Virus record (IMG/VR): IMGVR_UViG_3300028878_000004
Coordinates: 1-29,846 of that record
From: a virus
DNA: 29,846 nucleotides
Strand: one strand, 5' to 3'
Shown here: one piece after another, positions 1-29,846 of the stretch
How positions within the stretch are numbered: the stretch's first letter is position 1
How the letters are laid out: each line of letters starts with the position of its first letter
The notes under the pieces: model-generated
The model's database searches: none
Told to the model about the DNA's origin: nothing
Seen by the model: only the letters and a program-made list of their open reading frames with translations
Translations under genes and position numbers: made by a program

Positions 1-2
1 TC

Positions 3-2153
3 CTCGAGCTCCCGACCGGCTGCGTCGCCGTCACGGGCGAGAACGGCGCCGGTAAATCCTCGATCGTGAACTCGGTCGATCTCTGCCTCTTCGGCGCGCG
101 CTCGCTTTCCGAGTTCCTTTCCGACTCCGCGATCGAAGAGGAGATGGTCATCGGCTTGGAATTCGAGCATCGTGGCGAGACGTACCGGATTCGCCGCACC
201 TATTCGGGCCGCGGTCGTGGAAAGGCGAGTCTCGATTTCGAGGTGGAGGGCGAGCCCTGGCACGTCATTCCAGACGAGCACACGGGGGAGCCGATTCAGG
301 TGGAGTCACCGCCTCAGTGGGAACCGCTCACTCGCGAGAGCGCCGCCACCACGCAGGAGCTGATCGAGCAGACGATCGGCCTCAGCCGCGAGACCTTTCG
401 CGCGAGCGCCTTCCTTGCCCAGGGCGACGGCGCTGCCTTCACCGAGGCGCAGCCGCGCGAGCGCAAGGCGATTCTCTCCGAGGTGCTCGGCCTCGGCATT
501 TGGGACGACCTGCTCGCAAAGGCGCGCGCCGAGATCACCGGCATCCGCGACAAGACGACGCGCCTCGTGATCCAGGTCGAGGAGGCCGAGCGCGACCTCG
601 AGGCGAAAGGCGATACCGTCTCGCGCGTCGGCCTCTACGAGCGCGACTTGGCCGACGCCGAAGTTGCTCTCGCGAACGCCGAGACCATTCACGGCGAGGC
701 GACCGACGCCCTGAACGCCTCCCGCGAGCTGGCCGCGAAGCTGGAGGCCGCGCGCGAGGTCTTGGCATCGCGAGAGCGCGAGCTTCAGTCGCTGACGACG
801 CGCCGCCGGCAAGTCACGCTCGCACTAGAGGGCGCCGAGGACCTGCCGAAGCTGAAGGCCGAGTCGGAGGCGCTGGCCGCGCGCACGCCGTACATCGAGG
901 CCGAGCTAGCCGTTGCGCAGGAAGCCGAGGCCGCGCGCGCCGAGCACCAGCGGTTGACCACCGAGCGCGACCGGCTCCTCGACGCGGCGAACGAGCTTGC
1001 GCAGAAAGAAGCCGCGGTTCGCGTGAAGATCGAGCGGCTCGAGGGCATAGAGCCAACCGAGTGCGATCGCTGCGGGCAGCCACTCGAGGCCGGAGCGCGC
1101 GAACGGGCGCTCGCCTCGTTGGGCAAGGAAGGCGACGGCTACTACGATCAGAAGCTGAAGCTCCAGGGCGAAGCGAAGCTGCTCCTGCCCGCGCTCGAGC
1201 TGACCGCCGAGGCTGACGCGATAGGACCGACCGCCGCCAGACAGGCCGAGTTGAATGCCGCGCTCGTTGTCGCGATCGAGGCTGGCCGCACCCTGGCCTC
1301 GATCGATGAGCGCATGAAGCGCGTCGACGAACTCATCGCTGAGAGCGCCGAGCTCGACTTCAAGGAAGGCCCGGCTGAGCAAGCGACGGCGCATGCCTTC
1401 TTCGAGGTGGAGAACCTGAAGCAGAAGATCGGCGACACCGACCACGACGCCGCGGTCGCGCGCGCCGCCGGCCGCCTCTACGAGGCTCGCTCTCAGGCTG
1501 AGACCGCGAGGCGTCATCTCGCCGTCGCCGAAGCCGAGCTGAAGCGCCTGGAAGGGATCGAGGCGCTCGCGGCCGAGAATCGCCACGCGCTTGAGCGCTT
1601 CCAGTCCGAACTCGACCTCCTACTGCTGGCCGAGCGCGCCTACGGGCGCGACGGGATTCCGGCGCTGATCATCGAGAACGCGGCCATCCCGCAGATCGAG
1701 TCCGAGGCCGACCGCATCCTCGCCGAGCTCGGCACCGACTTTCGAGTCGAGCTGCGCACGCAACGTGAGTTGAAGTCACGCGACGGGGTGGCGGAGGCGC
1801 TGGACATCATCGTGGCGGGTCCAGCCGGAGAACGTCCATATGAGTCGTTCTCGGGTGGCGAGCGGACCCGCCTCAATCTCGCCTTGCGCATCGCCCTCGC
1901 GCGCCTCCTTGCCCACCGCCGCGGCGCCGAGGTGCGGATGCTCGCGATCGACGAGCCCGACGGCCTCGACGCGGCTGGCTTCGCGGCGCTCTCCTCGATC
2001 CTCCAGGGGATGACGGGAGACTTCGAGCGCATCATGGTCATCAGCCATCACCCCGATCTTCAGACGGCCTTCGACCAGACGCTCGTCGTCGAGAAGCAGG
2101 ACGGGCGCTCGCGAGTCGTGGGTGCCGGGGTTGCTGAGGCGGTGCCGGCGTGA
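3..2153 (+). CDS. SbcC/Rad50-like ATPase, 5' end cut by window
   Basis: SMC-like exonuclease subunit; family members pair with an SbcD/Mre11 nuclease to process DNA ends and hairpins. The frame is open from base 3, so the start lies outside the window; the GTG at 66 is internal because Walker A (GENGAGKSS) is encoded upstream of it at 36-62. After Walker A come long Ala/Glu/Arg-rich coiled coils, a zinc-hook CDRC at 1062-1073 between the two coil arms, then the ABC signature SGGERTRLNLALRIA near 1851, Walker B with D-loop (LAIDEPDGLD, near 1941) and the H-loop SHH. All core motifs are intact, so it should be active. Its SbcD partner would be expected just left of the window. The stop overlaps a GTG in a GTGA junction. 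Family assignment is firm; the exact substrate is not visible. Confidence 0.93.
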   Translation, partial: LELPTGCVAVTGENGAGKSSIVNSVDLCLFGARSLSEFLSDSAIEEEMVIGLEFEHRGETYRIRRTYSGRGRGKASLDFEVEGEPWHVIPDEHTGEPIQVESPPQWEPLTRESAATTQELIEQTIGLSRETFRASAFLAQGDGAAFTEAQPRERKAILSEVLGLGIWDDLLAKARAEITGIRDKTTRLVIQVEEAERDLEAKGDTVSRVGLYERDLADAEVALANAETIHGEATDALNASRELAAKLEAAREVLASRERELQSLTTRRRQVTLALEGAEDLPKLKAESEALAARTPYIEAELAVAQEAEAARAEHQRLTTERDRLLDAANELAQKEAAVRVKIERLEGIEPTECDRCGQPLEAGARERALASLGKEGDGYYDQKLKLQGEAKLLLPALELTAEADAIGPTAARQAELNAALVVAIEAGRTLASIDERMKRVDELIAESAELDFKEGPAEQATAHAFFEVENLKQKIGDTDHDAAVARAAGRLYEARSQAETARRHLAVAEAELKRLEGIEALAAENRHALERFQSELDLLLLAERAYGRDGIPALIIENAAIPQIESEADRILAELGTDFRVELRTQRELKSRDGVAEALDIIVAGPAGERPYESFSGGERTRLNLALRIALARLLAHRRGAEVRMLAIDEPDGLDAAGFAALSSILQGMTGDFERIMVISHHPDLQTAFDQTLVVEKQDGRSRVVGAGVAEAVPA

Positions 2154-2181
2154 CCTGGATGCTCCAGGCGCTCGGCGAAGC

Positions 2182-2346
2182 ATGGGGCGCGGCGGCGTGA
2201 CCGTCGTCGTACTCACCCTCGCCGCCCTGCTGCTCTTCACCCTCGGCTACGCGCGCGGCGTCACGGCTGAGCGAGCCCGTTACCGGGAGGCACTACGCAG
2301 TCTCGGCAAGAAGGGCTATCTCAACTTGCAGGACTGGAAGCTGTGA
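2182..2346 (+). CDS. small single-pass membrane protein (54 aa)
   Basis: Unrecognised small protein. One hydrophobic segment (TVVVLTLAALLLFTLGYA, about residues 6-24) lies near the N-terminus, followed by a charged tail rich in Arg and Lys, so it should be a single-pass membrane protein with a cytoplasmic C-terminus. ATG 2182 is used here; GTG 2197 is an alternative that would overlap the stop of a 16-codon ORF at 2150-2200 in a GTGA junction. The stop at 2344-2346 overlaps the GTG of the next small gene. Such proteins in phages can be holin-like, spanin-like or superinfection-exclusion factors; nothing here decides between them. Confidence 0.6.
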   Translation: MGRGGVTVVVLTLAALLLFTLGYARGVTAERARYREALRSLGKKGYLNLQDWKL

Positions 2347-2462
2347 TCCGCGAGCTCGTCTACCTCGGCTGCGCCTTCCTCCTGCTCTGGATCGCGTTCA
2401 AGATGGGGCAGGCGGTCGAGATGGTGCGCCAGTTCGACGAGCGGAGGAAACTGAGCTCGTGA
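2343..2462 (+). CDS. tiny membrane protein (39 aa)
   Basis: Very short ORF starting at GTG 2343 inside the stop of the preceding gene (GTGA) and ending in a TGA that overlaps the integrase GTG at 2459. Both junctions are of the type used throughout this genome, which argues that it is translated. A hydrophobic stretch (LVYLGCAFLLLWIAF, about residues 5-19) is followed by an amphipathic, charged tail ending KLSS. With the preceding gene it forms a pair of consecutive one-helix membrane proteins between the ATPase and the integrase. A role in lysis (small holin) or membrane anchoring is possible but not shown. Confidence 0.55.
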   Translation: MIRELVYLGCAFLLLWIAFKMGQAVEMVRQFDERRKLSS

Positions 2463-3514
2463 GGCTAACGGTTGCGATCGACACCTACCTCGGCGAGCTC
2501 GCCCGCCGCGGCCGCACACCTGCGACCCGACAGAAGTACCGCGAGGTCCTCTACCCCTTCGTCGCGACGATGCCGCGCGAGCAGCCGGTCGATGCTATGA
2601 CGAAGGACGACTGCCGCCGCTACCTCGACCACTGGGCCGACGCGGCGCCGGCGACGCTCGCGCTCTATGTCTCGATCCTGACCCGCTTCTTCGCCTTCTG
2701 CGTGGACGAGGAACTCATCGCTCGCTCGCCGATGGAGAAGATCCGCCGGCCGCCGCTCAAGCGCGCCGAGGAGCTCGATGTCGTCACCGTCTCCTCAGGC
2801 GAGGTCGAGCGTCTCTTCGCCGCCTGCCAGGAGCTCGACGAGTTCCTCTGCGTTGCGCTTCTCGGCTACCTCGGACCGCGCCGCTCGGCGGCCGCGGTCC
2901 TGCGCTGGGGCGACCTCGACTTCGCGGAGGGGACGGTGCGCTTCCACGAGAAGGGCGCGAAGGTGATCGTGAAGCCGATCCCCGACGAGCTGCGCGAGAT
3001 GCTCTACCAGGTCGCGCTCTCCGGGCTCGTGCCGGCCGCGCCCGAGGACTACGTGATCCCGAACCGGGCCTCGGGTCCGCGCGAGTCGGGCCTCGTTCGC
3101 TTCGTCGCCAAGCGCGGTCGGCGCTCGAACAAGATCGTCTATGACCGAGTGAAGCGGGTCGCCGCGCGCGCCGGCGTTAATGTGCACCCGCACGCCCTGC
3201 GTGCCGCCTTCGCGGTCCACTACCTCGAGAGCCACGAGGGCGACCTCGACGCGTTGCAGAAGCTGATGGGCCACACGCGCGTCGAGACGACCCAGGTCTA
3301 CCTGCGCCGGCAGGACCGCTTTCGCGCGATGGAGCGCGTGCGCGATCTCTCCTGGGGAGCCGTGTTACCGTCCTCGAGAGGAGTGCCCCCAGCGGGATTC
3401 GAACCCGCGTTCGGCGACTCGATCGTACCGGAGCCACTTAAGCGGAAGCTCGAGGAGTTGAGGGCGCGAACGCGGGCGCACGAGCCGAAGGGGTCAAGAC
3501 GTGGCCGTCGCTGA
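2459..3514 (+). CDS. int: tyrosine recombinase / phage integrase
   Basis: Site-specific recombinase of the XerC/D-lambda Int family (351 aa), catalysing integration and excision. An N-terminal SAM-like core-binding domain (about residues 5-90) is followed by the catalytic domain. Visible catalytic residues: Arg141/142 (LGPRRSAA), the beta-hairpin Lys near 165-168, HxxR at His245/Arg248 (HPHALR), His272 (LMGHTRVETT) and Tyr281 (TQVYLRR). The frame continues about 70 residues past Tyr281 through an antisense tRNA 3' end (3384-3408, read as VPPAGFEPA) into a basic tail. The probable attachment site therefore lies inside the gene and the protein should differ between free phage and prophage. The start overlaps the preceding stop; no arm-binding domain is evident. 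Confidence 0.93.
   Translation: MRLTVAIDTYLGELARRGRTPATRQKYREVLYPFVATMPREQPVDAMTKDDCRRYLDHWADAAPATLALYVSILTRFFAFCVDEELIARSPMEKIRRPPLKRAEELDVVTVSSGEVERLFAACQELDEFLCVALLGYLGPRRSAAAVLRWGDLDFAEGTVRFHEKGAKVIVKPIPDELREMLYQVALSGLVPAAPEDYVIPNRASGPRESGLVRFVAKRGRRSNKIVYDRVKRVAARAGVNVHPHALRAAFAVHYLESHEGDLDALQKLMGHTRVETTQVYLRRQDRFRAMERVRDLSWGAVLPSSRGVPPAGFEPAFGDSIVPEPLKRKLEELRARTRAHEPKGSRRGRR
3384..3408 (-). other. probable attP core: antisense tRNA 3' end in int
   Basis: Read on the minus strand, this segment is a T-arm (GCGGG stem, loop TTCGAAT, CCCGC stem) followed by TGGGGGC and A, i.e. the 3' acceptor strand plus discriminator base of a tRNA. The rest of a tRNA is absent: the bases that would be its 5' half do not contain the GCCCCCA needed to pair. 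Many tyrosine integrases use host tRNA 3' ends as attachment sites, and this lies in the integrase gene itself. Phage-like genes on both sides suggest attP rather than attL or attR. Tandem arm-type sites were not seen. Confidence 0.7.
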
Positions 3515-3695
3515 TCGCCTGCTCGAGAAGGCAAAGGAGTACGAGCAGCGCGCGGCTCACCATGCCGAGCGGGCCGAGTTCAACGGCAAGGCGAGTGACG
3601 AGATCACGGCCACCGGCTACACGCTCGTCGCGATCGCTCTTCGCGAGGTCGTCCAGGCACTGCTCGAGCAAGAGGCGGAGGACCTGGCGGCATGA
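3501..3695 (+). CDS. small helical protein of unknown function (64 aa)
   Basis: Unrecognised. Starts at GTG 3501 within the last codons of int and ends in an ATGA junction with the following secreted protein, so it is probably co-translated. The sequence is almost entirely alpha-helical, with alternating charged and Ala residues (KAKEYEQRAAHHAERAEF, then a Leu/Val-rich helix and QEAEDLAA), suggesting a small coiled coil or helical bundle. No catalytic motif, cysteine or membrane segment is visible. Its position just after the attachment site means it would be separated from the left-hand part of int on integration. Confidence 0.6.
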   Translation: MAVADRLLEKAKEYEQRAAHHAERAEFNGKASDEITATGYTLVAIALREVVQALLEQEAEDLAA

Positions 3696-4258
3696 GAGTC
3701 GCCGCCCTTCTCGTCTGCACGGTGATCTTGCTCGTGCTCGCTGACTCGTCGCGCTCGCACGTCCTGTCGCACAAGAAGCGCATGAGCCTGACCGAGCGCC
3801 GCGACCTCCAGCTGCGCACCCTCGATCACGATCGCGCGGTCGAGCGTTTCTTCCGCCGGCACCGGCGGCTCGCTCGCACCCTGGCCGGCCGCGAAGCGCG
3901 AAGGTGGCACCGCGCACAGGCGCGCTGGACGAGACGCGATCTCGCCCAGACCTTCTCGGCGCTCGAGCGTCTGCTGATCCCCCATAGGCCGGCCTGGCTC
4001 TGCATCCACAGCCACGAGGGCGACTGGGAGGACGGCGGGGATCCCCACTGGGGCGGGCTGCAGATGGACTGGGCCTTCCTGCACACCTACGGAGCCGACT
4101 TCATCCGCCGCCACGGCGAGCCGCGCGGCGTCGCCGGGCCCAACGGCTGGGTGAATGCCTGGACACCGGCCGAGCAAATGATCGTGGCCGAGCGGGCTCA
4201 TCGGACGCGCGGCTTCTATCCCTGGCCAAACACGGCGCGCGCCTGCGGGCTGCTGTGA
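3692..4258 (+). CDS. secreted Rpf/lysozyme-like transglycosylase
   Basis: Predicted exported cell-wall hydrolase, 188 aa. An N-terminal hydrophobic segment (VAALLVCTVILLVLA, residues 3-17) acts as signal peptide or anchor. A basic linker (about 25-95) precedes a C-terminal domain starting near residue 101. That domain has the resuscitation-promoting-factor/lysozyme pattern: W-x-C-I-x-x-x-E (Glu109 in SHEGDW as candidate catalytic acid), WGGLQM, a later QMIVAERA helix, and a WPN...C end, with Cys104 and Cys185 probably disulfide-bonded. It could be a Sec-dependent endolysin or a virion or host-entry lysin. Location beside int rather than in a lysis cassette is notable. The start codon sits in an ATGA overlap. 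Family fairly sure, role less so. Confidence 0.72.
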   Translation: MRVAALLVCTVILLVLADSSRSHVLSHKKRMSLTERRDLQLRTLDHDRAVERFFRRHRRLARTLAGREARRWHRAQARWTRRDLAQTFSALERLLIPHRPAWLCIHSHEGDWEDGGDPHWGGLQMDWAFLHTYGADFIRRHGEPRGVAGPNGWVNAWTPAEQMIVAERAHRTRGFYPWPNTARACGLL

Positions 4259-4297
4259 CAGAGACCACCCACAACCAACCCACGAAGGGAGCGGAAG

Positions 4298-4606
4298 ATG
4301 CTCAGACAGGGAGACGTGTTGTTGAGGCCGATCGAGGCCCTGCCGGAGAAGCACTCGCCGGTGAAGGAGCGCGAGGACGGGAAGATCATCGTCGCGCTGG
4401 GAGAGGCGACCGGGCACAAGCACGAGGTCGTCGGCGAGGGCGTCGAGTTCGTCAAGAGCGGGGCGAGGCAGTTCCTGGTCGCGACGATGGAGGGAACAAC
4501 GCTCGTCCACGACGAGCACGCTTCGATCGAGATCCCGGTGGGGACGCACGAGATCGTGCGGCAGCGGGAGTACGCGCCGAAGGCGCCCGTGAGGGTGAGG
4601 GACTAG
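4298..4606 (+). CDS. conserved RQGDVLL-type small protein (102 aa)
   Basis: Compact beta-rich protein of unknown function. It begins MLRQGDVLL and contains GEATGHKHEV, then LVHDEHASIEIPVGTHEIV and QREYAP. I recognise this pattern from hypothetical proteins in phages and bacteria but know of no established function. The repeated His residues (GHKHE, VHDEH) could bind metal; that is inference. It has one of the few strong ribosome-binding sites in the window (GGGAGCGGAAG, ending directly before ATG). The preceding gap (4259-4297) has no gene; an overlapping open frame from 4255 is judged a shadow. The next gene has a DUF6745-like C-terminus, a partner I recall seeing near such proteins. Confidence 0.8.
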   Translation: MLRQGDVLLRPIEALPEKHSPVKEREDGKIIVALGEATGHKHEVVGEGVEFVKSGARQFLVATMEGTTLVHDEHASIEIPVGTHEIVRQREYAPKAPVRVRD

Positions 4607-4650
4607 AGCCCTATCCGGGCCGAAGGCGGCGCTACTCAACTGCCAAGGCT

Positions 4651-5559
4651 ATGCTCAATGCGGGGTTGACCCAGGCGGCGATCGCCGGGGCGATGGGGAT
4701 CAGCCGCAGCTACGTCAGTGCGATTCTCACCGACCCCGACGGGCTCAAGGAACGCGCCCGCAAGGTCCGTTACGCCGGGACGTGCGAGAAGTGCGGCGGC
4801 AAGACCGACGGCTCGAACGGCCCGGGGAAGGCGCCGAGGATCTGCATGTCCTGTATCCAGGGCCTGGCCCCGGGCGAGACTCGCCCGGCGGCGCGTCTAC
4901 GAGGTCGGCGCGGCGTAGCTGGCCCGCCGGTGCCGAGCTGGATTCGAGCCGGGCTCCCGTGGCCGCAGCCACGCTGGAACCGCGAGAAAGTGATCGACGC
5001 CTACGTCGAGGTCGCGCTCGAACTGGGGCGGCTGCCGATGTGCGCGGACTTCTCGCCGGCGCTCATCGCCGGTCGGGACGTGCCGCTCGGCGAGCGTGGG
5101 CGGCCCTGCACTGCGACCGTCTATCGCTACCTCGGCCAGCCGGGTCGCGACACCTGGCCGTCGATGCGGAACGCAGCGATCGCCGCCGCCCACCGGCTGC
5201 CGGTCGAGATGGTGCTGAACACGCGCGCGAACGCCTGGTGGCGGCGGCGCGTCATCGAGGAGCTCGGCGCCGAGAAGCTCCTGCCGGAGATCGGCAAGCT
5301 CGTCCAGCAGGACGACTACGGCAAGCTCTGGCGCCTCGAGATCGTGATCGAGGATGGGTGGCACGAGGACGGCCATCGGTATCGCGAGCCCGACCCGTTC
5401 GTCGTGATGGTCGAGGTCGTCAACTCGACCCCGAATCCGGACGGTAGCCACGACGTCTACTACCTGCGGGTGCCGCCCGAGACTAAGACCGCGCGCGAGG
5501 GCATCGCGTGGACGTTCGGAACTGCGGCGGAGGACTACGAGCTCGAGGTGCAGACGTGA
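4651..5559 (+). CDS. HTH / zinc-binding protein with DUF6745-like C-terminus
   Basis: A 302-aa multidomain protein. Residues about 3-28 form a helix-turn-helix (GLTQAAIAGAMGISRSYVSAIL). Cys45, Cys48, Cys65 and Cys68 form a CxxC...CxxC zinc site. The middle (about 108-180) resembles repeats associated with homing endonucleases (RWNREKVIDAYVEVALELGR, later RYLGQPGRDTWPSMRNAA). The end (about 215-300) has the NSTPNPDGS...YLRVPP...TAREGIAWTFG pattern that I associate with DUF6745. No nuclease catalytic motif is evident. ATG 4651 is chosen because the frame upstream overlaps the well-supported previous gene; the start is preceded by GCGCTACTC, a weak relative of the late-gene box. DNA binding is likely; function unknown. 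Confidence 0.75.
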   Translation: MLNAGLTQAAIAGAMGISRSYVSAILTDPDGLKERARKVRYAGTCEKCGGKTDGSNGPGKAPRICMSCIQGLAPGETRPAARLRGRRGVAGPPVPSWIRAGLPWPQPRWNREKVIDAYVEVALELGRLPMCADFSPALIAGRDVPLGERGRPCTATVYRYLGQPGRDTWPSMRNAAIAAAHRLPVEMVLNTRANAWWRRRVIEELGAEKLLPEIGKLVQQDDYGKLWRLEIVIEDGWHEDGHRYREPDPFVVMVEVVNSTPNPDGSHDVYYLRVPPETKTAREGIAWTFGTAAEDYELEVQT

Positions 5560-5607
5560 CCCTCGAGCTCGTCACTACCCAGACCATCTGCGAAGGCAGC
5601 GTCATAG

Positions 5608-5784
5608 GTGCCTGACCCGCCTCCCATCTTCATCTTCGTGCCCGACCGTCCGCTGCGCGTCCCCGATCCCGGGACCGAGCACGGGCGCCGCCTCGTGCGC
5701 GCCTTCCAGGCCGAGATCGACCCCAGCCTGAAGCCGAGCGTGCGCGACCGTCTGATCGTCGAGGAGATGAAGCGCGTCAAGTGA
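5608..5784 (+). CDS. small protein of unknown function (58 aa)
   Basis: Short ORF with GTG start at 5608, ending at a TGA that overlaps the GTG of the next gene (GTGA at 5781). The protein has a proline-rich hydrophobic N-terminus (VPDPPPIFIFVPDRPLRV) and a charged helical C-terminus (VRDRLIVEEMKRVK). No known motif. A 19-codon ORF (5556-5615) bridges it to the previous gene through overlapping stop and start codons and may only couple translation. Supported mainly by junction geometry and codon use similar to its neighbours. Confidence 0.5.
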   Translation: MPDPPPIFIFVPDRPLRVPDPGTEHGRRLVRAFQAEIDPSLKPSVRDRLIVEEMKRVK

Positions 5785-6113
5785 GTGAGCAGCCGACCCT
5801 CTTCCCCCCGCCGCCGGCGACAGGCCAGCTGACCGATCGCCAGCGCTTCGTTTACGACGGGCTGCTTGCCCACTCGGTCCAGGGCGAGGGGCTGACATCG
5901 GACGAAGCAGGCGCCCTGTTGCACGAGCGCTCGGGCAAGCATGACGCCGGCGTTCGCTGCGACTGGTGTGGCCAGGACGGGAAGGGCGTGCTGGGAGCGC
6001 TACGGAAGAAGGGACTCGCGAAAAGACGCCAATCAGGCGTCTGGGTCGTCCTTGCGCCTGAAGGCGCTGACTCGCCCTCTCCCGCCTCCGACCCCTTCCC
6101 CGAGGGTTACTAA
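5781..6113 (+). CDS. winged-helix-like protein with CxxC (110 aa)
   Basis: Small probable DNA-binding protein. A proline-rich N-terminus (about 5-14) is followed by LTDRQRFVYDGLLAH and LTSDEAGALLHER, which look like the first helices of a winged helix-turn-helix. Then come a CDWCG cysteine pair and VLGALRKKGLAKRRQSGVWVVL, matching recognition helix plus wing. The Ser/Pro-rich tail is probably disordered. It could be a small transcription factor or a replication accessory protein. It is coupled to the upstream ORF by GTGA. No family is recognised with confidence. Confidence 0.68.
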   Translation: MSEQPTLFPPPPATGQLTDRQRFVYDGLLAHSVQGEGLTSDEAGALLHERSGKHDAGVRCDWCGQDGKGVLGALRKKGLAKRRQSGVWVVLAPEGADSPSPASDPFPEGY

Positions 6114-6142
6114 CGGTGGACACGTTCGAGCTAACGCGACAT

Positions 6143-6154
6143 GGGTTGCAACCC
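6143..6154. promoter_or_regulatory. perfect palindrome, possible operator
   Basis: GGGTTGCAACCC is a perfect 12-bp inverted repeat located 27 bp before the GTG of the XRE-like gene, in one of the few non-overlapping gaps of the left arm. This is the expected place and size for an autoregulatory operator of a Cro/CI-type protein. A related imperfect copy (GGTTGTAACC) occurs at 25192-25201 in the only sizeable late intergenic gap. Binding is inference. Confidence 0.35.
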
Positions 6155-6180
6155 CTCACACCACTGCCTCTGAGGCGACC

Positions 6181-6414
6181 GTGCATCTGACCTGCCGCCT
6201 TCGCCAGCTGCGCGAGTCGCGTCAGCTCTCGATCAAGGATGCCGAAAAGGAGACCGGGATCTCTCGCGGGACGCTCTCGGCGATCGAGCGCGGGAAGGCG
6301 ATCCCAGCTGACGATCATGTCAAGCCGATCGAGCGCGTCTACGGGGAGCCGTGGCACCAGTGGTATTCGAAGACCGGGGCTGCCGCGCTGCAGGAAGGGG
6401 ATGAGGCCGCATGA
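6181..6414 (+). CDS. XRE (Cro/CI-type) helix-turn-helix regulator
   Basis: A 77-aa protein consisting mainly of one lambda-repressor-like HTH domain: LRQLRESRQLSIKDAEKETGISRGTLSAIERGK, with the classic helix 2-turn-helix 3 and the conserved SAIERGK end. The C-terminal tail lacks a LexA/CI cleavage domain, so it resembles Cro or a short repressor. GTG 6181 is the best start, as the upstream frame belongs to the previous gene and the Pfam-like domain begins at once. The stop overlaps the ATG of the RuvC-like gene (ATGA). A perfect palindrome upstream is a candidate operator. It is the only obvious repressor candidate in the window, 2.7 kb from int. Confidence 0.78.
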   Translation: MHLTCRLRQLRESRQLSIKDAEKETGISRGTLSAIERGKAIPADDHVKPIERVYGEPWHQWYSKTGAAALQEGDEAA

Positions 6415-6908
6415 CTTTCGCCGGCATCGATTACAGCTCGGTGGCGATCGACGTTGTACGGCTCGAGCTCGATTCCGACGAGGCGCGCTGGGACCGGATC
6501 TTGCTCGATCCAACGGGGAAGCTGGAGGCGCTCGAGCGTGCGCGCCGCGTGCGTGAGCTGATGCCGGCGCGTTCGGCCTGGGCCGACGACGGCGTCGTGA
6601 CGATTGCGCTTGAGGATCCGCGAGGCCCGACCTTCAAGGGCTCGATTCCGCTCGCTCGGGTGCAGGGCGCGATCCTCGCCTGCCTGCCAGGCCCCGGCGA
6701 TGTCGACGTGATCGCGCTGGCACCCTGGGAATGGAAGATGGCCTGCGGCCTCTCGGGGAATGCGAAGAAGGTGCTCATTCGCGAGTGGGTGCTTCGGCTC
6801 TGGTCGCTGACGAATCTGCCCGACCGCTACACCCAGGACGCGCTCGACGCCTACGCGATCGCCTGGGCCGCCCGCTCGCTGTGCGAGAAGGCGGCGGCGG
6901 CAGCGTGA
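6411..6908 (+). CDS. RuvC-like Holliday junction resolvase
   Basis: RNase H-fold resolvase-like nuclease, 165 aa, expected to cut branched DNA during phage replication, recombination or before packaging. Visible acidic residues in the family's order: Asp7 (FAGIDYSS) on the first strand, Glu68 (IALEDPRG) on the fourth, and Asp143/Asp146 (QDALDAYAIAW) on the last helix. GNAKKVLIREWVLR in between matches the RuvC region that precedes the final helix. Length matches bacterial RuvC (about 170 aa). ATG 6411 overlaps the previous stop (ATGA). Confidence in the fold is high, in four-way junction specificity moderate. Confidence 0.8.
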   Translation: MTFAGIDYSSVAIDVVRLELDSDEARWDRILLDPTGKLEALERARRVRELMPARSAWADDGVVTIALEDPRGPTFKGSIPLARVQGAILACLPGPGDVDVIALAPWEWKMACGLSGNAKKVLIREWVLRLWSLTNLPDRYTQDALDAYAIAWAARSLCEKAAAAA

Positions 6909-6939
6909 GAACGGAAACCACAACCCGAAAGGAGCCCTG

Positions 6940-7344
6940 ATGTCCACTACGACCGAAGAGATCGTGCGCGAGGAGCAGGAAGAGCACGAGGCCGAGATCG
7001 AGGCCGACGGCGCCGCGCACGACGAGGAGCCGAAGACCGAGCTCTTCGACAAGTCCGAATACGAGCGCGAGGACCTGGCGCTACCGAAGGTCGACGGCGA
7101 GGGGGTCGACAAGATCGGGATCAAGTTCTCGGGCACGGTGCTGCTCGATCGTGGGAACCCGGCCGACGTCGCCCTGATCCGCAAGATGCGCCTCGGCGCA
7201 GATGTGACCTTGAACGTCGAGGCCACCTGCGCCGCGAAGGCGCACAAGTTCACGACCTCCCGCGAGGGCGAGCTCGACGCGGTCGTCCTCGAGCACGCGG
7301 CCAGGGTGCACACCGTCTACCGGCCCGCCGGCGAGGACCTCTAG
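6940..7344 (+). CDS. acidic phage protein of unknown function (134 aa)
   Basis: Unrecognised. The first 45 residues are extremely acidic (many EE, DE), probably disordered. The remainder (about 46-130) looks like a compact beta domain (KIGIKFSGTVLLDRG, LGADVTLNVEATCAAKAHKFTTS, ELDAVVLEHAARVHTVYR). It has a strong ribosome-binding site (AAAGGAG, 8 bases before ATG), unlike most neighbours, and a 31-bp gap upstream, so it may be highly expressed. It lies between a resolvase and a replication initiator; a DNA-mimic or recombination accessory role is conceivable but unsupported. Confidence 0.72.
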   Translation: MSTTTEEIVREEQEEHEAEIEADGAAHDEEPKTELFDKSEYEREDLALPKVDGEGVDKIGIKFSGTVLLDRGNPADVALIRKMRLGADVTLNVEATCAAKAHKFTTSREGELDAVVLEHAARVHTVYRPAGEDL

Positions 7345-7349
7345 CCGCG

Positions 7350-7847
7350 GTGGCGCGAACGCACGGCAGGATCAAGGTCTCGATCTGGGACAGCGGCTCG
7401 GACTTTCGCGAGCTCTCCCGCGATGCCCAGTGGGCCTACATTCTTCTCATCTCGCAGCCGGGGATGACGATGTGCGGGACGCTCCCGTACACCCCGAAGC
7501 GCTGGGCACGCTTTGCACGAGGGCTCTCGATGGAGCGGGTCGAGGAAGCGATCCGCGAGCTCGAGCAGGGCTGGTATGTCGTCGTCGATCGCGAGAGTGA
7601 CGAGCTACTCGTTCGAACGATGGTCAAGCACGACCAGGCCTGGCGCCTGCCGAACCTCGTCATTCGGGCTCGGCGGCAGTTCTCCGAGATCGAGTCGCAG
7701 GTGATTCGTGATTACCTGGCCGATCGTCACAAGTGGCTCGTCAATGGAGCGATGGACGCGAGTGCCATTGAGCGGTACGAGGAGGAGAAGGCGCTTGAAC
7801 AGGCATCCGAACGACCGTTGCCCATGGGTATGCGAATGGACATGTGA
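7350..7847 (+). CDS. winged-helix replication initiator-like protein
   Basis: Protein of 165 aa whose N-terminal about 110 residues resemble the winged-helix domain of phage replisome organisers (lambda O/DnaD-like). It begins with RIKVSIWDSGSDFRELSRDAQWAYILLISQ, then LPYTPKRWARFARGLSMERVEEAIRELEQGWYVVVD and LLVRTMVKHD. A charged helical tail follows (SEIESQVIRDYL...AIERYEEEKALEQ). Its last codons (PMGMRMDM) are made by a 12-bp tandem repeat continuing past the stop, the arrangement seen where an initiator gene contains its own iterons. GTG 7350 lies 5 bp after the previous stop. The stop overlaps a GTG (7844). No helicase or loader is visible next to it. Confidence 0.7.
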   Translation: MARTHGRIKVSIWDSGSDFRELSRDAQWAYILLISQPGMTMCGTLPYTPKRWARFARGLSMERVEEAIRELEQGWYVVVDRESDELLVRTMVKHDQAWRLPNLVIRARRQFSEIESQVIRDYLADRHKWLVNGAMDASAIERYEEEKALEQASERPLPMGMRMDM

Positions 7848-7883
7848 ATGGCTATGCGAATGGCTATCCGGATGCCTATTCGA
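7824..7883 (+). repeat. five 12-bp tandem repeats, candidate origin iterons
   Basis: Five consecutive 12-bp units: ATGGGTATGCGA, ATGGACATGTGA, ATGGCTATGCGA, ATGGCTATCCGG and ATGCCTATTCGA. They span the 3' end of the initiator gene and the bases just after it. Position and period suit binding sites for the initiator. They are A+T-richer than their surroundings. Confidence 0.7.
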
Positions 7884-7919
7884 ATCGTGCGCGTGATCGC
7901 GCGAGGGCGCGCGCGGACA

Positions 7920-7961
7920 GTTCCTGTTCCTGTTCCTGTTCCTGTTCCTGTTCCTGTTCCA
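7920..7961 (+). repeat. GTTCCT hexamer array
   Basis: Six perfect GTTCCT units followed by GTTCCA, beginning 36 bp after the 12-bp repeats. One strand is purine-rich and the other pyrimidine-rich, which favours unusual structure or strand separation. It may be part of the replication origin or simply a slippage-prone low-complexity tract; copy number is probably variable. Confidence 0.8.
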
Positions 7962-7969
7962 GCCAAGCC

Positions 7970-8284
7970 ATGAACGTTCACTACAGCTCGAGAGAGATGG
8001 CCGAATCGCTTTTCTCGGAGATGGGCCTGCGTGGCGAGGCGTTGCGTTTGGCTTGGCTGGCATTCGACGAAGCACCGGAAGGAACGGTCGAGATCGCCCT
8101 CGCTGCCTTCGAGGGCCGCAGCCCAGCCGGTCTCTTCACCTTCAAGCGCGAGCAGGGCGAGCACAGGCAGGGTGTCGGTGGTCAGCGGCGCACTGGCTGG
8201 CGGATGGTGCGGGGCACGCACAGCGCGAGTTACGTTCGCGACCCGAAGGGCGTCGATGTGCTGCCGGCGGGACATGAGCAGTGA
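7970..8284 (+). CDS. protein of unknown function (104 aa)
   Basis: Unrecognised. From ATG 7970 the protein reads MNVHYSSREMAESLFSEMGLRGEALRLAWLAFDEAPEGTVEIALAAF, mostly helical, then a basic segment and SYVRDPKG. An alternative GTG at 7844 overlaps the initiator stop (GTGA) and would add 42 residues encoded by the two repeat arrays, including an alternating Ser-Cys run; that extension looks like read-through of repeats, but the frame is open. The stop overlaps the next GTG. Its position directly after the candidate origin suggests a replication-linked role. Confidence 0.6.
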   Translation: MNVHYSSREMAESLFSEMGLRGEALRLAWLAFDEAPEGTVEIALAAFEGRSPAGLFTFKREQGEHRQGVGGQRRTGWRMVRGTHSASYVRDPKGVDVLPAGHEQ

Positions 8285-8478
8285 GCCGCAAGGCGAAGAA
8301 GCGCTGGTTCGTCTACAGCCAGCGCGAGGGCGCTGGCCGCTTCACGGTCTATGCGCTGGGCCAGGGCGAGCAGGTCAAGAGACTGCCGAAGGACGCGCTC
8401 GTCTCTGCCGATGGCAACTGGGCCGAGCTGCACGACGAGAAGGGGCTGGTACGGGCATTCGTCAACTGCGCCGTTTGA
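8281..8478 (+). CDS. small basic protein of unknown function (65 aa)
   Basis: Starts at GTG 8281 overlapping the previous stop (GTGA). Basic N-terminus (SRKAKKRWFVYSQ) followed by a short beta-rich domain (GRFTVYALGQGEQVKRLPKDALVSADGNWAELHDEKGLVRAFVNC). It could be a small SH3-like or SPOR-like fold. No motif decides the function. Last gene of the left module: the following 30 bases carry GCGCTACTC, a weak match to the late-gene box, before the small terminase gene. Confidence 0.6.
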   Translation: MSRKAKKRWFVYSQREGAGRFTVYALGQGEQVKRLPKDALVSADGNWAELHDEKGLVRAFVNCAV

Positions 8479-8509
8479 CGGGGGCGCTACTCTCTGTCGT
8501 GGCAGTGTC

Positions 8510-9037
8510 GTGGCTACGTCGTCTTCCAGAGCACGTCGGAAGCCCGGAGGCGGGGGGCCGCGCATCGACTGGAGAGAGGCGAAGGTCTACTACGTCAGAC
8601 TCGGCCCTACCCGGACTTACGCGGAGGTTGAGGCGAGGTTCGGGGTCTCGGAGACATCGATCCGCAAGCACGCTCGGGCTGAGGGCTGGCGGGAAACAGC
8701 AGCCACTCACGACGCCCAGGTCGAACGTCGCCTGCTCGACCGGGCAGTACGCTCCCATGTCGAGCGAGCCGATGTCTTCCAGCGCATCGCCGACGAGTAC
8801 GCCGACCAGCTGCAGGAGCGTCTGCTTGAGAAGGCGCTCGACATCAAGCTTTCCGACTTTCCTGGGATCGCGAAGACCGCCGCTCTGTTTGCAGGCGAGC
8901 CAACAGACCGCGTCTCCTTCGATGAGATGCAAACCGGCTTCCGCACGCTGCTCGAGATCGCAGCCCGCTACGTCCCGAAGAGCAAGCGCCCGGAGTTCGT
9001 GGCCGAGGTGAACGAGGCATTGGGGCCGAGCGAATGA
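8510..9037 (+). CDS. small terminase subunit-like HTH protein
   Basis: Candidate TerS (175 aa), which would recognise the packaging site and load the large terminase. The N-terminal part has a helix-turn-helix with the TerS-like pattern TYAEVEARFGVSETSIRKHARAEGWRE, followed by a long helical region (about 60-130) suited to oligomerisation and a C-terminal KSKRPEFVAEVNEALG. GTG 8510 is used; the frame continues upstream to 8351 but overlaps the preceding gene there. Located two kilobases before TerL. The stop overlaps the next ATG (ATGA). Alternative: a general HTH regulator. Confidence 0.68.
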   Translation: MATSSSRARRKPGGGGPRIDWREAKVYYVRLGPTRTYAEVEARFGVSETSIRKHARAEGWRETAATHDAQVERRLLDRAVRSHVERADVFQRIADEYADQLQERLLEKALDIKLSDFPGIAKTAALFAGEPTDRVSFDEMQTGFRTLLEIAARYVPKSKRPEFVAEVNEALGPSE

Positions 9038-9237
9038 GCAACTTCGGGGCCGGCGATCTCGAGCAAGCGTTGCCCGAGCCGGAGGGTGTCGCGGTCCCGG
9101 TCGGCGAGTGGGGCGAGCTGCAGGTCTCACGGCGCCACGACTCGATCGCCGCGGCGATCATGATGTACGCCTTCGCCTTCTTCGTCTGCGGCATCCTCGC
9201 CGTCGTTCTGATCGTTGCGGCCCGGTGGGCGATATGA
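9034..9237 (+). CDS. small membrane protein (67 aa)
   Basis: Unrecognised single-pass membrane protein. An acidic soluble N-terminus (about 1-36) is followed by a long hydrophobic helix (AAAIMMYAFAFFVCGILAVVLIVAARW, about 39-65) that ends the protein. Overlaps neighbours at both ends (ATGA at 9034 and ATGA at 9234). The topology, with a hydrophobic helix at the C-terminus, is compatible with a holin or pinholin-like factor or a membrane-anchored regulator. No lysis partner is adjacent. Confidence 0.62.
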   Translation: MSNFGAGDLEQALPEPEGVAVPVGEWGELQVSRRHDSIAAAIMMYAFAFFVCGILAVVLIVAARWAI

Positions 9238-9500
9238 AGGCGTCGGCGACCGAGACGATCGACCACTACGAGCTGCTCTGCCGCGTTGTCCGTAACCGCG
9301 GCTGGAAGGTGCTGCTGCACTCCGACCACTTCGGCGGCAAGCCATCCGGCGAGGAGCTCGACTCCCAACTGACGATGCTCGAGGTCACGAACGGCGGCGA
9401 GATGATCGCTCGGGTGACGCTCCTTCCGCCCGATCGACTGCCCGATGTTGCACTGACCGTCTTGCAGCGGATGAAGAAGGCGGGACTGCTCAGCAAGTGA
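9234..9500 (+). CDS. small soluble protein of unknown function (88 aa)
   Basis: Starts at ATG 9234 overlapping the previous stop. The protein (MKASATETIDHYELLCRVV, then WKVLLHSDHF, LTMLEVTNGGEMIARVTLLPPDRLPDVALTVLQRMKKAGLL) looks like a small alpha/beta domain. No known family, cysteines paired for metal, or membrane segment. The stop overlaps the ATG/GTG cluster that begins the sigma-like gene. Upstream in-frame extension to 9108 is rejected because it runs antiparallel to no signal and lies over the membrane protein gene. Confidence 0.62.
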   Translation: MKASATETIDHYELLCRVVRNRGWKVLLHSDHFGGKPSGEELDSQLTMLEVTNGGEMIARVTLLPPDRLPDVALTVLQRMKKAGLLSK

Positions 9501-10240
9501 GCATGCTCACCGCGACCTTCGCGCTTCGTGACATCGACGATGTCGAGGCCCTCTGCCGAGGCGTGATCCGTGAAGTCACCGGCTCACGAACACCTCGAGG
9601 AAGAGGCGATCGTACGACCCGGCGGGGCTCTGGCGGCACCGTTGCGCTGACCCCGTCCGAATTCGACGACAGCCTGCGCCACCTGCTCGGCCAGGCGTGG
9701 ATAGAGGAGGAGAAGTTTGAGGAGCGACCAGGCATTGTCTTCCGACCCTGGCTCTATAAACGGCTCCGTGACCGGCTCATCGACTACTGGCGCTCGCCGG
9801 CCATGTTCGGACGGCACGGACAACACCGGCTCCCCGAGCTCGGATCCGAGCGGCGCGACGCGGCTGCGGCATCCGGCGTCGATGACTGCGATGCTGGAGA
9901 CGATCGACTGGGTGAGCCTGCCGATAGAGCAGCAGCAGACGCTGCGCTCACTCGGCTCACTACTTGCGGAGGGCTTCTCGCGCTCGGAGATCTCGGCGAA
10001 GACGGGCAAGACCGAGACCCAGGTGGCAGTGGAGATCCGCGAGCTGGCCGAGGTGCTGCTCGCTCACTCGGGCGAGCTCGAGCTGCAGCTGCGCGCCCGG
10101 GTCGAGTCGCTTCGCCGGCGTTCGTCGACTGCCTGAACTGCGGCTGGCGCACCTATCGGCAGGCTCCGAACGGGATGCCCGGCTGGCACTGGCCCGAGCG
10201 TTGCCCCGGCTGCAGGGCGGCACTCGAGGCTGCGGCGTGA
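9497..10240 (+). CDS. sigma-70 region 2-like protein, frame runs into zinc ribbon
   Basis: Open frame of 247 codons with three parts. Residues about 1-110 look like a sigma-70 region 2: DSLRHLLGQAW, then FRPWLYKRLRDRLIDYWRSP, similar to the F-x-x-W/Y-x-x-x-R-L-R-x-R-x-x-D pattern of group 3 sigma factors. Residues about 120-205 are Ala/Gly/Asp/Arg-rich low-quality sequence over which a different frame (9882-10136) encodes a sigma region 4-like HTH. The last about 38 residues are a convincing zinc ribbon (CLNCGW, later ERCPGC) whose stop overlaps the nuclease start (GTGA). Either a frameshift joins regions 2 and 4, or base errors split once separate genes. N-terminal similarity is moderate. 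Confidence 0.55.
   Translation: MSMLTATFALRDIDDVEALCRGVIREVTGSRTPRGRGDRTTRRGSGGTVALTPSEFDDSLRHLLGQAWIEEEKFEERPGIVFRPWLYKRLRDRLIDYWRSPAMFGRHGQHRLPELGSERRDAAAASGVDDCDAGDDRLGEPADRAAADAALTRLTTCGGLLALGDLGEDGQDRDPGGSGDPRAGRGAARSLGRARAAAARPGRVASPAFVDCLNCGWRTYRQAPNGMPGWHWPERCPGCRAALEAAA
9882..10136 (+). CDS. sigma-70 region 4-like HTH in a second frame
   Basis: An 84-aa ORF from ATG 9882, in the +1 frame relative to 9497. Residues 9-62 (VSLPIEQQQTLRSLGSLLAEG, then SRSEISAKTGKTETQVAVEIRELAEVL) match a sigma-70 region 4: L-P-x-E-Q-x-x-x-L followed by the -35-binding HTH. Its frame is a shadow before about 9870, and the 9497 frame is a shadow after that point, so together they look like one sigma factor with a frame change near 9830-9882. 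It may instead be a separately started protein. The start sits in an ATGA context, as do many real starts here. The stop is at 10134-10136, just where the zinc ribbon frame becomes coherent. Confidence 0.55.
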   Translation: MTAMLETIDWVSLPIEQQQTLRSLGSLLAEGFSRSEISAKTGKTETQVAVEIRELAEVLLAHSGELELQLRARVESLRRRSSTA

Positions 10241-10578
10241 CCGAGACCTGGGACTGGCCGCGGGCAACGGTCGTCGATCACTACGACGGGGATACCTTCT
10301 ACGCCGACATCGACCTCGGCCTCGAGTTGATCCGTCGTCGCCTACCCGTGCGCCTGGCCGGGATCGACACGCCTGAGCTCCGACCCCTGCAGGCCGGGGC
10401 AAAGGAGGCGCTTGCCTATCTCAAGTCGCTGATCCCGCTCGGCTCGAAGGTGCTGCTCTCCTCGGTCGGCTACGACAAGTATGGACCTCGCATCGATGCG
10501 ATCGTCTCTCGGCCCGACGGGCTGAATGTGAACGAGACGATGGTCACCGCGGGCCACGCCGTCCACAAGGACTACTAG
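10237..10578 (+). CDS. staphylococcal-nuclease-like (TNase) nuclease
   Basis: OB-fold calcium-dependent nuclease-like protein, 113 aa, shorter than secreted micrococcal nuclease and without a signal peptide, hence intracellular. Motifs: DGDTFYADIDLG (Asp19), VRLAGIDTPELRP (Arg39, Asp44, Glu47), and GYDKYGPRI. In the usual family motif the Arg follows YG directly (YGR), whereas here a Pro separates them, so the third catalytic position is shifted by one residue. VNETMVTAGHAV completes the fold. GTG 10237 overlaps the previous stop and the gene abuts terL. Phages often have an HNH nuclease beside the terminase; this could fill that slot. Confidence 0.85.
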   Translation: MTETWDWPRATVVDHYDGDTFYADIDLGLELIRRRLPVRLAGIDTPELRPLQAGAKEALAYLKSLIPLGSKVLLSSVGYDKYGPRIDAIVSRPDGLNVNETMVTAGHAVHKDY

Positions 10579-12399
10579 GTGTCGGCCAGCCCGCTCGCAG
10601 AGGCCGCACGACAGGCGACCCGCGAGCTCGAGCTCGAGTGGAAGACCGAGGAGGAGCGCGAGTTCGCGCTGACCGAAGCCGAACGCTATGCCCGCGACCC
10701 CTTCCGCCTGCTCGACGAGGGCAAGGTCTGGATCTGGTCGAAGTTCGACAAGCGCGTCGTCCGCTTCGACCCCTTCCCCTCACAACGAGAGCTGATCGAG
10801 TCCTGGATCGACTGCGAGCACCTCGCGAAGACGGGCCAGCTGCGCTTCCGCAACGTCGCCGACGACAAGTCGCGGCAGATGGGCGAGACCTGGGGGAGTG
10901 CCTACTGCCTGCTCTGGGCGCTGCACTTCCATACGGTCAGCCTCTTCGCCCACCACTACCGCTCGGCCGAGGTCGACGACGGCGGCGAGCGCAACACGTG
11001 GAAGAGCCTCTTCGGGAAGGTGCGCTACATGGACCGGCGGTTGGGTTCGCCGGCCGGGCTCGTCAACCCGTCAGCACGAGCGAAGGTGCCGGGACTCGGC
11101 CAGCTCGCCTTTCGCCCCTACTCTCGCGAGCCGGCCAAGATCGAGAACACGACCCGGGATTCGGTCTGCTACGGCGGCGAGCAGTCGACCGATCCCGGCC
11201 GCGGTGGCTCCTTCGATGGCGTGCTCATCGACGAGGCGGCCTTCGTCCCCTGGGGCGAGAAGGTCCACTCCGCGCTCGATGAGGCCTGCCCAACGGGGAA
11301 GCTCTATCTCTCGACCCCGAACGGCGACGACAACGTCCACGCTCGCATCATCGACGAGCGGCCCGCCGGCTGGCGCGTCCTCCGCCACCACTGGTCGGAG
11401 CATCCGGTCTACCGCCTCGGCCTCCACGTCGCCGGCGTCGAGGCGGGCAAGCAACCGACGAGGGAGATGAGTCGCAACGCGCTCGGCTGCGAGTTGTGCG
11501 AGGGCAATCGCCGCGACCTAGGCTGGGACCCGGCGGCGCCGCTTGCCCATCGCTTCCCGGGCCGGCTGACTTCGCCCTGGTACGACGAGCGAGTGATCGG
11601 CAAGACCGAGGAGCAAGTCGCCCAGGAGCTCGACATCGACCGCGAGCGTGCGCTCCGCGGTCGTGTCTACTCGGAGTTTCAGTCCGAGCTCCACGTCATC
11701 GAGGACGGAATCCCCTTCGACCCGGCCCTGGAGCTCGAGCTCGGCTTCGACTACGGGCTCGACTCGACCGCGATCCTCGTCTTCCAAGACGCCCCGTCCG
11801 AGCTGCGCGTGCTTGCCCTGCTCGAGCGCGGCGACATGTTCGGGACGACCGCGACCCCGGAGGAGAACGCGGCCGCACTACGTGTGCTACTCGCAGCGAT
11901 CGGCGTCGAGGAGCGGCTGACGACGCCCTTCTGGACACGCAAGCTGTACGCGATCGGTGACCCCGCCGGCGACGCACGCGACCTCGCGACCGGCCGCCCC
12001 TGGGTTGAGGCCTACCGCAAACAGGGCTTCTCGCCGCAGCCGCCGCCCTCCCGCTACACGCGCTCGGTCGAGATCTCGATCGCGGCCGTCAAGCGCCTGC
12101 TGCTGGGGACACCGAAGCCGATCCGGATCTGCGGAGTGCGGGCCGCCCGCCTGGCCGAGGCGCTGCGCAACAACCGCTGGCCGACCGACCAGCTGGGGCG
12201 CCGCCGGCCGGGTTCGACGCGGCCGCTCGACGACAAACACAATCATCCCTGTCGAGCACTCGCCTACTACGCGGTGACGAAGTTCCCGCCTCCGCTCGAG
12301 CGCGACGAGGCGGACGGCATCGAGTCCGACCCGGACGCCGATCGGCGCGTGCGGGACGGGGTCATCGACCCCGGCATCTCCTACGGGATGAAGCTGTGA
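10579..12399 (+). CDS. large terminase subunit (TerL)
   Basis: ATP-driven DNA packaging motor and genome-cleaving nuclease, 606 aa. N-terminal ATPase: Q motif region near residue 66-71 (PFPSQRE), Walker A-like KSRQMGETWG (97-106), Walker B plus catalytic Glu in GVLIDEAAF (Asp218, Glu219), and the coupling motif LYLSTPNG (242-249). C-terminal RNase H-like nuclease: first acidic residue Asp391 in LGFDYGLDSTAIL, a second in AIGDPAGDARD (about 457-467), and a third probably in PLDDKHNHPCRALAYY near the end. GTG 10579 follows the previous TAG directly. The Mu-like head genes that follow fit a gp28-type terminase. Packaging mode cannot be read from this sequence alone. Confidence 0.94.
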   Translation: MSASPLAEAARQATRELELEWKTEEEREFALTEAERYARDPFRLLDEGKVWIWSKFDKRVVRFDPFPSQRELIESWIDCEHLAKTGQLRFRNVADDKSRQMGETWGSAYCLLWALHFHTVSLFAHHYRSAEVDDGGERNTWKSLFGKVRYMDRRLGSPAGLVNPSARAKVPGLGQLAFRPYSREPAKIENTTRDSVCYGGEQSTDPGRGGSFDGVLIDEAAFVPWGEKVHSALDEACPTGKLYLSTPNGDDNVHARIIDERPAGWRVLRHHWSEHPVYRLGLHVAGVEAGKQPTREMSRNALGCELCEGNRRDLGWDPAAPLAHRFPGRLTSPWYDERVIGKTEEQVAQELDIDRERALRGRVYSEFQSELHVIEDGIPFDPALELELGFDYGLDSTAILVFQDAPSELRVLALLERGDMFGTTATPEENAAALRVLLAAIGVEERLTTPFWTRKLYAIGDPAGDARDLATGRPWVEAYRKQGFSPQPPPSRYTRSVEISIAAVKRLLLGTPKPIRICGVRAARLAEALRNNRWPTDQLGRRRPGSTRPLDDKHNHPCRALAYYAVTKFPPPLERDEADGIESDPDADRRVRDGVIDPGISYGMKL

Positions 12400-12677
12400 A
12401 GGTCGAGTTCAGCGACCATGCGCTCGATCGCGTCGCTGACCGCTTCCCGCGCCTTGGCCTCGGAGCAATCGCACGCGAGATCGACGACGCGATCGCCGAG
12501 GGGCGCATCTCGCACACTCCGCCGAGCTGGCGCCTGTCCGAGAAGTTGCCGCAGAAGAACGGCAACGAGTTCGCCTGGAGCAGGCGGCGGGAGCGGATCT
12601 ACGTCCTCGCCCGGCGCCGGCGCGACTACGTCCTGCTCGTGACCTGCATCCAGGGGTCGCTGCGGCAGGTCGCGTGA
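12396..12677 (+). CDS. small protein between TerL and portal (93 aa)
   Basis: Unrecognised small alpha/beta protein: VEFSDHALDRVADRFPRLGLGAIAREIDDAIAEGR, then WSRRRERIYVLARRRRDYVLLVTCIQG. The order of one helix followed by antiparallel strands with basic residues resembles RelE/BrnT-like or DUF4258-like folds, but the specific catalytic residues are not evident. GTG 12396 overlaps the terL stop (GTGA). A conserved DNA word and the portal start follow within 20 bp. A toxin-like or head-assembly role is possible. Confidence 0.68.
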   Translation: MKVEFSDHALDRVADRFPRLGLGAIAREIDDAIAEGRISHTPPSWRLSEKLPQKNGNEFAWSRRRERIYVLARRRRDYVLLVTCIQGSLRQVA

Positions 12678-12684
12678 GCGAGGG

Positions 12685-12696
12685 CGATACTCGGCC
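12685..12696 (+). promoter_or_regulatory. CGATACTCGGCC box 1, before portal
   Basis: Exact copy of the repeated 12-base word, ending directly before the portal GTG at 12697. GATACT resembles a -10 element 5 bases from the start codon. No Shine-Dalgarno sequence and no clear -35. Confidence 0.72.
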
Positions 12697-14172
12697 GTGA
12701 GGCTCTCGACTCTCTTCGACCGTGCGCGCCAGCTCGTCAGCCTGCCTGGGCCGAGCAGCGAGGCGAAGCCGGCGCAGGGCGAGGCGGGCTCCGACGTCGA
12801 TACGGCGGGCTGGTGGTACTCAGATCTCGCCGGCGGCGGGCCCGACGTCAACCCCGAGCTGTCGGGCTCGAAGAAGTTCGAGGTCTATGACGAGATGCGC
12901 AAGACGGATCCGGTCGTCAAGTCGACGCTGCTCTTCCAGAAGCTGCCCGTGCGCTCGGCGGCCTGGGGCTTGAACCCACGCCACGACAACTGCGCGATCT
13001 GCCGCGGGGTGCGCGACTGCGTGAACTGGAACCTTGGCATCGAGGACGATGAAGACGGCCAGCTCGACATCTCCTGGGACGAGACCAACCAGCAAGCGCT
13101 GCTCGCCCTCGACTTCGGCGCGATGCTCGAAGAGCAGGTCTGGGGCGATGTTCGCGAGTGGGTCGACGCCGACGGTGATCGCCATCTCGTGCGTCCGCTC
13201 GTCCGGTTGGCGCCGCGCTACCCGCGCTCGATCTCGAAGGTGAAGCGTTCCGGAGCACGCATCACCTCGATCGAGCAGTGGGCCCAGGAGGCGCGGCCGA
13301 TCCCGGGCGAGAAGCTCGTCCACCTGATCCCCGAACGTGAGGGTGCTCGCTGGGACGGAGTCTCGATGCTGCGCCCAATGTGGGGCCCGTGGCGGCTGAA
13401 GGGCGCACTGATGATCGCGGCAGGGATCGGCTGGGACCGCTACGCCGCCGGCCTGCCGGTCATTTGGCATCCGGACACCACTGAAGGCGAGCGCAAGGCG
13501 AAGGAGATCGGTCGCGACATTCGCCACCACGAGCGCGGCTATGTCCACCTGCCGACGAAGGATGGCTTCACTCGCGAAGAGAGCGCCTGGGGTATCGATC
13601 TCCTGAACGGGGCGCAGACGCTTGCCGACCCGGTGCCGCTGCTGCGCTGGTACTCGGCCCAGGAGGCGGAGGCCGGGCTCGCGCACTTTTCCCAGCTTGG
13701 CAACACCGAGACCGGCTCGCGCGCGGTCGCCGAGACGCAGATCGACCCCTTCTTCCTGGCCGTACAGTCGCTCGCCGAGTACGTGCGTGCCGAGCGGCAG
13801 CGGCAGGTGATCCGCAAGATCGTCGAGGTGAACTTCGGCACCGAGGTCGCCGAGAACCACTCGCCTGTCCTGACCGTCTCAAAGATCCAGGCGCGCTCGA
13901 TTCAGGTGATCGCGAACGCGCTCGAGGCACTCCACAACGCGGGCTATGACTTCGCCGGCTTCCCGGCTGTCGTCAGCGACGTCGCCGAGCTGCTCGGCTT
14001 CCAGGTTGACGTCGAGGAGGCACCGACTGCGCGCGATGCCGGTGCGGTCGCCGCTGCGGTCGCCGGCTTCGGCTTGACGCCGGAGCAGATCGCTCAGATC
14101 GAGGCGTCGCTCGGAGTGAAGCCCGCGCCATTGCCGTCCGAGGGTGCGGGTCTGTCGCAGAACGGCCGCTAG
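12697..14172 (+). CDS. portal protein (DUF935 / Mu gp29-like)
   Basis: Dodecameric head vertex through which DNA is packaged (491 aa). The N-terminal third has the portal pattern YDEMRKTDPVVKSTLLFQKLPVRSAAWGL, then a central region with EKLVHLIPEREGARWDGVSMLRPMWGPWRLKGALM and YAAGLPVIWHP, and the clip and crown region with NTETGSRAVAETQIDPFFLAVQS, all typical of the Mu gp29/DUF935 portal family. A Cys-rich CAICRGVRDC lies near residue 110. The tail of the protein is Ala/Glu-rich. The GTG start is fixed by the abutting CGATACTCGGCC box. Terminase upstream and MuF, gpG-like and I/Z-like genes downstream support the call. Confidence 0.92.
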   Translation: MRLSTLFDRARQLVSLPGPSSEAKPAQGEAGSDVDTAGWWYSDLAGGGPDVNPELSGSKKFEVYDEMRKTDPVVKSTLLFQKLPVRSAAWGLNPRHDNCAICRGVRDCVNWNLGIEDDEDGQLDISWDETNQQALLALDFGAMLEEQVWGDVREWVDADGDRHLVRPLVRLAPRYPRSISKVKRSGARITSIEQWAQEARPIPGEKLVHLIPEREGARWDGVSMLRPMWGPWRLKGALMIAAGIGWDRYAAGLPVIWHPDTTEGERKAKEIGRDIRHHERGYVHLPTKDGFTREESAWGIDLLNGAQTLADPVPLLRWYSAQEAEAGLAHFSQLGNTETGSRAVAETQIDPFFLAVQSLAEYVRAERQRQVIRKIVEVNFGTEVAENHSPVLTVSKIQARSIQVIANALEALHNAGYDFAGFPAVVSDVAELLGFQVDVEEAPTARDAGAVAAAVAGFGLTPEQIAQIEASLGVKPAPLPSEGAGLSQNGR

Positions 14173-14181
14173 CAGCCCTGC

Positions 14182-14193
14182 CGATACTCGGCC
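14182..14193 (+). promoter_or_regulatory. CGATACTCGGCC box 2
   Basis: Exact copy of the 12-base word ending directly before GTG 14194, in the 21-bp gap after the portal stop. It shares 20 bases, including GTGG after the box, with box 8 at 25309. Confidence 0.72.
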
Positions 14194-14529
14194 GTGGCGA
14201 AGACGACCACGCCGAAGAACTACGTCGGCCGCCTGGCTTTCGATCCAGACAGCGGTTTCCACCTGAGTGAGGACGGAAAGCCCGTCATCACTGAGGACAA
14301 GGGCAAGAGCTGGCGCTACGCGGCAGAGGGCGAGCCGAACCACCTCTCGCGCTATCAGCGACGGGTCGTCGTCATCGACACAACCGCGAACGCGGAGGAT
14401 CCAGAGCCACACCACTTCGAGGTCCAGCCCGACGATCCGCACGTCGACGGGGTACTCGTTGACCCCGATGTCGAGGCCGAGACGATCACGGCGCACACCG
14501 AAGCCTGGAAGGACAGCGCCGATGAGTGA
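14194..14529 (+). CDS. phage protein of unknown function (111 aa)
   Basis: Unrecognised, acidic, beta-rich small protein (KNYVGRLAFDPDSGFHLSEDGKPV, KGKSWRYAAEGEPNHLSRYQRRVVVID, then an Asp/Glu-rich tail). Start GTG 14194 is fixed by the adjoining CGATACTCGGCC box. Its 3' end overlaps the next gene by eight bases. Lies between portal and the fibre-like genes, so a minor structural protein or a chaperone for the next gene is plausible; no direct evidence. Confidence 0.68.
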   Translation: MAKTTTPKNYVGRLAFDPDSGFHLSEDGKPVITEDKGKSWRYAAEGEPNHLSRYQRRVVVIDTTANAEDPEPHHFEVQPDDPHVDGVLVDPDVEAETITAHTEAWKDSADE

Positions 14530-15136
14530 GATCGCGCTTCCCGACTTCTGGCTCCCGGAGCCGAAGCAGATCGTTCGCGTCTCGCCCTGGATGCCGACTA
14601 GGCACGGGATCGAGGCGGTCTGGGACGAGCTCGACCGCGCCTCGAGGAAGGTCGTCGACCGCTTCTTCAAGCTGCCGGGCCTGCGCGAGCGGATCATGCT
14701 CATGGCGGGCTCGGACGCGAACTACCTCTCGACCGCGCTCGGCAAGCTCGCCTTCGGCAAGACGGCCTACGCCGGGGAGACGACGATCTACGTCGGCCTC
14801 TGGACGGCGGCGATCGACGACACCCTGCTCGGCAACACCGCGAACGAGGCCAACTACACCTCCTACGCGCGCCTGGCCCTAACGAACAACACGACCATCT
14901 TCGCGGCCGGCACGGGCACGACCACCTACGTCAACACCTGGCCCTCGGATGCGACGAAGTCGTGGCCGACCTCGACCGGCGGCTCGTCGACCGTCACCTA
15001 CATGGGCGCGCTGAACGGGAATGCCGGCACCTCGGCCGACAAGGGCATGGTCTGGGCCTCGGTCACCTCGACGGCGATCGCGAACGGGGACACGCCGCAG
15101 CTGGCACAGAACGCCGTCTCCCAGACGAGGGACTGA
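14522..15136 (+). CDS. phage structural protein, fibre/appendage-like (204 aa)
   Basis: Probable virion protein. The N-terminal about 60 residues are helical with aromatic and proline residues (LPDFWLPEPKQIVRVSPWMP, RKVVDRFFKLPGLRERI). From about residue 60 the sequence becomes Thr/Ser/Gly/Ala-rich and beta-structured: ALGKLAFGKTAYAGETTIYVGLWTAAI, then NEANYTSYARLALTN and STVTYMGALNGNAGTSADKGMVWASV. That pattern (YVGLWT..., then YARLAL) occurs in phage tail-fibre or decoration proteins. ATG 14522 is chosen; the frame upstream overlaps the previous gene. Followed at once by a secreted protein. Confidence 0.7.
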   Translation: MSEIALPDFWLPEPKQIVRVSPWMPTRHGIEAVWDELDRASRKVVDRFFKLPGLRERIMLMAGSDANYLSTALGKLAFGKTAYAGETTIYVGLWTAAIDDTLLGNTANEANYTSYARLALTNNTTIFAAGTGTTTYVNTWPSDATKSWPTSTGGSSTVTYMGALNGNAGTSADKGMVWASVTSTAIANGDTPQLAQNAVSQTRD

Positions 15137-15139
15137 GCG

Positions 15140-16435
15140 ATGCGCCGACTCGCTGGCCTTGCCACGCTGGCGGCCCTCTTCGTCTTCACCGGCACGGCTG
15201 CATCTGTTGCGGTCGAGGCCCCACCTATCCTCACTGTCACCAGCCCCGCCGCCGGCACGATCAGCGGCACCGTCGCGGTCAACGCCTCGGCCTCGAGCGG
15301 CACCGTGCGCGTCGATTACTTGCTCAACGGCCAGCCCTTCTCCTGTGGCGACCACGTCGGCTCCTGCTACGACGCGACCTCACCCGCCTGGGACGAGCTC
15401 TGGAACACGAGCGGGGTCGCCGATGGCTCCTACACCCTGACAGCCCAGGCGCGTAACAGCGCCGGAGAGGTAGGGACCAGTGCGCCAGTCTCTATTACAG
15501 TCGACAACGTCCCGGACCCGCCACCGCCTCCCCCACCCCCTCCGCCTCCACCCCCTCCTCCGCCTCCTCCGGTTCCACCTCCACCTCCACCTCCGCCTCC
15601 ACCGCCGCCGCCGAGCGGCTGCGCGCCGGGCTGGTTCCCGGTAGACGCTCAGGTCTGGTGGCGCGACCTAACGACGGGCTTCTCCGACATTCAGGCCAAG
15701 CACGTTCACATCACGTTCTGCAAGCCCGGTCGCTCGCTGACGTTCAGCAGTGGCTCGATCCCGCTCGACATCACGTACAAGATGCATAACAACGACGGGC
15801 GTATCACGTACATTTCGGACGTCTGGGAGACGCCTGGCGGCGACCATACCTACCAGTCGGTCAACCCGGGCTGGACGTGCCCGGTCGCGAACTGCAGCTT
15901 CACGTATCACTGGGATTTGCCGGTCTCCGTCTTCGACCGCTCAGGACTGGAGGGCATTCGGCTTCGCATCACTTCGCGGGAGCCGAACGGCAAGGAGATG
16001 CGCGGCTCGATCAACTTCCAGACGCACATCGCGAATGGTGCCCCGCTCGGGAACATGACTCGCTACCCCTACGATCGCTTCAAGGGTTGGTACACGGGGT
16101 TGAACTACTGCGAGGCGGCTTATCGCTCTGACCTCGTGGACATACCGAGCGCGCCGGTCTCCGGGACTTGGACGCCGAACATTCGCCAGATCGATCACGG
16201 CTCCGATGACGCCGACCCGACCTACTGGTCGATCCGCGTTGACCCCGACATCCACAACGGAATCCCGGGCACCTTCCTCGGTCAGAGTCCGCCCGCGTCG
16301 CGAGACGGCCCCTTCCCGATCGACACGACGCTGCTGGCGAACGGTCCGCACAAGCTGTTCATCGAGACCGAGTGCCAGACCAGCGCGGGCGAGAACGGCG
16401 GCATTGGCGTCGTCCCCTTCGAGGTGGCAAACTAG
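15140..16435 (+). CDS. secreted protein: signal peptide, Ig-like domain, proline stalk
   Basis: A 431-aa protein with a clear N-terminal signal peptide (MRRLAGLATLAALFVFTGTAASVA), unusual inside a head operon. Residues about 28-124 look like a bacterial Ig-like domain (PPILTVTSPAAGTISGTVAVNA...ADGSYTLTAQARNSAGEVG). Residues 127-158 are 31 prolines with one valine, a rigid stalk. Residues about 160-431 form a Cys-containing, Trp/Tyr-rich beta domain (ITFCKPGRSLTF, GWTCPVANCSFTYHWDLP, FIETECQTSAGENGG) that I do not recognise; it may be a binding or carbohydrate-interacting domain. The domain's codon use is less G+C-biased in places than neighbours. Possibilities: lysogenic conversion surface protein, or a structural appendage whose hydrophobic N-terminus is not cleaved. 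Confidence 0.78.
   Translation: MRRLAGLATLAALFVFTGTAASVAVEAPPILTVTSPAAGTISGTVAVNASASSGTVRVDYLLNGQPFSCGDHVGSCYDATSPAWDELWNTSGVADGSYTLTAQARNSAGEVGTSAPVSITVDNVPDPPPPPPPPPPPPPPPPPPVPPPPPPPPPPPPPSGCAPGWFPVDAQVWWRDLTTGFSDIQAKHVHITFCKPGRSLTFSSGSIPLDITYKMHNNDGRITYISDVWETPGGDHTYQSVNPGWTCPVANCSFTYHWDLPVSVFDRSGLEGIRLRITSREPNGKEMRGSINFQTHIANGAPLGNMTRYPYDRFKGWYTGLNYCEAAYRSDLVDIPSAPVSGTWTPNIRQIDHGSDDADPTYWSIRVDPDIHNGIPGTFLGQSPPASRDGPFPIDTTLLANGPHKLFIETECQTSAGENGGIGVVPFEVAN
15518..15613 (+). repeat. polyproline-coding CCN tract
   Basis: Thirty-two codons, all proline except one valine, written with mixed CCN codons (CCT, CCA, CCC, CCG). The coding strand is almost free of guanine in the first 80 bases. Long proline runs stall ribosomes unless EF-P is present and make slippage likely. 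Confidence 0.85.
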
Positions 16436-16756
16436 GTGCCCACCAGTTGCTGGATCATCGTCGAGGGTGAAGTCAGGGAAGTACGCCCACGCCCGAAGGC
16501 CGAGCGAGAGGCGCTACCGGGGAAGAACCCCAGCTTCGAGGGCAAGCTCGGTCTCGATCACCAGGTCGCTTACGATCCCGAGATCCCGACCGACACCGTC
16601 TACTGGACAAAAGAGAACGCCGACGAGGCCCTCTTCCGCTCCACGCAGCCGGTCGAGGCAGCGTGGCGTGATCTCCAGGAAGGGCTGATCTCCGCACAGG
16701 ACTTCCTCGGCCTGGTAGGGACTCTCGAGGGCAAGAAGAGGCTCGACCGTGGCTAG
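16436..16756 (+). CDS. phage protein of unknown function (106 aa)
   Basis: Unrecognised. GTG 16436 follows the previous TAG directly. The protein starts with a strand-like CWIIVEGEVREVRPRP, has KNPSFEGKLGLDHQVAYDPEIPTDTVYWTKENADEALFRS in the middle and a helical end (VEAAWRDLQEGLISAQDFLGLVGTLEGKKR). It resembles the small proteins that precede fibre genes and may be a fibre-assembly or attachment factor; this is inference from position. The stop overlaps the next start by eight bases. Confidence 0.62.
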   Translation: MPTSCWIIVEGEVREVRPRPKAEREALPGKNPSFEGKLGLDHQVAYDPEIPTDTVYWTKENADEALFRSTQPVEAAWRDLQEGLISAQDFLGLVGTLEGKKRLDRG

Positions 16757-17204
16757 CTACCTGGTCAACGGCAAGAACGTCGCGACCGCCGCGACGATCG
16801 ACCACGCCATCTGCGGAATCTGGAACCCGTCAACGACGAAACGGATCAAGCTGCTGCGGTTGGAGATCTATAAGCAGGCCGTCGGCGCTGCTGACGAGCC
16901 AGTTCTTCGCCGCACCACCGCGCGCGGGACGGCAGGTTCGACCGTCACGCCCGGCTCGATCAACGAGATCGAGCAGATCGCGGCACCTCCCTCGGGCTTC
17001 CTGCTCGACCTCGCTGCCTACTCCGTGCAGCCGACGCTCGCGGCGGGCGGCCTCTATGGCCTCTGCCTGCCTGCGGCGATCGGAGCCGGGGTCATGTGGG
17101 TCTGGAACGAGATCGAGATCCCGGCCGGAGCCGGTATCGCACTGACGAACGGGATCGCGCTCGCGTTCCCCGCCGCACGAATCAACGCCTTTGTAGAGGA
17201 CTAA
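16749..17204 (+). CDS. beta-rich phage structural protein (151 aa)
   Basis: Probable virion protein. Composition is that of a jelly-roll or beta-sandwich appendage: MASYLVNGKNVATAATIDHAICGIWNP, RIKLLRLEIYKQAVG, RRTTARGTAGSTVTPG, GAGVMWVWNEIEIPAGAGIALTNGIALAFP. The final motif (weak polarity, W-N-E-I-x-x-P-x-G-x-G-I) recalls small phage head-fibre proteins. The gene overlaps its upstream neighbour by 8 bases and abuts the big fibre gene. Exact place in the particle unknown. Confidence 0.66.
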   Translation: MASYLVNGKNVATAATIDHAICGIWNPSTTKRIKLLRLEIYKQAVGAADEPVLRRTTARGTAGSTVTPGSINEIEQIAAPPSGFLLDLAAYSVQPTLAAGGLYGLCLPAAIGAGVMWVWNEIEIPAGAGIALTNGIALAFPAARINAFVED

Positions 17205-19262
17205 ATGCCAGCCCAATCCTGGGATGGCACTAGCGCCACCTTCCGGATTGTTTGGTTCCCCTCGGGGGGATCGCAGACCTACCCCGGCCGCGACAGTAGC
17301 GGCAACCTGATCCACCCCTCCGGGTGGGCGACTTACTCACTGCCGGGGCCGGCTCCGAAGCCGGTAGCAGAGTCGAGGCTGATTACGCCCGAGGTCGCGG
17401 GCGGCGGCGGGCCGCAGGCCATTGTCCCGGGCGCGATCAACGCCACGTCCGCGGTTACGGCTTCGGTTGTACGCCTTCGCCCGATCACCCCAGCGGGGAT
17501 CAATGCGACCTCCGCGATGTCGGCATCCGTCGGGCGGCTGCGGCCGATCGTGCCTGCGTCAGTCAATGCGACATCGGCGGTCACGGCCAGCATCAGCCGA
17601 GCGCGGCCCGTAGTTCCAGCTGCGATCTCCTCAACCTCGGCGGTCACCGCGGCCATCGTCGCCCGTCGCGCAGTCACTCCGGGCGCGATCAACGCGAGCT
17701 CGGCAATCACGGCTGGCGTCGTCGCCAGGCGCGCGATCGCCGCCGCGATCAGCGCGACCTCCACCGTCGCCGGCGTAGTGCAGATCGCTGCCTTCGCCCG
17801 CGATCTCTTCTCCCGGACTGTCTCGCCAGGATCCACCTGGGGCACGGCTGACCAGGGAGGCGCGTACTCCAACCTCGGCCTCGGCGGCACCGAGTACGAG
17901 GTGGACGGCTCGGTCGGGAAGATGACGATGCCGGGCAACACGAACCGCGCGCAGGCGCTGACGGCGATGGGGTCGCAGGCGGACGTTGACTTCAAAGTCA
18001 AGATGGCCTGGAACGTGAACGCGGCAGGAGCCGCGCAGGGCGGCGATCTGATGGCACGCGTCGTTGACGTGTCGAACCACTACCGCGCTCAGCTCAGGCA
18101 CATCGCCGGAGACCAGAAGGTCTACCTCTCGCTCGCCAAGCGCGTCGCAGGCGTCCCGACGACGCTCGTCGTCGGTCTCGAGGTTGCTGCGTCCTACACG
18201 CCGGGCGACTTCTACTGGGTGCGCTTCCGGCTGGTCGGGACGCTCTTGCGCGCGAAGGCGTGGAAGGACGGCGACCCAGAACCCCTGTCGTGGATCGTGG
18301 AGACGACCGACACGACTTTCACCACCGGCTACGTCGGCCTGTGGGGAATCACGTTGGCCGGGTCGACGGCCAACCCGGTCTACTCCTTCGACGAGCTCGA
18401 CGCCCGCGCTCCGGCCGCGGCGGCGCTCGCGATTCCCCCCGCGTCGATCTCGGCCAGCTCGGCGGTGACCGCGGCCATCGTCCGGCTCCGCCCAATCGCG
18501 GCCACGATCGACGCGACGAGCGCGATCACGGCTGCCGTGGTTCGCCTGCGGCCGCTCGCCGTCGCTGCGATTAGCGCCAGCTCCACGATCACCGCGGCGA
18601 TTCGCCGCTTGCGTCCGGTCGTGCCGGCGGCGATCAGTGCGACCTCGAGTCTGACCGTCTCGCTCACGAAGCAGGGCACGGTCGCGATCACTCCGGCAGC
18701 CATCTCCTCGAGCTCGGGGGTCACGGCTTCGCTGCGTGCGCTGCGCGCGATCCGACCGGGCGCGATCAATGCCAGCTCGAGCATCACCGCCGGAATCGTT
18801 CGTCGGCGACCGATCGCTGGCGCGATCAGCTCGACGTCGAGCGTTACGGCAACGGTCAGCATCCATGGACCCAGCCCGATCGTCCCGAGCGCGATCACGA
18901 GCTCGAGCACGATCAGCGCATCGGTCGTCATCAGGCGCGCGATCAAGCCTGCCGCGATCACCTCCACGTCGATGCTCAGCGCCTCGATCGGCAGGCGTCG
19001 TCCGTTCTCCGCATCGATCTTCTCCACCAGCACCGTCACGGCGAGCATCACGGGCCAGCCCGCAATCTTCTTCGTCCCCGGCCTCCCGAGCGGGCCGACT
19101 CGCCTTGCCTCGATGGCCGGCGGGCCGACGCGCATCTCGACGGGCACCGCCGCCCGTACGCGAATCGCGACGAGCCCGACCGGCGAGACGACGTCGGCCT
19201 CCGAGGTCGAAGGCGATACTCGGCCGACGAGCATGGTGAGCGGCGAGACGACCCGCAGATGA
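17205..19262 (+). CDS. repeat-rich fibre protein with lectin-like domain
   Basis: A 685-aa fibre-like protein. A short N-terminal region (SWDGTSATFRIVWFPSGGSQTYPGRDSSG, about 4-35) may attach it to the particle. Two arrays of about 20-residue repeats of the form [A/P]AAI[S/N]ATSAVTA[S/A]IVRLRPI flank a central globular domain: about six copies before it (about 70-193) and about ten after it (about 407-605). The centre (about 197-405: DLFSRTVSPGSTWGTAD, DVDFKVKMAWNV, VYLSLAKRV, WVRFRLVGTLLRAKAWKDG) has the look of a concanavalin A/LamG-like lectin fold. The tail repeats GPTR/GETT and contains the CGATACTCGGCC word as coding sequence (DTRP). Likely surface fibre or receptor-binding protein. Confidence 0.8.
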   Translation: MPAQSWDGTSATFRIVWFPSGGSQTYPGRDSSGNLIHPSGWATYSLPGPAPKPVAESRLITPEVAGGGGPQAIVPGAINATSAVTASVVRLRPITPAGINATSAMSASVGRLRPIVPASVNATSAVTASISRARPVVPAAISSTSAVTAAIVARRAVTPGAINASSAITAGVVARRAIAAAISATSTVAGVVQIAAFARDLFSRTVSPGSTWGTADQGGAYSNLGLGGTEYEVDGSVGKMTMPGNTNRAQALTAMGSQADVDFKVKMAWNVNAAGAAQGGDLMARVVDVSNHYRAQLRHIAGDQKVYLSLAKRVAGVPTTLVVGLEVAASYTPGDFYWVRFRLVGTLLRAKAWKDGDPEPLSWIVETTDTTFTTGYVGLWGITLAGSTANPVYSFDELDARAPAAAALAIPPASISASSAVTAAIVRLRPIAATIDATSAITAAVVRLRPLAVAAISASSTITAAIRRLRPVVPAAISATSSLTVSLTKQGTVAITPAAISSSSGVTASLRALRAIRPGAINASSSITAGIVRRRPIAGAISSTSSVTATVSIHGPSPIVPSAITSSSTISASVVIRRAIKPAAITSTSMLSASIGRRRPFSASIFSTSTVTASITGQPAIFFVPGLPSGPTRLASMAGGPTRISTGTAARTRIATSPTGETTSASEVEGDTRPTSMVSGETTRR
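17421..17780 (+). repeat. about six 60-bp coding repeats (fibre, N-terminal array)
   Basis: DNA underlying the first repeat array of the fibre protein. Each unit encodes about 20 residues around the core ATSAVTASV...RP. Units are diverged in sequence but keep reading frame and length, typical of tandem duplication followed by drift. Confidence 0.75.
18424..19056 (+). repeat. about ten 60-bp coding repeats (fibre, C-terminal array)
   Basis: Second array in the same fibre gene, same repeat type as the first (core A-I-S/N-A-S/T-S-x-I/V-T-A). Two units carry short insertions (KQGT and HGPS). Array length may vary among relatives by recombination. Confidence 0.75.
19214..19225 (+). promoter_or_regulatory. 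CGATACTCGGCC box 3, inside fibre gene end
   Basis: Exact copy of the word within the last codons of the fibre gene (read as DTRP), 33 bp before the ATG at 19259. It is the only copy not adjoining a start of its own gene; an in-frame ATG follows at 19233. Could serve the next gene with a short leader. Confidence 0.5.
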
Positions 19263-19654
19263 GTTACCTCGAGGCGACAGCCGGAGAGACGCTGCTGCTC
19301 GATCTCGGCCCCCTGACCCGCAAGAACGATGCCGGGGACACGGTCCCCGTCGACCTGGCGCTCGGCGGGACGAAGCTCTGGCTGACGATCAAACGTTCAA
19401 AGGCCGATGCCGACGTGGACGCTGAGATCTCGAAGACCTTCGGCGTTGCCGGCGGCCCGGGCGGGATCGCGGTCGACACGCCGGCGACCGTCGACAACAA
19501 CATGGCCCGGGCGACAGTTGATGCCGTCGAGACGGCCGACATTCTCGAGACGACGCATTTCGCCTACGACTGGCAACTGGAGGAGCCAGGCGGTCGCGTC
19601 TCGAGTCCAGATCATGGGACGTTGAGTCTGCTCGCTGCCGTCACCCGTGCCTGA
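19259..19654 (+). CDS. phage structural protein, baseplate/appendage-like (131 aa)
   Basis: ATG 19259 overlaps the fibre gene stop (ATGA). The protein (YLEATAGETLLLDLGPLTRKNDAGDTVPVDLALGGTKLWLTIKRSKAD, later DILETTHFAYDWQLEEPGGRVSSPDHGTLSLLAAVTR) matches the general shape of small phage proteins with an N-terminal immunoglobulin-like beta sandwich, as in upper-baseplate (BppU-type) N-terminal domains. It may attach the fibre to the virion. Overlaps the MuF gene by eight bases. Family assignment tentative. Confidence 0.65.
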   Translation: MSYLEATAGETLLLDLGPLTRKNDAGDTVPVDLALGGTKLWLTIKRSKADADVDAEISKTFGVAGGPGGIAVDTPATVDNNMARATVDAVETADILETTHFAYDWQLEEPGGRVSSPDHGTLSLLAAVTRA

Positions 19655-20405
19655 CACGCTCGAGCGCCAGGCACGCTCGCTCTCGGAGCTCGAGGAGCTT
19701 CGGCCCACGGTCGAAGCCGCGATCGGACGCGAGCTACGCGAGGCCGAACGCTCGGTCGACGTGCTCGCCCTGGATGCGGCGCTGAACAAGGCGAAGGACG
19801 ACCTCCATGCCGCGATCGAGGCCGAGAAGCGGCGGGCGATCCGGCGTGGACTACGTGGCCGAAAGATCAGACTCGAGCTGACCGAGGCGATGCTTGCTCC
19901 GCTGAAGCGCCTCTACCGACTCGGCCGGCGCGAGGCCCTCGCCGAGCTTGAGCGGCTCGGCTTCGCGGCCGAGCGCGCCTATGCGGCCGACCCCGAATAT
20001 GAACGCCTGCGCCCAAAGGCCCGCTTCCTGCGGGCCGGACTCTTGCTGCTCAGCCTCCGCATCGAGAAGGAGCGCTTGTCGGTCGACCTCAGCGAGGCGA
20101 CCTATGACGTATTGACGCGGGCGCTCTACCGGGTGCCGGGAGGACGTGACCTCGCTTCGCGGCTGGTCTCGGGATCACTCGATGCCGGCCTCGCCGCGAC
20201 CTTCGAGGCGAATGCCGAGCTCGCCGGCGGCTTCGAGTATTCGGCTGTTCTCGACGGCGGCACTTGCGTTCACTGCTCGGCGCGCGACGGCGAGCTCTTC
20301 CACTCCTGGCAGGCGATCCAGGCCGTGCTCCCCGACGGTGGCCCGAACCCCGAGTGCCTGGGCCAGGAACGCTGCCGCTGCCGCCCGGTGCCCTTGCCGC
20401 TCTGA
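19647..20405 (+). CDS. MuF-like minor head protein
   Basis: Minor head (portal-associated) protein of the Mu gpF/SPP1 gp7 family, 252 aa. N-terminal two thirds are long helices (ELRPTVEAAIGRELREAERSVD, then KRRAIRRGLRGRKIRLELTEAML). The C-terminal MuF core has the diagnostic cysteines and motif TCVHCSARDGELFHSW...PDGGPNPECLGQERCRCRPVP, i.e. C-x-x-C...C...C-x-C, which probably holds a metal. GTG 19647 is used. Usually this gene follows the portal directly; here 5.5 kb of fibre and other genes intervene. A CGATACTCGGCC box begins 5 bp after its stop. Confidence 0.9.
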   Translation: MPDTLERQARSLSELEELRPTVEAAIGRELREAERSVDVLALDAALNKAKDDLHAAIEAEKRRAIRRGLRGRKIRLELTEAMLAPLKRLYRLGRREALAELERLGFAAERAYAADPEYERLRPKARFLRAGLLLLSLRIEKERLSVDLSEATYDVLTRALYRVPGGRDLASRLVSGSLDAGLAATFEANAELAGGFEYSAVLDGGTCVHCSARDGELFHSWQAIQAVLPDGGPNPECLGQERCRCRPVPLPL

Positions 20406-20409
20406 GTCG

Positions 20410-20421
20410 CGATACTCGGCC
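20410..20421 (+). promoter_or_regulatory. CGATACTCGGCC box 4
   Basis: Exact copy of the word in the 16-bp gap after muF, ending directly before GTG 20422. It settles the start of the next gene, whose open frame extends far upstream. Confidence 0.72.
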
Positions 20422-20877
20422 GTGGAGATCCACCTCGAAGTCGATGACGCTGATGCGCTGCGCAAGCTGAAGCGGCTCGGCCTCTTCTTTTCCGACCTGC
20501 GCAGCTTCTGGCCGCTCGTTATCCCGCTCTTCATCGGCTGGATGCGCCAGCAGTTCGAGACCGAGGGCGCTTACGGCGGCGAGGCCTGGGCGCCGCTCTC
20601 GTCCGGCTATGGACTCTGGAAGTCGGTCCACTATCCAGGCAAGCCGATCCTGCAGCTGGAGGGCGAGCTGCGCCAGGCGGCTTCGCGGCCTGAGCGCCGG
20701 GTGACGCCGCGGACGCTCACCCTGACGATCCGCGACCCGAAGATCGGATACCACCAGAAGGGCACTGGGACGATGCCTGCGCGGCCGCTTGTCTTCGACC
20801 GATTGCCGGCCGCCGCCCAGCGGGATCTCCAGCTCGCCGGCGAGCAGTACGTCCGAAGTCTCCTCTCCCGGCTCTAG
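20422..20877 (+). CDS. virion morphogenesis protein (Mu gpG-like)
   Basis: Tail-completion or head-completion protein of the phage virion morphogenesis family (Mu gpG), 151 aa. After a short beta segment (EIHLEVDDADALRKL) come FWPLVIPLFIGWMRQQFETEGAYGGEAWAPLSSGYGLWKSVHYPGKPILQLEGELRQA, the characteristic R/Q...W.PLS..Y...K...pg.piL..tG.Lr pattern, then PARPLVFDRLP and a helical end. GTG 20422 is selected because the CGATACTCGGCC box ends there and the upstream frame overlaps muF. Location directly after muF is the same as in Mu. Confidence 0.85.
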   Translation: MEIHLEVDDADALRKLKRLGLFFSDLRSFWPLVIPLFIGWMRQQFETEGAYGGEAWAPLSSGYGLWKSVHYPGKPILQLEGELRQAASRPERRVTPRTLTLTIRDPKIGYHQKGTGTMPARPLVFDRLPAAAQRDLQLAGEQYVRSLLSRL

Positions 20878-20889
20878 CGATACTCGGCC
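20878..20889 (+). promoter_or_regulatory. CGATACTCGGCC box 5
   Basis: Exact copy starting on the base after the previous TAG and ending directly before ATG 20890. The whole intergenic gap is the box. Confidence 0.72.
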
Positions 20890-21408
20890 ATGGCTGCGCC
20901 AGCCGACTATGCGCCCTACATTCGTTCGGCGCTCGCGAGCCTGAAGACGGGGCTGCAGGCTCGGATCGACGTCTACAACGCTGAGGCGGCGAACCTCTTC
21001 GATCTCGAAGCGCCGACCGACGAGGACTACTTCTTCGGCGGCGACGATCTCTACGTGCGCTTTCCGAAGGTCGAGGTCGCGGTCCCGGAGGGGGCACTCG
21101 GACAGTTCTCGCTCAGCCGCGCCGAGGGCGAGCAAGGGCTTGCGATCGCGGTCAGCGTCTGGCTCGAGGGCGAGACGGGCGAGATCCCTGAGATGCACGA
21201 GCGTGTCCTGGGCTACGGCCGCGTCGCGACTGAGGTGCTGATCCAGCCGGGCGCCTTCGGACCCGCGGTCGAGGTCAGCGAGGTGCGTTCGCTCTATCCG
21301 ATGATTCCGGCCGGCACCTTCAACCCGGATACGCGCCAATTTGACAAGTGGCGGACGCTGGCGGCGCTCGAGTTTCAGCTCAACGACATCGCGCGGCGAC
21401 CGCTCTAG
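20890..21408 (+). CDS. neck/tail-terminator-like phage protein (172 aa)
   Basis: Probable connector-region protein. N-terminal helix (YAPYIRSALASLKTGLQARIDVYNAEAANLF) followed by an alternating beta region (YVRFPKVEVAVPEGALGQFSLSRAEG, LAIAVSVWLEGETGEIPEMHERVLGYGRVATEVLIQPG, WRTLAALEFQLNDIARRPL). This layout, one helix then a mixed sheet with a final strand such as LEFQLND, is typical of tail terminator or minor tail proteins near the neck. The start is fixed by box 5. Placed between the gpG-like gene and the protease. Confidence 0.68.
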   Translation: MAAPADYAPYIRSALASLKTGLQARIDVYNAEAANLFDLEAPTDEDYFFGGDDLYVRFPKVEVAVPEGALGQFSLSRAEGEQGLAIAVSVWLEGETGEIPEMHERVLGYGRVATEVLIQPGAFGPAVEVSEVRSLYPMIPAGTFNPDTRQFDKWRTLAALEFQLNDIARRPL

Positions 21409-21417
21409 AGGGCGAGC

Positions 21418-21429
21418 CGATACTCGGCC
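21418..21429 (+). promoter_or_regulatory. CGATACTCGGCC box 6, before protease
   Basis: Exact copy ending directly before GTG 21430, nine bases after the previous stop. Confidence 0.72.
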
Positions 21430-23028
21430 GTGCCGCTGAAGACATGCAAGAGCGACGGACAGCCCGGGTTCAAGTTCGGGGACTCCGGCACCTGCTACAC
21501 CTACACCGCCGGCGATGAGGACGCGAAACTCGCCGCGAAGAAGAAGGCGATCAAACAAGCGATCGCGATCGGGGGTGGCAAAGCTCCACGTGAGCTCGAG
21601 CGCGATCTCGACGCGGAGTCGCGGCGGCTCCTAGCCGAGGACGCCGAGCTGCAGACGGTCGACCTGCTCGGCATCGAGATCATGTCGGCCGGCGGGCCCG
21701 TCCACGGTGTCGGCTCACCGCCGGAGGGCGACTTCTGGAGCGCGGAGGACCTGCGCTCGATGGCCGAGGCAGCCCAGGAGCTCGAGGAAGCGGGCGAGTT
21801 CGAACCGCCGGCGCGCATCGGCGACGAGGCCAAGCTCGGCAAGTCGAAACTTGGGCACTCGAAGGACCAGAAGCTGCTGACCGATTCCGAGCTACCCGCA
21901 GCAGGCTGGCTCTCCAACCAGCGTGTCTCTGAGGACGGCACGAAGCTCCTCGCCGACGTCAAGAGCGTTCCGAAGAAGGTCGCGCAGTTGATCAAGGCGA
22001 AGGCCTACTCGAAGCGTTCGGCCGAGCTCGGCAAGGTGACGAGCCAGAAGACCGGCAAGACGTATGACTGGGTCGTGACCGGCCTAGCCTGGCTCGGCGG
22101 AAAGATGCCGGCCGTTCGTACGCTCGATGACGTCGTCGCCCAGTACGAAGCCGAGGGCCTGAGCCTCGATCTGCAGCGTGTCGTCCAGTACGAAGACCAG
22201 GTCGTCTGGGATCCGGGCGAAGGCTTGGAGGCAATCCGCTCTGCAGTGCGCGAGGCGCTGAATCCCGGACCGTCGATGAACGAGAGCCGCTACTGGGTGC
22301 GCGACGTGACGGCCGGCAAGGTTCTCGTCAGCGAAGGCTGGAGCGAGGATGCCGACGCCTACGTGATTGGCTTCACGCGCAGCGCTGACGGGTCAGTCGA
22401 ACTCGAGCCGAGCGCCGACTGGAAGGCCGCTGAACAACAATGGGTCGCAGCCGCGAAGAGCTACTCCGCGAAAAATCGAGACGCTGCCGATACTCGGCCG
22501 ATGCCGGAGATCACTCTCGACGAGAAGGCCCAGCGCGAGCTGGCCGCCGAGCTCGGGCTCAAGGAAGACGAGGAGCTCAGCCCCGAGAAGCTGCTCGAGG
22601 CCGTCAAGGCCAAGGGCGAGACGACTGAGGGTGACGATGGTGGCGACGGTGGAGAAGGCGACGGCGAGGGCGGCGGTGAAGAGCAGACCGAGGCCCAGCG
22701 TGCGCTCGAGGCGCGCGTCGAGGTCGCCGAGAAGAAGGCAGAGGAGACGGCGGAGAAGCTGCGCTTGGAAGAGCGGCGCTACTTCGTCGATGACCTCGTC
22801 AAGAGCGGCAAGATCGAGCCCGGCGAGCGCGAGAAGTGGGAGACGCGCTACGACAAAGACGCCGAGATGGCTCGTTCCTTCGCCGAAGATCTAGAGATTC
22901 AGCCCCAGCTCGTTCGCGAGTACGGCGACGACGGCGATGGGACCGAGGAAGACCAGGAAGCCAACGAGCGCGCCTACGAGGCAGACGCTCAGGCGCGCCT
23001 GGGAATCGACAAGGAGTCGGTGGTCTAG
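21430..23028 (+). CDS. prohead protease with C-terminal scaffold (Mu I-like)
   Basis: Head maturation protease of 532 aa that should trim the scaffold and itself during head assembly. The N-terminus (LKTCKSDGQPGFKFGDSGTC) is a short Cys-containing motif common to related phage proteins. Residues about 80-235 resemble the Mu gpI protease family: KLGHSKDQ (His143), LPAAGWLSNQRVSEDGTKLLADVKSVP, and AYSKRSAEL (Ser197), the likely His and Ser catalytic pair. The C-terminal about 175 residues are acidic, Gly/Asp/Glu-rich and coiled-coil, i.e. scaffold-like. An exact CGATACTCGGCC word lies just before the in-frame ATG 22501, implying a nested scaffold product. Start fixed by box 6. Confidence 0.88.
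   Translation: MPLKTCKSDGQPGFKFGDSGTCYTYTAGDEDAKLAAKKKAIKQAIAIGGGKAPRELERDLDAESRRLLAEDAELQTVDLLGIEIMSAGGPVHGVGSPPEGDFWSAEDLRSMAEAAQELEEAGEFEPPARIGDEAKLGKSKLGHSKDQKLLTDSELPAAGWLSNQRVSEDGTKLLADVKSVPKKVAQLIKAKAYSKRSAELGKVTSQKTGKTYDWVVTGLAWLGGKMPAVRTLDDVVAQYEAEGLSLDLQRVVQYEDQVVWDPGEGLEAIRSAVREALNPGPSMNESRYWVRDVTAGKVLVSEGWSEDADAYVIGFTRSADGSVELEPSADWKAAEQQWVAAAKSYSAKNRDAADTRPMPEITLDEKAQRELAAELGLKEDEELSPEKLLEAVKAKGETTEGDDGGDGGEGDGEGGGEEQTEAQRALEARVEVAEKKAEETAEKLRLEERRYFVDDLVKSGKIEPGEREKWETRYDKDAEMARSFAEDLEIQPQLVREYGDDGDGTEEDQEANERAYEADAQARLGIDKESVV
22488..22499 (+). promoter_or_regulatory. CGATACTCGGCC box 7, internal to protease gene
   Basis: Exact copy in the middle of the protease gene (read DTRP in frame), separated by one G from ATG 22501, where the scaffold-like domain begins. 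The 20 bases ACGCTGCCGATACTCGGCCG are identical to those at box 8. Confidence 0.68.
22501..23028 (+). CDS. nested scaffolding protein (Mu Z-like), in-frame start
   Basis: Predicted 175-aa product from an internal in-frame start, sharing its C-terminus with the protease. In Mu and lambda the scaffold is made the same way (Z within I, Nu3 within C). It starts MPEITLDEKAQRELAAELGL, has an acidic Gly-rich stretch, a coiled-coil segment (ALEARVEVAEKKAEETAEKL) and a C-terminal helical domain (RRYFVDDLVKSGKIEPGEREKW) typical of head-scaffold ends. The start is picked because a CGATACTCGGCC word precedes it by one base, as at known starts of other late genes. Not confirmed by an independent stop; evidence is the box plus family precedent. 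Confidence 0.65.
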   Translation: MPEITLDEKAQRELAAELGLKEDEELSPEKLLEAVKAKGETTEGDDGGDGGEGDGEGGGEEQTEAQRALEARVEVAEKKAEETAEKLRLEERRYFVDDLVKSGKIEPGEREKWETRYDKDAEMARSFAEDLEIQPQLVREYGDDGDGTEEDQEANERAYEADAQARLGIDKESVV

Positions 23029-23424
23029 ATGGCCGTCACAGGCGGATACGTCCCGCGCTATGCCGCCGGTGCGCCGCCGATCACGCTGGCGTGCTCGGCA
23101 GCGGTCGTCGCAGGCCAGGTCGTCGAGGTAACCGGCGACGGCACAGTCGGCCCGGCGGGCGCCGCCTCACGGAAGGGGATCGGCGTCGCAGGCCAGTCCG
23201 GCTCGGCCGTCGGCGACAAGATCACGGTCTACCTCTTCGGCGACGTCCACGTTCTTATCACCTCGGGCACGGTCGCGGCAGGCGACCAGGTCGGCACCGC
23301 AGCCGCCGGCGCAGTCGTGACGATCGCCGCCGGAACGACCACGGACATCGAGCGCTCGATCGTCGGGGTTGCCCTCGAGGGGGCCACCACAGGCCTCCCG
23401 ATCAGAGTCGTGGTGATCCACTAG
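23029..23424 (+). CDS. capsid decoration/cement protein (DUF2190-like)
   Basis: A 131-aa Ala/Gly/Val-rich beta protein placed between protease/scaffold and major capsid, the usual site of decoration proteins. Sequence (PPITLACSAAVVAGQVVEVTGDGTVGPAG, RKGIGVAGQSGSAVGDKITVYLFGDVHVLITSGTVAAGDQVGTAAAGAVVTI, RSIVGVALEGATTGLPIRVVVIH) fits the DUF2190 family, in which a GxVxV...A.GDxV...G pattern is typical. ATG follows the previous TAG directly. It would bind the outside of the capsid and stabilise it. Confidence 0.82.
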   Translation: MAVTGGYVPRYAAGAPPITLACSAAVVAGQVVEVTGDGTVGPAGAASRKGIGVAGQSGSAVGDKITVYLFGDVHVLITSGTVAAGDQVGTAAAGAVVTIAAGTTTDIERSIVGVALEGATTGLPIRVVVIH

Positions 23425-24369
23425 ATGCCGACCTATCCAGGACAGGGTGGATCCGGCGCACAGTTGACCATTGAGGCGCTGCTCAAGCAGCCCCAGCGGA
23501 TCAGCCGCGACCTCGTCAACCTCGTCTCCAAGCGTCTGATCGCAGACCGCCTCTTCGTGCGTGGCACGCCCGAGCAGGTCGCAGGCGGTGCGATGCAGTA
23601 CCAGGAATCGGAGTCGATCTACCTCGACACCGACGTCGTCGAGGAGATCGCAGCCGGCGCCAACTGGCCGCGCACGACCTGGATCGAGGCGATCAAGTCC
23701 GAGGTTGTCCGTCAGTACGGTCTCGAGGTGCTGATCACGAACCTGATGATCCGTCGCCACCAGATGGACCAGGTGACCCGCGGTGAGCGCAAGCTCGCGA
23801 ACAACCTCGTCCGCTTCATCGACACGAAGGCTTTCGCCCTGCTCGAGGACACCTCGAAGGGCCAGAACACCTACGCCTCGGCTGCGGCTTGGACGATCGC
23901 CGGCACCGACATCATCTTCGAGGTCGCGAAGGCCCAGAGCCTGATTGAGAGCCAGGACAACGGCTATGACGGCTTCCAGAACGCGACGATGATCCTGAAC
24001 ACCGCCAGGCGCGACAACCTCCTGAACAACACTGTCCTTCGCGCCGCGCTGCCTCGCGAGAAGAGCGACGGCCAGATCCAGACCGGGATGATGGCGCCGT
24101 TCCTGGGCCTGAAGGAGATCCTCTTTAGCTCGCGGGTGACCGCGACCAAGGCGATCATCATGGACACGGGTGTCGCGGGCACGATCGCCGACGAGCGGCC
24201 AGATGCCTCCGAGGGCTTCATCGCCTACGACCCGGGTCCCGGCTTCGCGCCGGTCTACGTCAAGGTCTATGAGCACCCGGAATCGAAGGGGCAGGTCGTC
24301 GCTGCAGGCCGCTGGCCGGCGATGGCGCTGACGGATCCGAAGGCCGTCACGGTCATCACGGGGATCTAG
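23425..24369 (+). CDS. major capsid protein
   Basis: Main head shell protein, 314 aa, close to the length of Mu-type capsid proteins (Mu gpT about 305 aa). Visible features: an N-terminal helix region (GAQLTIEALLKQPQRISRDLVNLVSKR), YLDTDVVEEIAAGANWPRT, a long central helix (VTRGERKLANNLVRFIDTKAFALLED), ATMILNTARRDNLLNN, and a C-terminal beta strand region (GFAPVYVKVYEHPESKGQVVAAGRWPAMALTDPKAVTVI) typical of HK97-fold capsids. ATG follows the previous TAG with no gap. No separate propeptide needs to be invoked, because a scaffold is nested in the protease. Confidence 0.92.
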   Translation: MPTYPGQGGSGAQLTIEALLKQPQRISRDLVNLVSKRLIADRLFVRGTPEQVAGGAMQYQESESIYLDTDVVEEIAAGANWPRTTWIEAIKSEVVRQYGLEVLITNLMIRRHQMDQVTRGERKLANNLVRFIDTKAFALLEDTSKGQNTYASAAAWTIAGTDIIFEVAKAQSLIESQDNGYDGFQNATMILNTARRDNLLNNTVLRAALPREKSDGQIQTGMMAPFLGLKEILFSSRVTATKAIIMDTGVAGTIADERPDASEGFIAYDPGPGFAPVYVKVYEHPESKGQVVAAGRWPAMALTDPKAVTVITGI

Positions 24370-24371
24370 AA

Positions 24372-24683
24372 ATGGCGAAGAAAGGCACCCAGAAGAGCAC
24401 GAGCGGCGGCAAGCAGAAGGCGATCGTTACCGCCGACGCCTACGACTGGTACGAGGAGTCCGAGAATCCGGAGACTCCCCGGCACAGCGCCTCGAAGGGC
24501 GACGAAATCGAGGTCAGCGCGGCCGAGTTCAAGCGTGGCTCCGCGATGCACAAGGAAAGCGGCTTTGGCCTCGTGAAGCCGCGCACCGACGAGGCGAAGG
24601 ATGCAAAGGCCGCAGCTGAGGAAGAGGCTGCTGCTGAGGCAGCCGCTGCTCCGCCTCCGCCTCCACCTCCGCCCGAGGAGTAA
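24372..24683 (+). CDS. small protein after capsid with Ala/Pro-rich tail (103 aa)
   Basis: Unrecognised. Lys/Ser-rich N-terminus (KKGTQKSTSGGKQKA), then a compact middle (VTADAYDWYEESENPETPRHSASKGDEIEVSAAEFKRGSAMHKESGFGLVKP), and a low-complexity end made of Ala/Glu followed by eight prolines. The middle, ending with GFGLV-K-P, resembles small head-completion or fibre-base proteins that follow capsid genes. ATG two bases after the capsid stop. The Ala/Pro tail may be disordered or cleaved. Confidence 0.68.
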   Translation: MAKKGTQKSTSGGKQKAIVTADAYDWYEESENPETPRHSASKGDEIEVSAAEFKRGSAMHKESGFGLVKPRTDEAKDAKAAAEEEAAAEAAAAPPPPPPPPEE

Positions 24684-24689
24684 CCCCGC

Positions 24690-25178
24690 ATGGCCTACGC
24701 GGCCTTCGCGGACGTCGTAGCGCGAGCCGGACGCGTTGCTGGTGCCTTCAGCGTCTCGGGCAAGCATCCGAACCAGCAGGACATCGAGATCATGCTCGCT
24801 GACGTTTCAGTGCTCGTCGACGCCGCCATTCGCTCGCGAGGCTTCGACCCGGCCACGATCGGCGACGATGTCGCAGAAGCGCTCAGGGACCTCGTCGCCT
24901 ATGGAGCGCTCACTCGCGCACTCGCGGGCATCGATCCGGGAGCACCCGGTCTTTCGAGTCTCGTCACACGGGCCGATGCGATCTGGACGAGCGGACTTGC
25001 GGCGATCATGGACGGAACGCATTCGGCACTTCTGGAGCTCGAAGCCGGCAGCACGGGGCCGAGTGCCGGCGCACTCTGGACGGATGACCCGACCTATGGC
25101 CAGCACGTGAGCCCGGAGCAGCGCCGCGAGCTGAACGAGGACTTCGCTCCGGGCTTCGCCCGCACGCAGAAGCTCTAG
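24690..25178 (+). CDS. head-tail connector protein (162 aa)
   Basis: Probable head-tail adaptor, inferred from content and position directly downstream of the capsid gene. The first 50 residues are helical (AYAAFADVVARAGRVAGAF, DIEIMLADVSVLVDAAIRSRG), then EALRDLVAYGALTRALAG and a helix near 94-108 (RADAIWTSGLAAIM). Such a 'phage gp6-like' or head-tail-connector protein has an all-alpha fold with similar length. The end WTDDPTYGQHVSPEQRRELNEDFAPGFARTQKL is typical of connector tails. A short sequence GAGTAACCCCGC precedes the ATG. Followed by the largest intergenic gap of the right half (142 bp). Confidence 0.72.
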   Translation: MAYAAFADVVARAGRVAGAFSVSGKHPNQQDIEIMLADVSVLVDAAIRSRGFDPATIGDDVAEALRDLVAYGALTRALAGIDPGAPGLSSLVTRADAIWTSGLAAIMDGTHSALLELEAGSTGPSAGALWTDDPTYGQHVSPEQRRELNEDFAPGFARTQKL

Positions 25179-25320
25179 CGCCGTTGCGAGGGGTTGTAAC
25201 CGCCCGAGTCGGCGCCGTTGCGGGCTGAATGGGCCTCCGCATCGGATCTGGCATGCGCGAGCGCAGAGCGGCTTACAGCGTCTCGGCCTTTAAAACGGGT
25301 GACGCTGCCGATACTCGGCC
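25179..25320 (+). promoter_or_regulatory. 142-bp intergenic control region before the tail genes
   Basis: Gap between head and tail genes. It holds two direct copies of CGCCGTTGCG (25179-25188 and 25213-25222), an inverted repeat GGTTGTAACC (25192-25201) related to the palindrome at 6143, an A+T-richer stretch TTTAAAA (25289-25295) and box 8 at the end. No convincing terminator hairpin with a U-run or RNA gene was found. Likely promoter and operator region of the tail module. Confidence 0.5.
25309..25320 (+). promoter_or_regulatory. CGATACTCGGCC box 8, before tail module
   Basis: Exact copy ending directly before GTG 25321, at the end of the only sizeable gap between late genes. Twenty bases match box 2 and twenty match box 7. 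Confidence 0.74.
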
Positions 25321-25839
25321 GTGGTTGAGAAGCAAAGCGCGCTCGTGCTGCCGAAAGGGGCTGCCGCCTCCTCGGAGCCGCAGACCTTCGGCGGCATCCC
25401 CGGCATCTATGCGCCGGGCGAGCCTGTCTTCCTCAGCGACACCGGGATCAGCAAGGAGCACGCGCAGGAGATCTCCGAGGACGAGCGCAACCCGCTCGAG
25501 CTGACCGAGGCCGCTCCACCGCGGGGCAAGCCGCTCGCTGACCTCGACCGCGGGGAGCTCTCCGAGATCGCCGCCGAGCACCAGATCGAGGTCGAGCGCG
25601 CCGACGGTGAGGGCGAGCCCGTCAAGTCCGACTACCTGCGCGTTCTCGTCGCCGCGGGAATCGAGACGACCTCTCCCGACGAGTTGCCGGTCGCTGGCCA
25701 CCACTACGACACGGATTCGCTCGAGCCTGGCGAGGCGGTACCGCCACTTGCGCCCGCCGGCCAGATCGCCTCGGCGCTCGAGGGCCACTGGCCGGACGGC
25801 TCGCCGATGCTGCCCGAGGCTGAGGAGGCGACTGAATAG
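25321..25839 (+). CDS. phage protein before tail tube (172 aa)
   Basis: Unrecognised acidic, proline- and glutamate-rich protein with little predicted order: QTFGGIPGIYAPGEPVFLSDTGISKEHAQEI, ELTEAAPPRGKPLADLDRGELSEIAAEHQIEVE, SDYLRVLVAAGIET. The segment PLADLDRGELSEIAAEHQIEV...KSDYLRVLVAAG resembles a short SAP/LEM-like or HeH helical motif (helix-extended-helix, as in some phage structural proteins). GTG is fixed by box 8. It overlaps the next GTG by one base. Possibly a tail completion or tube-interacting protein. Confidence 0.66.
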   Translation: MVEKQSALVLPKGAAASSEPQTFGGIPGIYAPGEPVFLSDTGISKEHAQEISEDERNPLELTEAAPPRGKPLADLDRGELSEIAAEHQIEVERADGEGEPVKSDYLRVLVAAGIETTSPDELPVAGHHYDTDSLEPGEAVPPLAPAGQIASALEGHWPDGSPMLPEAEEATE

Positions 25840-27062
25840 TGTCCTATGTGCGCCTCCAGATCGAGGAAACGGCGCGCTACGAGGGCGCTCCCTCGGTGAC
25901 GCCCTACCGCGTCTCGACGGTCACCCGCGACATGCCGATCCGCACCTTCCGGCTCTCGCCGGAGCCGCAGCCGCTCTCCCGCGCGGACGAGCTACGCAAC
26001 ATCGAGGGCGAGGTCGCCGACATTCCGGATTTCTTCGAGCCCGCAGGTTCCTTCGCCGAGCGCACCTACCTGAACGATCTCGTCTTCCTGCTCCAGATCT
26101 CAGGATTCGTCTCGACGATCACGGCAGGCGCCGGGACCGTCGGCACGACTGGAATCAACGCGACGACGGCCACCGGCGTCAACGGGCTCAACTCCGCGAT
26201 CGTCAACGTCGCCTCGACGGCCGGCTTTCCCTCTGCGGGATCGTTCTCGCTTGCCGGCGCGGGCCCGGTCACCTACACGGGCAAGACGGATACCTCCTTC
26301 ACCGGCTGCGGCGCCCATGCGGCGACGACCGGCGGCGAGGCGATTCTCGACATTCTCCCGACCGGCACCTACAAACACGTCTTCGCAAAGCGCGGCGGCT
26401 CGATCGCGAAGACCGCGCAGCTGATTGCCGCCTACACGGAGGCGGCCCGCTTCATTCGCGGCCAGGGCTACGGATGCTCCTCGATCGGCTTGAACGCGCT
26501 CGGCGAGCTGACGGCCGACCTGATGGGGCTCGTCTACGTGCGCACGTCCGACCCGGCACTCTCGCCCTCGCTCGATGCACCGGCGATCCTGCCGATGCGC
26601 CGTGCCGACCTTCAGATCTCCTGGCTTGCGGGCTCGGCTGAGACCGACGACTTCTCGGTCGCGGTCGCGAACCCGCTCGAGCGGCGGAAAACCTTCGGCT
26701 TGTCGACGCGCTCCTACTTCGCCGACAAGATGTTCCACGGCAACGAGCGCGTCCGTGTCACGGGCTCGATCCCGAAGTTCGCGATGGCAAACGCCGACCT
26801 CGACGCCCTACTCGCCGCCTCCGTCTTCGCCGCGCTGGCGCGCTGGCGCTCGGACGTGAACATCGGTGCGACGAACTATCCCTATTCGATGAATCTCGAC
26901 ATGCCTTCCTGCCAGCTCTCGGGTGGACAGGACGATGAGCTCTCGAACAACCGCCGCTTCGGCTCGAGCTATGACTGGGCCGCGAAGTGGGACATGACCG
27001 CCGGCTACGACGCGAAATTCAGCATTGTTTGCGCGATCCCCGCGTTGGAGACGTACGTATAG
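25839..27062 (+). CDS. tail tube (major tail) protein with Ig-like insertion
   Basis: Major tail protein, 407 aa, larger than most because it holds an insertion. The first 100 residues (YVRLQIEETARYEGAPSVTPYRVSTVTRDMPIRTFRLSP) are beta-rich. Residues about 95-165 (ITAGAGTVGTTGINATTATGVNG, VASTAGFPSAGSFSLAGAGPVTYTGKTDTSFTGC) form a Gly/Thr-rich loop insertion of a type seen in phage appendage proteins. The rest has a mixed fold with LPMRRADLQISWLAG, ETDDFSVAVANPLERR, and YDAKFSIVCAIPALETYV, consistent with a tube monomer. GTG 25839 overlaps the previous TAG. No sheath gene follows, favouring a flexible, non-contractile tail. Confidence 0.78.
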   Translation: MSYVRLQIEETARYEGAPSVTPYRVSTVTRDMPIRTFRLSPEPQPLSRADELRNIEGEVADIPDFFEPAGSFAERTYLNDLVFLLQISGFVSTITAGAGTVGTTGINATTATGVNGLNSAIVNVASTAGFPSAGSFSLAGAGPVTYTGKTDTSFTGCGAHAATTGGEAILDILPTGTYKHVFAKRGGSIAKTAQLIAAYTEAARFIRGQGYGCSSIGLNALGELTADLMGLVYVRTSDPALSPSLDAPAILPMRRADLQISWLAGSAETDDFSVAVANPLERRKTFGLSTRSYFADKMFHGNERVRVTGSIPKFAMANADLDALLAASVFAALARWRSDVNIGATNYPYSMNLDMPSCQLSGGQDDELSNNRRFGSSYDWAAKWDMTAGYDAKFSIVCAIPALETYV

Positions 27063-27065
27063 CCG

Positions 27066-27683
27066 ATGGCGCGCTCGGGCGCCCCATCAGCTCGCCGCAA
27101 GCTCGAGACCTCGAAGATCGACGAGAGCCGCAGGCTTTCCACCTCGGCGATCACCGCCCCGCCGCTCGAGGTCGAGATCGGCGGACGCGACTACCTGATC
27201 GCCTCCGACATCGACATCGACGTCATCGAGCAGATGCTCGCGATCGAGGAGATCGTCGACGACACGAGTACCGACCGCGAGGTCCTCGACGCGCTGATCG
27301 CAGGCCGCAACCTCGTCCGCGCGCTGCTCGAGGAATCGAACGAGAACGTTCCCGAGCGTCTGCCACTGAAGGCCGGCGACCTACTCGCGATCTTCAACTT
27401 CCTGATGGGCGGCCGCAAGGTCGCCGAGGAGGTGATCGCGACACTTGCCGAAGCCGACCTCTGGGGTGCCGAGGACGAAGAGACCGGCGAGGCGGCCGAG
27501 GGAGTCGCACAGCCCGAGGGCGAGCTCGACGAGGAGGCGGAGACCGCCCCTTTAGCGTCGCGCTCAGCCGAACACTCGTCAGGCTCGGACGAAAGCACCA
27601 CTGGGCGCCGTACTGGTGGCAAGGCCTCCCGTGGCGAATCTTCAAGCTCTACCTCGCAGAAGAAAAAGCAAGCCGCCGCGTAG
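27066..27683 (+). CDS. tail assembly chaperone, short form (G-like)
   Basis: Unshifted chaperone (205 aa) needed for tube assembly around the tape measure. It has LEVEIGGRDYLIASDIDIDVIEQMLAIEEI, ALIAGRNLVRALLEESNENVPERLPLKAGDLLAIFNFLMGG, typical of G-type proteins (two helices, then a 'G.L.AI..F.mGG' end), followed by an acidic tail and a Ser/Lys-rich end when not shifted. ATG 27066 lies just after the tube stop. Its 3' half overlaps an independently open frame that is reached through a -1 slip at CCCTTTA (27548-27554). The next gene is the tape measure, as expected. Confidence 0.86.
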   Translation: MARSGAPSARRKLETSKIDESRRLSTSAITAPPLEVEIGGRDYLIASDIDIDVIEQMLAIEEIVDDTSTDREVLDALIAGRNLVRALLEESNENVPERLPLKAGDLLAIFNFLMGGRKVAEEVIATLAEADLWGAEDEETGEAAEGVAQPEGELDEEAETAPLASRSAEHSSGSDESTTGRRTGGKASRGESSSSTSQKKKQAAA

Positions 27684-27814
27684 CCGAGGAGGAGAGCGCC
27701 TTGCCCTCCGACCTCGCAGCCGAGGGTTACGGCGTCGCTCCCGACGATCGGATCCTGAAGCTCGTTCCGCGCGATCCTGACGCCCCGCTTCTGCCGGGAG
27801 AGGTAGAGGGCTAG
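27066..27814 (+). CDS. tail assembly chaperone, -1 frameshift fusion (GT-like)
   Basis: Long form made by a -1 frameshift at CCCTTTA: codons to 27554 are read in frame, then reading continues one base back from 27554 to 27814, giving about 249 aa. The joined part (SVALSRTLVRLGRKHHWAPYWWQGLPWRIFKLYL, later DDRILKLVPRDPDAPLLPG) is T-like: aromatic and basic, expected to bind the tape measure. The slippery site has the canonical X-XXY-YYZ phasing (C-CCT-TTA to CCC-TTT). This is a conserved feature of long-tailed phages (lambda G/GT). The frame has no start of its own in a sensible place. Stop TAG is directly before the tape measure ATG. Confidence 0.8.
27548..27554 (+). other. slippery heptamer CCCTTTA
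   Basis: X-XXY-YYZ heptamer (C CCT TTA in the zero frame) at the point where the G-like frame loses sense and the -1 frame becomes open with an aromatic-rich, T-like sequence. The phasing is exact. A stimulatory downstream structure was not analysed. Confidence 0.78.
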
Positions 27815-29846
27815 ATGTCGCCCGATTACACCGTTCGCTTCAAGGGCGACAATCGCTCGCTGCTCGGAGCCGCCCGCCAGAGCGAGGAGGCAACCGGGCG
27901 CCTCTCCAAGCGCGTTCGGGCCTCCGGCGGCGACTTCCGGCATACGAACAACGAAGTCGGGAAGCTGACCCGCGGTGCGCTCGCGGGCTCAGGTGCGTTT
28001 CGAGGCTTCGCCCGCTCGATCGCCTTCGCCTCCTCGGCCTTCCTCGGTGGGGCCGGGATCAGCTACCTGATCAAGGGCGCGATCGCCGGGGCCTCGAACC
28101 TGCGCGAGGAGATCAATAAGGCCTCGGTCGTCTTCCGCGGCGGCGCGACCGTCATCCTCCGCTGGTCGAAGTCGGCTGCGGTCGCGCTCGGCCTTGCCCG
28201 CGTGGAGGCGCTGAAGTTTGCCGGCACCTTCGGGAACATGCTCGTCCCAATGGGCTTCGCGCGCCGTGAGGCGGCGCGTATGTCGAAGAATCTCGTCCAG
28301 CTCGCGGCCGACATGGCGAGCTTCAACAACGCCTCGCCCGAGGAGGTGCTCGAGGCCCTGCGCGCCGGGCTCGCCGGCGAGACGGAGCCGCTACGGCGCT
28401 TCGGCGTCTTCCTGAACGAGGCCCGTGTCCAGGCAGAGGCCGCGTCGAGCGGACTCGTGAAGACGAACGTCGATCTTGGCAAGGTCGCCGATGCCGAGAC
28501 GAAGCTCGCGATCGCTCGGGCGAAGGCGCGCAAGGCACTCGCCGACTACGGAGCCGGAACGACCCAGGTTGCCCAGGCGAACCTCGCCGTCGCAGCCGCC
28601 GAGCGCGGCATCGAGACCGCGATGAAGGGCTCGCATACTCAGCTGACCGCTCAGCAAAAAGCGGCGGCGATCTACCGGATCATCCTTAAAGACACGACTG
28701 ACGCCCAGGGCGACCTTGCGCGGACGAGCGGCTCGTGGGCGAACGTCCAGCGGCGGCTACGCGCGGCTCTCGTCGAGACGCAGACGACGCTCGGGCAGGG
28801 CCTGATGCCGATTCTGCGACCGCTACTGCGGCGCTTCACCGCCTACGTCGTCACGCTCCAGGAGGGCGGCAAGCGCCACGCCGACTTCGTGCGCACGATC
28901 CACAACGTCGTCGAGGGAATCTCGACAGCGGTTCGGATCACCGGCGGCATGGCGCGGGCGCTGAACCGAGTCGCGCGGGCAATCGGCGGCTGGGACGAGG
29001 CCTTCAAGCTGATCCTCGCCGGCGTGATCGCGACGAAGCTCGTCGCCGTCTCGCGGGCGCTGCTTGTCGTCCGGGCGCGCATCTTCGGGACCGCGCTCGC
29101 GGCGGAGGCGGCTTCGTTGCGGATTCGGGCGGCCGTCGCGCGCACGGGCCTCGGGCTGCTGCTCGTCCTCGCTGCCGAGGTCGTTCTGCACTGGAAGAAG
29201 GTGAAGGTCTACCTGATCGACTGGGGGCTCTGGGCCGAGGCCTGGGCAATCAAGGTCGCACTCAAGATTGTCGAGCCGTTCAGCCACCTTCCGGGTCGGA
29301 TGGGCGCCTGGGCACGGCGAGCAAAAGAGGCGATGCAGGTCGAGTTGGCGAGCGCGGAGTGGCAGAGGACAATCGCGCGCCTCGGCCGACAGGCCGGCGA
29401 CGCCTGGGGGCGCAGCTTCGCTCAGGCGGCAAACGCTGCGATGGCGACGCCGGGTGTCGAGCCGGGCTCGCGCGGCGGCGGCGGCGGCGCTCTGATTCGG
29501 GGCCGCGGCGCAGCGCGTTCAGGCCGGCGGATCACGACGATTGCCCGCGGTGCCGCCCGGCAGCCGGGCGCGGGCAGCGTCGGCTTCCACCTCCCCGGCG
29601 AGCGGCGGCCCTACGACTGCTCGGCCTTCGTCCAGGCCGTCTATCGGCAGGCCGGGATCAACATCGGCACGAACACCTACGCCCAGGTGCGACAGGGCCG
29701 CCACGTCGACCGCCGCGACCTCCGCCCCGGCGACCTGATCTTCATGAACTTCCCCGGCGAGCGCTCGCCGGGCCATGTCGGCATCTATGTCGGTGGCGGG
29801 AAGATGGTCCACGATCACGGTGCAAGCGGCGGCGTCGAGGAGCAGG
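27815..29846 (+). CDS. tape measure protein with C-terminal NlpC/P60 domain, cut by window
   Basis: Large tail protein that sets tail length; 677 complete codons are visible and the frame has no stop before the window ends. The N-terminal part is helical (PDYTVRFKGDNRSLLGAARQSEEATGRLSKRV) with the tape-measure motif LAGETEPLRRFGVFLNEARVQAEA (about residues 186-209) followed by coiled coil and RTSGSWANVQRRLRAAL. Two hydrophobic stretches occur near 65-90 and 438-450. The end (about 570 onwards) is an NlpC/P60 cysteine peptidase: YDCSAFVQAVYRQAG (Cys602), LRPGDLIFMNFPG, GHVGIYVGGGKMVHDHG (His654, and His666 or 668). The peptidase probably opens the cell wall during DNA entry. ATG 27815 follows the chaperone stop directly. 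Confidence 0.9.
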   Translation, partial: MSPDYTVRFKGDNRSLLGAARQSEEATGRLSKRVRASGGDFRHTNNEVGKLTRGALAGSGAFRGFARSIAFASSAFLGGAGISYLIKGAIAGASNLREEINKASVVFRGGATVILRWSKSAAVALGLARVEALKFAGTFGNMLVPMGFARREAARMSKNLVQLAADMASFNNASPEEVLEALRAGLAGETEPLRRFGVFLNEARVQAEAASSGLVKTNVDLGKVADAETKLAIARAKARKALADYGAGTTQVAQANLAVAAAERGIETAMKGSHTQLTAQQKAAAIYRIILKDTTDAQGDLARTSGSWANVQRRLRAALVETQTTLGQGLMPILRPLLRRFTAYVVTLQEGGKRHADFVRTIHNVVEGISTAVRITGGMARALNRVARAIGGWDEAFKLILAGVIATKLVAVSRALLVVRARIFGTALAAEAASLRIRAAVARTGLGLLLVLAAEVVLHWKKVKVYLIDWGLWAEAWAIKVALKIVEPFSHLPGRMGAWARRAKEAMQVELASAEWQRTIARLGRQAGDAWGRSFAQAANAAMATPGVEPGSRGGGGGALIRGRGAARSGRRITTIARGAARQPGAGSVGFHLPGERRPYDCSAFVQAVYRQAGINIGTNTYAQVRQGRHVDRRDLRPGDLIFMNFPGERSPGHVGIYVGGGKMVHDHGASGGVEEQ

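Follow-up and report, generated by a model that had tools for sequence, protein, structure and literature searches.

Late promoters of phage T4 consist of an 8 bp, -10-only element, TATAAATA, located at -13 to -6 relative to the transcription start (PMC1524935), and the T4 sigma factor is split between gp55, which is similar to sigma domain 2, and gp33, a sigma4 mimic that reads no DNA sequence (PMC2988020). In phage Aeh1, a diverged gp55 accompanies diverged late promoters (PMC1524935). Repeated words beside gene starts are also described for cluster K mycobacteriophages, whose start-associated repeat (SAS), GGGATAGGAGCCC, carries a Shine-Dalgarno-like AGGAG, is common to the subclusters and is partly linked to inverted repeats (PMC3203893). 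In mycobacteria, an RTG at the 5' end of an mRNA suffices for efficient translation (PMC4633059), so leaderless late mRNAs are plausible in a high-GC host.

Here, we describe a 12-base word that is very probably the on-switch (promoter) of the late genes of an uncultured virus, placed such that the mRNA would start at the first codon, and that is probably read by the product of a frame-split sigma gene, recognition being inferred. The stretch analyzed (hereafter, the window) corresponds to an entire IMG/VR record (29,846 bases), possibly a fragment, with recognizable genes for an integrase, an SbcC-like protein, replication initiation, TerS/TerL, portal, protease and capsid. Other open reading frames in the window encode a protein predicted to be secreted, which combines an Ig-like region with a long run of prolines (15140-16435), a tail-fibre-like protein with many ~20-residue 'I.PaaIsaTSaVtAsI' repeats (17205-19262), and a run of SCSCSCSCSCSCS that is probably simple-repeat DNA (7844-8284).

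The repeated word in the window and its relatives

Eight exact copies of CGATACTCGGCC are present in the window, all on the + strand and at the positions that the earlier note had reported; the comparison with shuffled sequence that it proposed gave a mean of 0.01 copies and a maximum of 1 in 100 dinucleotide shuffles. Six copies directly abut a GTG or ATG, as had been claimed: 12685..12696 (portal GTG 12697), 14182..14193 (GTG 14194), 20410..20421 (GTG 20422 of a tail completion/neck gene, phrog_26), 20878..20889 (filling the gap between the stop codon at 20875-20877 and ATG 20890), 21418..21429 (GTG 21430 of the head maturation protease) and 25309..25320 (GTG 25321). The seventh, at 22488..22499, lies within the protease gene and is separated by a single G from the in-frame ATG 22501. 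The eighth (19214..19225) is a leadered site within the end of the tail-fibre-like reading frame, 33 nt before ATG 19259. No near match to the word elsewhere in the window is start-adjacent, and the large terminase gene (10579..12399, + strand, phrog_2), used as a landmark, is without the motif. The statement that the genes concerned lack Shine-Dalgarno sequences held for 6 of the 7 motif-bearing starts and failed for the portal gene, which has a GAGG, though farther upstream than usual.

A scan of viral contigs for the word followed by RTG returned many single matches, most of which look like chance given the size of the collection, and multiple copies in two contigs, one nearly identical to the window and the other (G001, 40.8 kb) its nearest relative, with 70% amino acid identity in TerL and 85% in the capsid. 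The search for start-associated copies in related phages, also suggested in the earlier note, was borne out by G001, which has the motif at the counterparts of all eight sites (in window order 7888, 9392, 14099, 16324 as CGATACTCAACC-GTG, 16804, 17342, 17974 and 20791), with different flanks, and at two further sites. A long tandem repeat that translates as GTPRGTPR lies near the SbcC-like gene of this relative (L093, ~18986-19531, equal to G001 38986-39531). G001 keeps CGATACTC and varies in the last four bases (GGCC, AACC, GGCG, GCGT, GCGC, GCCC); because these four bases are free between the two genomes, the functional core is the 8 bp CGATACTC, which occupies -12 to -5 relative to the start codon. 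Position 13 is a purine, as the R of RTG or otherwise, in all but one of these sites.

Eleven further relatives came from capsid and terminase searches, and each of the twelve divergent relatives has a start-adjacent word at corresponding places. Four lineage versions were found: CGATACTC in this phage, G001, G007 and L120; CGATAGTAG in G004 and L127; CGAAYCTAG in G003, G006, L121, L122 and L123; and CGACATTC in G005 and G008. All four fit an invariant CGAnnnT, the three inner bases of which switch together at all sites of a genome. Across 13 contigs, all 98 sites lie on the strand of the late genes and the opposite strand has none; finding the word as often within genes and on both strands of related genomes was to have counted against the proposal. 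An RTG is found -2 to +7 bases after the 12-mer at 81 of the 98 sites, counting only those that start an open reading frame of at least 60 codons. This strand bias, and the location of the sites mostly in gene junctions, would also suit a polar DNA site at gene boundaries with a role in recombination, packaging or segregation, but in all lineages the protease gene holds one of the sites, ahead of an internal start, distances to start codons are fixed and the sites are limited to the late region, leaving this explanation with next to no support.

About 100 unrelated viral loci had no comparable word, GC-rich chance words aside, and neither did Zaheer, Walrus and Easley, three of the cultured phages closest in portal or capsid. 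None of 50,697 cultured-phage records matched the terminase or sigma. Scans of genome contigs for a link to a host or isolate gave no relative, and therefore no host is named. A search of the literature, limited to open-access papers, found no earlier description of these words. As part of the best explanation offered here, the phages are a new lineage of tailed phages, uncultured and high in GC.

Sites before tRNA genes, the internal start and flanking sequence

In four relatives the motif is directly followed by a tRNA-Met gene instead of a start codon, with the 5' end of the tRNA 16 nt (G004), 11 nt (G006), 12 nt (L122) or 12 nt (L127) after the C of CGA. Rfam accepted no tRNA at the L121 site, nor directly behind the motif at the L123 site, despite tRNA-like sequence, and both were left out of this count. 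The tRNA-Met genes behind the promoters at L097 8276-8348 and L127 15589-15661 appear initiator-like by eye (1:72 mismatch, three G-C anticodon-stem pairs), and tRNA-Met genes also lie directly behind the promoter at L099 3280-3353 and L122 8140-8212. Phage tRNAs of the initiator type, if that is what they are, would suit leaderless initiation.

Because it directly precedes tRNA genes, the word cannot be solely a ribosome signal. A translational repeat of the SAS type, guiding ribosomes to start codons, was the alternative that the earlier note left standing, and the word does adjoin start codons as the cluster K repeat does (PMC3203893). That role is rejected on the tRNA genes and contradicted as well by the leadered site, where the next gene starts 33-85 nt downstream in the window (19214) and G001 (14099), a gap compatible with a promoter; in addition, the word varies among related phages and has no Shine-Dalgarno core. 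We regard a translational signal as very unlikely. Cleavage of a single long late transcript at each motif, releasing leaderless mRNAs and tRNAs, would equally explain a position before both genes and tRNAs, but the conserved bases match those of a -10 element and a non-exhaustive search revealed no phage nuclease that pairs with motif class, so that RNA processing is given slightly less credence still.

The copy inside the protease gene precedes an in-frame internal start in every lineage. In the window this start would yield a nested C-terminal product of 175 aa (22501..23028, + strand, in frame with 21430-23028). Phage lambda C/Nu3 is an example of a scaffold nested at the C-terminus within a protease gene, and by analogy the nested product here is predicted to be the expected scaffold. 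Its start would be switched on by its own internal promoter, the motif at 22488, and thus have its own transcript.

G and C are often found 5' of the core (~0.55 bits each). In a logo of 13 contigs, each fixed column between -45 and -3 carries 0.15 bits or less, which leaves no fixed -35. No enriched upstream 5-mer or 6-mer was convincing (one 5-mer in the CGAAYCTAG class had p=0.025, uncorrected), and an ECF-type GGAAC -35 occurs in only 2 of 95 upstream stretches. The original proposal of a -10-like hexamer with leaderless transcripts and no -35 fits everything tested, with no direct 5'-end evidence.

A sigma-like gene in two reading frames

All ten genomes covering the region have a sigma-like gene before the terminase, with regions 2 and 4 only, in that order. 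In the window, the region 2 half of this candidate late sigma factor is at 9497..9881 (+ strand, frame 0), with Pfam Sigma70_r2 matches of E=1e-3 to 1.3e-4 and a predicted fold that matches sigma domain 2; the region 4 half is at 9879..10136 (+ strand, +1 frame, ATG 9882 available), recognized from Sigma70_r4_2 matches among the ten genomes, a GC3 switch and Foldseek. Sigma70_r2 matches region 2 in 6 of the 10 genomes (best 1.4e-5) and Sigma70_r4_2 matches region 4 in 7 (best 4.1e-5), single-sequence scores being near or below Pfam cut-offs. The two halves were folded separately. AlphaFold2 modelled the region 2 half with a core above pLDDT 90, and the best 12 structural neighbours of this model by VIA-align are all sigma factors, with Z of 5.8-7.4 (for a helical domain, values below 8 are middling). 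Among the first Foldseek matches to the region 4 half are SigD and SigL (region 4), together with other helix-turn-helix proteins. PHROGs gave no match for the window's region 2 frame, the nearest being region 2 of general and ECF sigma factors, and a distant kinship with gp55 is not excluded; a scan with a single protein, aimed at further sigma relatives, recovered only its own source. A gene with a Staphylococcal nuclease-like domain (9964-10578; Pfam SNase 5.8e-7) lies in the sigma-terminase interval.

Region 4 is in the +1 frame relative to region 2 in 10 of 10 genomes, and since these are independent sequences, sequencing error is excluded as the cause. GC3 across the junction falls from 0.86 to 0.50 in frame 0 and rises from 0.70 to 0.87 in frame +1. 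ATG, GTG or TTG is present at the junction in 7 of the 10 genomes, with CTG in L123, AAG in G008 and AAA in L122, and most genomes have a pattern like xTC GNN GAC. Conservation of the serine codon that precedes the junction ATG was weighed and set aside as proof of frameshifting, since codon usage leaves it only weak evidence. After region 4, a zinc-ribbon-like segment is back in frame 0 (10121..10240 in the window, + strand, no start codon within 150 nt upstream); it is found in five genomes, in four of them without a start codon within 150 nt. The split suggests a programmed +1 frameshift or a two-part sigma, neither of which is proven. A +1 frameshift would produce a protein with regions 2 and 4, and the unshifted product would carry the zinc ribbon; the alternative is a sigma of two polypeptides. 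An intact sigma protein thus requires either an unproven frameshift or two polypeptides.

Every motif site is downstream of the sigma-like gene in 10 of 10 genomes, and the class-specific word of G009 and G010, which are longer records, is likewise limited to the block downstream of it. Motif class tracks the sigma, TerL and portal groups better than the major capsid protein: among CGAAYCTAG phages it agrees with the sigma, TerL and portal groupings, whereas the capsid tree places G003 and G006 alongside G007 and the CGATAGTAG phages. In the sigma tree, a single CGATACTC clade is not clear, with L120 falling loosely with the CGATAGTAG phages. Because motif class follows sigma, TerL and portal while the capsid tree disagrees, the promoters appear to go with the resident sigma and not with the capsid gene; with a small sample and no clean CGATACTC clade, these comparisons of sequence are supporting evidence and not proof.

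The sites could instead be promoters read by a host sigma (an actinobacterial-type xAnnnT -10 with leaderless mRNAs), the phage sigma-like gene having another role. The A and T of a TAnnnT -10 are retained and mycobacteria commonly have leaderless RTG mRNAs (PMC4633059), but G replaces the first T of TAnnnT at every site, the inner three bases change jointly across all sites of a genome, and the sites are found only downstream of the sigma gene. We consider a host sigma unlikely, though it cannot be dismissed as readily as the other alternatives.

Proposed late transcription compared with known systems

We hold it likely that CGATACTC N4 is a -10-only late promoter that gives leaderless or near-leaderless transcripts and is read by the phage sigma, although transcript starts and sigma recognition are inferred, with no transcript data and no known host. 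The phage sigma would redirect host RNA polymerase to the motif sites, with region 2 contacting the A and T of cGAnnnT as A-11/T-7 of the -10 element. The transcript would start ~5-6 bases downstream of the T, on the RTG or no more than a few bases from it, leaving most late mRNAs leaderless or nearly so. The exact start is uncertain: canonical -10 spacing would place it one base into the start codon, and three sites of the tRNA type point to a position one base ahead of this. Region 4 would probably be attached through the +1 frameshift or be a separate product, and it may contact the flap of the polymerase while reading no -35. More tentatively, and with somewhat less than even confidence, a -10-only promoter specific to each lineage may drive the whole late programme, yielding leaderless mRNAs and tRNAs that begin at their own 5' end, and be read by the overlapping-frame sigma, with frameshifting or the two-part sigma setting the level and timing of late expression.

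If true, uncultured high-GC phages would have a late transcription that works like that of T4 but apparently evolved separately, with a promoter code that is simple to read, varies from relative to relative and can be paired with its sigma. The relatives would form a natural series for the study of joint change in sigma and -10 sequence, and they include what appears to be an internal promoter for the start of the nested scaffold, as well as a sigma factor gene whose frame split is conserved.

Like SAS, the word is a repeated, asymmetric 12-13 bp sequence beside gene starts (here 81 of 98 sites), but CGATACTC N4 has no Shine-Dalgarno sequence, occurs in lineage versions and has tRNA targets; judged by its sequence, it falls outside the SAS family. 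The sigma resembles ECF (group 4) factors in having regions 2 and 4 only and in the structural matches to its halves, which include SigH, SigE, SigD and SigL. It differs in its two reading frames instead of one and in the zinc ribbon that follows in frame 0, and, assuming that it reads these promoters, in the absence of a conserved -35. Mycobacterial host promoters use TAnnnT, in contrast to cGAnnnT in a phage-specific regulon here. The system resembles T4 in a short 8 bp element at late genes, inferred to act as a -10 without a -35, and in a candidate phage sigma; the 2- and 4-like parts are separate proteins in T4 and may be so here. It differs from T4 in the sequence of the word, in a region 4 that is still sigma-like and overlaps the region 2 gene in the +1 frame, and in the leaderless transcripts expected; a sliding clamp role is not shown. 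While no sequence relation to gp55 or gp33 is demonstrated, the system would by analogy work like that of T4, its closest working parallel.
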